A stretch of 64,000 bases of DNA, taken from positions 5,828,001-5,892,000 of the forward strand of contig NZ_CP151726.1 in assembly GCF_038443385.1 (NCBI RefSeq). Reading direction: 5' to 3'. The notes beneath the pieces are model-generated. The model saw nothing but the letters and a program-made list of their open reading frames with translations, was not told the origin of the DNA and did not search any database. Below are positions 1-64,000 of the stretch, one piece after another (the stretch's first letter is position 1; every line of letters begins with the position of its first letter). The stretch is from Stieleria varia (GTDB lineage Bacteria > Planctomycetota > Planctomycetia > Pirellulales > Pirellulaceae). Position numbers and translations under genes: made by a program.

Positions 1-988
1 CCAAGTTCAGTTCACGAGAAACCGCCGGACTGATCGTTGCGGGCGGCGTCGGATCATCGTTTTGGATTTTGGCAAGCAGTTTCAGGGGCGAATCGGCATC
101 AAAGAGGGGCTTGCCGGTCACCAGTTCGTACAAAGTGGCCCCAAGTGAATAAATGTCGGTTCGGTGATCGACGTTTTCATCGGAAACCGAAATCTGTTCA
201 ACGCTCATGTAACGTGGCGTACCGATCATCGCACCGGTAACTGTTGCGGTGACGTCTGCACTGCGGCGGGCCAATCCAAAGTCCGTCAGCCACAAATGGC
301 CGCATTCGTCGAGCAGCAGATTTCCCGGCTTGACGTCACGGTGAATCACACCCCGGTCGTGCGCGTGCTGCAGCGCATTCGCGGCACCGATGCCGATTTC
401 GATCGCCTTGTCGATAGCATCGCCAGGTCTTGCCGGTTTGATCGTGTTCCAATCGACCAACGAGTTTCCTTCAATACACTGCATCGCGTACCAGTGGAGC
501 CCGTTGTGGTGCCCCACTGCATGGATCGGAACGATGTGTGTGTGATGCAGCGTCGCAGCCAATTCGGCTTCGCGAACAAACCGCTCCGCAGCCCGAGGAT
601 CCACGCTGCCGGTCGGCAGGACTTTGAGGGCAACGACGCGATCAAGTGATTCCTGGCGAGCCCGATAGACGATCCCCATACCGCCTCGGCCGAGTTCACC
701 TAGAATTTCAAAGCCAGGGATTTCCGGAGTCGACTGCGTGTCTGAGGGGTTGTTGGGGGCATCGCCGACTGTGGTGCTGTCACACCGCAGACCATCGACC
801 CCGCGCCGTATCCGGAGCAAACCGTCCAAGCACGACCGTAAACCGGGGGCCAGCTCGGGATGCGCAGCAACCAGTTCTTCGACCGAGGGCCGCGTCGCTT
901 CATCGGATTCCACCCACTGGTCGATGATTTCCGAAATGATTTCCGCGTTCCTGAGATCCACGCTCGATTCGTTTTCGTCTTCCGCCAC
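1..988 (-). CDS. Serine/threonine protein kinase, partial (C-terminus beyond window)
   Basis: Reading the minus strand from a GTG at 988 gives an uninterrupted frame to the window edge. About 90 residues of acidic N-terminal leader precede a Hanks-type kinase domain: glycine loop GELGRGGMG (about 97-105), VALK lysine (about 122), then HRDVKPGN, LTDFGLA and GTPRYMSVEQ. These are the ATP-binding, catalytic and activation-loop motifs of an active kinase. An AAGGTG-like ribosome-binding site sits a few bases before the GTG, which supports that start. In planctomycetes such kinases usually carry a membrane segment and propeller or TPR repeats after the kinase domain; that part lies outside the window, so the sensed signal is unknown. 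It is divergent from the CobW-type gene. Confidence 0.9.
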   Translation of the reverse strand, partial: MAEDENESSVDLRNAEIISEIIDQWVESDEATRPSVEELVAAHPELAPGLRSCLDGLLRIRRGVDGLRCDSTTVGDAPNNPSDTQSTPEIPGFEILGELGRGGMGIVYRARQESLDRVVALKVLPTGSVDPRAAERFVREAELAATLHHTHIVPIHAVGHHNGLHWYAMQCIEGNSLVDWNTIKPARPGDAIDKAIEIGIGAANALQHAHDRGVIHRDVKPGNLLLDECGHLWLTDFGLARRSADVTATVTGAMIGTPRYMSVEQISVSDENVDHRTDIYSLGATLYELVTGKPLFDADSPLKLLAKIQNDDPTPPATISPAVSRELNL

Positions 989-1170
989 GACGGATCACCT
1001 TTGTGCAAAAAGTCAACTTGCCCCGATTTCCCAGACGCAAGAGAAATGGCGGCGCAACGCGGCAAAATTGTTTTGCGAGATTTCTTTTCGTTTTGCAAAC
1101 CCGCTTTGAATTGGGCGGGGTGTTATCATAAGCGAGACAACTTTCATTCCCTCTTTTCCATGATAAAAAC

Positions 1171-2286
1171 ATGACGCGATTTGCACTCATCGGCGGGTTT
1201 CTTGGGGCCGGCAAAACCACCCTCATTGGTCAGATCGCGAAAAAGTACATCGAAGCGGGAAAAACGGTGGGGATCATCACCAATGATCAAGCCGCAGACT
1301 TGGTGGATACGCACAACTTGAGATCCCAGGGATTTTCCGTCGGAGAGGTCGCCGGAGCTTGTTTCTGCTGCAGTTTCGATGACCTTGTCGGGACGGCAGA
1401 TTCTCTCTCAGCCGTTTCGCCGCCCGATTTGCTGATCGCGGAACCGGTCGGCAGTTGCACCGACTTGGTTGCCACGGTCATCTTGCCACTGCAGCAATTG
1501 CTGGGCGAACGATTTGAACTGGCACCGTTTGGGGTGATCCTGAAACCATCCCATGGCCAGCGCATCCTGTCACTTGGCAAGGAAACGACGACACGCAGTG
1601 GTTTTTCGCCTCAAGCCGAATACATCTTTCGAAAACAACTTGAGGAAGCCGACTACTTGATGATCGGACGAAGCGATCAATTGAGCGATGAACAACGCGA
1701 TGAGTTGGTCGCCGCGTTGGCCGAGATTGCGCCAGGAGTCCCCGTGCTGTCGATCAGCCCCAAAACGGGTGACGGCGTCGACGAAGTCATTGGTTACATC
1801 GAGTCACCGATGGCCGCCGGTCGTCGATTGCTGGACATCGACTACGACACCTATGCCGACGGCGAAGCCGAGTTGGGGTGGGTGAACTTGGCTGTGACAG
1901 GCAACGCCGAATCACAAGTCGACTTGGATCAATTCGCATCGCAGATCGTCGGATCCATTGCCAACGCGATCGATCAGTCGGGTAGCGGCGCGATCGCGCA
2001 CGTCAAAGCCTCCGTGTTGGGCGGAGACACCCAAGCCGTCGCAAACGTCGTTGGAAACCAAAGCGATGTGGACGTGGGGCTCGCTGCCAATCGATCGGTC
2101 GCCGGCGATGTCCAAGTCATCGTGAACGCGCGAGTTGCGATGGATCCTGATGAGCTGCAGACGATCTGCGAACAAAGCGTTCAGTCGGTCGCCCAACGTC
2201 ACGGCGTTTCGCTCAATCCTGTATCCGCTCGCTCTCTGCGTCCAGGCCGCCCCACGCCGACACACCGCGTGACCGGAACGGTGTGA
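1171..2286 (+). CDS. CobW/G3E-family GTP-binding protein (metallochaperone type)
   Basis: The 371-residue protein opens with the Walker A loop GGFLGAGKTT at about residues 8-17, followed by a CFCC metal-binding motif near residue 65 (the family signature is CxCC), and an IAEPVGSC segment in the position of the Walker B/switch region. These mark the COG0523 branch of G3E GTPases, cytoplasmic proteins that use GTP hydrolysis to deliver metal ions such as zinc or cobalt to target enzymes. The second half is less conserved and does not show the usual histidine-rich stretch, so the metal cannot be named. Its TGA stop overlaps the start of the next gene, implying translational coupling. Confidence 0.85.
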   Translation: MTRFALIGGFLGAGKTTLIGQIAKKYIEAGKTVGIITNDQAADLVDTHNLRSQGFSVGEVAGACFCCSFDDLVGTADSLSAVSPPDLLIAEPVGSCTDLVATVILPLQQLLGERFELAPFGVILKPSHGQRILSLGKETTTRSGFSPQAEYIFRKQLEEADYLMIGRSDQLSDEQRDELVAALAEIAPGVPVLSISPKTGDGVDEVIGYIESPMAAGRRLLDIDYDTYADGEAELGWVNLAVTGNAESQVDLDQFASQIVGSIANAIDQSGSGAIAHVKASVLGGDTQAVANVVGNQSDVDVGLAANRSVAGDVQVIVNARVAMDPDELQTICEQSVQSVAQRHGVSLNPVSARSLRPGRPTPTHRVTGTV

Positions 2287-3386
2287 TGACGGTGACGCGT
2301 TCTTTGCAGAGCCGAACTGTCAGTGGAATGATCTTTCGCTGGTTGGTGGGTGCGGTGATCGGAACAACGATCATCGGGCTGACTTCGCCGTGGTTCATTC
2401 GCAGCTATCTGCCACTGTCGGCCAGCGCGGAGCGAGGTGTTTGGGTGTTGGAACCGGGCCAAACCTATCGTTGGCGGAGCGAAGGTTACGCGGACACGAT
2501 GATTGGTCCGATGGGAATGCCCGGGCGACGCTCGATTGCTCCGGTTCAGCGGAACAGTTCCCGGTCGTTACGTGTTGCATTGTGGGGCGATTCGCAAGCC
2601 GAAGGCGTTTCCGTCACCGACCAGAACAAGCTATTCGCTGCAATCGAGCAAGCCAGCAACGGCAATGCGGTTGCTTTTCCGTTGGCCCGCAGTGGGGAAA
2701 ATGCCGCAGATTGGGTCACTCAGATGCCGCGAGTCGAAACCGCGTTGGGAATCGAGCTGCATCTTTTATTGATTGTTGACCTGGAGGATTTGATTTCAGC
2801 AACAGAGGCTCCCTTGCCGCCACCGAGTGAGCAGGATGCCGTTGCGGCCAAGAACGCGTTGGCCAAACGCTTGCCAGCGTTTGTGATCCAAGCCGCTCGA
2901 AACCTGCTGACGCAAAGCGACGGGATGACACCGCGTGAGCTGCGGTTCGCGATCGGGCCTCCTGAGGCGACACCTGATGCCGTTGACGCAAAAGAGCCCG
3001 GTGATGCAATTGAATCAATGACAGACGCTTCGCAATCAACCGTTGACTGGGCTTCGGTACTCAAAGCGATCGATGATGCGACGACGTTGCCGATCGCAGT
3101 GGTCTACGCACCCAAGGTGCCCATGATTGTGTCAGGTCGAATCGTTCGGCAGAGCGACACGGCGGACGAATTCGAAACGATGAAACAAGTCGCAGCATCC
3201 AGGGGCATCCACGTGATTGACGTGCGAAATCGTTTGCTGGAGTCCGCTGACGCAGGTCGCTGGCCTCATGGTTTTCACAACGGTCAGTTTGGATCGGGGC
3301 ATCTCAATGCGGATGGAAACCGCGTGATCGCGGAGTCGCTCAATGAGTTTTTAATGCTAATGCGTGAACGTCCGGAGCCTGACTGA
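2286..3386 (+). CDS. Membrane-anchored SGNH-hydrolase-like protein
   Basis: A 366-residue protein with one hydrophobic N-terminal segment (about 15-35), probably a membrane anchor with the rest outside the cytoplasm. It has a block-I-like motif LWGDSQAEG around residue 100 and a C-terminal GHLNADGNRVIAE resembling block V of SGNH hydrolases or AlgJ/DltD-like acyl-group enzymes. The Asp normally three residues before the block V His is not there, so catalysis is uncertain. The central stretch is acidic and poorly conserved. The ATG at 2286 overlaps the CobW stop by one base; a GTG at 2283 is the alternative start. Co-transcription with the GTPase is likely, but no functional link is evident. 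Confidence 0.6.
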   Translation: MTVTRSLQSRTVSGMIFRWLVGAVIGTTIIGLTSPWFIRSYLPLSASAERGVWVLEPGQTYRWRSEGYADTMIGPMGMPGRRSIAPVQRNSSRSLRVALWGDSQAEGVSVTDQNKLFAAIEQASNGNAVAFPLARSGENAADWVTQMPRVETALGIELHLLLIVDLEDLISATEAPLPPPSEQDAVAAKNALAKRLPAFVIQAARNLLTQSDGMTPRELRFAIGPPEATPDAVDAKEPGDAIESMTDASQSTVDWASVLKAIDDATTLPIAVVYAPKVPMIVSGRIVRQSDTADEFETMKQVAASRGIHVIDVRNRLLESADAGRWPHGFHNGQFGSGHLNADGNRVIAESLNEFLMLMRERPEPD

Positions 3387-4489
3387 GGTTTGAAATGATC
3401 CGCACACTCAATCTGCTCAATTTCTAAGTTACGCCTGCTGCGTCGTCTGATTCCGACATGGTTGTGTTGAGCCCTAAATGTTGATTGGCATGTCGCGGGC
3501 GGTCTGTTAATTCCCTGCGTAATGGGATTCGCCAGAAATCCCTCACACCATGCTACATCTACACGCCAGATTCCCGTTCTGTTTATGATCGATCAGAAAG
3601 GCAACGACATGCTGATTAGCAAACAACCAGCTGCCAACGCAGCTGGTGGCCCCCAGTGAGCCTCAGGCGCTAGCCGTGGGCTGGCAAAACGTTGGGGTTG
3701 TGTGTTTTTGGGTTTGCGCAGGTTTATGTCCCTACTGCCGGCGCAGCTGGTGGCCCCAGTGAGCCTCAGGCGCTAGCCGTGGGCCTGAGCCGGATTGTGG
3801 TGCCGGCCCACGGCTAGCGCCTGAGGCTCACTTTGATTGCCATGCATGGAACAAAAACCTGGACTGAAAAAACAATGTCAACACCAACCTTTTGCCAGCC
3901 CAGCGCTAGCCGTGGGCCTGAGACGGATCGTGGTGCCGGCCAACGCAGCTGGTGGCCCACAGTGAGCCTCAGACGCTAGCCGTGGGCCTGAGACGGATCG
4001 TGGTGCCGGCCAACGCAGCTGGTTGGCCCCCAGTGAGCCTCAGGCGCTAGCCGTGGGCCTGAGGCGGATTGTGGTGCCGGCCGGCGCAGCTGGTGGCCCA
4101 CAGTGAGCCTCAGGCGCTAGCCGTGGGCCTGAGGCGGATCGTGGTGCCGGCCAACGCAGCTGGTGCCCCCCAGTGAGCCTCAGGCGCTAGCCGTGGGCCT
4201 GAGGCGGATTGTGGTGCCGGCCAACGCAGCTGGTGGCCCCCAGTGAGCCTCAGGCGCTAGCCGTGGGCCTGAGGCGGATTGTGGTGCCGGCCCACGGCTA
4301 GCGCCTGAGGCTCACTTTGATTGCGATGCATGGAACAAGAACATGGACTGAAAAACAATGTCAACACCAAACTTTGAGCAGTCCAGTGAGTCGCGTGAAT
4401 AATCCGGCGTCGTGCGTCGTATGTTAGCCAATAGTGGCCGAACGACGTTGCTGCGGGACAAGCGTGCGTTCGGTGCTTCGATGGAACCT
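3387..4489. repeat. Gene-free region dominated by GCTAGCC-type repeats
   Basis: No convincing gene lies here. Two single units (about 3633-3681 and 3734-3808) precede a tandem array at about 3901-4291 with a period of 70-71 bp, in which the core CAGGCGCTAGCCGTGGGC recurs at 3905, 3975, 4046, 4116, 4186 and 4256. Inverted units at 3808-3832 and 4291-4315 (CCCACGGCTAGCGCC) are each followed by a near-identical stretch of about 70 bp (3833-3902 and 4316-4386), so the block is bracketed by a direct repeat. The units are not separated by unique spacers, which rules out a CRISPR array. Confidence 0.85.
3520..3537 (+). repeat. GGGATTCGCCAGAATTCCC dispersed palindrome, copy 1
   Basis: TAATGGGATTCGCCAGAA within the gap after the SGNH-like gene, followed by ATCCC instead of TTCCC. 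Confidence 0.65.
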
Positions 4490-7400
4490 CTAAATCTTGG
4501 ACACCAGCAAGTTAGGCGTCCCCGGAAGGTCCATAGTCTCAATCTCCGTCATCGCATCAGCCATGACTTCGCGGACACCTGGGTCGGAGAAAACCGGTGC
4601 GGTGACCAACGTTTGGTTTCCTGCACGTTGTGGGAGCGCAAGCACAGCACGGACGGTGCTGCCGAAATAGTCCAGTCGGTTGTTCTGTGTGGTCACCAAC
4701 GTCGGGCCGCAGTGGACGCCGATGCCGAAACTCAGTTGCCTCGAATCGCCTTCTTGAACAGCAGCACGCATGTGACGTGCCGCCAGTAAGGCCTGATCTC
4801 GCGACGGAAAGACAGCCAGCAGGCTCTCCCCGATCGTTTTGACCACGTTGCCGCCATTGCTCACCACGACCTCAGAGATCAGTTTCAGGTGACCATTGAC
4901 CATCCGGTATACCGCTTCGTCGCTGAGGCTGTCATACAGTCGATCGGTTTCGTTGAGAGTCGTGGCGACAAAACTCATCGTTTCGCTTGAGATCGGATTG
5001 TCGGCGGCAAAGGTCTGACGCGGAAACAGTTTTTGGAACAATGGATTGGCCGTCGCCATCGTTGCGGTCACGACATCATCACGTGGAATCATGCGTTCGA
5101 TCCGTACCACATGCAGCGTGGACAGATCGTTCATCAGGGTGATGCACTGGCTGCCGCTGCGAAGTTTGATCGTGTGGTCCGCTGAACCAAAACGCGAAAA
5201 AACGAACTCTGCGGACGACGGCGACGCGGCGTCTTGCACTTTGATCATCTGAGTCCTGGGCAACCGTGGACCACGGATCAAGTAATCGCCAATGGGCAGG
5301 TCCAAAGTCGTCTGCAAACACTCGCCGGCGGCGACACGCAACTGGGCAACGACGTGCGGGGAGTGTTCTGGACCTCCGATGCAGTATTGTCCTGTGTTGG
5401 CGTCCCGAATCTCTGCGTGAACGCGAAACACCATCTCGATCGCATCTCCCAGATTGGATCGAAAGTCCACATCACATGCTTGGCAATGCGTGTGAGATTC
5501 GATGTCGGAAAGCTCGCTGCCACGTGATGCCGGAGCACGGCAGGTCGGGCACAGTACATCCCAGCCCAATGTCAAAATCCCATGTGCGGCACTCAACAAA
5601 CAGGCATCGATCATGTCCGCCCCATCGACCTTCAATCGATCGGCGGCTGCGAGCGGACGGATTTGCGCAAGTTCTTGCTCGGACCATTGCGTGACCATTG
5701 TCGTCAACGCGTCCACGACACTTGCAGAAACACCTTGTTCGGACAACAAATCCATTCGCTGTCTCAGCCGTGACTGTCGCTTCGGCTTCAGCGGCGTGAC
5801 CTTCTTGAAAGCGTCTTTTCCTTCGGTGGTGGTTAGTCGGCCTTGGATGGCACGGTCCATGCGATCATAGACACGGGCCAGGTTGCGAAAACCTTTCCAG
5901 TCCGCTTCCACTGTGGTCAGAATGCGACCGATTAGGTTTCTTGGTTCGATTTGCACTCGATGGGAAAGCTCGGTTCCGCCATCAGCGGTCGGCTGCAGTG
6001 TGACGGTACTGAGAAACCACTTGAACGGCCCAGTTTCAAACTCTCGCAAGATCCCCATCCGCTTTCCTTCGATCCACTCAAAGGGGTGTTCCTCCCAAGC
6101 GATACGGATCCCGCTAAGCGTGAACTCGCCAAACTTTCGCGTGCCAAGCTCTGGGTCCTGTTCGGTTCGATACTCAACAGAGGGCAGCCCGATCGCCTCG
6201 TTCAATCGTTCCGTGTTGGAAACCAAGGGCCACAGGTCGGCGGGTTTGCTCTTGAGCTGCCAACTCACGGTCTTGCTCCATAGTTTCCCTACGTCATGAT
6301 CGGGCATGCGAGGATGGGCTTCGATATCGCTGGACTGCCCACGCGTGATCTCTCGAATCGCGGTGAGCAATTGAGAGGCATCTCCGAATCGATCCGCCGG
6401 CTTCTTTTGCAGGCAGCGATGGACGATCCGCGCCGCACCGTCCGTGACTCTTGCGTTGCGTTGTTGGATCGGCGTCGGCGCATCGAAGCAATGCATGCCC
6501 GCCAGTCGCATCAGATCGTCTGATACGAAGGGCACGTCACCGGTCAACAATTCATAGAATGTAATACCAAGTGAATAGACGTCGGCCGAGGGATCGAAAG
6601 ATTTTTGCGCGCGACACTGCTCGGGCGACATGTACCGCGGTGTCCCGATGACCGCGCCGGCTTTGGTAACCTCCATCGACTCCGATTGCTCCGCATGCCG
6701 GGCGATGCCAAAGTCGGTCAGCTTGAGTGTAAAGTCCTCCAGGGGCAGGGTCTCAATCCGCAATCCGTCCGGGATATCCTGCTCGCGGAGTTTTAGCAAG
6801 ACGTTCTCTGGTTTGAGATCGCGGTGAATCACGCCACGTGCGTGTGCGTCGACCAACGCATGCGAAAGATCCTCCATGATCCGCAGTGCGGTTGACTCGT
6901 CAATCGGTTGATGATGGGCCAACCAGTCTTTGAGGTTCACTCCTTCGATGAACTCCATCGCCAAGTAATGCGTCTCTCCTTCGTGCCCCACATCAATCAG
7001 TTTTGTGACGTGTTCATTCTCGGCATCCGCCAGCAAACGTGCTTCTTTGCGGAATCTGCGAATCGAATGCGCTGCATCGCTCCCGCTGAGTCGTAGTACT
7101 TTGACGGCAACGGTCTGCTGGTTGCTCTGGTCGACAGCACGGTAGACCACCCCCATGCCGCCTTCGCCGATCGACTCGAGCAGTCGAAAACGTCCCAGGC
7201 AGACACCCTCCAACGACTCTTGCTTTATCCTCGCCGCGGGTTGTCTGCCAAGAAGGTGCGTGCGCCCCGCCAACGCGTTCTTGTTCAGTAGTCCGCCCGT
7301 CGTCTCTGCTGTCGAGTCAAGTGAGTTGTCATCAAGCATCTCATGCTGAGGCAAGAAAGCTCCCAGGATCGATTGCCACTGACTCAGTGTCGGTAAGTGC

Positions 7401-8176
7401 TCATCATCGGACACACGCTCGGCAAGCCATTTGCTCAAAACCACGCGATCACGTCCACCCAAACACTTCAGGGCGTGAGATCTGGGCACGAAGTCAAGGA
7501 GTTGTCGCAGCAGTCGTTGCAAAGACACCAGGTCGGCGTCGGCATCGAACCTTTCCAACGAACCACTGGGGCTTGAGCCGAACGTGCAGAAATCGATTTG
7601 GACAACCAGTGACTCAAAGTTTCCGCTCGTCCAGATGGCATCGATATCCAACGCACCGTGATACAGCCCGACGTGGTGCGCTGCGTTCAAGGCATCGACG
7701 ATGATGGCGGCAACGGTCAGCCGCTCGACTTTGGATAACTGCTGCAGTCGATTGGCCAAACGGTCTTGCTGCAGATCAACGTTCGTGGCAATGCCCAACT
7801 TCAACCAAGGTGGTGAATGAACCAGGCCGTTCTCGACAACTTGCCGGATCGCAAAATGGCTTGCCAAGTCTAGCAATGCGATGCGTTGATTCCATTGCTC
7901 CATTGCCGAGGGTTCGTCACGCAGAAAAGTGGCCATTCGCCATTCCTGCGCTCGCCCATCGGAGTCGAACCCGATGAGCGATTCAGCGTCCGGCACAACA
8001 GAGAGCGGTGACCACTGACAGGGCTTGGCTGGTAAGCGTTGAATGGGCAGTTCAGCGGTTTGGTCGGCAAACATGTTTTGTAAATGACACGAGAGTGATC
8101 CGTCTGTTCGCATGACGACGGACTGACCGCCGCAGCTCACCCAAGTGTTGGACGTATAGATAGGCGCCCCCTGCAT
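4490..8176 (-). CDS. Pseudokinase-kinase-SRPBCC-DUF5939-class III cyclase-like fusion protein
   Basis: A 1228-residue protein with no clear membrane segment. Residues about 90-260 look like a degenerate kinase fold (YHGALD at 172-177 in place of HRDLKP; IDFCTFG at 194-200 in place of DFG). A complete kinase domain spans about 328-610: GEGGMG 337-342, VAVK lysine 359, HRDLKPEN 451-458, DFG 488-490, SPEQ 517-520. Residues about 630-780 resemble an SRPBCC lipid- or small-ligand-binding domain, and 800-1055 match the DUF5939 region found before some adenylate cyclases, with a zinc ribbon (C876, C879, C898, C901). The last 160 residues are a class III nucleotide cyclase fold with NRLDYFGSTV, but the two metal-binding Asp positions read Thr1073 and Glu1117, so cyclase activity is doubtful. 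Kinase activity is likely. Confidence 0.88.
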   Translation of the reverse strand: MQGAPIYTSNTWVSCGGQSVVMRTDGSLSCHLQNMFADQTAELPIQRLPAKPCQWSPLSVVPDAESLIGFDSDGRAQEWRMATFLRDEPSAMEQWNQRIALLDLASHFAIRQVVENGLVHSPPWLKLGIATNVDLQQDRLANRLQQLSKVERLTVAAIIVDALNAAHHVGLYHGALDIDAIWTSGNFESLVVQIDFCTFGSSPSGSLERFDADADLVSLQRLLRQLLDFVPRSHALKCLGGRDRVVLSKWLAERVSDDEHLPTLSQWQSILGAFLPQHEMLDDNSLDSTAETTGGLLNKNALAGRTHLLGRQPAARIKQESLEGVCLGRFRLLESIGEGGMGVVYRAVDQSNQQTVAVKVLRLSGSDAAHSIRRFRKEARLLADAENEHVTKLIDVGHEGETHYLAMEFIEGVNLKDWLAHHQPIDESTALRIMEDLSHALVDAHARGVIHRDLKPENVLLKLREQDIPDGLRIETLPLEDFTLKLTDFGIARHAEQSESMEVTKAGAVIGTPRYMSPEQCRAQKSFDPSADVYSLGITFYELLTGDVPFVSDDLMRLAGMHCFDAPTPIQQRNARVTDGAARIVHRCLQKKPADRFGDASQLLTAIREITRGQSSDIEAHPRMPDHDVGKLWSKTVSWQLKSKPADLWPLVSNTERLNEAIGLPSVEYRTEQDPELGTRKFGEFTLSGIRIAWEEHPFEWIEGKRMGILREFETGPFKWFLSTVTLQPTADGGTELSHRVQIEPRNLIGRILTTVEADWKGFRNLARVYDRMDRAIQGRLTTTEGKDAFKKVTPLKPKRQSRLRQRMDLLSEQGVSASVVDALTTMVTQWSEQELAQIRPLAAADRLKVDGADMIDACLLSAAHGILTLGWDVLCPTCRAPASRGSELSDIESHTHCQACDVDFRSNLGDAIEMVFRVHAEIRDANTGQYCIGGPEHSPHVVAQLRVAAGECLQTTLDLPIGDYLIRGPRLPRTQMIKVQDAASPSSAEFVFSRFGSADHTIKLRSGSQCITLMNDLSTLHVVRIERMIPRDDVVTATMATANPLFQKLFPRQTFAADNPISSETMSFVATTLNETDRLYDSLSDEAVYRMVNGHLKLISEVVVSNGGNVVKTIGESLLAVFPSRDQALLAARHMRAAVQEGDSRQLSFGIGVHCGPTLVTTQNNRLDYFGSTVRAVLALPQRAGNQTLVTAPVFSDPGVREVMADAMTEIETMDLPGTPNLLVSKI

Positions 8177-8280
8177 CCGTCACACGCTTTGCCTCCAACC
8201 GATCCCATTGCGTGCAGCCGGTTCATGATGTAGCGATTATCAGGAAAGGAATGCTGCACGACGAGGTGGATGATTGCCCA

Positions 8281-9243
8281 TCAAGGAAGCAGGTCGACGC
8301 CGAATGTCGACGACGATGCGACCGGCAACAGAGGCGCGAAACGTTTTCGGTTGGCGGTTCGAACATTGGTAAAGGGGTACCACACCACACCCAACATCGC
8401 GTCAACCGTTCCCGTGTCGCCCGGCAGTGTCAGGTTTGTCTCGCCGTAGATTGCCAAGTGATCATTCAGCGGCGCCAACAAGTCTGCTCCAAAGACAAAC
8501 GACTCATCGCGTGGTCGCGCAGGCCCCGTAACGGCATTGGACTCTCCGTGTTCACCGGCGATGCCCAGCCAGTACGTGCACTGAACACCGGTGGGAAAGT
8601 AATGACGCAGAAAGACACTGCCTTGATTGATCGAACGCAGCGTGACCGAGCTGCCTAGGAAATCAGCCGTATCGTCAAACGCACGCAAGCGGCCTGTGAA
8701 TCCCAGCCATGTCTGCGAGCTGAGTTCTTTGACAACACGGAATCGAAACTGTCCCAGCGAGCTGCTGTCAAAACCGTCTTGATACAAGTAGTCGAGAACC
8801 GCACCCCAACGCCAATCTCCTGCCGATTGAAACAATCCAATTGTGGTGAAGCTTTGCGTACGCTGGGTGTCTTCGCCCAACAACTCGAATACTTGAACTG
8901 CATTGTCAGACAACACCACCGCAGATCCGATTTGAAATCCGACCCCGTAGTCAGCCAGCAGCGGCGCCGCGTAGGAAACATGCATCCGTGTGCCTAGATT
9001 TGCGTTGACGCCAAAATCTTGGGGCTGCTTGGCTCCGTCGATCGCACCGTAGAAAGAAAGCTGTTCCCACAGCGACGAATTGGCTGAACTCGCTGGAAGT
9101 CCAAAACGATCCGATTCACACTCTCCACAGGCAACCTCCTCGCACGAGGAACCGAACTCATGTGAGGCAATCTGAGCCGATGCGGTGCCGAATCCACCGA
9201 ACATCGACACGGCAATAGCGACGTAAAAAGTCAATCGACTCAT
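8281..9243 (-). CDS. Secreted beta-rich protein of unknown function (planctomycete type, DUF6666-like)
   Basis: The start at 9243 gives a good signal peptide (MSRLTFYVAIAVSMFGG... cut after ASAQ); an ATG at 9270 would add nine residues and spoil it. The mature part is about 295 residues, rich in Gly, Ser and aromatic residues in alternating patterns (for example FRFRVV, VFLRHYFP, YGETNLTL), as in outer-membrane or surface beta-barrels. A short Cys-rich stretch (SCEEVACGECES) follows the signal peptide. It resembles planctomycete proteins annotated DUF6666, but this is from memory and not checked. No enzymatic motif is visible. It stands alone between the giant kinase and a sulfatase, all on the minus strand, with gaps of about 100-180 bp. 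Confidence 0.6.
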   Translation of the reverse strand: MSRLTFYVAIAVSMFGGFGTASAQIASHEFGSSCEEVACGECESDRFGLPASSANSSLWEQLSFYGAIDGAKQPQDFGVNANLGTRMHVSYAAPLLADYGVGFQIGSAVVLSDNAVQVFELLGEDTQRTQSFTTIGLFQSAGDWRWGAVLDYLYQDGFDSSSLGQFRFRVVKELSSQTWLGFTGRLRAFDDTADFLGSSVTLRSINQGSVFLRHYFPTGVQCTYWLGIAGEHGESNAVTGPARPRDESFVFGADLLAPLNDHLAIYGETNLTLPGDTGTVDAMLGVVWYPFTNVRTANRKRFAPLLPVASSSTFGVDLLP

Positions 9244-9418
9244 GGGTTTTGCTAGCTCAAGCAGCGGCAAGATGTGAAACGAGCGTGTCGGAACACCCGA
9301 TGACCAGATCTTGAATCGAAAAATATCAGTGCGTTACGCCAGTCAAACTGTCACCAAACATCCACCATTCCCTGTCACCAGCAGATTCGTTCATCAACAA
9401 ACGCGTCCTCTGACAAAC

Positions 9419-10858
9419 CTACTGTTTCTCGGAATGAAAAAGCGGGAAGTTTTCGTTGGCTGTTCGTTGAGCATCCATCAGCGAAGTCAACTCTTTCACA
9501 CGCTCGGGCATCGACTCCGCCAAGTCCGTGGTCTCGTAGGGATCCTCCACAAGGTTGTATAGTTCCACCGGTTTGGGTTTCGTGGTGCTCACCTTCAACT
9601 GGACGACTTTCCAATCGCCTTTTCGCATCGCACGCTTGCCACCTTGTTCGGAGAACTCCCAGTACATCACGTCGTGCTGCTTCTGATTGACGGGATGTCC
9701 TTTCAGCGTAGGCAGGAAACTGATCCCGTCGATATTCATTGGCGGCGCGACGTCGACGAGATCGGCAAGGGTCGGCAACAGGTCTTGAAAACCTGAGACG
9801 TGATCGGTCGTGCTGCCCGCCTCGATCATGCCCGGCCATCGCGCGATCATCGGTGTGATGATGCCACCCTCGTACAGATCACGTTTGATGCCACGGTAGG
9901 GACCATTGCTGTCGAAGAACTCAGGATCGGCACCGCCGGCTGATGTGGCACCGTTGTCACTGGCGAACATCACCAACGTGTTGTCATCGACACCGAGCTG
10001 ACCCAGCAATTGCATGATGCGGCCGATGTCACGATCCATCCGTGTGATCATCCCCGCAAAAGTTGCATGAGGATTGGGCTCATGCCGATAGTGCTGTCCG
10101 CCGGGCGTGCCGTAGGGAGTCTCCGGTCCCAACCGACCGAGATAATTTGCACGGCTATCCTCGGGGACATCCAAATCGACGTGGGGAATGGTATAGGGCA
10201 AGTACAGAAAAAATGGCTGGCGATGATTCACCGTAATGAACGACAACGCGTCTTCGGTGAACAGGTCATGACTGTAGTGCTTTCGCTGCGTCGAGTTCTC
10301 AATGAACTTTTGTTGACGTCCGTCACGCCACAGAAAATCGGGGTAGTAGTGATGTGCGTTGGTCTGACTCAAATAGCCAAAAAAGTGATCGAAGCCTTGT
10401 CGCCACGGCGCTCCCGTGGAATCTTCCATCCCCAGGCCCCATTTGCCGATGCACCCGGTCACGTATCCGGCGCTCTTCATCAACTCGGCCACCGTAAAGT
10501 CTTCTTTCAACAGACCTGGGTTCTTCGCATTTCCTCGCACGCGAGTGTGACCGGTGTGCTGGCCGGTCATCAGCACGCTGCGTGACGGAGCACAAACGGT
10601 GCTGCCCGAATAATGCTGAGTGAAGCGCATTCCCTCTAACGCCAGCCGATCGACGTTCGGCGTGCTGATGATGTTGCCGCCGTAGCATCCAAAGTCGCCG
10701 ATTCCGGCATCATCGGCCAGAATGTAAATCACATTGGGCGGCTGAATATTGGTCGCCTGGATGTTTGGCGTCTGGACATTGGGCGGTTGGGCGGCCTGAG
10801 CCGCGTAGGCGATACCGACGAGGAACGCGAACAACAAAGTGCGGCAGGAACGAAACAC
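9419..10858 (-). CDS. Secreted arylsulfatase (formylglycine-dependent sulfatase)
   Basis: About 479 residues from a GTG at 10858, preceded by AGAAAGG at suitable spacing and followed by a signal peptide (FRSCRTLLFAFLVGIAYAAQA). A short stretch of NIQ/NVQ repeats links the signal to the catalytic domain. ILADDAG supplies the calcium-binding aspartates, and C-A-P-S-R (Cys at residue 89) is the formylglycine site, followed by SVLMTGQHTGHTRVRGN. FASDNGATSAGG is the C-terminal metal-binding block. The protein would hydrolyse sulfate esters outside the cytoplasm once Cys is converted by a formylglycine-generating enzyme, which is not in this window. The substrate cannot be read from sequence. It is divergent from the PQQ-like gene and not part of the sulfatase cluster at 46.8-53.0 kb. 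Confidence 0.92.
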   Translation of the reverse strand: MFRSCRTLLFAFLVGIAYAAQAAQPPNVQTPNIQATNIQPPNVIYILADDAGIGDFGCYGGNIISTPNVDRLALEGMRFTQHYSGSTVCAPSRSVLMTGQHTGHTRVRGNAKNPGLLKEDFTVAELMKSAGYVTGCIGKWGLGMEDSTGAPWRQGFDHFFGYLSQTNAHHYYPDFLWRDGRQQKFIENSTQRKHYSHDLFTEDALSFITVNHRQPFFLYLPYTIPHVDLDVPEDSRANYLGRLGPETPYGTPGGQHYRHEPNPHATFAGMITRMDRDIGRIMQLLGQLGVDDNTLVMFASDNGATSAGGADPEFFDSNGPYRGIKRDLYEGGIITPMIARWPGMIEAGSTTDHVSGFQDLLPTLADLVDVAPPMNIDGISFLPTLKGHPVNQKQHDVMYWEFSEQGGKRAMRKGDWKVVQLKVSTTKPKPVELYNLVEDPYETTDLAESMPERVKELTSLMDAQRTANENFPLFHSEKQ

Positions 10859-11073
10859 GATACAGCCTTTCTCTACGAATCGACACGGTCGGCAAGACAA
10901 TGGTTCAGCGTTCGCAGAACCCCAGATCAATCAACGTTAACAGATTTCACGTCAAAAAAATCGGATTTGATTTCCATTTTGCAAAGCGAGGCTGCTTTTA
11001 CGCATTGACCGATCGCGATTACCATACAATGTCCCACCGTTTGCCCGATCCCTCCTATTTTTGCCGTCACGCC

Positions 11074-12417
11074 ATGATGCTCCGTCGCCCCACCCCGTTG
11101 TCTCTCGTGCTGCTGACTCTTGTGCTGCTCTGCGTTCCGCGGCTTGCTTCGGCAGAGATCGATTGGCCGCAATTCCGAGGACCCGATGGCAATGGAATTG
11201 TGACCGGTCAATCAGTACCGGTGAGCTTTGGCGAAAAAGAAAACGTAACGTGGAAAACTTCCCTACCCGGAAAAGCTTGGTCATCTCCCGTGGTCGCAGA
11301 CGACGTGATTTGGACGACGACGGCAATCGAAGTCTTCCCGACGGACGAGGAACGCGAAAAGATGCTCTCTGAAGCCGGCGTGGAGCAAAAGAAGTTCAAA
11401 CAATTGGCGATCGCAAAATCCGTTGAGCTGAAACTGATCGCATTGAATTTCAAGACTGGCAGCATCCTTTCCAGCACGGATCTAACCACCGTCGAAAAAC
11501 CGGACCCGATCCACTCTCTGAACAGTTACGCATCTCCCACACCCGTGATCGATGGAAGTGAGATCTATTGTCACTTCGGCAACTACGGAACCTTTTGCGT
11601 CGATCGGCAGACTCGTGAGATCAAGTGGCAACGTCGCTTGCCGATCGAGCATGCCGTCGGCCCCGGCAGTTCGCCGTTCATTCATGGCGACTTGTTGATT
11701 CTGATCCAAGATGGTGTCCAGCGACAATACGTGACGGCACTCAACAAAACCACCAGCGAAACCGTATGGGAAACTCAACGTCCTGAGATGGATGCTCCAT
11801 CGGGCGACCAAAAGAAATCGTACTGCACACCGATTGCAATCACCGACAATTCGGGACGCGAACAGTTGATCTGCATGGGATCGCAATGGATGGTGTCCTA
11901 CGATCCGGCGACCGGCAAAGAGATCTGGAAAGTGCGTCATGGGACAGGATTCTCCGTCGTCCCTCGACCGGTCTACGGAGATGGCGTGGTCTACTTCTCC
12001 ACGGGTTTCGGTAAGCCTCAGCTTTGGGCCGTGAAAGTCGACGGCAGCGGCGATGTCACCGATACCCATGTCCTCTGGACGGTGACCAAGAGCATCCCGG
12101 CAAAACCTTCACCGATCTTGCACGAGGGATTGGTCTATGTTGTCGATGACAATGGTGTGGCAAGTTGTTTGGATGCATCGACGGGGGATGAAGTTTGGAA
12201 AAAGCGTGTCGGCGGTAATTTTTCCGCGTCACCCATTCTCGTCGACCAAAATATCTACTTCGGATCCCAAGATGGCAATGTGACGGTGATCAAGGCCGGT
12301 CGTGAGGGCGAAGTCGTCGCTGAAAATCATCTGGATGGCCAAATCATGGCTTCACCTGCGATCGTCAACGACGCCATGATCTGGCGTACCGCAGAGTCGG
12401 TCTACCGTATCGAATGA
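11074..12417 (+). CDS. Secreted PQQ-like beta-propeller protein (BamB-like)
   Basis: From ATG 11074 (447 residues) the protein starts with a clean signal peptide (MMLRRPTPLSLVLLTLVLLC, cut near ASA). It then has the planctomycete opening IDWPQFRGPDGNG and repeated propeller blades of the form W-K/S-P-V-V, INFKTG, YDPATGKEIWK, LDASTGDEVWKKR and YFGSQDGNV. These are PQQ-like/BamB-like repeats; such proteins are common in planctomycetes, often predicted periplasmic or surface-bound, with unknown roles. No quinoprotein dehydrogenase active-site residues are evident. An upstream in-frame ATG at 11029 would place the signal peptide too far inside, so it is less likely. The gene is followed after 25 bp by rsmE on the same strand, possibly co-transcribed. 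Confidence 0.8.
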   Translation: MMLRRPTPLSLVLLTLVLLCVPRLASAEIDWPQFRGPDGNGIVTGQSVPVSFGEKENVTWKTSLPGKAWSSPVVADDVIWTTTAIEVFPTDEEREKMLSEAGVEQKKFKQLAIAKSVELKLIALNFKTGSILSSTDLTTVEKPDPIHSLNSYASPTPVIDGSEIYCHFGNYGTFCVDRQTREIKWQRRLPIEHAVGPGSSPFIHGDLLILIQDGVQRQYVTALNKTTSETVWETQRPEMDAPSGDQKKSYCTPIAITDNSGREQLICMGSQWMVSYDPATGKEIWKVRHGTGFSVVPRPVYGDGVVYFSTGFGKPQLWAVKVDGSGDVTDTHVLWTVTKSIPAKPSPILHEGLVYVVDDNGVASCLDASTGDEVWKKRVGGNFSASPILVDQNIYFGSQDGNVTVIKAGREGEVVAENHLDGQIMASPAIVNDAMIWRTAESVYRIE

Positions 12418-12442
12418 GTTTCGTCGACATTCACAATCAGTC

Positions 12443-13156
12443 ATGACGCGACGTTACTACGTTCCCGACTTGCCACCCATCGGCGGCCCCATCGCGTTGC
12501 CGGATGAGGAAGCTCAACATGCGTCACGCGTGATGCGTGCCCAAACCGGTGACCAAGTCGTCTTGTTCGACGGAATCGGAAACGAATCCTCCGCAACGAT
12601 TCAGTCAATCGATCGTCGGTCTTGCATATGCCATGCCAGCCCACGCGAATTGGTCGATCGCGAACCCGGCTTGCGTTTGCATCTCGGCATCGCTCTGCCC
12701 AAACCGGATCGTGCCAAAGAGATGGTGGAACGGTTGACGGAACTGGGCGTTGCACAAGTGACGCCGCTGCTCTGTAGTCGCTCTCAGCGCCCACCCTCGG
12801 GCGGCTTGCTCGACAAACTAAGACGTGTCGTGATCGAGGCCTGCAAACAATCGGGTCGAAATCAGTTGATGCGGATCGAGTCCCCGGTCGCGGTGGCCGA
12901 TTTTTTCGCAATGGATACCGAAACACCACGCTGGATCGCACATCCTGGAGGCCAAGAGATGGACGGATCTCTTTCGCGATTGACCGGCGGCCAACTGCTG
13001 GCCGCCATCGGTCCCGAAGGTGGTTTTGACGACGAAGAAATGAACGTGGCGTTATCGAGGGGCTGGATCGCGATCGATTTGGGAAAACGGATCTACCGAA
13101 TCGAAACCGCAGCAACCGTGATCGCGGCTCACGCAAGTCATTTGCCGATGCGATAG
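12443..13156 (+). CDS. rsmE: 16S rRNA (uracil-1498-N3)-methyltransferase RsmE
   Basis: At 237 residues it has the usual family length. Residues 1-70 form the PUA-like RNA-binding domain (YYVPDLPP ... ASRVMRAQTGD). The rest is a SPOUT (trefoil-knot) methyltransferase: LGIALPKPDR (80-90), ELGVAQVTPLLCSRSQ (100-115), IEACKQSGR (131-139), the SAM-binding GPEGGF (190-195) and the knot segment LGKRIYRIETAATV near the C-terminus. The enzyme methylates N3 of U1498 in helix 44 of 16S rRNA on the assembled 30S subunit, using S-adenosylmethionine. It lies 25 bp after the PQQ-like gene and converges on the cupin gene, with only 8 bp between the two stop codons. Confidence 0.96.
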   Translation: MTRRYYVPDLPPIGGPIALPDEEAQHASRVMRAQTGDQVVLFDGIGNESSATIQSIDRRSCICHASPRELVDREPGLRLHLGIALPKPDRAKEMVERLTELGVAQVTPLLCSRSQRPPSGGLLDKLRRVVIEACKQSGRNQLMRIESPVAVADFFAMDTETPRWIAHPGGQEMDGSLSRLTGGQLLAAIGPEGGFDDEEMNVALSRGWIAIDLGKRIYRIETAATVIAAHASHLPMR

Positions 13157-13164
13157 CCGTTTCG

Positions 13165-13482
13165 TCAATCGCTGTAAAACACCGCCAACCAGACAGTGGG
13201 CTCGGTCGGCGACGTCCACTCGACACGGTGTTTTTGATGCGCCGGAATATGAACGTGGTCGCCGGGCAGCAATTCGATCGATGTGCCGCGGCCGGCAATT
13301 GCAAGTCTCGCGGCACCTCGCAACAGCACAACCCATTCCTGCTCCGATTGGTCGTACCAAAAGTCCACCGGACTGCAATGTCCGGTGGACACGATGCGTT
13401 CGATGCGGACATTCTGATTCTGCAGCAAAACCTCCGTCAATTCAGCGGGCAACTGGGATGGTACGTGCTCGAACAGATTCAT
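13165..13482 (-). CDS. Small cupin-domain protein
   Basis: About 105 residues from ATG 13482 (MNLFEHVPSQLP). The fold signature is a single cupin barrel: EQEWVVLLRGAARL and LLPGDHVHIPAHQKHRVEW, with the PGDxxxxPAxxxHR motif giving probable metal-binding histidines. Related small cupins annotated as phosphoribosylaminoimidazole-carboxamide-like or mannose-6-phosphate isomerase-like have mostly unknown substrates. The frame stays open upstream to 13593, but that part is encoded by an inverted-repeat element (13529-13596), so the shorter start is preferred. It converges on rsmE. Confidence 0.75.
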   Translation of the reverse strand: MNLFEHVPSQLPAELTEVLLQNQNVRIERIVSTGHCSPVDFWYDQSEQEWVVLLRGAARLAIAGRGTSIELLPGDHVHIPAHQKHRVEWTSPTEPTVWLAVFYSD

Positions 13483-13528
13483 GCTGTGTTGTGCTCCAAG
13501 GCGAATTGCGGATAAATCTGTACCTGTC

Positions 13529-13596
13529 GTAGTGGACGAGGTTACGAGTCCCTGAAGCGAGGTTACGCGCCGAGGACTCGTTAATTCGTCCACTAC
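13529..13596. repeat. Inverted-repeat element with GTAGTGGACGA ends
   Basis: Two 23-bp arms face each other: the left arm starts GTAGTGGACGAGGTTACGAG at 13529, and the right arm at 13574-13596 is its reverse complement with 20 of 23 positions matching. The central 22 bp contain a further GAGGTTACG copy. The size and ends fit a miniature palindromic element just upstream of the cupin gene, where it would put a strong hairpin in the leader. Confidence 0.7.
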
Positions 13597-13654
13597 CGGA
13601 GGATTCTAATCTGGCTCTCGCCTGTCGTGGATTGCGACGGTTTTACTGTGCACA

Positions 13655-13674
13655 GGGAATTCTGGCGAATCCCA
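13655..13674 (-). repeat. GGGATTCGCCAGAATTCCC dispersed palindrome, copy 2
   Basis: Contains GGGAATTCTGGCGAATCCCA, the reverse complement of the motif at 3520, 17388 and 22346. The motif is an imperfect dyad (GGGA-TTC arms around TGGC). It lies in the 180-bp gap between the cupin gene and the next small gene. Confidence 0.7.
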
Positions 13675-13774
13675 CGACGGAGTGACCTGCTCATTGTCGA
13701 CTCGCTATTCTACCATCGGAAGCAAAATGGCGACCGTCAGGACTACCGTTCACTTGTGTTAGGAAACGCAACTC

Positions 13775-14167
13775 GTGATTCAGTTCATCAAGAATCTGAA
13801 AGAAAAGTGGAATAACTGGTGCGGCGATCGAGACATGGAGCTTGTGATCCGCCAGCAGATTACCGCGCGAGGATTCTATGGCAAAACGGCTCAACTGAGA
13901 CAGGTTCGTTTGGTCGCGGTTCAACGACCGGGATGGATTCAAGTGTTTCGGTTCGAAGCGACCGCGAGGGTGGCAACCGACGACAACGACGGCCCGGATA
14001 CGACGCCCGAGTACCGCGAATTGCTCGGATTGGTCCGTGAGGACATGCGTCAGGATTCATCGATCGTCGAGCTATTTGAGAACGAAGACGATCGACGGGA
14101 ACAATTCGCCAACTGGAGCGACGGCCTGATCTGCCTCCGCGGCGCCCATGGTCTGTCACGGATCTGA
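13775..14167 (+). CDS. Conserved-looking hypothetical protein
   Basis: A 130-residue soluble protein beginning at a GTG with AGGAA nine bases upstream. It starts MIQFIKNLKEKWNNW (basic, amphipathic) and ends with an acidic helical region (VREDMRQDSSIVELFENEDDRREQF). No signal peptide, membrane segment or motif I can name is present. The clear ribosome-binding site, codon use like its neighbours and strong charge patterning support a real gene. It is alone between repeat-containing gaps, so context gives no clue to its function. Confidence 0.55.
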   Translation: MIQFIKNLKEKWNNWCGDRDMELVIRQQITARGFYGKTAQLRQVRLVAVQRPGWIQVFRFEATARVATDDNDGPDTTPEYRELLGLVREDMRQDSSIVELFENEDDRREQFANWSDGLICLRGAHGLSRI

Positions 14168-14391
14168 GTCGACCGATTGTCGATCGGCTTTCGGGACGCG
14201 AAACGAATTGGTAACAATTTTCGGATGCGATTCCCTATGCCCTGACAGGGCTTGATAATACAGCCCAGGGCAAAGCAAAACGACGCCCGGGGTTGTACTG
14301 TACTGGACGAAAATCGCCGAAACATCAAACCAACAGCAAAGGCTGAATAGCAAAATGTTAGCACAGGTTGTCCCCTGCAATCGGACCGGAA
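14168..14391. repeat. Gene-free gap with a GCCCTG/CAGGGC hairpin cluster
   Basis: The gap holds GCCCTGACAGGGC (14239-14251), a perfect hairpin, and an inverted pair CAGCCCAGGGC ... GCCCGGGGTTG at 14261-14295. This composition is typical of the short dispersed palindromes seen elsewhere in the window. It may also serve as a terminator for the two convergent genes on either side. Confidence 0.5.
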
Positions 14392-14841
14392 TCACTCGCT
14401 GTCGTTCGCTTTCTCAGCGTACTCCACTTCGATGAGCAACGTGTTCGGTTTCGGTTCCACCGTTTTGACGATGCCAGACGTTCGGTAGCTTCGATGTTTG
14501 GGATGCAGGAGCGTCTCGGGGATCATTCCTGGACGCTCCGCACCGTTGCCGATTTCGTAGTCAGAAATCACAACGACCTTGTGTTGCCCTGTCACGGCAC
14601 CATCGTCGACCTCATAAGTCCCCAGCACAAAGGTGCCATCTGGACCAATCGCCCCGCGCGCGACGATCGGCGGATCGAGGGCTTGGGACTCAAACTCAAT
14701 GTTTCCCCCACGCAGCACTTTGCCGTCAGGAAACTGCACCACGCCCTGGACCGGGTAGGTCGCCGGACGCGAGGAACCGCATCCGATCGTTGCGATCAAC
14801 GCGACTGATATCGCAAAGCTGTGCAATGAATTGAATTTCAT
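14392..14841 (-). CDS. Small lipoprotein with transthyretin/carboxypeptidase-regulatory-like domain
   Basis: From ATG 14841 (149 residues) the start MKFNSLHSFAISVALIATIGCGSS is a lipoprotein signal with Cys at the lipobox end. The mature part begins YPVQGVVQFPDGKVLRGGNIEFES and continues GPDGTFVLGTYEVDDGAVTGQHKVVV, the pattern of a planctomycete carboxypeptidase-regulatory-like (prealbumin-type) beta-sandwich. Such lipoproteins are very common in Pirellulaceae, often near DUF1559 proteins, with no known function. An in-frame ATG at 14877 adds 12 residues before the signal and is less likely. It lies about 50 bp downstream of the repeat protein on the same strand and may share its transcript. 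Confidence 0.75.
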   Translation of the reverse strand: MKFNSLHSFAISVALIATIGCGSSRPATYPVQGVVQFPDGKVLRGGNIEFESQALDPPIVARGAIGPDGTFVLGTYEVDDGAVTGQHKVVVISDYEIGNGAERPGMIPETLLHPKHRSYRTSGIVKTVEPKPNTLLIEVEYAEKANDSE

Positions 14842-14890
14842 AGGCAGAGTTTCTCCCAAGACAGACGTTTGTCCCATGGATTGCCATTCC

Positions 14891-16018
14891 CTAAGGATTC
14901 ACTCCGATGTGCTCAAGAAATTCGTACGTCAAACCGCCGGTCGCCAGTTTGTGTTTGTGTTGATACCGCTCAACAGCGTGCTGCATGGGTCGGTTCCAAG
15001 TAGCTTTGTCGGTCTTCGGATCAAACCCTTTGTCCTTGAGCGCCTTTTGAATCCGCTTGAGGATTTCCGGCGTGATGTTGGTGTTGCATAGCACCCGTTG
15101 CCAGACGAGGGTTTCCGGATGTAGCAGCACCTGACGCTTGACGGTTTCATACTCCGCAGGCACGTCGACTCGTTTTTCACTGGCGGACGAAACAAGTTCT
15201 CGAACCTTGATCGTCTTGTACTCGGCCGGCTCCTTGATCTCCTTGACTTGAGCTGGACTCACCAACACGGTGGTTTCAACAACCTGCTCTTGAGCGTTGA
15301 TCTCTTTGCGTTCCACCTTCGCCTTTTCTGCGATCACTTGCTCGGTGTACTCGTGGAACTCAGCAGGCTCTCGGACCAAGCACAGAATGTCGGTGGTGGG
15401 TTGGCCGTCGTGGGTCAGGTCCTCCTTGCTGATCAACCCTGAACCTCGTTTCCATTCGACGCGTTCAGGCTTCGTTTCAATCTTGGACTTCTTGTTTTCA
15501 AACTTCGTCTCTACGGCAATCAGTTCTTCGTGTTCAGGCGACAGCACCACCGTGACTTTCTTCGTTTCATATTTTGCCGGAACGACTTGGTAACGAACGG
15601 TTTCCGGCCTCACCAGCACCTTTTTCTCTACATCCTTGAACTTGGCTGGCGTGATCTCGTAACGAACCGAAGCGGCTTTGACGAGCACCTTTTGTTCGAC
15701 CGTCTTGTACTTCGCCGCCTGCCGAACACGGATGTAGCACTCACCAGCCTTTGGATTGGGTGGCAACTGCGCCAATTCGTTGGTTAACAATTCAATCTGA
15801 GCCTTCACCGGCAACGCTTCGTTCTCGCCCTCTTTCGGGTCTCCACTATTCTTTGGTTTCTTGTCTCCTTGATTGCCAGAGACGTCCCCTGCCGTCTGCT
15901 GATCACATTCCTTGCAATCCTCCGTCTTTTGCTTGCCATCCGCGTGCGTCTTAGCCGAGAGCAAGCCAATGCTAAGAAGTGCAGCCAGAATCGCTAGGTG
16001 GAATGATCGGATTCGCAT
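14891..16018 (-). CDS. Secreted VPAxYxTV-repeat protein with C-terminal peptidoglycan-binding domain
   Basis: A 375-residue exported protein: signal peptide about 1-26 (cut near THADG), a charged low-complexity linker (28-70), then a region about 95-305 built of eight or so repeats of roughly 24-27 residues with the pattern P-A-x-Y/F-x-T/D-V-x-x-x-V-L-V-x-x-x. Examples are AAKYKTVEQKVLVKA, PAKFKDVEKKVLVRP and PAEYETVKRQVLLHP. The last 55 residues (TPEILKRIQKALKDKG ... VERYQHKHKLATGGLTYEFL) match a PG_binding_1 fold. An extended beta-repeat stalk anchored to cell-wall material is plausible. Planctomycetes have thin peptidoglycan, so the ligand may differ. Confidence 0.7.
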   Translation of the reverse strand: MRIRSFHLAILAALLSIGLLSAKTHADGKQKTEDCKECDQQTAGDVSGNQGDKKPKNSGDPKEGENEALPVKAQIELLTNELAQLPPNPKAGECYIRVRQAAKYKTVEQKVLVKAASVRYEITPAKFKDVEKKVLVRPETVRYQVVPAKYETKKVTVVLSPEHEELIAVETKFENKKSKIETKPERVEWKRGSGLISKEDLTHDGQPTTDILCLVREPAEFHEYTEQVIAEKAKVERKEINAQEQVVETTVLVSPAQVKEIKEPAEYKTIKVRELVSSASEKRVDVPAEYETVKRQVLLHPETLVWQRVLCNTNITPEILKRIQKALKDKGFDPKTDKATWNRPMQHAVERYQHKHKLATGGLTYEFLEHIGVNP

Positions 16019-16320
16019 GGTGAGTCCCTAGTAGAAAACAATGACGCGACAAAACCTCATTAGCCTATCGGAATCCCCACGCTGAAACCAGTGTCAGCTC
16101 ATCGCGACCGTTCATCGTTTCGAAATTGGCACACGTTTGCCGTTCAGCCGGGGCGTTCTTGGGAGACATTGGTTCGGATTAGATGGGAAATGATGGCAAG
16201 GTATCTTCGACGGCAAGCAATTCGTGGCCCGCAACGGTCACGTGCTCGATCAACCCGTGCTAATATTCCAGCTATTGTTAACCGGAATGCACCCCAGACG
16301 CCACGAACCGATAGCTGTAG

Positions 16321-16776
16321 ATGAAGCGACGAAAGGATCCTTACGCGGCCTTGCATCGAGAGGTCATGCCGTTCGGTACATACGCGGGCAAGCGGTTTTC
16401 ACAGATTCCGGTGGACTACTGCAAAAACACGTTACGAAAATCAGTCCAACTCAATCCTCTTGTACGCGATCTGCTGCTGCTGAGAATCGAATACGAAAAG
16501 AACTGGCTCCAGGAGCTGAAGAAAGACGTGGAGTACTACGAGAACTTAGCGGCGGAGTATGAAGCGGAAGCAGAAAAATACAAGGCGGAACTGCAGGAGA
16601 TTCATCAGCAGCGAAGCGACAACCTGGCCGGTGTGATCGATCCGTTTCTCCGAATACTACGTCGTCGTTTTGCCGCGCGGTATCATCCCGATATGCATGA
16701 CGGCAGCGCCGAGATGATGGCAATGGTCAATCGCATATTCAACGAGCTGGCCGAAGAAATCAAATCCGATCATTGA
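16321..16776 (+). CDS. Hypothetical protein: DUF3820-like N-terminus, coiled coil, J-domain-like C-terminus
   Basis: Of 151 residues, 15-35 (VMPFGTYAGKRFSQIPVDY) resemble the 'MPFGKYKGxxxxxxP' signature of DUF3820. About 55-100 form a strongly charged coiled coil, with many Glu, Lys and Tyr and the stretch YEAEAEKYKAELQ. The C-terminal RRRFAARYHPDMHDG ... MVNRIFNELAEE resembles the second half of a DnaJ domain, with the HPD tripeptide and the following helix. No signal peptide is present. The combination is unusual and may recruit an Hsp70. Its stop overlaps the convergent membrane-protein gene by 7 bp. The call rests on motif likeness only. Confidence 0.55.
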   Translation: MKRRKDPYAALHREVMPFGTYAGKRFSQIPVDYCKNTLRKSVQLNPLVRDLLLLRIEYEKNWLQELKKDVEYYENLAAEYEAEAEKYKAELQEIHQQRSDNLAGVIDPFLRILRRRFAARYHPDMHDGSAEMMAMVNRIFNELAEEIKSDH

Positions 16777-17288
16777 TGCAGCGTCCCTAGGTCGCCACGC
16801 AATTGCTCCGCGAGACTCTTGAGCGACTCGTCGCCGTGGATCTGAGCCAGCAACCAGGGAAACGTTTGCCGTTGCTTCCGCAGCTCGGCTTCGATGGAGT
16901 CTCGCATCCGACGGTACGCAGCTTTTTCTGCATATGTCGTGTACATCGAGAACACGATGATGAAGAAAATCGTAATCAGCAGATACACGCCCCAGCTCTG
17001 CAGATTTGCCACCGGAATCCCCAACGGTGCAGCCACCCAAGCTTTATGAATTCCAACACAGATCAACACGTTGGCAAACAACAAGATCCAAATGCTCAAG
17101 GTGCCCGCGTTGCTGATTTGCTCGTTGGCAACCAACATCTGACCGTACAGCTCAGGGAACTCATCTCTGAGCGGAACGAATTCATGTTCGGCATCTGAGC
17201 CGACGTCGTCGTAGCCCCGCAGCGATTGATTGGCGGGCAGGAGCGAGTCGTGATCGGACCGGTCGGGATCGTTCAATGGAATCCTCAT
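16770..17288 (-). CDS. Two-segment membrane protein of unknown function
   Basis: A 172-residue protein with an acidic soluble N-terminal part (1-60), two hydrophobic segments (about 64-86, ILLFANVLICVGIHKAWV, and about 100-120, VYLLITIFFIIVFSMYT) and a basic, helical tail of about 50 residues. This is a hairpin membrane protein with both ends probably cytoplasmic. No family was recognised. The start at 17288 has no strong ribosome-binding site. The gene converges on the J-domain-like gene. Confidence 0.55.
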   Translation of the reverse strand: MRIPLNDPDRSDHDSLLPANQSLRGYDDVGSDAEHEFVPLRDEFPELYGQMLVANEQISNAGTLSIWILLFANVLICVGIHKAWVAAPLGIPVANLQSWGVYLLITIFFIIVFSMYTTYAEKAAYRRMRDSIEAELRKQRQTFPWLLAQIHGDESLKSLAEQLRGDLGTLHQ

Positions 17289-17448
17289 TGGCGACGAGAG
17301 AGGGATGTATTACTGAATACCATGATCACCTGACGATGTCCAATCCCGCAAGACGCACAGCCCAGCGAACATTCCCCGACGCACCCGTAATGGGATTCGC
17401 CAGAATTTCCTCCCCTGCAGAATCCCCTGCCGCTAGCCGTTCACCAGT
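17289..17448. repeat. Short gap with GGGATTCGCCAGAATT dispersed palindrome, copy 3
   Basis: The motif TAATGGGATTCGCCAGAATT is at 17388-17407, with the downstream esterase-like gene ending 40 bp later. Nothing else stands out in the gap. Confidence 0.65.
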
Positions 17449-18858
17449 CTACGGAGCGACCTCGGCCGGTTTGGATTTCAGACCGGCGGTATTTTCGGCG
17501 AAAACGCGATAGCGATGAGATTGCGGATCATCGCCGTCAGGAATAGCAAAACGCATTTGTGTCAGCGGCTGGACAGGAGTGTCGCTGTACTGCAGATTTT
17601 GAAACAGCGGTCGTCCAAACGGGTTTTGACTCTTCTCCGGAACGTTGGCCAAGAACTCGCCGTCACGCTCAATGATGAACCGGGCCAATCCGCTTTCCAA
17701 ATCCGCGTCTGCCGCCCAAGTCAACTCGCCGTCCACCACGCGTACCTCTTTCGGTGCTGACGGCGGCGTATCATCCGTGATGTTGGTGTCGTTCACGTAC
17801 TGCATCCATGCTTTCGCAATCCTTTCGCCCGGCAACCAACCAGCGGACAACGGTTCGCCGTCGAAATCTTTTGCGGCTGTCGCTGTCTTGCCATCGATGA
17901 CGGCCAACCAAGAATCCTCCAACGACATTTCTCGCAGCGCGTGCCCGTTGGTTTCCGGCAATCGAGCTTGCAAACAGGCGTCGAGCCAGAGTATCGCCAA
18001 GTAACGTTGGTTGCCGCACTCGTGAGCAGTCAATGGATCAACGGCAACACCCACCAATCCGCCTTTGCCTCGCACTTCGGCAAAGAAAGTTTGGTTGGCG
18101 GGCCACACACCAGCAAACCGACCATCCTTGACCGTGACACCTTCCTTGGTCCCCGGGTTGCACATGATGGGTACCTTCAACGCCGCCTCCGGCAATTCAT
18201 GCGGCTGGATCGATTTTCGATCTGGATTGGCTTCAAACAACGGAACGCCCGATCGCAACCAAGCCGCCGCGACGCGATTGGGATGCAGCATCACCATTCC
18301 GCCGGCCCAGTGCCCTCCCCCGCTATGTCCCCACAAAGCCCAAGGAACCGACGACAACTCCGGATGCCCGGACTGCTGACCCAAATCGGTCAACGCTTGG
18401 CGAAAGGAAGCGTCAGAGCCGTTGCGTGGGTCGCACCACATTTGGCAATCGGCGGACTGCGGCTGTTCGTACGACGGACCGACAAGGGCACAATCGTGTT
18501 TCTGCGCAAGAGCTTGCCAATGCAAGTCAAAAGCGCCGGTCAAACCCGACTTACAGGATCCTTCGCCGCAACCATGCTGATGAACGATCACACCCCTCAG
18601 CGTCTCGCACTGCGGGGGAATCCAAACGGTGTAGTTGACAGGAAAGATCAATTCGCCTGGTTTGCCAGATGCCTCGTAACGCACTCGATAGTACGGCGGT
18701 TTCGCTTCCGGATAAACGTCGTACGGAGGCTGTTGCGCGGCGACGAGCGTGCATGATGCCAAGGCAAGTAGTAAGAAGAGAAGCAGGGAATTCTGGCGAA
18801 TCCCATTACCTGGTCCGCAACTTGCTCTCTTGTTGTTGCCCAGTACAGGTGTACTCAT
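17449..18858 (-). CDS. Secreted alpha/beta hydrolase (esterase-like) with C-terminal beta domain
   Basis: The ATG at 18858 overlaps the GH32 stop as ATGA, so it is preferred over ATG 18873. A hydrophobic stretch ([19 protein letters not shown]) about 25 residues in is the export signal. The catalytic domain shows [12 protein letters not shown] near the oxyanion hole, [15 protein letters not shown] as nucleophile elbow (G-x-S-x-G) and a plausible late His in TAHECGNQ. The last 120 residues ([17 protein letters not shown] ... [15 protein letters not shown]) look like a fibronectin-III-type fold. The class resembles secreted poly(3-hydroxybutyrate)/feruloyl-esterase-like hydrolases; the substrate is unknown. 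Coupling to GH32 suggests it removes ester groups from the same glycan. Part of the leader is encoded by a dispersed repeat (18786-18809). Confidence 0.75.
18786..18809 (-). repeat. GGGATTCGCCAGAATTCCC dispersed palindrome inside a coding region, copy 4
   Basis: The same motif as in four gaps lies here within the alpha/beta-hydrolase gene, encoding the residues GNGIRQNS directly before the hydrophobic core of the export signal. The reading frame is kept. Confidence 0.75.
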
Positions 18859-20921
18859 GGTTGCTGTTTCCATATCGAATCCAATAGGTGCACTTTGGTA
18901 TCGGAGACAGATGCGGTGGCATCGCCTGCAAAAACCTCGATGCTCGGTTGCTGACTTGTGGGGAATATTCTATCGCTGATGACCGCCTCGCCATCGTTAA
19001 TGAACACTTCAATGCATGAGCGGTCCACGAGCACATGCAAGCGTACTTGGCCATCGACGACACGCGTCGGCGCGTCATGACGTCCGGCAAATGCTGGATG
19101 AAAGCTGACGTTTCCGCTGTGTCGTCGGTCAACGTACACCGACTGAGTCTCGCTGTCATAGCCGACTTCGGCGTACTCATCACTGCCTGTACGAATCCTG
19201 AATCCGCAGGATCGAGCCGTACCCACCACAAGTGTGGACTCTAGCTCAAAACACATCGTGGGCACCTCGTTGACTTGGGTGACCGTCTTGGGAGGCCAGG
19301 CGGCGCCGGTCGTTGGCAAGGTGATGGATTTCATCCTCAGCTTCGTCAACTCGTCGACAGGACGTTGCACCAGTACGTATCGCTGCGGCGAGCTTTCATT
19401 GGAACCCTGCAGCGACCGAAGAGACAGAACACGGGGAACCGACATGCAACTACGCCACGGAAACGTGGGAATGAGACACGTCTCCCAGTTGTTGAACCAG
19501 CCAATCCAAATGCGACGCCCGTCCTGGTCAGGGATATCCGACCAACTCACCGGCGCATAGAAATCACGTCCGTAGTCCACCCATTGGGCATCTTGAATGG
19601 GATGGAAGGAGACACCGTCGAAATGACCGACGAAGTATTCACCGCCGCTGCCACCGGCGACGCTACCGCTGCCCATGTCCGCTTCCAACACCCACAGTTT
19701 CTTGCCGTCAGTGCCTTCCACCGGCAGCTCGAAAAGATCAGGGCACTCCCAATTCGGTTTGCTTGGGAAACCAGCCGGTCCAAAACGACTGAGTTCCTGC
19801 CAGTGTTTGAGATCCGATGACGCGTAAAAGATCAATACCTTTTGATTCGCCAATGAAACGACCATGATCCAACGTTTCGTGGGTTCGTGCCAGAAAACTT
19901 TGGGGTCGCGAAAATCACTTTCGTTGAGATCGAGCACGGGATTGCCCTCGTACTTGGTCCAAGTCCGACCGTTGTCATTGCTGAAAGCGATCTCTTGAAC
20001 TTGCTTGCCGTGTCCATGTCCCGTGTAGATCGCGACCATGGGCGGCTTATCGCCGATGCCGAGTCCCGACGTGTTCTTGTGATCAACGACGCAGCAACCG
20101 CTGAACGCCATGATGCCATCGGACTCTGGAATCGCCAGCGGCAAGTGTTGCCAGTGGACGAGATCGCGACTGACGGCGTGTCCCCAGCTCATGTGCCCCC
20201 AAGAATTGCCCGCAGGGTTGTACTGAAAGAACAGATGGTACTCACCATCATGAAACACCAGTCCGTTGGGATCGTTCATCCAATTGATCTCGGGACTGAA
20301 GTGAAACTGTGGCCTGAGCGGCTCGTTCAAGTATTCGTTCGACTTGCGATACTCCGCCAGTCGATATTCCAAATCGAATCGCTCCGGTGGCGAGTCGGTT
20401 TGAATGATTTGGTCCACATTGATGTGGCCCCAACCACCGGTCGCACGGTCAAAGATCCTCAGCCGTACGTTCTGACCTGCGAACTCACTGACATCCCAGG
20501 ATGTCCACTCCAATTGTTCTGATTCCGGTCCGGTCACTGAGCGAACGGATTGCCCGTCGATCAGCAACTCCATCCCGACCTGATCTTTGTGTCGCCCGCC
20601 ACCGATCAGAAATGCAAGGTGGGATCGCTCCAGTCGAAACTCAATACTGGTCGCCGTGCCGACGGTCGAGTCGCCTTCATAGAAAGTGTTGATAAGCCGG
20701 GAGCCGCGAAAACCGGAGACACTCATCTGACCGGGCAACGCCCCCGATGCAGGCTCGTCCCCAAACGCTTCGCCAGTGATCGTCCACTTGGCGTAGGTGC
20801 CCGATTCAAAGTCATCGAACAGAATGTCCTCTTGGGCATCACATCGATTCGACAACGCTGAGCATGCAAGAACAGCGATCGTGGCAAACAGCAGTAGAGT
20901 TGATTTCATGATTGGGTTCAT
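18855..20921 (-). CDS. Secreted glycoside hydrolase family 32 (levanase/inulinase/invertase type) with N-terminal beta domain
   Basis: A 688-residue exported enzyme (signal peptide ending near CDAQ; ATG 20909 is an alternative start). Residues about 31-175 form a jelly-roll domain ([12 protein letters not shown] ... [15 protein letters not shown]) like those preceding GH32 modules. The five-bladed propeller carries the family's three acids: nucleophile Asp in WMNDPNG (214-220), transition-state Asp in FRDP (337-340) and acid/base Glu in ECPD (392-395). The last 150 residues are the beta-sandwich with [20 protein letters not shown]32 enzymes hydrolyse beta-fructosyl linkages in sucrose, inulin or levan. 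The WMNDPNG and ECPD motifs are canonical, so activity is likely; which fructan is unclear. Confidence 0.93.
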
Positions 20922-21322
20922 GTGGTTGAAAAGCGAGAACCCGACAGTCTAACTGACGAGGAGCACGCATGTAGCCAGCAGAGCTTTCTCGTTTGACGCC
21001 AACACGGTTCGGTTCGTCAAGGCTCCCAATCAGTCGGAGGGTGTTGGCCTGGGCTGTACAAGACTCGGTTTGCCACGATGTTTCGGCTTCATTTCTTGTC
21101 CACCGTCACCTCCCCCCAAGGAACTTGGGGGAGGTCGAGCGGAGCCGTTGAGGCGATCGCGAGGGAGGGGGCCTGTCTGCGCAAGCAAGCGTTTCGAATC
21201 GGCAATACGTTTGGCGGGGCACGCTTTCGATTTGGAAAATCGAGCGACGATTGTCGTTCGACTTTCTAAGTCGAAAACGAACACCACCATACGCCCGAAC
21301 ACGAACCATTCGCCAGCTGCGT
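20922..21322. repeat. Gene-free region with CTTGGGGGAGGT palindromic element
   Basis: At about 21107-21180 there is the hairpin CACCTCCCCCCAAGGAACTT with GGGGGAGGTCGAGCGGAGCC and a trailing GAGGGAGGGGGCCTG. It matches the elements at 22402-22436 and 30583-30754. A second inverted stretch (TTTCGATTTGGAAAATCGAGCGACG facing CGTTCGACTTTCTAAGTCGAAAACG, about 21227-21283) follows. No gene seen. Confidence 0.6.
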
Positions 21323-22324
21323 CTATCGACTTCGGCGCAAACGTTCAACGCCTGACTGATGGAATGCCCTGGACATGTTCTTGTAACAAGTTTCCGCGGC
21401 CGCGATCGGATCGTAGCCTGGCTTGCCTGATACCATCCCACTGACTTCGCAATTGATGTCGCCGCGGTATCCGCCGGCATGGAACTGTCGAATCAATGCG
21501 GGGAAATCGATCGCGTCGGACTCACCGGGCAAGCGAAACACAACCCGGTCTCCTTCCTGCACAGCATCTTTCACCGCAATGTGTGCCGTGTGTGGCAGCG
21601 CGACGCGGATCGTTTCGTCCATCGGCAGGTCGCGGTACGCATAGTGACTGTAGTCATACACCATCCGCAAACGACTCGGCTTGCCTAGTTGCTCGATCAA
21701 CCAGACGGCCTCGCTGGGTTTTGAAACGACTCCGCCGCGATGCGGTTTGATCGCGATCACTACCTCCGCCGCATCTGCCAAACGAACCCACTGGCCCAGC
21801 CGATCTCGCAGTTGGTTCTTCACTGTTTCAAACTCGCCGCCGCCCAGTACCGTTTGAATCAAGGGTGGAGCGTCAGGGGACAAATCATGGGCGACTTGCC
21901 CGGCTAGCTTCAGTCGCTCGACAGCAATTTCTTGCGACTTCGCATCCGTCGGATAAACATGCTCCATCAATGAAGTCAACTTGAGATGAGAATCCGCAAG
22001 CTGCATCCGCAACGCCTTGCGACGCTCTTGACTCAACATGGCCGAGTCCGCGTCATAGTCCGTACGCACGGCCAACTCAACGGCGTCGTATCCGATTCGA
22101 TCCAACTCAGCGATGGCTTGCTCACTTGTCAAGCTCTTCATTCCGTAGGTGCTGAAGCCGAGTGTACAACTCGCGTCGGTTTCGGCGACTGCCGCAATGG
22201 TGTTTCCCGAAGCGAGCACGCCGAAGGCAACGCCGGTGCCGATCATCGCGCGACGTGACAGTCGGTTCTGGTCAACCGTTTTGTCAGCGATAGGTTCTCT
22301 TTCGGCCATGAATGGTCCTCTCAT
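21323..22324 (-). CDS. Tat-exported xylose-isomerase-like TIM-barrel protein
   Basis: A 333-residue protein with a twin-arginine leader (RLSRRAMIGTG, residues 21-31, followed by a short hydrophobic core and AVAE). The rest reads as an AP-endonuclease-2/xylose-isomerase-like TIM barrel: LGFSTYGMKSL, LDRIGYDAVELAVR, VVIAIKPHRGG, MVYDYSHYAYR, HIAVKDAV and GGYRGDINCEVSGM. The spaced His, Asp and Glu residues suit a divalent metal site. Family members are sugar-phosphate isomerases/epimerases or 3-keto-sugar enzymes, many of them exported in planctomycetes. The substrate is unknown. The gap upstream (22325-22652) carries dispersed repeats only. Confidence 0.8.
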   Translation of the reverse strand: MRGPFMAEREPIADKTVDQNRLSRRAMIGTGVAFGVLASGNTIAAVAETDASCTLGFSTYGMKSLTSEQAIAELDRIGYDAVELAVRTDYDADSAMLSQERRKALRMQLADSHLKLTSLMEHVYPTDAKSQEIAVERLKLAGQVAHDLSPDAPPLIQTVLGGGEFETVKNQLRDRLGQWVRLADAAEVVIAIKPHRGGVVSKPSEAVWLIEQLGKPSRLRMVYDYSHYAYRDLPMDETIRVALPHTAHIAVKDAVQEGDRVVFRLPGESDAIDFPALIRQFHAGGYRGDINCEVSGMVSGKPGYDPIAAAETCYKNMSRAFHQSGVERLRRSR

Positions 22325-22345
22325 AGTTGGTGGTGGGATCCTGGC

Positions 22346-22365
22346 AATGGGATTCGCCAGAATTC
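22346..22365 (+). repeat. GGGATTCGCCAGAATTCCC dispersed palindrome, copy 5
   Basis: AATGGGATTCGCCAGAATTC lies 22 bp upstream of the Tat-exported TIM-barrel gene start. Confidence 0.7.
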
Positions 22366-22401
22366 CCGTCGAATATTGAGCCGTTTCTTGTTCGCTGTCG
22401 C

Positions 22402-22436
22402 CTCTTCCAAGGAACCTGGGAGAGGTCGAGCAGATT
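22402..22436. repeat. Short CTGGGAGAGGTCGAGC palindromic element
   Basis: CGCCTCTTCCAAGGAACCTG followed by GGAGAGGTCGAGC forms the same imperfect hairpin as the elements at 21107 and 30583, in shortened form. Confidence 0.5.
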
Positions 22437-22445
22437 GCGGAACGC

Positions 22446-22612
22446 TAACCCGGATTATTCATGCGGATGATTGATTTTAACGCAAACAGATTCTTGACAA
22501 TGAGTTGTGACATCGTTGGGAAATGCAGATTGTTTCTCCTAACCCGACGCATAAGCGAGGGATTCACCGAGTATCCCTCGCTTACGCGTCGGGTTATGAA
22601 TCATCCGGGCTA
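22446..22612. repeat. Palindrome-ended element, relative of the element at 28606-28723
   Basis: It starts TAACCCGGATTATTCATGCG and ends ATGAATCATCCGGGCTA, with an internal inverted repeat AACCCGACGCATAAGCGAGG facing CCTCGCTTACGCGTCGGGTT. The other copy shares the ends, the ATTCATGCGG/ATCTATGCGA segment and the CGAGTATCCCTCGC core. It fits a small non-coding, MITE-like element and fills half of the 328-bp gap. Confidence 0.7.
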
Positions 22613-22652
22613 ACGAATTGGAAACTCGAGCGATCGTCACTCTACTTGCCAA

Positions 22653-23921
22653 CTATCGTAGTTCACCCTCGTACGCGTCGCGAATGATTTGCACGGTATG
22701 ACGTACCTTGATGTTCGAGCCTCGTCTCTGCAGGTGATTGGCCAATTGCGTCATGCAGCCGATGTTCCCCGTGGCGACGTAATCACATCCTGTCTCGATC
22801 ACTCGATCTGCTTTTTGTTGGCCCAGCGAAGCAGCTATCTCCGGTTGGTCCATGCTGTAGGTTCCAGCCGAACCACAACAAAGATGCAAATCCACCAACT
22901 CCACGAGTTCGATCCCTGGAATCAAGTGCAACAGCGAACGAGGCTCTCGGCGTATACCCTGAGCGTTGGCAAGGTGACACGCATCGTGATAGGCGACGCG
23001 AACTTTGCGGCCAGGATTCGCGATGGGCAGCAACTCGCCCAAGCGAGACAGGTACACGGAAACGTCGCAGACTCGACTCGCAAATTGCTTTGCCGCGTCT
23101 TCATACTCGGTCCCTCGCAACATCAGTGGATACTCGTGCATTCCGGAACCGCAACCCGCGGCGTTGGTCACGATGGCGTCGACGTCCTCGGGAAACGCGT
23201 GCAAGTTGTTGACCGCAAACTTGGTTGCCTGTTTGTGGTTGCCGACATGCCAGCTCAACGCTCCGCAGCAACCTTGACTCTGCGGCAGCACCACTTCGAC
23301 ACCGTTGCGTGTCAGAACATCGATCGTTGCCAGATTGATGTCGGGATCCAAAACGGTCTGCGCACATCCGGTCAACAACGCGACACGGCCGCGACGTTTC
23401 CCAATCGACGGATAGGACGCTGCGAGCGTTTGGTTGCTCGGCAGTTTGGCCGGCAGCAAGTCCAGCATCACCCGCATCGGGCCGGGCAGCCACTTGGCGA
23501 TGGGCTTGGCAAATCGCCCCATCAGCGCGGCCAATCGAAATCTGCCGGGATACGGCAGCGTCATTTGCGCCGCCGTCCGTTGAAATCGCTGCCCCAGCGA
23601 TTGCGGACGATCCGCTTGCGTGAGCGCACGAAACGGACTGATCAATTCACCATACTTCACACCCGATGGGCATGCCGGTTCACAAGCGAGGCATCCCAAG
23701 CAAGCGTCGATGTGTGGAGCGGCTTGTGCCAACGGCAACGTTCCCTCCAAGACTTCTTTCATCAAGATGATCCGCCCCCGCGGCGAATCCGTTTCCTGCT
23801 GCAATTCCTTGTAGGTCGGGCAAGCTGCCAAGCAGAATCCGCAATGCACGCAGGTGCTGACGGCATCGGCCATCGCCTGCCCCATCGGACCGTGTTCGTC
23901 GGGTTTGATTTCGTGCCGCAT
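22653..23921 (-). CDS. glcF: Glycolate oxidase iron-sulfur subunit GlcF
   Basis: At 422 residues this is a typical GlcF. Two ferredoxin-type [4Fe-4S] motifs are intact: C24-V-H-C27-G-F-C30-L-A-A-C34 and C74-L-G-C77-L-A-C80-E-P-A-C84. Two CCG-type cysteine-rich domains follow (QSQGCCGALSWH; HLCCGSAGTYS), which are thought to bind a heterodisulfide-reductase-like Fe-S cluster. With GlcD and GlcE it forms the membrane-associated glycolate dehydrogenase that oxidises glycolate (or lactate) to glyoxylate and passes electrons to the quinone pool. It starts 5 bp after the glcE stop and is the last gene of the acs-glcDEF operon. Confidence 0.95.
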   Translation of the reverse strand: MRHEIKPDEHGPMGQAMADAVSTCVHCGFCLAACPTYKELQQETDSPRGRIILMKEVLEGTLPLAQAAPHIDACLGCLACEPACPSGVKYGELISPFRALTQADRPQSLGQRFQRTAAQMTLPYPGRFRLAALMGRFAKPIAKWLPGPMRVMLDLLPAKLPSNQTLAASYPSIGKRRGRVALLTGCAQTVLDPDINLATIDVLTRNGVEVVLPQSQGCCGALSWHVGNHKQATKFAVNNLHAFPEDVDAIVTNAAGCGSGMHEYPLMLRGTEYEDAAKQFASRVCDVSVYLSRLGELLPIANPGRKVRVAYHDACHLANAQGIRREPRSLLHLIPGIELVELVDLHLCCGSAGTYSMDQPEIAASLGQQKADRVIETGCDYVATGNIGCMTQLANHLQRRGSNIKVRHTVQIIRDAYEGELR

Positions 23922-23926
23922 GCTTT

Positions 23927-25012
23927 CTACGGAAACCTCGCAAGGGGATCGAACGCGGTCTTCAGCCGTCGCTCCATGTCAGTGGGCTGGCGATCGGAGA
24001 GAAACGCATCACTCTCTGGAATCAATCCACGCAGCATCAGACCGGTCGCGGCAATCGATTGGTCAGGAGGCGATTTCGCCGACATCCAGGCGGTGGTCAT
24101 CGCCGCACTGCCGTGGACACGCACTTCGTCGTCGGCTTGCTCATCCGCCCATTTCGCCAGACGAACAAACTCGACGGGCGTCGTCGGTGTTTTCCAAACG
24201 AACTCGTCACCGCCATCAAATCGCAACTCGTTCACACTGCTCCAAAACCGATTTGCATCATCACGATCCAATCGAACCGTCGACCGATCCAAGAAGCGAC
24301 CAACATCTTCCGCCAGCGATTCGATAACCGGTTGGTCGCCGGCAATTCGGACATAAACGGTGCGGCTGCCAGCAACGTAGTCCAACGCATCGAGCTCCCA
24401 TCGGCCAAGTGCTAGTTTCGAGATCAACGCGGCAGCCGACTCGTGCGAGTCACAATCCATGCGAAACGTCAGTCGATCGACCGGACGCGGAAAAACCTTG
24501 AAAGTCAACTCGGTGATGATTCCCAATCGCCCCAGGCTGCCGACAAGTAACTTTGGAATGTCAAACCCGGCCGCATTTTTGACGACTTTGCCTCCACCGC
24601 AAATCAACTCGCCGTGACCATCCAAAAAACGGACGCCGAGCAGAAAATCTCTGATGCTGCCGAATCGAAAACGACCTGGACCACTCAACCCTGCCGCAAC
24701 GGTGCCACCGATCGTTGCACCGGACTGAACCAACATCGGATCAAACGGCAAGTACTGTCCGCGATCTGAAAGTGTGCTCGTGATCTCCGCAACCGATGTG
24801 CCCGCTAATACGGTAATGGTGAATTCAGACGGTTCGTATTGCATGACACCGGACAAATTCGCGGTCGACACCAATCGGTGAGACTTAGCGAACGGTTGCC
24901 AAAGTGGTGGCTTGGTTTGATTGCCGACGACCAACACGTGCGGTTGCTCTCGAACAAACGCCTGCAACTCGTCAACCGATCGCGGCGCATCCACTTGCAA
25001 CGAATCACTCAC
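23927..25012 (-). CDS. glcE: Glycolate oxidase FAD-binding subunit GlcE
   Basis: A 361-residue protein with the FAD_binding_4 (PCMH/VAO) half-domain: [24 protein letters not shown] at the start, then [20 protein letters not shown] and [17 protein letters not shown] (the flavin pyrophosphate region), and [15 protein letters not shown]. The C-terminal half is short and lacks the second lobe of GlcD, as expected for GlcE. Start and stop overlap the neighbours (8 bp with glcD, 5 bp gap to glcF), so translation is coupled. It supports the glycolate dehydrogenase complex, with FAD carried by GlcD and GlcE. Confidence 0.92.
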
Positions 25013-26447
25013 GGCTGATCACTCCCGATTTCTCCAATGGGTGCAGACCGTGCGTCGTCAACGCGGGCGCTTCCGTGCCAGGAAACATCTTGCCGGGATT
25101 GCATATCAAGTTCGGATCAAACGCTTGCCGGATCCGATGCATGAAATCCATGCTGGCAGCGTCAAACATCTCTGGCAAATACTCTCGTTTCTCCACCCCG
25201 ACGCCATGTTCCCCCGTGATCGAGCCGCCCATCTCGATGCACATCCGCAAGATCTGCCCCGCCAACGCTTCGGCTCTCGCCAGCGCACCGGACTCGCGAT
25301 CGTCAAACATGATCAGCGGATGCAGGTTGCCGTCACCGGCATGAAACACGTTGGCGACCCGCAATCCGCTCTCCTTGGCAAACGCTTGGATTCGCACGAG
25401 TGCTTCACCGAGCCGTTTGCGGGGCACCACACCGTCTTGAACCAGGAAATCCGGCGACAGACGGCCGACCGCCGAGAACGCGCTCTTTCGTCCTTTCCAA
25501 ATGAACAAACGATCGGCTTCGTCCACCGCCACCCGCTGAGCGAACGGATTGGTCTTTGCGATCACTTCTTCGAGCCGCTTTCGCTCGTGCTGTAGTTTCT
25601 CATCGGGGCCTTCCAGCTCGACAATCAAAACGGCTTGGGCACCCTCCGGATACCCGCACGCGACCGCCGCTTCAGCGGCTTCGATCGACAACGCATCCAT
25701 GATCTCCATCGCACCCGGCAACAGGCCCGCATCGATCACGGCCGAAACCGCGTCCCCGGCGTCTTTGAGGCTGTGGTATCCCACCAGCACCGTGTGAAAA
25801 CGTTGCGGGCGTGGCAACAAACGCAATGTGATCTCCAACGCTACGCCAAACAATCCTTCGCTGCCACAAAACAACCCGGTGAAGTCCGGCTGGATGCTGT
25901 CCGTGCTGGGGCCGCCCATCGTGACGACTTCGCCCGTTCCCAAGACGGCTTTGATGCCCAACACGTGGTTGGAGGTCATTCCGTATTTCAAACAGTGGGC
26001 GCCGCCGGAGTTGAACGCGACGTTGCCGCCGATCGTACAGATTGTTTGACTTGATGGGTCCGGTGCGTAATACAAACCGTGCGGCGCCGCGGCTGCCGAA
26101 ACATCCAGATTGATGACGCCCGGCTCGACGACCGCGATTCGCTGATCGGGATCGACGCTGATGATTCGTTTCAAGCGGTTCAGCGAAATCACGATGCCAT
26201 CGGCGATGGGCAGCGAGCCACCGGAAAGACTCGTGCCGCTACCACGCGCAACAAACGGTACCCGATGCTCGTTGCACCAACGCACCGTCGCGATGACCTC
26301 GTCCGCATTCTCCGGCATCACCACGGCGAGCGGTCTTTGGCGAAACGCCGTCAGACCGTCCGACTCAAACGCAGCGAGAAAAGCGGCGTCTTCGGTGAAA
26401 CGATCTGGCGGGTAAATCTGACGGAGAGACTGAAGCTGTTTCATCAC
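25005..26447 (-). CDS. glcD: Glycolate oxidase catalytic FAD subunit GlcD
   Basis: At 480 residues it matches GlcD/D-lactate dehydrogenase-type flavoproteins. [14 protein letters not shown] at 67-80 is the PP-loop of the FAD domain, followed by [22 protein letters not shown]. The C-terminal cap domain has [15 protein letters not shown] and ends with [18 protein letters not shown], both active-site signatures of this family. It oxidises glycolate to glyoxylate (some homologues prefer D-lactate). It follows acs by 15 bp and overlaps glcE. ATG 26444 is an alternative start one codon later. Confidence 0.94.
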
Positions 26448-26462
26448 ACGATCGAGGTTCGA

Positions 26463-28421
26463 TCAGTCTTCATCCTTGAGCGATGCCAGGACACTGAGAT
26501 CCTCCAACGTTGACGTGTCGCCTGTGGCTTCGTGACCAGCCGCGATGTCACGCAACAGACGCCGCATGATCTTGCCGCTACGTGTTTTGGGCAACGAGGC
26601 GGTAAAGCGAATGTCGTCTGGATTTGCCAAGGCACCGATCTGCTTGCGGACGTGCAATCGAAGCTCTTTCTTGAGTTCTTCGTCCGGTTCACGATCGCGG
26701 ATGGTGACGAAGGCGGCAATCGCTTGCCCCTTTAGATCGTCGGGCCGCCCCACCACCGCAGCTTCGCAAACGGCTTCATGACTGACCAATGCACTTTCGA
26801 CTTCGATGGTACTCAAGCGGTGGCCCGAGACATTGATCACGTCGTCGATCCGTCCCATGATCCAGTAGTATCCGTCGTCGTCACAGCGGGCGTTGTCGCC
26901 GGTCAAGTATTTTCCAGGAACCATCGTCCAATACTGCTCGGCATATCGTTTTTCGTCACCCCAGATGCCACGCAGCATTCCCGGCCAAGGCTGTGCGATA
27001 CACAGCATGCCGCCGTGATTTGGCTCCACGGGTTGTCCGGACTCGTCAACGATTTCGGGAATGACGCCGGGCAACGGAGTCGTGCAAGATCCCGGTTTGG
27101 TTGACGTGATGCCGGGCAGCGGGCTCATCATGATGCCGCCGGTTTCGGTTTGCCACCAAGTATCAACGATGGGGCAGTTCTTTCCGCCGATCTTTTCGTG
27201 ATACCACATCCAGGCTTCCGGATTGATGCCTTCGCCGACGCTGCCCAACAAACGCAAGCTCGAAAGGTCATGTTTCTCGACGTGCTCGTCGCCCCATTTG
27301 ATGAACGCACGGATCGCCGTCGGTGCGGTGTACAACGTCGTGACCTTGTACTTTTCCACCAGGTCCCAAAATCGATCTTCTTGCGGATGATTCGGTGCAC
27401 CCTCATACATCAAACAAGTCGCACCGGCCGACAGGGGACCGTAGACAACGTAACTGTGCCCCGTGATCCAACCGCAGTCCGCCGTGCACCAATAGACGTC
27501 GTCTTCCTGATGATCAAACACCCATTGAAACGTTCGCTTGGCCCAAAGGTTATATCCGGCGGTCGTGTGCAGAATGCCCTTCGGCTTTCCAGTACTGCCG
27601 GACGTGTACAAGATGAACAAAGGCGCTTCGCTATCCAGCGGCTCGGCGGGCAAGTCACCGATTTGAGTTTCAACGACATCGTGCCACCAAACGTCACGGC
27701 CTTCCGTCATCGACACGCCATCTTGGCCAATACGTCGTAGCACAAGGCACTTTTCCACCGTGGGTGATTTCGCCAAGGCTTCGTCAACGGTCTCTTTCAA
27801 CGGCAAGACCTTTCCGCGGCGGTACAAACCGTCGGCGGTCACCATGACCTTGGCACTCGCATCATTGTTTCGATCGGCGATCGACTCGGCACTGAACCCG
27901 GCAAAGATCACCGAGTGGACCGCGCCGATGCGAGCACAGGCCAACATGGTGATCGCCAACTCTGGCGTCATTGGCATGTAGACGCTCACCACATCTCCTT
28001 GATTGACCCCCAAGGCACGCAGCCCTTCGGCGCACTTACAGACTTCGGTGCGTAGCTCACGGTAGGTCAGCGTTCGCGTGTCACCCGGCTCGCCTTCCCA
28101 CAGAATCGCCACGCGGTCGCCCAGACCATTGTCGATGTTACGATCCAAGCAGTTGTAGCTCGCGTTCGTCTTTCCATTGACAAACCATTTGGCGTTGGGA
28201 GACTGCCACTGGCACACGGTGTCAAACGGTTCAAACCAATGCAGGTGCTCCTGTGCTTCTTTGCCCCAAAAACCGTCTCGGTCATCACGTGCCGCCGCGT
28301 ACAGCTCTTCGTACTGAGCTTTAGAGGCGACGACGGCCTTCTCCGTGAACTTGGCCGGCGGTGGAAACAAGCGTTCTTCGATCAATACGTGATCGATTTG
28401 ACCCGACGAGGAATCAGCCAT
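26463..28421 (-). CDS. acs: Acetyl-CoA synthetase
   Basis: From ATG 28421 the protein has 652 residues, the usual AMP-forming Acs length; a longer frame from 28478 would add a Ser-rich leader and is unlikely. Seen motifs are [11 protein letters not shown] (ATP/AMP signature), the WWQTETGG acetate-site tryptophan region, [37 protein letters not shown] and the C-terminal [10 protein letters not shown], whose Lys is the catalytic and acetylatable residue. It makes acetyl-CoA from acetate, ATP and CoA. As first gene of the run with glcDEF 15 bp behind, it links use of acetate and glycolate, both two-carbon acids feeding glyoxylate/TCA metabolism. Confidence 0.97.
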
Positions 28422-28605
28422 CAGTGTGCATCCGGATGATGAGAGAAACGGTGGAAGGTTTTTAATCGAGGAAGGCACAGTTTAGCGGATTTCTCTGTTG
28501 CGTGTGCATCGCCGAAGAACACCAAAACGCAAAAACCTCGCCCGGGGGTTCCCCGCGCGAGGCAATGATAGGACTTGGCAACGAATGTTTTGAAGGATCG
28601 TGATC

Positions 28606-28723
28606 TAGCCCGGATTATCTATGCGAACGATTGGCTTTAGCGTATACAAGTTGTTTTTCATAACCCGAAGGGATTTGCCGAGTATCCCTCGCTAACGCGT
28701 CGGGTTATGAATAATCCGGGCTA
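28606..28723. repeat. Palindrome-ended element with 13-bp terminal inverted repeats
   Basis: It begins TAGCCCGGATTAT and ends ATAATCCGGGCTA, a perfect terminal inverted repeat of 13 bp. The interior shares the ATCCCTCGC core and CGTCGGGTTATGA with the copy at 22446-22612. The last three bases (minus strand TAG) are the stop codon of the neighbouring RTX-like gene. The rest of the 28422-28720 gap has nothing recognisable. Confidence 0.75.
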
Positions 28724-30127
28724 CGGGATCGCGATCACGTCGATCTCATCCGCGATGATCTCGTCCAGGCCATCGGTCAAGATAAAATCACGTTCGCCGT
28801 CGCGAGCCTTGATCGTGTCCTCGCCTTCGTCGCCGCTTAAATGGTCACCGCCGCCGCCACCGACCAACAAATCGTTGCCCGCTCCGCCCTGAATCCGATC
28901 GCGCCCGTCACCTCCCAACAAGTTATCGTCGCCGCTACCCCCGCTGATCGCGTCGTTGCCATCACCACCGGCGATGCGATCATCTCCCCTGCCGCCCCGC
29001 AGTCGATCGTTGCCCAAGCCGCCCGAGATCGCATCGTTGCCCGCACCTCCTTGGATGAAATCGTTGCCAAGGTTCCCGTACAGCCGGTCGTTGCCATCGC
29101 CTCCTTGGATGCGATCGTTGCCTTGCATGCCCAAGATCAAATCGTCACCCGCGCCACCAACGAGGAAATCATTGAAGCGAGCGTCTCGAACCGCTCGGTC
29201 AGTCGCAGCAACCCTGTCGACACCGCTCGCAGACTCCACGGATTCGGCGGCGACCACCAAGTCACGCACCGCAGGAACATCCACCGCCATCGCTTCCACG
29301 TCCGCCGGTTCAACATCGTCGGGTCGGAAACGCCAGTCGCCCAAGATCACGTCATTGCCATCGCCTCCGTTCACACCGTCATTCCCAGCGCCTGCGATCA
29401 ACAAATCATTTCCGCCGTCGCCGGACACGCGATCGTCGCCGTTGCCCGCAAGCACGATGTCGTTGCCGTCACCACCTTTGATGACGTCGTCTCCGCTACC
29501 TTCATTGGCGTACTGCAGAGCATAAGCCACAGGATCAACAACGCCCTCGGGATACTCGTTGGTTGCATCGCCGAAGATCCAATCGTTTCCGTCGCCGCCG
29601 TTGATCTGATCACGACCGTCACCGCCGACGAGCGAGTCGTCCCCGTCTCCGCCTGCGATGCGATCGTTGCCAGCGCCGCCAAAGACAATGTCGCCACCGC
29701 CACCTGCGTTGATTCGGTCATTACCAAGACCACCATCGAGGAAGTCGCCTTGCGCAGTTCCTGTAATGACGTCATTCCCAGGACCACCATAGACAACGGC
29801 CTGCTGCGTCACGCTTTCTCGAAAACCGATGCGATCGTTACCCGCACCACCACGCACTTGGATCAAGTTCACCGCTTCATTGCGAAACTCCGCCGACCGC
29901 CCATCGACGGTCACGTGTAACACACCGGACTCTTGATTAGTCCATACGGCGATCTGATTGGGATCGGCATCGCCCGTGATTTGCAAAATGCCATCATCGG
30001 TCAACGCGATGCCACTGAGCACTTCGCGGCGTTCCAGCGATTCGGCAAACAGCCGACGTTGGTTGCCGCGACGTTTGGAATCCCGCTGGCGTCGGGACGA
30101 ACGTGATTTTTCTGAGTTGTAAAACAT
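28721..30127 (-). CDS. Exported RTX-like calcium-binding repeat protein
   Basis: A 468-residue protein from ATG 30127. The Arg-rich start followed by LFAESLERREVLSG matches the planctomycete 'LEPR-like' export/anchor segment often found at the N-terminus of large surface proteins. After a short beta region, about 18 nonapeptide blocks of the GGxGxDxux type (GGAGNDRIGFR, GGDGNDAISG, GGRGDDRIAG and others) form an RTX beta-roll that binds calcium, in two blocks split by an acidic linker with no repeats (about 260-320). There is no catalytic domain, so it is probably structural or adhesive; type I secretion needs a C-terminal signal that cannot be judged here. ATG 30190 is an upstream alternative. 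The stop codon lies in a repeat element. Confidence 0.85.
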   Translation of the reverse strand: MFYNSEKSRSSRRQRDSKRRGNQRRLFAESLERREVLSGIALTDDGILQITGDADPNQIAVWTNQESGVLHVTVDGRSAEFRNEAVNLIQVRGGAGNDRIGFRESVTQQAVVYGGPGNDVITGTAQGDFLDGGLGNDRINAGGGGDIVFGGAGNDRIAGGDGDDSLVGGDGRDQINGGDGNDWIFGDATNEYPEGVVDPVAYALQYANEGSGDDVIKGGDGNDIVLAGNGDDRVSGDGGNDLLIAGAGNDGVNGGDGNDVILGDWRFRPDDVEPADVEAMAVDVPAVRDLVVAAESVESASGVDRVAATDRAVRDARFNDFLVGGAGDDLILGMQGNDRIQGGDGNDRLYGNLGNDFIQGGAGNDAISGGLGNDRLRGGRGDDRIAGGDGNDAISGGSGDDNLLGGDGRDRIQGGAGNDLLVGGGGGDHLSGDEGEDTIKARDGERDFILTDGLDEIIADEIDVIAIP

Positions 30128-30821
30128 GATCTGACGCACCGTGTGTATCGGAGTGATGGGGAATGAGTCGACAAGATGCCTGCTACGCACTGTTTATCAA
30201 TCGTGAGCCGACGGCGCTAGCCGCGGGCTTTTTGGCTGTTTATCAATCGTGAGCCGACGGCGCTAGCCGCGGGCTTTCTGGCTGTTTATCAATCGTGAGC
30301 CGACGGCGCTAGCCGCGGGCTTTTTGGCGAGAAACGCCGTCATTCGCGGGCCCGTGGCTAGCGCCATCGGCTCACAATGCACGCAGTCGCAATTAATAAA
30401 CAGTGCCTAGCGTTCTTCACGCCAAAGCAGGCTGATCGAGTCGTTAGTGCCATCACCAACGCGAATTGATACAGGTCAAATCAAAAAAGTGGAAAAGCGT
30501 TTTCCTCGCGGCGAGTCTCAGGCTTAGTCTGGACTGCTCAAAGTTTAGGATTGGAGCATTTTGGGTTTGCGCGGGGTCTGCTGTCACCTCCACCAAGGAA
30601 TTTGGGGGAGGTCGGTTCGAGCGAAGCAAGATCCGGGAGGGGCCTACCCTGGGCAATGCGCATTGCTGTGTTTATCCGGCGCGCAGGCCCCCTCCCTCGC
30701 ATTCGCCTGGACGGCTCTGCTCGACCTCCCCCAAGCACCTTGGGGGAGGTGACACGGGGGAATCAATTGGTGGCATCAAGAATACGTGTCAACAACAAAC
30801 TTTGAGCAGTCCAGTCCAGGC
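30128..30821. repeat. Gene-free region with tandem GCTAGCC repeats and GGGGGAGGT palindromes
   Basis: Three tandem units of 46 bp start at about 30190, 30236 and 30282 (CTGTTTATCAATCGTGAGCC, then GACGGCGCTAGCCGCGGGC). An inverted unit at 30351-30406 ends AATAAACAGTG. From 30583 to 30754 a pair of facing elements (CACCTCCACCAAGGAATTTG with GGGGGAGGT; ACCTCCCCCAAGCACCTTGG) encloses 100 bp. ACTTTGAGCAGTCCAG near 30800 also occurs at 4371, and its reverse complement (TGGACTGCTCAAAGTT) at about 30531. No gene seen. Confidence 0.8.
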
Positions 30822-31733
30822 TCAGTCTTTCACCACCGCCAACTGCTCATTCATCTCAACCGTCGCGGCGCGAACCGCGTCTTGCCAACGAGCATCACCC
30901 AGTCGATCGGCAAACTCGGGGCGACTGTGTGCAAAGATAATGTGACGAGAATTGTTGACGATCGCGCCGAGCCCCTTGGCGTCGAATCCAGCCATCACAT
31001 CCGCGGCGCCGCCCCCTTGGGCACCGAACCCTGGAACCAGAATCCAACTGCCCGGCATCGCCGCTCGCATCTCCGCCAATTGCTCAGGATACGTCGCCCC
31101 GACAACAGCCCCCACCGGTCCATATCCAAACGAATCCAATCGCGTCGCGTTGAAATGCTGCACCAACTCGGCGACGCGAGCGTAGACGGTTTGGCCATCC
31201 GTCTCGCGGTTCTGCAGCAGTCCGCCGCCCGGGTTGGATGTCTTGACCAACACAAAGATCCCCGCGTCACGTTGGTCACAGACCTCGACAAACGGCTCCA
31301 ACGAATCTTCGCCCAAGTACGGGCTGACGGTCAGCGAGTCGCTGCCCCACGGGCTAGCCGTGCCCAAATAGGCGTCTGCGTATGCGGTCGCTGTGCTGCC
31401 GATATCATTACGTTTGCCATCGGTGATCACGATCAGTCCCGCATCGCTGGCGTACCGGATGACTTCGCCCAACGCCACGGTCCCGGCGGGTCCAAGCTGT
31501 TCAAAGAACGCCGCCTGTGGTTTCACACAGGGCACCAAATCCCGCACGACATCGACAATTTCGCAGCAAAACTGCGTGTAAGCGGCAGCCCAAGCGTCCG
31601 GGGGAGCGTCGGCGGCCACGTTGTCGCGGATCGGCGCGGGCAACTGAGCCTTGCGGGGATCCAAACCGACGCAGGTCACGGACTTGGTTTTCTGAACCGC
31701 TTCGGCCATCCGGGTCGCAAACGACTTGCTCAT
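30822..31733 (-). CDS. pyrF: Orotidine 5'-phosphate decarboxylase (subfamily 2)
   Basis: From ATG 31733 the protein has 303 residues and begins MSKSFATRMAEAVQKTKSVT, followed by CVGLDPR. It has VKPQAAFFEQLG and VITDGKRNDIGSTATAYADAYLG, with the catalytic Asp-Lys-Asp cluster (DGKRND), SLTVSPYLGEDSLEPF (phosphate-binding region) and VVGATYPEQL. These match the longer bacterial/mycobacterial-type PyrF (about 270-300 aa). The enzyme decarboxylates OMP to UMP, the last step of de novo pyrimidine synthesis. The frame upstream of 31733 (to 31856) has no RBS and mixed composition. No other pyrimidine gene is adjacent. Confidence 0.95.
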   Translation of the reverse strand: MSKSFATRMAEAVQKTKSVTCVGLDPRKAQLPAPIRDNVAADAPPDAWAAAYTQFCCEIVDVVRDLVPCVKPQAAFFEQLGPAGTVALGEVIRYASDAGLIVITDGKRNDIGSTATAYADAYLGTASPWGSDSLTVSPYLGEDSLEPFVEVCDQRDAGIFVLVKTSNPGGGLLQNRETDGQTVYARVAELVQHFNATRLDSFGYGPVGAVVGATYPEQLAEMRAAMPGSWILVPGFGAQGGGAADVMAGFDAKGLGAIVNNSRHIIFAHSRPEFADRLGDARWQDAVRAATVEMNEQLAVVKD

Positions 31734-31930
31734 GTGTCTCATCCAAGGGAATCGGTTGGAACTGAATTTCCCGCCCATTCTCACAAAAAGTCCTCCCAGG
31801 AAAACCGCCCTTGACCGCGAAATCCGGCGTGATCGTGCCGAAATCCGGAACCTCATCCAGCGGATTTCGCCAACGGACTAGTCAAAACAAAAGACAGTCA
31901 TTACTCTTTCGTTCAGTGGGAAACCACGAA

Positions 31931-32005
31931 CGGGATGTGGCTCAGCCTGGATAGAGCGCTGCACTGGGGGTGCAGAGGTCGCAAGTTCGAATCTTGTCAT
32001 CCCGA
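31931..32005 (+). tRNA. tRNA-Pro (anticodon GGG)
   Basis: All stems can be drawn: acceptor CGGGATG/CATCCCG, D arm GCTC...GAGC, anticodon stem CTGCA/TGCAG with loop CTGGGGG giving anticodon GGG, and T arm GCAAG-TTCGAAT-CTTGT. The discriminator base is A and CCA is not encoded. The 3' half, from the anticodon stem on (31962), recurs at 41535. Confidence 0.93.
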
Positions 32006-32010
32006 CTACC

Positions 32011-32050
32011 GACAAACCCCGCCAAACCAAGCGTTTCGCGGGGTTTTGTC
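32011..32050. terminator. Bidirectional stem-loop terminator after tRNA-Pro / carbonic anhydrase
   Basis: GACAAACCCCGC pairs with GCGGGGTTTTGTC (12 bp with one bulge) around a 15-nt loop, with T-runs on both sides. It lies between the convergent tRNA and carbonic anhydrase genes and can end both transcripts. An identical copy is at 41584-41623. Confidence 0.7.
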
Positions 32051-32067
32051 GTCTCAGGGGTGATCAA

Positions 32068-32730
32068 TCACTTCTTTCGCTTAGAAGGCTTGGTTGCATC
32101 AAATGTCTTGAGGATGTACCGCCGATTGAGCGGTTGTGGAAAACGCGCTTCCGATTGGAATAGCTCTAGTAACTCCATGAGCTTTTTCGTTGGCATCAGC
32201 GTTGGATCTTTAAGCACAACCCAGCTGACGCTCTCGGTAAATGGATCGGTCGTCAGCGAGCCTTGATACCGGAAGTGCTGCTCCCATGTTTTCGGCAAGA
32301 AATCCCATGGATCGGTTAGCACCTTTGGCTCTAGTTCCTCATGCGAGCCAGCCCCCAAAACAGTCTCAATTTGCGTCATCAGTGAAGGAAAAGCAGCTCT
32401 TGCGTTTCCGGGCTCTATAAAGACTCCGATGACTGCCAGCGAGCCGTCATCCACGTTTTGATGAACGAGATGGAGTTCCATCGTATATTGCTCTCCATCA
32501 ACCCAATGTTCACTTGGGTGATGGAAGTGAAACTGTCGGAGATGGAATCGCTTGGAACCAATCGTGATGTATTGTCGCACGTCAGAGGCGAACTCGACTT
32601 TCACGCCATGTTCGTCCTTGCGCACGTGCCCAAGAATGTCGCCATCCCAGTGAATCGACAGTCCTTCACTTCCGAAGTCGGCGTAGATTGCATTTTGCAG
32701 GTTGATGGGTGACTGTTGTTGGTCCGTCAT
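32068..32730 (-). CDS. Cytoplasmic alpha-type carbonic anhydrase (copy 1)
   Basis: A 220-residue protein with alpha-class signatures: QSPINL at residues 6-11, then QFHFHHPSEHW and MELHLVHQN with the three zinc-ligand histidines (FHFH pair and ELHLVH), and RYQGSLTTDPFTESVSWVVL for the substrate pocket. It hydrates CO2 to bicarbonate. Alpha carbonic anhydrases of bacteria are normally exported, but this one begins directly with MTDQQQSPINLQ and has no signal peptide. It lies 62 bp downstream of hsdR on the same strand and so reads as the last gene of the restriction-modification operon, next to tRNA-Pro. A second copy (41641) differs in two residues (Ile/Val, Asp/Asn). Confidence 0.9.
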   Translation of the reverse strand: MTDQQQSPINLQNAIYADFGSEGLSIHWDGDILGHVRKDEHGVKVEFASDVRQYITIGSKRFHLRQFHFHHPSEHWVDGEQYTMELHLVHQNVDDGSLAVIGVFIEPGNARAAFPSLMTQIETVLGAGSHEELEPKVLTDPWDFLPKTWEQHFRYQGSLTTDPFTESVSWVVLKDPTLMPTKKLMELLELFQSEARFPQPLNRRYILKTFDATKPSKRKK

Positions 32731-32792
32731 ACCGTTCCTTAAGCGAAATTGGATGAAGTTTGGATTGAGCTAAAACTCTCGTCCACGGAGTT

Positions 32793-36140
<3,348 letters not shown>

Positions 36141-36242
36141 TTCTAAAGCCAGTTCAACTCTTACAGAGCTAGATATACGCAAGTCGCCTGAAATCAAGGG
36201 TTTACGTCGACCGAAGCATGCGTTCTATGTGTAAAAGCATGT

Positions 36243-37934
36243 CTAATTCTGGGCATCGGCATCGGTTTTAGACATACGCCATTTCGCCCATCGAGTCGTT
36301 CCATCCGCGACAACCGTCCCATCGCGTTTCATCTCCTGTAGCAAGTTCGTCACGAACTGCTTCTTCTGTTTTTCGTCCAAAGCATCCGACAGCTTGTCCT
36401 GGAGCAGACGGTCGATTTGGGGACGGCTGGCTTCCTCGTATTGCGACAGATATTTCTTGACCAGATCCTTGTAATAGTCTTTGTCGAACGCTCGGTTGCG
36501 GATGTACGCCTCCTTGTCGTCCGTGGCTGCCGCTACTTCCGCCGACACAAACAGATTGGGGCGTCGCCCTTCGATTAGCCGTTTTGTTTTGACGGCCTTG
36601 AATTCGCTCTCCGTCAGCGGTTTGTTTTTTTGCACCTTGTCCAACGCAATCACATCCCAAAGACTCAGATCAGCCCGCGCCATCAACATCCGCGTATACC
36701 GCTCGTCCAAGACGCTATTCTGTATGACCAGTTTGACTTCGTTGGCGGTCGAGAAATCATAGTCCGGCATGGGAAACGATCGCTTCTTCTGCGCCTGGAA
36801 AATCCGTTTTATCCCACTGCCGACCGTGTCGATCATCCCTAACCCAACCATCGCTTGAGCAAGGAATGCGTTGCGATAGAGGCTGTACGGCGCATCGCGG
36901 CGGATTACGCTTTCTACATCGCCGGGCAAGAAGGTGCCTTTATTCACGACCACCAGACGATCTTCAAACTCGACGACATCAACCCGTCCACCCTGCGAAT
37001 AATCCTGGTGAGCAATCGCGTTGTGCAATGACTCACGAAGCACCCAAGGTTCGTACTGCAGAATCTCCGTTGGAAACAGTGTTCCCCACGGAAGCACACG
37101 GCAAGTCAGATTGCGGATTTTGCGAAGCAGCGGATCGACGGCCAGCAACAAGGGCGAGTGAAAATGCTGGTAGTCGCGTTCGAGTCCGTCTTTATCCTTC
37201 AGAATCCAAGTCAGTTGCGGGTGGCAGTTACCCAAGAAATGCTGAGCCTCTGGTCTACCGAGAAGGATGATCGCCGTGCGAGTCAACTTGCCGCTGATGC
37301 AGACCTTGGCCTTGTTTAAAAACGTGGTGTCGTCCCATGTCGCTACCTCAGCCTCCAGCGTTGAGTTCTTCACAACGAACTCCTGCCGAGCAAAGGCAAT
37401 CGCATTGGGTTCCAAATCGCTGAGCGTTGCCTCTTCGCAAATGACCGCCGACCAGTCGTCCGCCAGTGCCTGCTTCCGAATCTGTTCAATTTCATGTAGG
37501 TTCAGCGCGCACAGGTTTTCGTGGTCTCTGCCGTAGAAATGCCCTCTCCATGATGTCGGCGAACCTCGCAAGGCTGCCGGAATCTGAAACATCACAACGC
37601 GACCGTCGGGAGTTGTGACTTCGTGGATTTCCTCGAACGTCAACCGATGGCTGGTGTGATTTGCGATCTCTTCCTTCAAACTGTCCAAGTGGGGGCGCTG
37701 TGGCCGATACCGCGAACCGACAATTTGGCGCGGAACCGGCTTGTCCTTCACACCGAAGACCAACCAGCCAAAGGGTTGTCCCTTCAAGTTGGCTTCGTTG
37801 CTGAGTGCGGAAAAGTATTCCCCGATGTCGTCAAAATGCTTGTCGCTCTTGGCTTCCTTGAACTCAAGCCATTCCGTCTCGGCTGGGAGCGACAGGAACT
37901 CCGTCAACTTGGATTGAAGCTCGGTGGGCGTCAT
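36243..37934 (-). CDS. AlbA-2/Schlafen-like domain and HATPase protein of the type I R-M operon
   Basis: A 563-residue protein. Residues about 10-135 (ETEWLEFKEAKSDKHFDDIGEYFSAL, then PFGWLVFGVKDK) are the AlbA_2 (divergent AAA-4/Schlafen core) domain; about 290-400 (LRESLHNAIAHQDYSQGGRVDVVEFEDRLVVVN and VGLGMIDTVGSGIKRIF) match the GHKL ATPase-like region of COG2865 proteins. A C-terminal helical winged-helix-like part follows. Such proteins often sit inside type I R-M operons, where their role in defence or regulation is not settled; Schlafen-type nucleases are a related class. The start overlaps the hsdS stop by 4 bp (ATGA). Confidence 0.85.
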   Translation of the reverse strand: MTPTELQSKLTEFLSLPAETEWLEFKEAKSDKHFDDIGEYFSALSNEANLKGQPFGWLVFGVKDKPVPRQIVGSRYRPQRPHLDSLKEEIANHTSHRLTFEEIHEVTTPDGRVVMFQIPAALRGSPTSWRGHFYGRDHENLCALNLHEIEQIRKQALADDWSAVICEEATLSDLEPNAIAFARQEFVVKNSTLEAEVATWDDTTFLNKAKVCISGKLTRTAIILLGRPEAQHFLGNCHPQLTWILKDKDGLERDYQHFHSPLLLAVDPLLRKIRNLTCRVLPWGTLFPTEILQYEPWVLRESLHNAIAHQDYSQGGRVDVVEFEDRLVVVNKGTFLPGDVESVIRRDAPYSLYRNAFLAQAMVGLGMIDTVGSGIKRIFQAQKKRSFPMPDYDFSTANEVKLVIQNSVLDERYTRMLMARADLSLWDVIALDKVQKNKPLTESEFKAVKTKRLIEGRRPNLFVSAEVAAATDDKEAYIRNRAFDKDYYKDLVKKYLSQYEEASRPQIDRLLQDKLSDALDEKQKKQFVTNLLQEMKRDGTVVADGTTRWAKWRMSKTDADAQN

Positions 37935-39211
37935 GCGGTCGCCTCCTCCAATGCCTCGGCGGTTAGCCCTGAGTCGATGTCGAGGTCTTCCACGTCCAGC
38001 TTGCCGGAGATCAGCTTGGGCAGCAGTAGGTCACGGCTGGTGCGGAGGTTCGCATTCTTTCGGTTCAGATTCAGGATTGCTTCGACCATCGGGGACGCCA
38101 CCTCTGCATAGGAGTCTCGCAGTTCCAAGGGTGGAATCGGAATTTCCATCTTGCCGGTCTGGACCGGACTGAGGTTCTGCTGAGCCACTCCGTTCGCAAT
38201 CTGTTCGAGTCTTTGCCGAGTATCCGGGCTTCTGAACATCCAATAAACAAGCGGGCGATCTTGCGGGCGGTGAGGATGAAGTTTCGCCACACGTTGGTTC
38301 AGCAAGAAGTTCTCGCCGAACACCAGACAGGTGCGGCCTATGTTGCCAGTCAAGGACATCAACACGTCTGCCGTTTCCAAATGGCAGTGTACTGGCATCC
38401 GATCAGGCGGAGAGTCGAGCAAACTCATCGAGTTGGTTTGAAATTCACCGTCATGCACATGCTTGATTGTGACCACCTTGTAACCGCCATCGTCTACGAA
38501 AGTCTTACTCTTGAAAGCGAAGCCTGAGAGTAATTTCAGCAAATCGTTGACAACTCCCGTCTCCCAACCCTCAGGAATCTGGCCGAGTGGTGAATCGACG
38601 AGCTTGACGTTTTCGTGGCCGGGGAAGCGGAAGTTGACGAACCATTCCCGGTAAATCGCCTGAGCCATCTCTTCCAGAATGGCAATGCGGCGGGTGTTGT
38701 TCTCAATCAGATCGTCATACGCCGACAGGATCGAAGCGATCTTACGTTGGGTCGGAAGTGGGGGAATGGAAATCTCGAAGCCGGCGAACGTCGTTTTGTT
38801 CACGATGGGTGTAGCGGCACCACTTGCAATCGACGCAATTTTTTTTCCATGAAATCGCAGCAGGTAATAAACGAACCATGCGTCATATTTGGCGGCGTTA
38901 ACAATCACGCTGTTGATTTGTTGGTTCGTAAAACTTGGGCGGGCGGTTTTGCAGAGCTTCCCGATGGTTGCACCGATGCAGGTAAAGCACACGGAGTCCT
39001 TGGGGAGAATTTGGTTCTTCTGCGACTGACGCCCCTCGTCTGACAAGTATCTTTCAGTGGGAACGTGCGGTCTGTCAAAATCCAAGTCCGACGGAGTAAT
39101 AAACGGGTAGTCATCACCGAAAAGCTCCGGCTTCTTCGACGTAGGTGTCTTGCCCGTAACGATACGGCCCAGTGATCCGATACTCATACTTTGCCAGTCG
39201 GAATGACTCAT
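37931..39211 (-). CDS. hsdS: Type I restriction enzyme specificity subunit HsdS
   Basis: About 426 residues in two half-subunits, each a target-recognition domain followed by a conserved helical spacer. The first TRD (residues about 5-150) ends with FEISIPPLPTQRKIASILSAYDDLIENNTRRI; the second TRD (about 210-370) ends with MEIPIPPLELRDSYAEVASPMVEAI and LRTSRDLLLPKLISGKLDVED. Together they read a bipartite DNA site, one half per TRD, and the spacer length sets the gap. The ATG at 39211 overlaps the hsdM stop (TAATG); a GTG at 39217 is the alternative start. Specificity cannot be read from sequence. Confidence 0.93.
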   Translation of the reverse strand: MSHSDWQSMSIGSLGRIVTGKTPTSKKPELFGDDYPFITPSDLDFDRPHVPTERYLSDEGRQSQKNQILPKDSVCFTCIGATIGKLCKTARPSFTNQQINSVIVNAAKYDAWFVYYLLRFHGKKIASIASGAATPIVNKTTFAGFEISIPPLPTQRKIASILSAYDDLIENNTRRIAILEEMAQAIYREWFVNFRFPGHENVKLVDSPLGQIPEGWETGVVNDLLKLLSGFAFKSKTFVDDGGYKVVTIKHVHDGEFQTNSMSLLDSPPDRMPVHCHLETADVLMSLTGNIGRTCLVFGENFLLNQRVAKLHPHRPQDRPLVYWMFRSPDTRQRLEQIANGVAQQNLSPVQTGKMEIPIPPLELRDSYAEVASPMVEAILNLNRKNANLRTSRDLLLPKLISGKLDVEDLDIDSGLTAEALEEATA

Positions 39212-40803
39212 TAGCACGACGCCTCCAGCAACTTGGCGACGTTGTTCGCAATCCGCTCTTCCAACTCGGACGCTTCGCTGTTCAAGACCTCCAACTCTTC
39301 GTTGAGTTCTTCCAGCCGCTCGGCAAAGACAAAATCGTCTTCCTCACGATCCGCCACGCCGACGTAGCGACCGGGATTCAGGCTCCAGCCCTGTGCTTCG
39401 ATCTCCTCCAACGTGGCGACCTTGCACAGTCCCGCCACGTCCGCGTATTCCAGACGCGGGAAGGTGGCCTTCAAATCCGGTTCCGGTGTTGATTCACTGG
39501 CGGGGACTTCTTCATCTTCACCCGCCACGAACTCCGGCTGCTCACCCCGATACAGCCGCACGATGTTGGCCAGATACTCGATCTGCTTGGGACTGAACTT
39601 GCGGTGTGCCCGGTCGACCTGCCGGAACGTGTGCCGGGCGTCGATAAACAGCACTTGGTCCTTTCGCTTTGTTTTTGATGTGGCCTTGCCTTTATCCAAG
39701 AACCAGAGCGTGCAAGGGAGCGTCACCGTGTAGAAGAAGTTCGGACCGATGGCGACCATCACATCGACGGCGTGCGACTGGAGCAGTTGCTTGCGAATCT
39801 CCATCTCCGATTGGCGAGCGTCGGCGGCTGAGTTCGCCATCACAAAACCGGCTCGGCCCGTGTCGCTCAGGCTGCTGTAAAACCGTTGTATCCAGAGGTA
39901 GTTGGCGTTGTCGGCCCGTGGCATCCCGAACGGGTAGCGGGGATCGTCTTTGATCTTCTCCTTATCCACCTTGTCGACGTTGAACGGGGGATTGGCCATC
40001 ACGAAGTCGAATTTGCCGAGACTGTCGTGGGGGTCTTCGTAGTAACTGTTCCCCAAGCGAATGTCGCCGGACAGCGAATGCACGGCAAGGTTCATCATGC
40101 ACAGTTGCCGTGTTTCGCCGACTCGCTCCTGACCGTAGCAGGAGATTTCCACCGAGGGATTGTTCTGGTGGGCTTTGATGAACTCGGCACTTTGAGCGAA
40201 CATGCCGCCCGATCCACACGCCGGGTCGTAGATGCGTCCGTGGTACGGCTCGATGATCTCGACGATCAGCTTGACCAGCGAGGTCGGCGTGAAGAACTCA
40301 CCACCCCGTTGTCCTTCGGCACGGGCGAAGTTGCCAAGGAAGTATTCGTAAATCTTGCCGAACGTGTCGCCTTCGGCATCCATCGCGATCTGCGAGAAGT
40401 TCTTCAGCAGCGAGACCAGAATGGCATTGTCGATCTTGGTGTAGGTTCGCGGCAGGACGCCCTTGAGGTCGACGTTCTCGGCCTCGACCGACTTCATCGC
40501 CTCGTTGATCGCCTTGCCGATGTTCTCGCCTTCGGGCAGCGACAGCAGGTGTGAGAACCGAGCCTCCGGCGGCACGTACATCACGCCCTTGGCTTGGTAG
40601 TCCTCTTTGCCGATCTTGCGGCGGCCGGAGCCTTTGCCGGCCAATTCTTTTTCAGCGATGGTGAACTTGTGGTCGGCATATCGCAGGAAGATCAGCCCAA
40701 GGACTGGGACCGCGTATTCGGATGACTTGAGGTCGGAGTTCGCCCGAAATTCATCGGCGGCCTCCCAGAGTCGCTTTTCCGTATCGGAATGGTTGTTGGC
40801 CAT
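39211..40803 (-). CDS. hsdM: Type I DNA methyltransferase subunit HsdM
   Basis: 530 residues. The N-terminal helical domain ([22 protein letters not shown] ... [15 protein letters not shown]) and the N6-adenine methyltransferase core are complete: [13 protein letters not shown] (about 168-180), SAM-binding DPACGSGGM (193-201) and catalytic NPPF (271-274). It methylates adenine at the site read by HsdS and forms the M2S modification core to which HsdR binds. GGAAAAG lies just before the ATG. It is the first gene of the operon; the 727 bp upstream (40804-41530) hold no evident gene. Confidence 0.96.
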
Positions 40804-41534
40804 ATCGTCTTTTCCATGCCCTTGATCGCACTACGTCCATTTGTTGCCAAATCTCAGCAAATAGCCTAAGCCCCCCCCGTTCGGGAAACAAGCAGGCAGC
40901 GGACTCAGGGCGTCGGAAGTTGCCCTGACGATTCAGGAGGAGACTACGGTGGACTGAGATCCCCAGTACAACGATCATCGGGTTGCCGCGTTTTAAAAAA
41001 CACGGTGACTCGCGCCACGCTAGACCACTGGTACCCTCTGGGTCCCCAGACACCGATTCCGGGTCAAAATTCCCGAAGCCGATCCAGGAACGTGAAAAGA
41101 AGAGTAGACGCGGTCATTCGTCGACGTTGTCATCGCTCCACCGACCAGTACCGCAGCGATACGGGATGTGGAATTTGAAGTCTACCCGTCATTTGGGAAC
41201 GCAATTTTACAGGCATCAAGGTTCAAAACCGCCCTGCCGATGATGCAGTCGGGTCTTCGCCCGTCACCGAGCCAGCACGTCGAAGCTGGGAACGTGCGGC
41301 CTCCTACCATCTTCCTTCGTGTATCGACGAATCAGCTTTCGGCAGCAACGCGGTTTAAATGGTCACAAATGCGTTCGATAGCGTCTGCCCCGAACACTTG
41401 GGTAACAGAATGACACAAGGCATTCAGTACCGATCGTTCGTCTGATTCCCTGATTTGGTGCAAGCATTGGTGCAAGCGTTCGGCGGCATCGCGATTGACC
41501 GCAGAAAACACGTCGTTTTCCTTCGCTGCTTGTT
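40804..41534. other. Gene-poor stretch between hsdM and the second tRNA fragment
   Basis: No open frame with a convincing start or family is visible. A minus-strand frame at 41332-41534 (AAKENDVF ... ICDHLNRVAAES) is helical and could be the C-terminal remnant of a gene cut off by the repeat boundary at 41535, but its product is unknown and no integrase motif is seen. The promoter of hsdM should lie within the first 150 bp. Confidence 0.45.
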
Positions 41535-42763
41535 CACTGGGGGTGCAGAGGTCGCAAGTTCGAATCTTGTCATCCCGACTACCGACAAACCCCGCCAAAC
41601 CAAGCGTTTCGCGGGGTTTTGTCGTCTCAGGGGTGATCAATCACTTCTTTCGCTTAGAAGGCTTGGTTGCATCAAATGTCTTGAGGATGTACCGCCGATT
41701 GAGCGGTTGTGGAAAACGCGCTTCCGATTGGAATAGCTCTAGTAACTCCATGAGCTTTTTCGTTGGCATCAGCGTTGGATCTTTAAGCACAACCCAGCTG
41801 ACGCTCTCGGTAAATGGATCGGTCGTCAGCGAGCCTTGGTACCGGAAGTGCTGCTCCCATGTTTTCGGCAAGAAATTCCATGGATCGGTTAGCACCTTTG
41901 GCTCTAGTTCCTCATGCGAGCCAGCCCCCAAAACAGTCTCAATTTGCGTCATCAGTGAAGGAAAAGCAGCTCTTGCGTTTCCGGGCTCTATAAAGACTCC
42001 GACGACTGCCAGCGAGCCGTCATCCACGTTTTGATGAACGAGATGGAGTTCCATCGTATATTGCTCTCCATCAACCCAATGTTCACTTGGGTGATGGAAG
42101 TGAAACTGTCGGAGATGGAATCGCTTGGAACCAATCGTGATGTATTGTCGCACGTCAGAGGCGAACTCGACTTTCACGCCATGTTCGTCCTTGCGCACGT
42201 GCCCAAGAATGTCGCCATCCCAGTGAATCGACAGTCCTTCACTTCCGAAGTCGGCGTAGATTGCATTTTGCAGGTTGATGGGTGACTGTTGTTGGTCCGT
42301 CATACCGTTCCTTAAGCGAAATTGGATGAAGTTTGGATTGAACTAAAACTCTCGTCCACGAAGTTTCAATGAGGTGCATAAATGCTTGCTCCCTCACCCT
42401 GGTAGCTGTCGTAGATGTGTTGGTACACCGCGTCGCATTTTTGCTCGTAGAGTTCGGTGGAGTAGGCTCGGGGGAGTTCGTCGAGGACCGTCTTTACGGT
42501 AGAGTAGACGTCGGCTCGGGTGCGTTGTTTCTTTCGCCAATCGAGGACCAGCTTCGCTTCTTTGAGCGTTTGGAGCAGCATTCTGGCGACCTTCTTGACC
42601 TCGGCTTTTTCCTTGTCCGTCAAGTCGACTTCCGGCTTGGTCAACAGATCGAAGAGGGCCAGCTCTTCCTCACTGAGTTGTTCTGCGACACCGCGTTGCT
42701 CTTCCGCACTCAGTTCTTTGACGAAGTCGGTCAGCTTGGCGAAAAAGCCGTCTACATCGAGTC
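41535..42763. repeat. 1.2-kb direct repeat, copy 2 (tRNA-Pro 3' fragment, carbonic anhydrase, hsdR 3' end)
   Basis: Starts at CACTGGGGGTGCAGAGG, i.e. the tRNA-Pro sequence from the anticodon stem to the 3' end (41535-41578), without the tRNA 5' half, and so cannot make a tRNA. The terminator (41584-41623) and the carbonic anhydrase follow exactly as in copy 1. It ends where an IS element has entered the hsdR tail. Confidence 0.88.
41641..42303 (-). CDS. Cytoplasmic alpha-type carbonic anhydrase (copy 2)
   Basis: 220 residues, identical to copy 1 except for two substitutions (Val for Ile in DDGSLAVVGVF; Asn for Asp in DPWNFLPKTW). All zinc-ligand histidines and the QSPINL motif are kept, so it should be active. 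It is intact even though the adjacent hsdR is a remnant, so it has either been preserved by selection or been homogenised recently with copy 1. Its upstream promoter context is now the IS-disrupted hsdR end, so expression may differ from copy 1. Confidence 0.9.
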   Translation of the reverse strand: MTDQQQSPINLQNAIYADFGSEGLSIHWDGDILGHVRKDEHGVKVEFASDVRQYITIGSKRFHLRQFHFHHPSEHWVDGEQYTMELHLVHQNVDDGSLAVVGVFIEPGNARAAFPSLMTQIETVLGAGSHEELEPKVLTDPWNFLPKTWEQHFRYQGSLTTDPFTESVSWVVLKDPTLMPTKKLMELLELFQSEARFPQPLNRRYILKTFDATKPSKRKK

Positions 42764-42767
42764 CCTT
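42366..42767 (-). pseudogene. HsdR C-terminal remnant (second copy)
   Basis: From GLDVDGFFAKLTDFVKEL to the stop this frame matches the C-terminal part of the intact HsdR with scattered substitutions (for example SEEELALF for TEEELALF). The reading upstream of 42767 is IS sequence, so the frame back to 42917 is a chimera, not a protein of this family. The rest of the helicase and nuclease is missing. Confidence 0.85.
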
Positions 42768-44389
42768 GGGCTCGTTGTACCGGACATCTCGGGTGTGTTG
42801 ATTGCATCCCTTTGGAGTCGGCCAGGGGATTTCGCTCTGGACTTTTTGCAATCCGCTGCGAATGATTCTTGCCTTACGGTTCGCGCTGGTGCGGCGAACA
42901 TTGGAGGCCGGTGGCACGGAGGTGCGATTGATGGTTGCGGTTGATTTAGGTGGTGAGTTACAAGCTGTTCAATTCGGTGATGAGCGATTGAGCAAAAGAG
43001 CGATTCAGATCGCTGAGCGATTGCAACAAAGTCCCAACGCTAGCATCCCTGCGGCGATGGGCACTAAGAACGAGCTTGATGCCTGCTACGAGTTCTTCGA
43101 CAATCCGAAAGTAACGCAGCAGAAGATCCTGCAGCCGCACATTGAAGCAACCTACCGTCGCATAGAGCAGACCGACTCTGTCGTTTGCGCGCAGGACACC
43201 AGCGAAATCGATCTGACCCGCCCCAAGCAACAAGTCCAAGGTGCTGGGCCGATGGATTGCGAGTCACGCCGTGGTGCTTTTTTCCACCCGGTGGTCGCCT
43301 TCAATCTGGACGGGGTGGCGCTCGGGCTGCTCGGTCAAAAAACCTATGTTCGCGAGACCCTCAGTACGCTAACGCCATCGCAAAAGACGGATCAGCGACG
43401 CCGTACTCCTATCGAAGAGAAGGAAAGTATACGTTGGCTCGAAGGGCTTACGATGACGCATCAAGCCGCTTTGGCTTGCCCCGAGACGATCTGTGTTTGT
43501 GTCGGTGATAGCGAGGCGGATATCTATGAACTGTTCGTTGCGAAGTCTCAAATCGCAACGTCGAACTTACATATCTTGGTTCGCGCGGGGCAGAACCGAA
43601 ACACGACCGATCGAGAAGATTGGAAGGATCAAGTTCGTCGTTCACCGGTAGTTGGTGAGCAAGTTGTCAACTTGCGTGCTCGCACGGCCAAAGTTGGCAT
43701 TGGTAAGTCGGCACGCAGTCGTTCTCGCGAAGCTCGAACCGCTCAGCTTGAAATCCGTACGGCGGTGGTTGATGTCGCCAGGCCGATTCATGCATCGAAG
43801 GATCTTCTCGCGAGCGGCCGGGTCAATGTGGTGCTGTGCGAAGAAGTCAACGTGCCCGAAGGGGAAGATCCGATTTGCTGGATGCTGGTGACGACGCTAC
43901 CGATTGATACCGAGCAAGACGTTCAGCGAGTGATCCGATGCTACTGTATCCGTTGGCAGATTGAGGTATTTTTCAAAACCTTGAAATCGGGCTGTCGGAT
44001 TGAACATCGTCGATTTGAAGAGATCGATCGGATCAAGAATGCGTTGGCAATGTACGCGATCGTGGCTTGGCGATTGATGTACATCTGCCATATGGGTCGA
44101 TCTTGTCCCGACGTCGGATGCGAGATCATCTTCGAACCGAGTGAATGGAAAAGTGTTTATGCAATCTTGGGGGCTGGAAATCCCTGAATCTGGCTGCCCA
44201 CGCCTGGAAGATGTTGTTCGTGCGATCGCCCGGTTGGGAGGTTTCGTCGACCGCCGCAAGAATGATCCTGGAACGCAGACTTTGTGGATCGGAATGCAAC
44301 GCTGCTACGACCTGTCCAACGCATGGAACAAATTCGGGCCGGGAGCCAAAAAATTTTCTCCCGACTGAGATGTCCGGTACAACGAGCCC
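42768..44389 (+). mobile_element. IS4-type insertion sequence (Tn5-like transposase, 1622 bp)
   Basis: Both ends carry 23-bp terminal inverted repeats starting GGGCTCGTTGTACCGGACAT (left 42768; right, reverse complement, ending 44389). One transposase gene fills the element. The flanks, ...GAGTCCCTT on the left and CCGACGGGG... on the right, do not form a target duplication, so one side was lost by deletion or the element recombined with another copy. It interrupts the second hsdR. Confidence 0.85.
42931..44368 (+). pseudogene. IS4-family transposase with frameshift near the C-terminus
   Basis: From ATG 42931 (GGAGGTG six bases upstream) the frame runs to a stop at 44187 and carries the DDE triad: Asp in CAQDTSEI, Asp in VGDSEADIY and the YREK signature Y-C-I-R-W-Q-I-E-V-F-F-K-T-L-K. 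The expected C-terminal part (LEDVVRAIARLGGFVDRR ... GTQTLWIGMQR) continues in another frame (to 44368). The two frames join across CTTGGGGGCTGG (about 44167-44178), consistent with one extra G. Corrected length is about 479 residues, normal for this family. It is probably inactive, unless the shift is programmed. Confidence 0.8.
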
Positions 44390-44417
44390 CCGACGGGGAG
44401 AGGGGAGCCAGTGATAT

Positions 44418-44500
44418 TGCCGACTTTTTCGTAGAAGCAGTTGGCCGTGTCGTAGCCAAGCTGCGAGAACAGGGCGATGGCCGGTTGTTCGACGAGCGTG
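44418..44500 (-). pseudogene. HsdR N-terminal remnant (second copy)
   Basis: The minus strand encodes TLVEQPAIALFSQLGYDTAN and CFYEKVG, almost identical to residues 10-36 of the intact HsdR. The middle of the gene (about 1000 residues' worth) and the other operon genes (hsdM, hsdS, AlbA) are absent here. It marks the far end of the decayed copy. Confidence 0.8.
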
Positions 44501-44729
44501 CGGATGTTCCTCGACGAGTCTTCACTTGCTCGAATCATGGGGCTTCGAGTTGCCAGATAAAACCCAAACGAGCGAAAAAGTGAACTCGGCAAGGAGTCAA
44601 ACCGATTTGCGCGGAGGCAGTGCTGAAAACACTTGCCAAGATCAAAGGTTCGCAGCCGGTTTTCGGCATCGCTGAGACCAACTAATACGCTCATTGGCGA
44701 ATTTTTTCGGAATCATGTGTCACAATCGA

Positions 44730-44745
44730 CAACTGAAGTCAGTTG
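44730..44745. promoter_or_regulatory. Candidate operator: 16-bp palindrome before the sigma-factor gene
   Basis: CAACTGAAGTCAGTTG is a perfect dyad (7-bp arms, 2-bp centre) that ends 7 bp before the ribosome-binding site GGAG of the sigma-factor gene. It may bind a regulator or fold in the leader RNA. It is the only such palindrome in the 230 bp before the sulfatase operon. Confidence 0.4.
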
Positions 44746-44764
44746 TTGTTATGGAGATAAACCA

Positions 44765-45292
44765 GTGACATTTTTGCGTGACCGTGACCTCGCGACCTTC
44801 GAGCAGATCGTTGCCGCTCACGAAACAGCGGTGCGGGCGTTTGTGGCTGTCCGGATTGATGATCCGTTTGAAGCTCATGATCTCGCTCAGGAAGTATTTC
44901 TGTTGCTCTGGCGGAGGTTGGAAGAAATTGATCTCGACCAACCTTTGCGTCCGTGGTTGCTTGCGGTGGCCATGAATCTGGTGCGGCAGCACCGCCGAAA
45001 GAGCCGCGCAACTCCCATTGGCGGCAACGATGGAGTGCTCGAACTGCTTCATGATCGTATAGACAGCAGCGATGTTGTCGACGGCCCGGTGTTTGTGGCG
45101 CTAGAGCGTTGCCTTGGCAAGCTCGACGAGGCGGCTCGACAGCTCATCCGATGGCGGTATGAGGACGGCCTTGTGATTCGCGAGATCTGCCAGCGCGTCG
45201 GCAGTGGACATTCTGTGGTGACTATGAAGCTGCATCGCCTGCGGTCACTGCTGTTCGACTGCATTCAAACAAACACGCAGGAGGCTTCGTGA
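44765..45292 (+). CDS. ECF-like sigma-70 family RNA polymerase sigma factor
   Basis: 175 residues from a GTG at 44765 with GGAG eight bases upstream. The sigma-2 region is FEQIVAAHETAVRAFVAVRIDDPFEAHDLAQEVFLLLWRRL (core-binding and -10 helix) and region 4 is LDEAARQLIRWRYEDGLVIREICQRVGSGHSVVTMKLHRLR (helix-turn-helix for -35). This is the short planctomycete/Verrucomicrobium type seen in front of FecR/LamG genes. Its TGA overlaps the next ATG by one base. As first gene of the operon it probably drives the sulfatase cluster, perhaps its own promoter too. Confidence 0.88.
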   Translation: MTFLRDRDLATFEQIVAAHETAVRAFVAVRIDDPFEAHDLAQEVFLLLWRRLEEIDLDQPLRPWLLAVAMNLVRQHRRKSRATPIGGNDGVLELLHDRIDSSDVVDGPVFVALERCLGKLDEAARQLIRWRYEDGLVIREICQRVGSGHSVVTMKLHRLRSLLFDCIQTNTQEAS

Positions 45293-46851
45293 TGAACCGT
45301 GACCAGCGACTGGCCGCATGGATTGAAGGCGAACTCGATGCGAACTCGAACGAGGAATTGCTTCGAGATCTTTCGGCTGACGAAAGCTTCGCGAGTGAAG
45401 CTGCGGAGCAGTTACAGATGAAACGCCTGCTAAGTTCACAAGCGATGGATGAGAATGAGTTCACGCGCGAACTGCTATTGAAGGTTCAGGCTCTGAGTCA
45501 CCCTGCTCAGGTGCCACCGACCGAGCGTGCCGTGCTGAAACGGTTGCAGCAGCGTCGGTGGTGGAATCGCGCGGGCCTCATTGCTGCTGGCGTGTCTGCG
45601 GTGGCAGCCATGGTGATGTTGCTGGTCTTCCGGCCAGATCAATTTCCACCTCCTGCTCCGATGGTGCGCGTGTTGGCGACCGAGGGTGTGCAGTCGCTGG
45701 ATGTGCGGGCTCTGGAGGATTCGCAGCTGGTCACGATAGAATCAGGCATTCTGGAAATCGAACTCGGTTCAGAGACTCGACTCGTGTTCGAAGGCCCCGC
45801 GGAATTCGCTGTTGTTTCAGTGAACGAGGTACGACTGGTTAGCGGCCGCTGTTACGCGGAGATGGACGAGGGTGCATCTGGCTTGCGGATCAAGACACCG
45901 TCAGGTGAAGTACTCGATCTAGGCACGCGTTTTGGTGTCGAAGTGCTGCCGTCTGAAGAAACATCGGTGCATGTGTTTGAGGGCAAGGTGGAAGTCGACC
46001 TGTCGCAGCAGCGATCGGTCCTGAGCGAAGGTGAGGCGGCCCAATGGACGTCGATCGGAGAACTCACCACGATTTCTCTGGAAGCTGAGCGATTCGTCAG
46101 TCGGTTGCCGGGCAGCGATCAACAACACACAAGATGGGTTCATTGGTCATTCGACGAGGGCAGTGGCGAATTCACTGTGCCTCAAGGCGAAGGATTTCCG
46201 GATGCCATGGAGCCTGCTCAGCTGCACGGTGCTCGTTGGATTGAGCGAGATGGTTCCGGCGCACTGGAATTCGACGGTTTGGACGACTGGGTAGAAACGG
46301 CTTTTGCAGGTCTCGGTGGAGACAAGGATCGCACGGTGGCCGCGTGGGTCAAATTGGCTCCGGACTACGGCGCGTCAAACGGTCAGGCAATCGTCGGCTG
46401 GGGTGATTTCAGCATTCTTGATCCGGATCGCCGACGCGGTGCGGCGTGGGAACTGGGAATCGGCGATACGAACGTGCCTGTCGACACGTTCGGTCGACTG
46501 AAGATCGCGGTCGGCGGGCCGTTGATCGTCGGGCACGAAGATTTGCGTGATGGAGTCTGGCATCATGTGGCCGCAGTGTATCTGGGCAATGGTGCTGCCA
46601 AAGGTCGCGGTGTCGTGCTGCTGTACGTTGATGGCCAGCTACAAAGGCGGACTTTCGGCAAGAAGCGTTTGATGCTCGATACCGACGTTCAGTCCAGCAA
46701 TTCCGAACCCGTCCAGTTCGGTCGCCAGGTCATGCGAGCAACGGCTCAGCGAGAGTATTTCAAGGGCGCGATCGACGACATCTTTCTATTCAACCGTGCA
46801 CTCAGCGGCGACGAAATTCGTTCCCTGATACAAACCAATTCTGCTCTATGA
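45292..46851 (+). CDS. FecR-domain membrane protein with C-terminal LamG-like lectin domain (anti-sigma type)
   Basis: A 519-residue protein. Residues 1-90 are cytoplasmic and charged, in the position of an anti-sigma segment; about 92-115 is a single membrane segment (AGLIAAGVSAVAAMVMLLVF). The FecR domain spans about 125-260 (LVTIESGILEIELGSETRLVFEGPAEFAVV and LDLGTRFGVEVLPSEETSVHVFEGKVEVDL). A concanavalin/LamG fold follows (ALEFDGLDDWVETA, WHHVAAVYLG and IDDIFLFNRALSGDEI). The likely job is to hold the sigma factor and release it when the outside lectin domain binds a glycan. The stop overlaps the next ATG (ATGA). Confidence 0.85.
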   Translation: MNRDQRLAAWIEGELDANSNEELLRDLSADESFASEAAEQLQMKRLLSSQAMDENEFTRELLLKVQALSHPAQVPPTERAVLKRLQQRRWWNRAGLIAAGVSAVAAMVMLLVFRPDQFPPPAPMVRVLATEGVQSLDVRALEDSQLVTIESGILEIELGSETRLVFEGPAEFAVVSVNEVRLVSGRCYAEMDEGASGLRIKTPSGEVLDLGTRFGVEVLPSEETSVHVFEGKVEVDLSQQRSVLSEGEAAQWTSIGELTTISLEAERFVSRLPGSDQQHTRWVHWSFDEGSGEFTVPQGEGFPDAMEPAQLHGARWIERDGSGALEFDGLDDWVETAFAGLGGDKDRTVAAWVKLAPDYGASNGQAIVGWGDFSILDPDRRRGAAWELGIGDTNVPVDTFGRLKIAVGGPLIVGHEDLRDGVWHHVAAVYLGNGAAKGRGVVLLYVDGQLQRRTFGKKRLMLDTDVQSSNSEPVQFGRQVMRATAQREYFKGAIDDIFLFNRALSGDEIRSLIQTNSAL

Positions 46852-48476
46852 AAATTCTCCTACTGCTCTCACTGTTTCTGGTAGCCACGACCGTCTCGGC
46901 GGCTGAGTCCCGGCCGAATATCGTTTTGATCATCACCGATGACATGGGATTCTCTGACGTCGGTTGCTATGGCGGTGAGATCGACACGCCGAACATTGAT
47001 TCACTGTCTCGCAGAGGTGTCAAGTTCTCGCAGTTCTACAACTGTGGAAAATGCGAACCAAGTCGCGCGGCTCTGATTACCGGGCATCAGTTCTGGACGC
47101 ACGATCCGAACGTGGCGATTCGCAAGGACAGTCCAAACTTTGGCGAGATCATTCAGGCGGCGGGTTATCGCACGATGATGATCGGCAAGTGGCACGCGGC
47201 CGGCGTTCCGTTTCAGCGAGGATTCCATCGACACTTTGGATTCATGACGGGCGGCTGTGACTTCTTTCTCGGGAACGACACGTTCACGCTGGATGGCAAA
47301 CCGTGGCCTGTGCCGAAAGACGATTTCTACGCCACATATGAGTTCACAAATTATGCCGATCAGTTCATTCGCGACGAGCATGCGGAGCATCCTGATCAAC
47401 CTTTCTTCATGTACTTGGCTTACAACGCGCCCCATTCGCCCATTCAGGCACCTGCCGACCAGGTTGCGAAGTATCGCGGCAAGTACCTCAAGGGTTGGGA
47501 CGTGATTCGCAAAGAACGATTCGCACGACAGCAGGCGATTGGACTCGCAGGCGACGGGTGGAATTTCCCGGACCGCCCCGAAAACGTTCCTCCGTGGGAT
47601 TCGCTCGATGAGAAATCTCGCGACTTTGAAGACCTTCGTATGGCAACTTACGCCGCGATGGTTGATTGCGTCGACCAAGGCGTCGGTCGTGTGATGCGGA
47701 CACTGAAAGAACTCGACATTGATGACAACACGCTGGTCATTTTCATGAACGACAACGGAGCCAGCCCCAACGATCGCGTTCGACGCGGAAACTTCGGGAC
47801 GGCAGGGACAACGTGGAACGTCGGCGTCGCGTGGGCTCACGCATCCAACACTCCGATGAAATTCTACAAACGGACTCAGCACAGTGGTGGAGTCACAACA
47901 CCGTTCATTGCATGTTGGCCGGACGGGATCAAGCCGCAAGCCGAGTTCAACGATCAACCGCTACACATCACCGACATTCTGCCCACGCTTATCGAAATCG
48001 CCGAGACAACATACCCACAGAACTTTGGAGGCAAACGGCATCCACCTTTGCCAGGGCGTTCGTTCGCCGACGTGCTTACCGACGGTGAAACCTTGCCGCC
48101 GATACCGCTGCATTTTTCTTTATTCAACAACATGGCTGTTGTCGATAGCGGTTGGCGAATGGTGACAGCCTACGACCAGCCGTGGCAACTTTACGACTTG
48201 ACCAACGACCGTACCGAAACACGCGACGTGGCGGACTCCAATCCAAAACGTTTGCGAGAGATGCTGGAGCTACAGAAGCAGTTTTCGGAAAGACCTGACG
48301 TTCGCCTCCGACTTAAGTCCGGCGAACGTGAACCGGAATACGCCCCGATCTACAAATCGGACGGCAAGATCGGACCAGGCGCTCGCGAAAGCGTGCCCGA
48401 TGAAAAGGCGTCGCTCAAACGAGTCAAGCAACGCGCCACTGGAATACAAGTTAAAGAATTGGAGTCGAAGCAATGA
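46848..48476 (+). CDS. Secreted sulfatase 1 of the cluster
   Basis: 542 residues with a signal peptide (MKILLLLSLFLVATTVSAAE). ITDDMGFSDVGCYGGEIDTP carries the calcium-binding aspartates; the formylglycine motif is C69-E-P-S-R in FSQFYNCGKCEPSRAALITG. IGKWHAAGVPFQRGF and MNDNGASPNDR (metal site) follow, and the protein ends in a charged tail. It is an arylsulfatase-type S1 enzyme for an unknown sulfated glycan. The gene starts inside the stop of the FecR gene and its own stop overlaps the next start (ATGA), so the cluster is one translationally coupled operon. Confidence 0.93.
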   Translation: MKILLLLSLFLVATTVSAAESRPNIVLIITDDMGFSDVGCYGGEIDTPNIDSLSRRGVKFSQFYNCGKCEPSRAALITGHQFWTHDPNVAIRKDSPNFGEIIQAAGYRTMMIGKWHAAGVPFQRGFHRHFGFMTGGCDFFLGNDTFTLDGKPWPVPKDDFYATYEFTNYADQFIRDEHAEHPDQPFFMYLAYNAPHSPIQAPADQVAKYRGKYLKGWDVIRKERFARQQAIGLAGDGWNFPDRPENVPPWDSLDEKSRDFEDLRMATYAAMVDCVDQGVGRVMRTLKELDIDDNTLVIFMNDNGASPNDRVRRGNFGTAGTTWNVGVAWAHASNTPMKFYKRTQHSGGVTTPFIACWPDGIKPQAEFNDQPLHITDILPTLIEIAETTYPQNFGGKRHPPLPGRSFADVLTDGETLPPIPLHFSLFNNMAVVDSGWRMVTAYDQPWQLYDLTNDRTETRDVADSNPKRLREMLELQKQFSERPDVRLRLKSGEREPEYAPIYKSDGKIGPGARESVPDEKASLKRVKQRATGIQVKELESKQ

Positions 48477-50068
48477 TGAAAGCTACTGATTTACATATCC
48501 TACTGCCGCTCTTGTCATGCCTGATCATCGGCAATGTCTCAAGCGTGTCCGCTCAAGAACGTCCGTCTAACATTCTGTTCATTTACGTCGAAGACCTTGG
48601 CTATTACACCAGCGAGCGAGCCGCGCGAGAACCCAATTCAAAGATTGCCGGACTTAAGACCCCGAATCTTGATGCATTCGCAAAACAGAGCGTTGTGTTC
48701 ACGCGCGCGTTTTGCGGCCAGAGCGTTTGCTCGCCCAGCAAGAGTGCGATCTACAGTGGCTTGTTGCCGCATGCAAACGGCATCTGGAGAAATGTCTTCA
48801 ATCGGCATGGGAAACGAGGCGGCCCCGAAAACTGGATCCCACTTCCTGATCCGATGACGAAGGCCAACGACCCGTCAAATCTGGGCGTTGGCGGCATGCA
48901 CGAGGACATTCAGACGCTGATCGAAAAGCTGAAAGCCGCCGACGTTTTCTGCGCGCTCTCGGGAAAGTTGCATGTCCAGCCCGCCCGCAAGTTCCCCTAC
49001 GACGGCTTCGTTGATGCGAGCGATCTTGATTCCGTTATTAGAACTGCCGGGGAGAAGCCGTGGTTTTTCTGGTGCAATCCCGGTGACACACATGCACCGT
49101 TCTGGAAATCGGTTCGCCACAAACTGACTGACCCAAGCGACCGTAACTCCGCACCGAAAGATGTTGATCCCGCTTCAATCGAGATGCCACCATGGCTGCC
49201 CGACACTGCGAAATCCCGCGTCGATCTTGCCCAGTACTATTCCAACGTTCGTAACATCGATCAGTTCGTCGGTGAGTTGATGCAGAAACTCGAAGCATCA
49301 GGACAAGCCGATCAAACTCTGGTCGTGTTCACCGGCGACCACGGCATTCCGGTCCAACGTGGCAAGACCAGCGTCTATCCAGCCGGAACGCACGTGCCCT
49401 GTTTCGTACGGGGACCGGGTGTGGAAACCGGCCGGACGCTCAACGCACCGGTTTCGCAATTGGACTTCAACCCCACGTTTCTTGAAGTTTACGGACTAGA
49501 GGCGGAACAGGTCTGTCACGGAAGATCGCTATGGCCGATCCTTTCTGGAAAACAGGATCGCTTTGTCGACCGCTCCACCGTGATGACGGAGACGAACAAC
49601 AGCTTCATGTCCACGCCCGGAAAGAAAGGCGATACGACCGCTGCCCGAGCCGTCTGTGATGGTCGCTACTACTACATTAGGAATCTCATTCAGGATAAGA
49701 CGAGCCTTCCAGAATCGGAAGCCATTCATGTTGGCAGCGGCCATGGAGAATACGGTGATTCCGGACCGCAGTACGCAAACGACCTGCACGACGAAACGGT
49801 TCGACACAAGGACGACCAGCCTTTGCCATACGAACTGTTGCGGCAACTTTGCATGAGCGACGCGCCGCCGGAAGAGCTTTACGATCTCGACACGGATCCA
49901 TGGGCGGTGATGAACCTGATTGATGACCCAGCCCACACTGAAGTTCTTCTGCGACTTCGCGAAGAGTTTTCCGCTTGGCGCGAGGCGACTAACGACCAAG
50001 ACGTACATCCGAAACAAATTCCACGTCGACTGTCGCCGCGGTCACTCGCGAGAGGGTTAGACCGATGA
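48473..50068 (+). CDS. Secreted sulfatase 2, with non-canonical C-S-P-S-K motif
   Basis: 531 residues with a signal peptide (cut near SVSAQ). It begins SNILFIYVEDLGYY, an E-D variant of the first metal motif as in N-sulfoglucosamine-sulfohydrolase-like enzymes, and FTGDHGIPVQRGKTSVYPAGTHVPCFVRGPG holds the second metal site. The maturation motif is C86-S-P-S-K90, where the family has Arg at the last position. Arg is part of the recognition signal for the formylglycine-generating enzyme, so maturation may be reduced. The gene overlaps both neighbours (ATGA). The substrate is unknown. Confidence 0.88.
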   Translation: MMKATDLHILLPLLSCLIIGNVSSVSAQERPSNILFIYVEDLGYYTSERAAREPNSKIAGLKTPNLDAFAKQSVVFTRAFCGQSVCSPSKSAIYSGLLPHANGIWRNVFNRHGKRGGPENWIPLPDPMTKANDPSNLGVGGMHEDIQTLIEKLKAADVFCALSGKLHVQPARKFPYDGFVDASDLDSVIRTAGEKPWFFWCNPGDTHAPFWKSVRHKLTDPSDRNSAPKDVDPASIEMPPWLPDTAKSRVDLAQYYSNVRNIDQFVGELMQKLEASGQADQTLVVFTGDHGIPVQRGKTSVYPAGTHVPCFVRGPGVETGRTLNAPVSQLDFNPTFLEVYGLEAEQVCHGRSLWPILSGKQDRFVDRSTVMTETNNSFMSTPGKKGDTTAARAVCDGRYYYIRNLIQDKTSLPESEAIHVGSGHGEYGDSGPQYANDLHDETVRHKDDQPLPYELLRQLCMSDAPPEELYDLDTDPWAVMNLIDDPAHTEVLLRLREEFSAWREATNDQDVHPKQIPRRLSPRSLARGLDR

Positions 50069-51534
50069 ATCAAGTCAGACACATGCTCGCCATATGCATC
50101 GCTCTCTGCGCAGTCAGCGAGTTTCCTGCGACATCTCTGTCAGCCGAGGAGATTCCGGCTACTCCGAATGTGTTGATGATCGCAGTCGACGATCTGAGCG
50201 ACTATGTTTCGATACTTCAGAACCATCCGGGCATCAAGACGCCGAATTTTGATCGGCTGGCAAAGCGGTCGGTCAACTTCACTCGCGCCTACTGCGCCGC
50301 ACCGATCTGCAATCCGTCACGCGTGGCGATCATGACGGGGCTGGCGCCGCACCATACTGGTGTCTATCAACTCGGCGATCGGCTGTCCCGATCAAAGCCA
50401 GCGTTGGCGGCAATTGCATTGGAGGAAAACTTCAAACGTCATGGTTATAACACTTATCTTACCGGTAAGTATTACCACGCCAACGAAGATCACTGGCTGC
50501 CGAAGGCGCGGCTCGATGCCGCGTGGACGCAGAGGCTTGCGCCATTCAGCAACCATGAACCGAAGCATGGCCCCAACAGAATTATCGGTGGAGGCATCCT
50601 ATCCATCGGTCCGGCGTCCATCGGCGTTGAATCGATGCCTGACACAGCCATTGTCAACAACACTCGCGCCTGGTTGTCACAGAAACACGACAAACCGTTC
50701 TTGATTGTGCACGGTATCAACAAGCCACATCTCTCGTTCGTGGTCCCCCAAAGCTTCTTTGATTTGTATCCACTGGAGTCGCTTGTTCTCCCGGAGACCC
50801 CTCACGATGATTTCGACGACATCCCCGAATCCGTGAAGCAAACCTTTTTAAAGAGAGGCGATCGAAAGAAGTTTGCTCAGATCCGCAAGACCAAAAACGG
50901 CTGGAAAGAAGTGATGCAAGCGTATTTGGCCAGCATCAGTTTCTGTGATTGGGTCCTGGGTGAGATTCTTGATGCGCTCGATGCAAGCCCATACGCGGAC
51001 AACACGATTGTCGTCCTGTGGTCCGATCACGGTTACCACATCGGCGAAAAGGAATGGCTGCACAAACGAGCGCTGTGGACACAGACGACTCGCGTGCCTT
51101 TCCTGATCAGTGTGCCGGGAATGGACACCGCCGGTGAGAATTGTGCCGCGCCAGTCAGTTTACTGGATATCTACCCAACGCTCTGTGAACTTTGCCACCT
51201 TGACCAAGCCGTACCGCAACTACTGGCCGGACACAGCGTGACTCCGCTGCTCAAGAATCCCAGTCAAGATTGGCCCCATGTTGCAGTGACTTCGCACGGT
51301 GAAGGCAATGCCGCTACCATCGATGCACGCTACCACTACATTCAGTACGCCGACGGCAGCGAAGAACTGTACGATCATCAGACCGATCCGCGTGAGTACA
51401 ATAACCTAGCTCATCAGCCGGATCTCAATTCCGTGATCAAGCGGCTTGCTGAATCGATACCGAAGTCCTGGATTCCCGAGAACACTGGGCTGCGTAAACG
51501 CACCACAGAGTCACAGAGTGACTCAGAAGAGTGA
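50065..51534 (+). CDS. Secreted iduronate-2-sulfatase-like sulfatase 3
   Basis: 489 residues: signal peptide (cut near SLSAEE), NVLMIAVDDLSDYVSIL, then the formylglycine motif C82-N-P-S-R in YCAAPICNPSRVAIMTGLAPHHTGVY. The pattern and LWSDHGYHIGEKEWLHKRALWTQTTRVPFLI (C-terminal metal and active-site block) match the iduronate-2-sulfatase group. The last 15 residues (TGLRKRTTESQSDSEE) are encoded by a CAGAGTCACAGAGTGACTC repeat at 51507-51532, so the original C-terminus may have been extended. It overlaps the previous stop (ATGA). The next gene starts 107 bp on. Confidence 0.92.
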   Translation: MNQVRHMLAICIALCAVSEFPATSLSAEEIPATPNVLMIAVDDLSDYVSILQNHPGIKTPNFDRLAKRSVNFTRAYCAAPICNPSRVAIMTGLAPHHTGVYQLGDRLSRSKPALAAIALEENFKRHGYNTYLTGKYYHANEDHWLPKARLDAAWTQRLAPFSNHEPKHGPNRIIGGGILSIGPASIGVESMPDTAIVNNTRAWLSQKHDKPFLIVHGINKPHLSFVVPQSFFDLYPLESLVLPETPHDDFDDIPESVKQTFLKRGDRKKFAQIRKTKNGWKEVMQAYLASISFCDWVLGEILDALDASPYADNTIVVLWSDHGYHIGEKEWLHKRALWTQTTRVPFLISVPGMDTAGENCAAPVSLLDIYPTLCELCHLDQAVPQLLAGHSVTPLLKNPSQDWPHVAVTSHGEGNAATIDARYHYIQYADGSEELYDHQTDPREYNNLAHQPDLNSVIKRLAESIPKSWIPENTGLRKRTTESQSDSEE

Positions 51535-51616
51535 AGTTTTGCATCCGCAATTGAAGGAGGCATACGTACCACGGAAATTGGTACTCTGTGTGACTCCGTG
51601 TCTCCTTGGTGATCAC
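51507..51616. repeat. Inverted repeat of CACAGAGTCACAGAG type between sulfatases 3 and 4
   Basis: Left arm ACCACAGAGTCACAGAGTGA faces GTACTCTGTGTGACTCCGTG and CTCCTTGGTGATCACC on the right. The interior contains AAGGAGG. The arms would form a hairpin in the operon messenger RNA just downstream of the third sulfatase stop and before the fourth sulfatase, where expression may be attenuated. Confidence 0.5.
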
Positions 51617-51640
51617 CATTCCCTCGCATCGCTGAATCTC

Positions 51641-53026
51641 ATGAAACGACTTCTTGCTCTTTACCTTTGCTTGACAGCCTTCCAACTGAGCGTCGCCGCC
51701 GCTGACACTAGGCCGAACATCGTATTCGTGCTCGTCGATGACCAACGCAACACATCACTTGGCTGCGCGGGGCATCCGCAGATTAAAACGCCTGCGATTG
51801 ATGAACTGGCACGTCAGGGCATTCGTTTCGAGAACGCGTTCGTGCAAACACCAATCTGCATGGCCAGCCGCGCAAATCTCTTTACGGGATTAACGACGAC
51901 GACGCACGGGTACCACGGCAATCCGGGAAATCCCGTGAGCAAAGCAGATCTCCAGTCGAGTTTTCCGACGCTGCTTCGCACGGCCGGGTACCGGACCGCA
52001 TTCTACGGCAAACAGCATGTGAAGTGGAAAAAAGGCGTCAACGGGATGAAGGAGATGTTTGACGCTCACGAAGTCTTGCATCGCAATCCGTATTTGAAAC
52101 AAATGCCTGATGGCAGCCTCCGTCATGTGGATGAGATCATCGGCGACAAATCGGTCGCGTTCGTCGAGTCACAAACGAAAGAGGCCCCGTTCTTTCTTTA
52201 CATGAGTTTCAACATCTCTCATGCAGAGGACAGCGATCGGCGGCCAGGGTTTCACTACCAATGGCCCGCCGAAGAGGACGGATTGTTTGAGGATGTCGAA
52301 CCGCTCCGTCCCAATCTCGACGACCCAAAGTACTATGCTGCCGCCCCCGAGTTTCTCAAACACTCGCTCAACCGAGAACGTTTTTTCTGGGGCTATGACA
52401 CGCCTGAAAAATATCGAGTCAACCTGCGGGCGATTTACCGGATGCTTGCCGGCATGGACCGAATCGTCAGTCGTGTGAATTCAGCTCTCAAAGAGAAAGG
52501 GCTCAATGAAAACACCATCGTTGTCTACTCAGCGGATAACGGCTACTACATGGGTGACCGTGGATTCCAGGGCAAGTGGTCGCACTTTGATCAATCGTTG
52601 CACGTGCCACTGGTCATCTACGATCCGCGAATGAAGTCGGAAAATCGTGGACGCGTCATTGATGACGCCGTGACCAGTCTTGATATTCCTGCAACGATCC
52701 TTGACCTCGCTGGCGTGCCCGTTCCGCCGAAGTATCAAGGCGTTTCGTTAAAGCCGTTTATTGATGGTGAATCCCCAAAAAATTGGCGGACCGATTTCTA
52801 CTGCGAACATCATTCCGGCAATGCGAAGCTGCCGAGATGGTTCGGTGTTCGCGACGATCGCTACACCTACGCCAACTACTATAAAGATGGCGTGGAGCTG
52901 CTTTACGACCGCGAAGTCGATCCGACGGAGTTTGTCAATGTGGCCGGAGATCCAGAGTACAGCGACACCCTGACGCGACTTCGCGAAAAGGCATTGAAAT
53001 ACAAGCAGCAATATTCGCGAAAGTAA
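51641..53026 (+). CDS. Secreted sulfatase 4
   Basis: 461 residues from ATG 51641, with a signal peptide (MKRLLALYLCLTAFQLSVAAA). IVFVLVDDQRNTSLGCAGHPQ is the first metal block. The maturation motif is C73-M-A-S-R, an allowed Ala variant of C-x-P/A-S-R, in VQTPICMASRANLFTG. VVYSADNGYYMGDRGFQGKWSHFDQSLHVPLVIYDP is the second metal block. It resembles the choline/heparan-type group of S1 sulfatases more than sulfatases 1 and 2. A longer frame from 51446 would run through the repeat and the previous gene's end and is not real. It precedes the heme protein by 80 bp. Confidence 0.92.
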   Translation: MKRLLALYLCLTAFQLSVAAADTRPNIVFVLVDDQRNTSLGCAGHPQIKTPAIDELARQGIRFENAFVQTPICMASRANLFTGLTTTTHGYHGNPGNPVSKADLQSSFPTLLRTAGYRTAFYGKQHVKWKKGVNGMKEMFDAHEVLHRNPYLKQMPDGSLRHVDEIIGDKSVAFVESQTKEAPFFLYMSFNISHAEDSDRRPGFHYQWPAEEDGLFEDVEPLRPNLDDPKYYAAAPEFLKHSLNRERFFWGYDTPEKYRVNLRAIYRMLAGMDRIVSRVNSALKEKGLNENTIVVYSADNGYYMGDRGFQGKWSHFDQSLHVPLVIYDPRMKSENRGRVIDDAVTSLDIPATILDLAGVPVPPKYQGVSLKPFIDGESPKNWRTDFYCEHHSGNAKLPRWFGVRDDRYTYANYYKDGVELLYDREVDPTEFVNVAGDPEYSDTLTRLREKALKYKQQYSRK

Positions 53027-53106
53027 GCACTTCACTGATCATGAACCGTCCCGCGATTCACTTCCGTCAACAGACAACAAATTCCACGCAATAGAGAATC
53101 CGTGAA

Positions 53107-56100
53107 ATGAATAGAAACGTTCTGGCAACCGCTTTCATTGCATTCATCGCATTGCCGATTGCAGCCGCTGATGATTTTGAAACACTGTTCAACGGCAATG
53201 ACCTCTCCGGATGGAAAGGGCTTGATGGTTTTTGGAGCGTTGAGGACAGCGCCATCGTTGGAGAAACGACACGCGAACAAAAGATCGACGCCAACACGTT
53301 TCTGATCTGGCAGGGGGGCGATGTTGCGGACTTTGAATTCATGGCGACTGTGCGTTTTCAAGGCAACAACTCGGGGGTGCAGTACCGCAGCAATGTCATC
53401 GATGAGCAGGGAATGGCATTGATGGGATATCAGATGGATCTGCATCCTTTTCCAAAATTTTTTGGGATGCTGTACGGTGAAAAGTACGGCGAACGCGGTA
53501 AGATCGCGACACGTGGGCAGCGAGTTGAAATTTCGGCCGACGGAAACGTCAAGCAATTAGGGAAAGTCGGTAACAACGACAATCTGACGGACTGGAAGTG
53601 GAACAAGGTCCGTATCATTGCGGTCGGGGACCAACTGATTCATCAAGTCAACGGCGTCACCACCATTGATGTCACCGATCAGCATCCCCGCGCGATCACC
53701 AGTGGCAAGCTGGGTCTGCAGCTACACAAGGGGCCGCCAATGCGAGTCGAGTTCAAGGACTTGCGGTTGCGAAAGCTTGATCATCAAGAGGGCAAGAAAC
53801 TTATCTCGACATTCGCCAATCAATCCAACGATGAAAACGAGATCGAAGAGGACGCCGCAACTCCCGCCCCGCCGCCGTCCGAGGGAGGTGGAGCAAGAAA
53901 CCGAAAAACCGATGTTGGCAGCTTGCGTGTCGCGAAGGGATTCAAGGTGGAAACGGTGTACTCGGTCCCTCAGGATACTCAAGGATCCTGGGTTTCCATG
54001 ACCATCGATGATAAAGGCCGATTGATTGCATCGGACCAGGGCGGACGGGGTTTGTTCCGAGTCACCATCAAGAGCGACAGGGAACCACTCGTCGAAAAGT
54101 TGCCGGTTGATTTATCAAGCGCGCAGGGATTGCTGTGGAAATCAGGTTGCTTGTATGCGTCGATCACAGGCAAAGGAATGTATCGCGTGACCGATTCGGA
54201 CGGAGACAATTTACCAGATCGCGCCGAACTGCTGTCGGAGTATTCCGGGAAGGGTGAACATGGCAATCATGCCCTGATTGACACGGAGGACGGCGATCAG
54301 ATTTATGCGGTTTCCGGAAACCAAACTCCATTGCCGTCTGCGGACAGCATCGTTCGTCGACGCAATCCATCGCGTCAGGAAGACTTGTTGCTGCCGCGAC
54401 AGTGGGATCCGCGAGGCCACGCAGCCGGCGTGATGGCACCGGGTGGATGGATTACGCGATTTGATCCCGCACGCAAGACACACGATCTGTTCTGTGCGGG
54501 GTTTCGCAACGAATACGATGCCGCATTGAATGCCCACGGTGACTTGTTTACCTACGATGCCGACATGGAATGGGACCTTGGCCTGCCGTGGTATCGGCCG
54601 ACTCGCATCTGCCACGCGGTCAGCGGAGGAGACTTCGGATGGCGAAGCGGTTCGGGCAAGTGGAAGGAATACTACGAAGACAGCCTACCACCACTGGTCA
54701 ACATAGGACCGGGGTCGCCTACCGGAGTCGTCAGTGGTCGCGGAGCGAAGTTTCCTGCGAAGTACCAGCACGCCATCTTTGCGCTGGATTGGACATATGG
54801 TCGCATTCTGGCGATTCACTTAACTCCTGATGGAGCAAGCTACAACGCGGAGGCCGAAGATTTCGTCGCCGGACCAGCGTTGCCCGTAACGGATGCGGTC
54901 ATGGGCGCCGATGGTGCACTTTACTTCGCAACGGGTGGTCGAGGAACAAAGTCGGAACTGATGCGAGTGGTCTACACGGGAAAGGCTTCGACGGCTCCGG
55001 CAATGCCCGCCGAGTTACCCGAAGCTGCGAAGACGCGCCGAGCATTGGAAACATTTCATGGCATCAGGAATTCTGAAGCCATCGAAACCGCATGGCCGCA
55101 CCTTTCCAGCGACGATCGTTTTCTGCGTCATGCCGCGCGAGTCGCGATCGAATCACAGCCCGTCAATGAGTGGGCTGCGAAGGTGTTCTCCGAATCCAAT
55201 CCGCAGGCACGCATCACGTCCGCAGTGGCGCTGGCTCGCATGGGCAATGAAGACCATCGCGAACGGTTGCTCGAATGCGCGAACGAACTTCCGTTTAGCG
55301 ATCTCTCTGTTTCACAACAACTCGGTTTGCTGCGAGCCTACGCTCTGATACTGGAGCGACTGGGCAGCCCATCCAAAGCCCAGCGTGAGCAACTGATCGC
55401 AAAGCTCGATCCGCTCTTGCCATCATCGGACGCGGACGTCAATCACGAACTGCTGCGGCTACTGGTGTTCCTGCGGGCTCCCACTGCAGCCGCCAAGGGC
55501 ATGCAGTTGATTGCTGATCGAGGCCCCGGCCAACCGGTTTCGTGGAGTGGCGTGGAAAAGCTGAATGCGCGCTACGGCAACACGTTGAAGCAAATCACAA
55601 AAAATCCGCCACCGACCGCTGCCATCGACATCGCTTTGACACTTCGCAGTCTTCGCAATGGATGGACGCCCGGACTTCGACGGCAGTACTTCGCGTTCCT
55701 CAACACGGCGGCGAAAGCCAGCGGCGGGGCCAGTTATCCCAGTTACCTGACCAACATTCGCGACGAAGCGCTCTCGACATGCAGCGACTCAGAACGTATC
55801 GCTCTGACCGATCTGACGGGCGAAAACTTCAACCCGGTTCCCGACTTTCCGATCGTTCCACCAACCGGCCCCGGTCAGGAATGGACTCTCGAAACTGCGA
55901 TGGCTGCGGTCGACTCGGCGAACCCCAAGAAGCTGAATTTCAATCGGGGTCGCAGCCTGTTCCATGCCGTTAGTTGCGGAGCCTGCCATCGTTTCAGTGG
56001 TCTCGGCGGTGGTGTCGGGCCAGATCTGACAAGCGTGCCCAACAAATTCACAAGCAAATATCTGTTGGAGGCCATCATTGATCCCAGTAAGAACATCTCC

Positions 56101-56391
56101 GACCAGTATCAATCGTCGATGGTGTTGCTCGACAGTGGCAAAGTGGCGAACGGGTTGGTTGTCGACAAGGACGACGAAACAATCCTGGTCTATTCGTCCG
56201 ATCCCAAATCAGAACCGACCATTGTGAAACGAGATGAGATCGAAGAAATCAGCGTGTCACAGACATCACAAATGCCCAAAGGTTTATTAAACCAGATGAG
56301 CCCTGATGAACTCCGAAACCTTGTTGCGTACATCATGTCCGGAGGCAACGAGAGCCACAAAGTTTATCGCGGCCGAGGCGGAAAGAAATAG
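53107..56391 (+). CDS. Secreted DUF1080-propeller-HEAT-c-type heme protein (Pirellula/Verrucomicrobium type)
   Basis: 1094 residues: signal peptide 1-20, then the DUF1080/3-keto-disaccharide-hydrolase-like beta sandwich (about 22-225: FETLFNGNDLSGWKGLDGFW), a Pro/Gly linker, a PVC-type beta-propeller of the DUF7133/dehydrogenase-like class (about 270-640: GFKVETVYSVPQ, FDPARKTHDLFCAGFRNEYD, GGDFGWRSGSGKWKEYY), an alpha-helical HEAT-like segment (about 650-900) and the heme domain with C957-G-A-C960-H961 in VSCGACHRFSGLGGGVGPDL. Proteins of this set are thought to oxidise sugar derivatives and pass electrons to cytochromes. As the last gene of the sulfatase cluster, it probably acts on desulfated sugar products. 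Confidence 0.88.
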   Translation: MNRNVLATAFIAFIALPIAAADDFETLFNGNDLSGWKGLDGFWSVEDSAIVGETTREQKIDANTFLIWQGGDVADFEFMATVRFQGNNSGVQYRSNVIDEQGMALMGYQMDLHPFPKFFGMLYGEKYGERGKIATRGQRVEISADGNVKQLGKVGNNDNLTDWKWNKVRIIAVGDQLIHQVNGVTTIDVTDQHPRAITSGKLGLQLHKGPPMRVEFKDLRLRKLDHQEGKKLISTFANQSNDENEIEEDAATPAPPPSEGGGARNRKTDVGSLRVAKGFKVETVYSVPQDTQGSWVSMTIDDKGRLIASDQGGRGLFRVTIKSDREPLVEKLPVDLSSAQGLLWKSGCLYASITGKGMYRVTDSDGDNLPDRAELLSEYSGKGEHGNHALIDTEDGDQIYAVSGNQTPLPSADSIVRRRNPSRQEDLLLPRQWDPRGHAAGVMAPGGWITRFDPARKTHDLFCAGFRNEYDAALNAHGDLFTYDADMEWDLGLPWYRPTRICHAVSGGDFGWRSGSGKWKEYYEDSLPPLVNIGPGSPTGVVSGRGAKFPAKYQHAIFALDWTYGRILAIHLTPDGASYNAEAEDFVAGPALPVTDAVMGADGALYFATGGRGTKSELMRVVYTGKASTAPAMPAELPEAAKTRRALETFHGIRNSEAIETAWPHLSSDDRFLRHAARVAIESQPVNEWAAKVFSESNPQARITSAVALARMGNEDHRERLLECANELPFSDLSVSQQLGLLRAYALILERLGSPSKAQREQLIAKLDPLLPSSDADVNHELLRLLVFLRAPTAAAKGMQLIADRGPGQPVSWSGVEKLNARYGNTLKQITKNPPPTAAIDIALTLRSLRNGWTPGLRRQYFAFLNTAAKASGGASYPSYLTNIRDEALSTCSDSERIALTDLTGENFNPVPDFPIVPPTGPGQEWTLETAMAAVDSANPKKLNFNRGRSLFHAVSCGACHRFSGLGGGVGPDLTSVPNKFTSKYLLEAIIDPSKNISDQYQSSMVLLDSGKVANGLVVDKDDETILVYSSDPKSEPTIVKRDEIEEISVSQTSQMPKGLLNQMSPDELRNLVAYIMSGGNESHKVYRGRGGKK

Positions 56392-56414
56392 CCACACCTT
56401 TCGGGTGTTTTGGT
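56392..56414 (+). terminator. Hairpin with T-run after the heme gene
   Basis: ACACC-TTTCG-GGTGTTTTGG forms a short stem followed by T residues, starting three bases after the TAG stop. It could end the sulfatase operon transcript. Confidence 0.5.
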
Positions 56415-56492
56415 TCAGCGTGAAATGGAGTCGAGCGTGGTCTTTGCTAATTGGAAACGTGGAACTTAAGAGTCGGAAATGGTTGGAAGTAC

Positions 56493-56512
56493 TTGGGGGA
56501 CCAGTCCCCCAA
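56493..56512. repeat. 20-bp palindrome
   Basis: TTGGGGGACCAGTCCCCCAA: nine-base arms around CA. It is part of a gap (56415-56775) that otherwise holds only the putative REP copy at 56551. Confidence 0.5.
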
Positions 56513-56550
56513 ACCCCCTGAGATTTTTCGCATTTTGCCAAAATCGAAGC

Positions 56551-56575
56551 GGACAAACGGGGACAGAGCACTTTG
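56551..56575 (+). repeat. Putative REP flanking the Y1 transposase, forward copy
   Basis: Begins GGACAAACGGGGACAGAGCA and ends CTTTG. Two reverse-complement copies lie at 57910-57958, on the other side of the transposase gene. The three copies are identical over 25 bp. Confidence 0.75.
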
Positions 56576-56775
56576 TCGGGGAATTCAGTAATCCTACCTT
56601 ACTGGAATCATGGACATCGCGCGGATGCAGACCTCTGATTCAGGGATTGATCGGCTCTCTTGCCGCGTTGGGTGACCGTTTGGGAGTCAAAACGGCTGAG
56701 AGGGCGCACGCTTGCCGGGGCTGCTCTGGCGAGCAACTTGAACGTGCGGTGGCTTATGCGACTCCAGCAGAATGC

Positions 56776-57834
56776 TTAGCCGCTTGGGATCAGATCGCGG
56801 ACACGGCGGGAGACTCGGAAACGCCGCTGTGTTTGACGACTGCGATGAGCGTCCACGTGAAACGGGTTTCCGGCAACTGTTTTGAAAAGCTTGCCGAAAT
56901 CCGTCACCAGTTCGCACCACACCGACGACTCCAATCCCAATCGCTTCAGGATCGGAGCCAGTCCATCTGGCGTCCTGCCCGGTTTGCCGTCCGCGATCTG
57001 ACGGGCCGTCCAGTCCAGTAGTTCCAAATATCGTTCTTTCGAGAACCACAAGAATCCTTTTTCACTGCAACGTGATCCCGATTTCGAAAGATTCGGGCCC
57101 GGTTGCTCGGCGGCTTCGTCAATCTCCACCGGTGAGAGGAACGAATCGTCGTGCTGCAGGCCGTCGTCGCTATCAACACTGGGTCCGCCGGTGATGGCTT
57201 CGACGCGTCGCTGCGCCGAGGTGTGATCGCTTTGTTCGATCGTCTCGGCCATGGCGGCGCGGATTGGATTCAAATCCACGTAAGTCGCACACGCCAAAAC
57301 GGCTGCTTCGTCGATCAACTTGACCGCTTTGTAGCGATCCTGAAAGAACCGACCGACTTGCTCGTCCTCCAAGTTCGCACGCTGGGCGACTCGTTGGTTG
57401 AGCAATCGCATCCACCACGAGATATCACTCAGCCGGGAGCGAATCTTGGCAAGTTCGACCGGACATTTGCGGATGCCGTTGAGTTCGGACTCGGTCGGCG
57501 GCAACGGATTTCCGTTAGAATCTTTCCTGTGAGGACACAGCATCAGCCATCTGCGAGCGACTTCGGTGTCGTCCCACTGTTTGACCACATCGGGCCTGGA
57601 GCGAAGGACCAAATGATAGTGGTTGGAGAGAATCGCGAATGCGATCAGATCGATCCCGAAGCACTTGGCGAAGTGGGTCAAGTATTTTTCGATCCAAACC
57701 TTTCGATGGTCGAAATTCTTTCCTGAGACGGGATCGTCTCCGAACAAAAAGCACCGTCTGACGGTGCGAGAAATCACGTGAGCAATAGCAACTTCGTCAG
57801 GGTCAAAGACATCTGCGCGAGCAAGTCTAGCCAT
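56776..57834 (-). CDS. REP-associated tyrosine (Y1) transposase
   Basis: 352 residues from ATG 57834. HUH nuclease motif H72-Y-H74 in AFAILSNHYHLVLRS; RFFQDRYKAVKLIDE supplies the likely catalytic tyrosine. ISRTVRRCFLFGDD and ACATYVDLNPIRAAMAE are typical of planctomycete Y1 (TnpA_REP) proteins. The enzyme cuts and joins single-stranded DNA at short palindromic repeats. The gene is flanked on both sides by the same 25-bp sequence, in opposite orientations, as RAYT genes usually are by their REPs. The frame upstream of 57834 translates the repeat pair and is not coding. Confidence 0.85.
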   Translation of the reverse strand: MARLARADVFDPDEVAIAHVISRTVRRCFLFGDDPVSGKNFDHRKVWIEKYLTHFAKCFGIDLIAFAILSNHYHLVLRSRPDVVKQWDDTEVARRWLMLCPHRKDSNGNPLPPTESELNGIRKCPVELAKIRSRLSDISWWMRLLNQRVAQRANLEDEQVGRFFQDRYKAVKLIDEAAVLACATYVDLNPIRAAMAETIEQSDHTSAQRRVEAITGGPSVDSDDGLQHDDSFLSPVEIDEAAEQPGPNLSKSGSRCSEKGFLWFSKERYLELLDWTARQIADGKPGRTPDGLAPILKRLGLESSVWCELVTDFGKLFKTVAGNPFHVDAHRSRQTQRRFRVSRRVRDLIPSG

Positions 57835-57909
57835 GGTATGCCCCCAAAGCGACGAGAAAGAGAAGAGGACTTCGTTTCTACCACCCCAGCCCCACCCATC
57901 AACCCCAAT

Positions 57910-57958
57910 CAAAGTGCTCTGTCCCCGTTTGTCCAAAGTGCTCTGTCCCCGTTTGTCC
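57910..57958 (-). repeat. Putative REP flanking the Y1 transposase, two tandem reverse copies
   Basis: Two copies of CAAAGTGCTCTGTCCCCGTT-type sequence with a period of 24 bp (57910-57934, 57934-57958), exact reverse complements of the copy at 56551. Confidence 0.75.
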
Positions 57959-58149
57959 TGTTGATTCCAAACCGTTCTAAGAAAGTAAGCTATCATGAAC
58001 GGCGCCGTTGTCACGGGCTCAGGTGCTGGGATGATCGCAGCGATCAATTGGGAACCGGACCAAGCGAGATTGATTGTTGCGAGCCGCAGGCTGAGAACAG
58101 TTGGACGCTCTCGGCAGGCAATGCTTCCTATCCTAATGAGTCTACTTCA

Positions 58150-60699
58150 ATGATGCGAATCGCCTTCCTCACCGTCGTCTTGCTGCTTACCTCGCCAGCT
58201 TATTCGCAGGTGCTGGACAAGCAGCAACTACTGGACAATCAATCGTGGTGGGACAATCGCGACTTTGACTGGTACAAGCAACAAATTCCCTTCTTCGAAT
58301 GCCCCGATGCGGAGATCCAGACCACCTACTATTACCGCTGGGATTTGCTGACCAAACACCTGACCTATGGCTCGCCGAACAGCGGTTACTCATTTACAGA
58401 GTTCATTGACCGCCCCTTTTGGTCCGGGGCGTATGGGGCGATCGCGTGTCCGGCAGGTCATCAGCTCTATGAAACACGCTGGCTCAGGTCACCGCGAATC
58501 GCAAATGATTATACGAAGTACTGGTTCCGCACCCCGGGGGCTCAACCGCGGAACTATTCCACCTGGCTGGCGGATTCCGCCTGGGCGGTCGGCCGAGTTC
58601 ACCCGAACAAGGAGCTGCTGATTGACCTGCTGCCGGACCTGATTGAGAACTACGAGGGCTGGGAAAAGCGGCAGTTTGTCCCGAATGTCGGCTTGTTCTG
58701 GCAGACCGGTCACGACGACGGCATGGAGTTCAACATCAATAGCCGCCAGACGCAGGATATCCTGCGCGGTGCGCCGAGCTATCGCCCGTCATTCAATGCC
58801 TACATGTACGCTGACGCACAAGCCATTTCTCGCATCGCAAAGCTGGCGGGTAAGTCGGATGTCGCGAAGCAATACTCGGACAAAGCGGCGGCGTTGAAAG
58901 CCAAGATGATCGAGTTGATGTGGGATCCAAAGCGGCAGTTCTTCTTTCCCTTGCTGAAGAACGACGAGCAGCGCGATGGTTTCACGATGAAAGCGCTCAC
59001 GCGAACTTACGAAAGTGGCCAATACGCCGGCGATCCTCACGGACGAGAATTGATTGGCTACGTTCCGTGGCAGTTCGATATCGTCAAAGGCGAGCATCAG
59101 TACGACGTCGCCTGGAAAAAGTTGATGGATCGAGACGGCTTCTACGCCGACTTTGGACCGTCATTTGTCGAACGCAACGATCCGTTGTTCAAGGTCACCA
59201 ACCACTGCTGCTGGTGGAGTGGCCAATCCTGGCCTTACGCGACCACGCAGACGTTGAAGGCACTGGCAAAGCTGCTGCAAAACGGCGGCAATACTCTGAA
59301 CGCCGCCGACTACGTCGAGACACTCCACATTTATGCAAAGTCTCATCGCAAGAACGGCAAGCCCTATCTGGCCGAAGCGTTGCACCCGGACACCGGTTCG
59401 TTTGAAGGCTACGACGGCTACAACCATTCCGAACATTACTTGCACTCGGGTTATACCGATCTGGTGATTACCGGATTGATCGGGCTGGTTCCTCGTGACG
59501 ATGACACGCTGGAGATTCGTCCTCTGGCTCCGCCCCAATGGGATTACTTTGCGCTCGATGATGTGCCGTACCGCGGCCATCGAGTTTCGATCGTTTGGGA
59601 CAAGACAGGGACTCGGTACGACATGGGAATTGGGCTTCATGTGATGGTCGACGGGACGAAGGTCCACGAAGCCGATACCATCGGCCCGATCGTGATTCCG
59701 AGGGCCGTTCCCGGTGTTCGACCAGCGTCACAGAAGGGGCTAGTTCCGACGAACTTCGCGGTCAACAACGACGGCACCTACTATCCGCGCATCACGACGA
59801 CCTACACTGCGGAAGGAACATTCGCATCGAAGCTGATCGACGGCAATTTCTGGTACCTGAAAGATCCGCCTAATCGCTGGTCATGCGAAGGGTCTCCCAA
59901 CGCGAGCGATTCCATCGAAATCGACTTCGGCAAACCGCGAACGATTCATACGATTCGAGCGTTGCCATTGGATGATCGAGAGCTGGCGAACTCAAGCATC
60001 CGCGCCCCGAAAGAGATCCGGTTGCACTACTGGAAAGACAACACGTGGCATGCCATCACGGTCACGAAGGAGGTTCCGGCGCCGGAAGGACACCGACCTC
60101 ATTCATTCCATTTTGAGCCACTGGAGTTTCAGAAGTTCAAGGTCACGCTAACGCACGCGGACGGTTTCAATTCCGGTCTCACGGAACTCGAAGCATGGGG
60201 CAAAGCAGTATTGCCACTTAGCCGTATTCCAGCTCGGGCCGGCAACCTTGCGTTCAATGATGGTGTCAGCGAATTCCCGAAAGCCACTTGCAGCCACCAC
60301 GATGTCTATGGTGGCGTTCCCCAGTCGTCGATCGACGGGGTGACGAATTTTCAGCCCAGCCCCATGAATCGCTGGACAAGTTACGGATCCCCGAATCCGT
60401 CGGATTGGCTACAGATCGACTTTGGCAAGAAAGTCGAATTTCGCCGCGTCGAGATCGCGATCTACGATGACCGCGGCGGCGTTCAGGCTCCCCAATCCTA
60501 TGAACTTCAGCGTTGGTTCGGCGGAAAGTGGACACCCATCTCGGGCGTAAAATATTCTCCTGAAAAACCAGTCGGCGGCCAATGGAATACGGTGACCTTT
60601 GCGCCGACGGAGAGCGAAAAACTCCGCATCGTGTTCGAGAACAACGGTGGTGCCCGCAGCGGAGTCACGGAAGTCACCATTTGGAACGACGAACAGTAG
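58150..60699 (+). CDS. Secreted MGH1-like glycoside hydrolase with two F5/8-type C-terminal domains
   Basis: From ATG 58150 the protein has 849 residues with a signal peptide (MMRIAFLTVVLLLTSPAYSQ). Residues about 25-470 form an (alpha/alpha)6 barrel with features of MGH1-like/trehalase-type glycosidases: YYYRWDLLTKHL, NYSTWLADSAWAVG, GLFWQTGHDDGMEFNIN, HCCWWSGQSWPYAT and YNHSEHYLHSGYTDLVI (acid residues E and D in plausible active-site positions). Two discoidin-like domains follow (about 540-690, DSIEIDFGKPRTIHT and GLTELEAWG; about 700-849, DWLQIDFGKKVEFRRVEIAIYD), which bind sugars. It probably removes sugar residues from the glycans desulfated by the sulfatase operon; substrate unknown. 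The frame upstream of 58150 is repeat sequence. Confidence 0.82.
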   Translation: MMRIAFLTVVLLLTSPAYSQVLDKQQLLDNQSWWDNRDFDWYKQQIPFFECPDAEIQTTYYYRWDLLTKHLTYGSPNSGYSFTEFIDRPFWSGAYGAIACPAGHQLYETRWLRSPRIANDYTKYWFRTPGAQPRNYSTWLADSAWAVGRVHPNKELLIDLLPDLIENYEGWEKRQFVPNVGLFWQTGHDDGMEFNINSRQTQDILRGAPSYRPSFNAYMYADAQAISRIAKLAGKSDVAKQYSDKAAALKAKMIELMWDPKRQFFFPLLKNDEQRDGFTMKALTRTYESGQYAGDPHGRELIGYVPWQFDIVKGEHQYDVAWKKLMDRDGFYADFGPSFVERNDPLFKVTNHCCWWSGQSWPYATTQTLKALAKLLQNGGNTLNAADYVETLHIYAKSHRKNGKPYLAEALHPDTGSFEGYDGYNHSEHYLHSGYTDLVITGLIGLVPRDDDTLEIRPLAPPQWDYFALDDVPYRGHRVSIVWDKTGTRYDMGIGLHVMVDGTKVHEADTIGPIVIPRAVPGVRPASQKGLVPTNFAVNNDGTYYPRITTTYTAEGTFASKLIDGNFWYLKDPPNRWSCEGSPNASDSIEIDFGKPRTIHTIRALPLDDRELANSSIRAPKEIRLHYWKDNTWHAITVTKEVPAPEGHRPHSFHFEPLEFQKFKVTLTHADGFNSGLTELEAWGKAVLPLSRIPARAGNLAFNDGVSEFPKATCSHHDVYGGVPQSSIDGVTNFQPSPMNRWTSYGSPNPSDWLQIDFGKKVEFRRVEIAIYDDRGGVQAPQSYELQRWFGGKWTPISGVKYSPEKPVGGQWNTVTFAPTESEKLRIVFENNGGARSGVTEVTIWNDEQ

Positions 60700-60921
60700 G
60701 CGTGCGAAGCGAGGGGAAGGAGGAATATGCTGCACCTCGCGTTCGTTTCTGTCGCTCCAACGCACATCAGGGTGGAATCTCTAAAAAAAACCCCGTCCCC
60801 TTTTCGAACCCTCATCGGCGCTCCGCAGCCAGCGAGTCACCGGCACGGGTATGCTCCTTTTCGCGTTCCATCAGTTTTGCACGCACTGCATTCCACTCGT
60901 CTCGACTGACAGATTGATTCT
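60700..60921. other. Gap with a CCCCGTCCCCTTTTCG motif
   Basis: AAAAAAAACCCCGTCCCCTT at 60783-60802, with TTCG after, has the composition of short repeats common in these genomes, but no partner copy or gene is seen. It follows the glycosidase stop. Confidence 0.35.
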
Positions 60922-61227
60922 TCACTGTTCTTGCTCCTTGATAAAGTTAGTAAAGTGGCACGAAAGTCTACTGCGACTGAGACGTTTGACAGACAGGAAG
61001 AGCAAGAAAGCAGCACACAGCAGGATCATTGCCCAACGCAACGTCGCTGCCGTGGAAAGCGACAGACCTAGTCCGGTCCACAGGGCCACGTAGGCTGCCA
61101 GACAAGCCGGGCATTTCGGAGCGAACGCCAGCATTGCAGCCGGAACAATCCATGCCAAGAATTCTCGATTTCCAGCCTTCGAACAGTCTTGATTCCCATG
61201 TTTCGAAGTTGCACAGCAGTCGTTCAT
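60922..61227 (-). CDS. Small CPxC membrane protein
   Basis: 101 residues from ATG 61227. After a short Cys-rich head (MNDCCATSKHGNQDC), two hydrophobic segments span about 25-60 and 67-85; KCPACLAAYVAL in the first carries a C-P-A-C motif, as in thiol- or metal-handling small membrane proteins, including MerC-like ones. The fold and role are unknown. The frame is open to 61428, but the added part has no hydrophobic or RBS support. No metal-resistance gene is next to it. Confidence 0.5.
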   Translation of the reverse strand: MNDCCATSKHGNQDCSKAGNREFLAWIVPAAMLAFAPKCPACLAAYVALWTGLGLSLSTAATLRWAMILLCAAFLLFLSVKRLSRSRLSCHFTNFIKEQEQ

Positions 61228-61633
61228 CGCTCCACCTCCGTCAGATTCGTTGTTTTCTGCCAATGAAACAGCGACTGATGGAGATGGAATCATTTGCATT
61301 TCACCTGTAGTCGAACGGCGGGACCTTGAATCGACAGGCATTTCCAAATTTCTTTTTTGACCGCGGAGGCCTCTGTCCATCATATTGTTCACGAGCATCA
61401 GACCGATCGCGGACATCGAGACTGGCATTCATCGAGCGAGTATCGCTTCCACTTCACGGCGAAAGATTTGTGCTTCGAGCCAGTTGTGCAAATGAATCCC
61501 CTTTGGCTTGGCGGCACTTTGATCAAGATACGTGAGTGCGTTCCCAAGCCATCGTGCTCCGCGACGTCATACACCTGCACGATGATATCGTCAATTCTAG
61601 CGATGATTTTCTGTCGAACGGTTTCCCACAAAG

Positions 61634-63220
61634 TTACAGCTGGCTGCTCAAATCGATCCGCCGGGTCGATTTGATGTTGTTGAGGAAAACTTCGTCGTGG
61701 GAGGCGATTAGAAGAGCACCGTCGTAGTCGTAGAGACCTCGTTCGATGGCGTCGATGGAATCGATGTCGAGGTGGTTGGTGGGTTCGTCGAGGATCAAAA
61801 ACAATGGTGGCTCGGGGGCTCCGAGCACGCACGCGAGTCCGGCTCGCAGTATCTGGCCGCCGCTGAGTGTGCCCACGGTCTGAAGGGCGGCATCTGATTT
61901 GAATAAAAAACTGGCCAGCGTGCGACGACACAGGTTCTCATTTGATGTCGGGTTTCGCCGTTTGAAGTTTTCGAGGATGGAAAGCGTGGGGTCGAGGAAG
62001 CTTAATCGTTGGTCCAGGACCGCCATGTTGACGGGAACGGATACGGTTCCATGCAGTGGTGTTAGCTGACCTTCAAGCAGTCGAATGACGGTGGTCTTGC
62101 CGGACCCGTTGGGCCCCACAAGGGCGACTCGCTCGGGACCGATCAGTGAAAAAGAGAGGTTATGAATGATGGGCCTGTCAGAATCATAGCCAGCGGTAAC
62201 GGCATCGAACGTTGCGACGATGCGACTGTTTGGGAGCCCGGTTGATTGGACTGTAATCGAAAGTTCATCCAGGATTTCAAGCCGTGCACGAGCTTGCTCG
62301 ACGGTTTCTATCGCTTGAGCCCTTTGTCGCATGGTACGTCTTATGCGGTCGCCCTTGCTCGATTCGGCGCTGTTTTTTCTTGCACCCGACAGTATGCGTG
62401 GGATGTCACCTCGGGATTGAGTTCTGGCACCGGCGGCATCTCGACGCTGCTTTCGTTCTATCGTCGTTTGGGCATCTCGCTTGACCTTGACCGCGTATCT
62501 TTCCGCGTGCGCCAGATGATGTTGCGCGGCTTCCAGCTCGATCGCTTTTTGCTGGCGATAGTGACTCCAATTGCCTCCGTAGCGAGTAACGCCAATTGAC
62601 GTCAGTTCGACAATCGCGTCCATCTGTTCCAACAGCTCTCGATCGTGGCTGGCAACAATCGCACCAGCTTTCCAGTTGGAGAGCAGATTGATCACCGCCT
62701 CGCGTCCGGCGCGATCCAGATTGTTCGTCGGCTCATCGAGCAGCAGGAAATCAGGAGCTTGGTACAGCACGACCGCGATGCATGCCCGGGTCCACTGACC
62801 TCCGGAGAGCTCGCAAAGTCGTGTGTCGGGGCGGACCTTCAGGCCAACTCGCCCCAGCGCCGCCGCTATCCGTTCTTCAAGCGTCCAGTCGGCATCCGCG
62901 AGCTCGTCAATATTTGCTTGACCCGCTTCGGCTCGACGCAAGATTTCAATCGCTTTGCTGGCGCCGAAAAGATCGGCGACGGTTTCGTCTGGTTCAACTT
63001 GCACTTTCTGTTGCAGCACGCCCAACATACCAGTGACGGCAACGCCACCCGTTGCAGGCGGCAGCTCACCACTGATGAGTTTTATCAGCGTCGACTTGCC
63101 GACGCCATTTCTTCCGACCAGTCCCATTCGCTCACGACTCACACTCAGATCAAGGTTGCGAAACAGATTGTGACCGTCCGGTGTGGACCAACTGATCCCG
63201 GTCAATGTGATTTGCGACAT
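61634..63220 (-). CDS. ABC-F family ATP-binding protein
   Basis: 528 residues with two nucleotide-binding domains and no membrane segments. Domain 1 has Walker A GRNGVGKSTLI, signature LSGGQWTRA and Walker B LLLDEPTNNLD; domain 2 has GPNGSGKTTVI, LSGGQILRA and LILDEPTNHLD. Between them is a basic, charged linker (about 230-320; RDAQTTIERKQRRDAAGARTQSR) typical of ABC-F proteins that act on the ribosome in antibiotic resistance or translation. The drug, if any, is unknown. It is divergent from a TetR gene, as in other inducible ABC-F resistance loci. The 205 bp after it (61429-61633) hold no clear gene. Confidence 0.9.
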   Translation of the reverse strand: MSQITLTGISWSTPDGHNLFRNLDLSVSRERMGLVGRNGVGKSTLIKLISGELPPATGGVAVTGMLGVLQQKVQVEPDETVADLFGASKAIEILRRAEAGQANIDELADADWTLEERIAAALGRVGLKVRPDTRLCELSGGQWTRACIAVVLYQAPDFLLLDEPTNNLDRAGREAVINLLSNWKAGAIVASHDRELLEQMDAIVELTSIGVTRYGGNWSHYRQQKAIELEAAQHHLAHAERYAVKVKRDAQTTIERKQRRDAAGARTQSRGDIPRILSGARKNSAESSKGDRIRRTMRQRAQAIETVEQARARLEILDELSITVQSTGLPNSRIVATFDAVTAGYDSDRPIIHNLSFSLIGPERVALVGPNGSGKTTVIRLLEGQLTPLHGTVSVPVNMAVLDQRLSFLDPTLSILENFKRRNPTSNENLCRRTLASFLFKSDAALQTVGTLSGGQILRAGLACVLGAPEPPLFLILDEPTNHLDIDSIDAIERGLYDYDGALLIASHDEVFLNNIKSTRRIDLSSQL

Positions 63221-63247
63221 CGCTTCTACTCTTGAACAACTGTTAAT

Positions 63248-63263
63248 AGCACGCTACAGTGCT
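63248..63263. promoter_or_regulatory. Candidate TetR operator between the divergent ABC-F and TetR genes
   Basis: AGCACGCTACAGTGCT is an interrupted dyad (AGCAC/GTGCT, 6-bp spacer) in the middle of the 116-bp intergenic region, where it would cover both promoters. Confidence 0.35.
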
Positions 63264-63336
63264 TTTACAGCATCTCCGTCAATAATGCAACGGGACCGTG
63301 CTATTTTTCAGCAACAAGAAAATGAAACAGTATGCC

Positions 63337-63966
63337 ATGACAAAACGAAAGGCACTTGGCCGACCGACGAAGGACGAAGCGGCGGCGATTGATGTTCGCG
63401 TCCTCGATGCGGCTCGCGCACTTTTTAGCCAAAAAGGGATTGCGAACAGCTCGATCGACGAGCTTGCCGGGACACTCGGTGTTTCTAAGCACACGATCTA
63501 CCGTCGCTATGCCAGCAAGGCAAAATTGCTCGACGCGGTGGTCGAGCGAGATATCAATGCGTTTCGTGACGAGTTGAAATCGGCAGGTGCGAAAGCAACC
63601 GACGAACTTGAGGCGCTCCACCAAATGGCACTTCGGTACTTCAAGTTCGGTTCATCTCGCGATTACTCCGCGTTCTATCTTTTGGTCAGCGCCGAGGCTG
63701 TCATTTCAGCTGACCTACGCGAACGCTTAGCTGAATGGACGAAGTTTGCACTGCAACCGGTGCTGGAAGCGATTTCGTCGGCGCAGTCCGCTGGATATTT
63801 GTGCTCTGGCAGCACTGCATCGATCGGCGAAATACTCGTTGACCTATTGGAAGGTGCGAACAATCGAGTCCGTTTGCGAGATGCGACATTGAACAGCAGC
63901 CGAGCGGCGCGGAAACTGTTTGACGATCGTTGGCAAGTTTTCGTGAAGGCAATGGCGAGTGAATGA
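63337..63966 (+). CDS. TetR/AcrR-family transcriptional regulator
   Basis: About 209 residues from ATG 63337 (MTKRKALGRPTKDEAAA); GTG 63298 and ATG 63322 are in-frame alternatives, none with a strong ribosome-binding site. The HTH is VLDAARALFSQKGIANSSIDELAGTLGVSKHTIYRRYASKAKLLDAV, the TetR pattern. The rest is helical and binds an unknown ligand. It probably represses itself and the divergent ABC-F gene. The 34 bp after its stop show nothing. Confidence 0.9.
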   Translation: MTKRKALGRPTKDEAAAIDVRVLDAARALFSQKGIANSSIDELAGTLGVSKHTIYRRYASKAKLLDAVVERDINAFRDELKSAGAKATDELEALHQMALRYFKFGSSRDYSAFYLLVSAEAVISADLRERLAEWTKFALQPVLEAISSAQSAGYLCSGSTASIGEILVDLLEGANNRVRLRDATLNSSRAARKLFDDRWQVFVKAMASE

Positions 63967-64000
63967 GGTTCGATGGTTATGTCGCAACGATGGCTGATTA

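What the first reader, a model, noticed from the sequence alone, without database searches (positions are those of the whole stretch)
31931..42763. Type I restriction operon bracketed by a 1.2-kb direct repeat that starts inside tRNA-Pro
The 3' half of tRNA-Pro, its terminator, an intact carbonic anhydrase gene and the 3' end of hsdR are repeated at 41535-42763, exactly 9573 bp away and with no indels. The full tRNA is on the left; the right copy has only its 3' part, the arrangement left by integration at a tRNA 3' end. Recombination between the repeats would delete hsdM-S-AlbA-R and one carbonic anhydrase in one step. No integrase is recognisable between them, which makes the origin puzzling.
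Basis: partly seen in the sequence, partly recalled or inferred. Interest (0 to 1): 0.75.

Follow-up and report, generated by a model that had tools for sequence, protein, structure and literature searches.

The report
Decayed tandem restriction islands at tRNA-Pro
A DNA-defence (restriction) gene cluster sits in a tRNA gene as the worn-out remains of two back-to-back mobile islands that have no integrase left, and the end sequence of a relative's intact island hints at which kind of integrase put it there.

Summary
The repeat is real: 31962-33194 and 41535-42767, 9573 bp apart, no indels, about 97% identical. It starts at nucleotide 32 of tRNA-Pro(GGG), two bases before the anticodon loop, a usual crossover place of tyrosine integrases. 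So these are two related elements in tandem, the right one a wreck.

The integrase puzzle is largely answered. A congener (G012) carries an integrase-bearing element in the same tRNA with the same crossover. A paired TTGGTGCAA-type repeat inside its right end recurs at the same distance in the window, and also at G012's left end, within the integrase gene. The window keeps only the right pair; integrase and left pair are missing and a carbonic anhydrase gene lies there.

The two hsdR ends diverged as working genes (dS 0.49, dN 0.013), while att plus carbonic anhydrase is almost identical. I infer accretion of two elements, then gene conversion that overwrote the integrase. This is a decayed, CIME-like island: a new member of a known kind. 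Whether it still moves is untested.

The parts
31931..32006 (+). tRNA-Pro(GGG), full; nucleotides 32-76 form the left end of the repeat (attL side)
   Evidence: ARAGORN
31962..33194 (.). left copy of the direct repeat: tRNA 3' half, terminator, carbonic anhydrase, hsdR 3' end
32014..32046 (+). terminator-like inverted repeat after the tRNA; its reverse strand is 91% identical in protein to the C-terminal end of the G012 integrase, which overlaps tRNA and terminator
32068..32730 (-). alpha-type carbonic anhydrase, left copy, 220 aa
   Evidence: Pfam PF00194
32793..36197 (-). hsdR, complete
   Evidence: Pfam HSDR_N, SWI2_SNF2, T1RH-like_C; NCBIfam TIGR00348
36243..37934 (-). AlbA_2 / HATPase_c_4 protein between hsdS and hsdR
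37931..39217 (-). hsdS
   Evidence: Pfam PF01420; PADLOC
39211..40803 (-). hsdM
   Evidence: Pfam HsdM_N, N6_Mtase; PADLOC
41453..41496 (+). presumed integrase arm-type region with two TTGGTGCAA (41455-41463, 41467-41475); matches the right and left inner ends of the G012 element
   Evidence: function inferred
41535..41579 (+). displaced tRNA-Pro 3' part (nucleotides 32-76), att between the two elements
41535..42767 (.). right copy of the direct repeat
41641..42303 (-). carbonic anhydrase, right copy, intact frame
42366..42767 (-). 3' end of the second hsdR, cut by the IS
42768..44389 (+). IS4/Tn5-type insertion sequence; transposase 42802-44187; inverted ends 42768-42790 and 44367-44389
44418..44500 (-). 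5' fragment of the second hsdR
   Evidence: 96% to 36032-36114

Best explanation
Two related integrative elements, each with a type I restriction hsdR, came to lie in tandem at tRNA-Pro(GGG) through a tyrosine integrase of the G012 kind, which crosses over at the anticodon loop and restores tRNA and terminator. The left element still holds a complete restriction operon and its right arm, but has no integrase and no left arm; a carbonic anhydrase gene lies in their place. The right element is a remnant: its hsdR was split by an IS, most of hsdR and everything upstream is gone, and so is its own right att. Shown: two copies, start of identity, shared arm repeat, missing integrase, IS and split hsdR, divergence pattern. 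Inferred: that the repeats bind the integrase; accretion rather than duplication; and that a gene conversion, pairing at att on one side and at hsdR on the other, copied att-carbonic anhydrase-hsdR 3' end from right to left and so erased the integrase (this sub-step about 0.45). The operon probably restricts unmodified incoming DNA, as type I systems do.
For: Repeat and its start at nucleotide 32 of the tRNA. G012: 518-aa tyrosine integrase overlapping the same tRNA-Pro, displaced fragment starting at the same nucleotide 32. Right arm: alignment score 46 against 14.9 +/- 2.3 (0 of 500 shuffles) with the G012 right end; 38 against 17.0 +/- 2.1 (0 of 300) with the G012 left end; the pattern occurs in 2 of 14 genus genomes, the window's and G012. 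Repeats shared by the two inner ends in 3 of 3 integrase-bearing elements tested, in 0 of 2 integrase-free ones. hsdR 31 silent and 3 amino-acid codon differences of 134, carbonic anhydrase 1 and 2 of 221, Fisher p 1.5e-13; dS 0.49, dN 0.013. IS and second hsdR 5' end. In relatives the same operon sits beside an integrase at a tRNA (G121, G026) or beside integrase pieces (G036).
Against: The conversion event is not seen directly; no genome shows the state before it, and the source of the carbonic anhydrase gene is unknown. The arm function is inferred from position and pairing only. Two other tRNA-Pro fragment ends, of G148 and G080, also scored a little above shuffles against the window's arm (2 and 3 of 500). 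The exact empty site was not found. The 5' hsdR fragment differs at only 3 of 83 positions, less than the 3' end, though that part is also the better conserved one in relatives.
Confidence: 0.75

Rival explanations
1. Plain tandem duplication of one integrase-less island by unequal crossing-over, followed by IS insertion and decay of the right copy.
For: Same gene order and no indels over 1234 positions; the att-carbonic anhydrase part is nearly identical.
Against: The hsdR ends differ at dS 0.49 with dN 0.013, so both were working genes for long, while carbonic anhydrase beside them hardly differs; a duplication needs later conversion as well, and a long-lived tandem repeat would be prone to collapse (general knowledge).
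Confidence: 0.15
2. Two successive insertions of already integrase-less elements, moved in trans by the integrase of another element; carbonic anhydrase had replaced the integrase before either arrived.
For: Both copies have carbonic anhydrase next to att; integrase-free loci of the same operon clade exist at tRNA-Arg in G125 and tRNA-Gly in G022.
Against: The left arm found in all three integrase-bearing elements tested is missing, so site-specific insertion in this form is doubtful; the contrast between carbonic anhydrase and hsdR divergence is left unexplained.
Confidence: 0.12
3. Assembly artefact: the repeat is a duplicated contig end.
For: None found.
Against: 41 differences, mostly silent in hsdR; single contig; the DNA just inside the right copy matches a G012 element end; an IS and a second hsdR 5' end follow.
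Confidence: 0.01

Closest known systems
CIME (cis-mobilizable element) and tandem accretion, as described for ICEs and IMEs (PMC5704250, passages read)
   Same: att sites kept, integration genes absent, tandem with a related element at the end of a tRNA gene
   Different: The left arm-type region is missing as well as the integrase; descent from a conjugative element and mobilisation not shown; integrase probably overwritten by conversion (inferred)
tRNA-gene genomic islands as mapped by Islander (PMC4383910, passages read)
   Same: Full tRNA on one side, displaced 3' fragment in the same orientation on the other, anticodon-centred attachment
   Different: Islander requires an integrase gene in the interval; here none was recognised
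Integrase-bearing element at tRNA-Pro(GGG) of the congener G012 (L044)
   Same: Same tRNA, same start of the displaced fragment, same right arm repeat at the same distance
   Different: G012 has the integrase and both arms and no restriction operon among its listed genes
Restriction islands of G121 (tRNA-Leu) and G026 (tRNA-Arg)
   Same: hsdR 86-90% and hsdM 95-96% identical, hsdR 3' end towards the tRNA
   Different: Other tRNAs, integrase present; in G121 the fragment starts at nucleotide 64; no carbonic anhydrase match

Membership tests
CIME | keeps attL and attR | tested here: inconclusive
   Both tRNA 3' copies present, right arm present, left arm missing
CIME | has lost integration and transfer genes | tested here: met
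   No PF00589 hit between the copies, panel negative except att; the named genes are restriction, AlbA_2 and carbonic anhydrase. Transfer genes were judged from those gene calls only
CIME | derives from an ICE or IME | not tested
   G012 element genes were listed but not searched for conjugation genes
CIME | can be mobilised in cis after accretion | not testable with these tools
   Needs an excision or transfer experiment
Islander-type tRNA island | full tRNA and displaced fragment in the same orientation | tested here: met
Islander-type tRNA island | integrase gene in the interval | tested here: not met
Type I restriction-modification system | hsdR, hsdS and hsdM genes together | tested here: met
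Type I restriction-modification system | modifies and restricts DNA | not testable with these tools
   Needs a methylome or phage plating

The most novel reading that the evidence does not exclude
In this bacterial family one clade of type I restriction operons travels as att-flanked cassettes that keep losing, or do without, their own integrase (no integrase recognised in 3 of the 6 loci examined, at tRNA-Pro, tRNA-Arg and tRNA-Gly) and are moved in trans by anticodon-loop integrases of other elements; overwriting of the integrase from a neighbouring element would be one route to that state.
Probability: 0.12. Interest if true: 0.6.

Novelty: new member of a known kind. Interest (0 to 1): 0.4.

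Why it matters
It suggests, at nucleotide resolution, how an integrative island may lose its integrase: by being overwritten from a related element next door, leaving one arm behind as a fingerprint of the enzyme. The same fingerprint could assign other integrase-less islands to their integrases, and the tRNA-Pro site offers graded states in related genomes in which to test accretion, conversion and immobilisation of defence genes.

Tried and rejected
Exact empty site: 16 loci beside pyrF were fetched (two of them only about 1.2 kb). tRNA-Pro(GGG) was found in 12 of 16. None carries the window's right flank (sigma factor, FecR-like, sulfatases) next to it; only low-identity sulfatase and similar matches appeared. 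The gene listing was cut in the middle, so I did not see every gene of every locus. The first sulfatase of the right flank has only 41-44% matches elsewhere in the genus at the cut-off used. The junction before integration could not be established.

Carbonic anhydrase as an old host gene beside tRNA-Pro: not supported; no match in the 6 other genus members that one search listed, none in the 16 pyrF loci. In G032 a related gene (49%) lies on a 7.7-kb segment present twice at 99% identity, beside a 313-aa protein that I judged by eye to be XerC-like, so such genes can be mobile. The scan of genome contigs with this protein gave 4 relatives at 31-43%. The plasmid collection gave only tRNA matches.

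A palindrome beside the right att as a signal common to all such elements: looked at, not general.

The window's right arm was compared with 12 fragment ends: G012 stands out (0 of 500 shuffles); of the 11 others, G148 (2 of 500) and G080 (3 of 500) are marginal, the remaining 9 had 41 or more of 500.

Survey of 29 hsdR loci: partial tRNA copies in 4 of 6 close-clade loci and 0 of 23 distant ones; integrase-panel hits other than the att overlap in 3 of 6 and in 3 of 23 (one of these weak). The 29 are the window and 28 of the hsdR matches, chosen for hsdR score and contig length, in 20-kb stretches or less. The motif expression used in that script found nothing even in known integrase loci, so it counts for nothing. 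PF00589 alone misses some integrases here (that of G121 scores 20.6 bits, below the cut-off), hence the panel. The list was cut short, so absence from it is no proof. The IS search scored 40 of 47 candidates. In G201 a 16.7-kb segment next to tRNA-Pro also showed no integrase by eye but transposase-like genes, so lack of an integrase is not special to restriction cargo.

Prior reports; nothing in the listings described this island or integrase loss by conversion (one search returned no paper). Only listings were seen, apart from passages of PMC5704250, PMC4383910 and PMC8371274. The library holds open-licence papers only.

Full report
What was checked. 31962-33195 and 41535-42768 align without gaps at offset 9573 with 41 mismatches in 1234 positions. 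It starts at nucleotide 32 of the tRNA-Pro(GGG) gene 31931-32006, two bases before the 7-nt anticodon loop. The tRNA 3' half was found only twice in the 9.72-Mb single-contig genome at up to 3 mismatches. The mismatches speak against an assembly copy.

The right copy ends because an insertion sequence begins at 42768: 23-nt perfect inverted ends at 42768-42790 and 44367-44389, an IS4/Tn5-type transposase at 42802-44187, no target duplication visible in its flanks, no second copy in the genome among the candidates scored (40 of 47). Beyond it, 44418-44500 is 96% identical to 36032-36114 near the start of hsdR. The right copy is thus what is left of a second hsdR-bearing element; the middle of its hsdR, the rest of the operon and any right att are gone.

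Divergence. Between the copies 0 of 106 positions differ in tRNA 3' half plus terminator, 3 of 663 in the carbonic anhydrase gene, 2 of 62 between the genes, and 36 in the hsdR 3' end, rising away from the tRNA. In hsdR 31 codons differ silently and 3 by amino acid, of 134; dS 0.49, dN 0.013. Carbonic anhydrase has 1 and 2 of 221. Fisher p for the silent differences is 1.5e-13. The two hsdR ends are nearer to each other (91%) than to the four relatives compared (69-80%). They diverged as working genes, while att and carbonic anhydrase look as if made alike recently.

The site in relatives. Of 16 loci fetched beside pyrF, 12 have tRNA-Pro(GGG), and 2 of the 16 have further 3' fragments within the stretch read (G012, G024). 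A pattern search of 199 family genomes found the tRNA 3' half in 28, and two or more copies in 10 of these. In G012 a tyrosine integrase of 518 aa lies on the opposite strand, its 3' end running through terminator and tRNA, and the displaced fragment 9 kb away starts at the same nucleotide 32. In the window's own genome that integrase matches only the two tRNA/terminator overlaps.

The fingerprint. Just inside the right att, window 41453-41496 matches the same place in G012: TTGGTGCAA-type units at -80 and -68 from the start of the tRNA part in both. The alignment scores 46 against 14.9 +/- 2.3 for shuffles (0 of 500). G012 has the same pair again at its left end, inside the integrase gene, and the window's right arm matches that too (38 against 17.0 +/- 2.1; 0 of 300). 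Repeats shared by both inner ends occur in all three integrase-bearing elements tested (G012, G148, G121; 0 of 300 shuffles each) and in neither of two integrase-free ones (window 135 of 300, G125 141 of 300). I read them as arm-type integrase binding sites; that is inference from position and pairing. The longer pattern occurs in 2 of 14 genomes of the genus, the window's and G012. Against this, the right ends in G148 and G080 also scored a little above shuffles.

The cargo in relatives. Among 149 family genomes searched, five loci of other genera have the closest hsdR: G026, G125, G121 (86-90%), G036 (74-77%), G022 (55-64%). G121: at tRNA-Leu with an integrase and a 23-nt fragment. G026: next to tRNA-Arg(TCT) with an integrase-like gene; no fragment found in the 58 kb read. 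G036: integrase pieces in more than one frame just past the hsdR 3' end, no tRNA in the 58 kb read. G125: between tRNA-Arg(TCT) and a 44-nt 3' fragment that also starts two bases before the anticodon loop, no integrase recognised, operon in the opposite orientation. G022: between tRNA-Gly and two fragments, no integrase recognised, draft assembly. In the 29 hsdR loci surveyed, partial tRNA copies were found in 4 of 6 close and 0 of 23 distant ones. So this operon clade looks like cargo of tRNA-targeted elements, and the integrase is often the part that is lost.

Reading. An element with a restriction operon entered tRNA-Pro beside an older, related remnant of the form att-carbonic anhydrase-hsdR. 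Conversion between the copies, paired at att and at the hsdR 3' end, would at one stroke give the near-identical att-carbonic anhydrase block, the rising divergence inside hsdR, and the loss of integrase and left arm with survival of the right arm. That two elements lie in tandem is well supported; the conversion step is my inference (about 0.45). An IS and deletions wrecked the right element. Recombination between the 1.2-kb repeats could still remove the operon; this was not tested.

Known or new. The passage read in PMC5704250 describes a like course for ICEs and IMEs: integration, decay to a CIME that keeps both att sites, accretion of another element. Islander counts 2083 of its 3919 islands as anticodon-centred (PMC4383910, passages), and the review passages in PMC8371274 describe the anticodon loop as the overlap region of such integrases. 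The window differs in the missing left arm and in the likely way the integrase was lost. I file it as a new member of a known kind and not as a proven CIME, since mobilisation and descent from a conjugative element were not tested.

Names. No call identified the genus. From memory, G162's length (7,145,576 bp) is that of Rhodopirellula baltica SH1 and G002's that of Stieleria maiorica; the window would then be a Stieleria-like planctomycete. That is recall, not a test.

Noticed in passing
window 34259-34403: Stretch inside hsdR where alignment to G121 and G036 breaks off (143 nt here against 101 nt in G121); a similar sequence lies inside hsdM of G125 (34281-34349 against L118), so it looks like a small dispersed repeat read in frame.
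   Followed up: no
window 36243-37934; L117, L118, L119, L120: The slot between hsdS and hsdR holds different genes in relatives: AlbA_2 protein in the window, 285 and 511 aa in G026, GNAT-like 221 aa plus 293 aa in G125, 236 aa in G036, none in G121. From memory, prrC sits in the same slot of EcoprrI.
   Followed up: partly
window 40952-40974: 23 nt 87% identical to the right end of the IS at 44363-44385, upstream of hsdM; perhaps a relic of another IS end.
   Followed up: no
window 30190-30378 and 30582-30754: Three 46-bp head-to-tail copies with an inverted copy after them, and a 33-nt inverted repeat with 107 nt between, both upstream of pyrF.
   Followed up: no
L173 and L174 (G032): A related carbonic anhydrase gene lies on a 7.7-kb segment present twice in G032 at 99% identity, beside a 313-aa protein that looks XerC-like by eye.
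   Followed up: partly
L126 and L046 (G003): A tRNA-Pro 3' fragment with pieces of a G012-like integrase lies 70 kb downstream of full tRNA-Pro on the same contig, with another integrase directly beside the tRNA.
   Followed up: partly
window 44633-53026: ECF sigma factor, FecR-like gene and several sulfatase-like genes begin right after the second hsdR fragment; the one searched (46848-48476) has only 41-44% matches in the genus. Names of FecR-like and sulfatases are by eye.
   Followed up: partly
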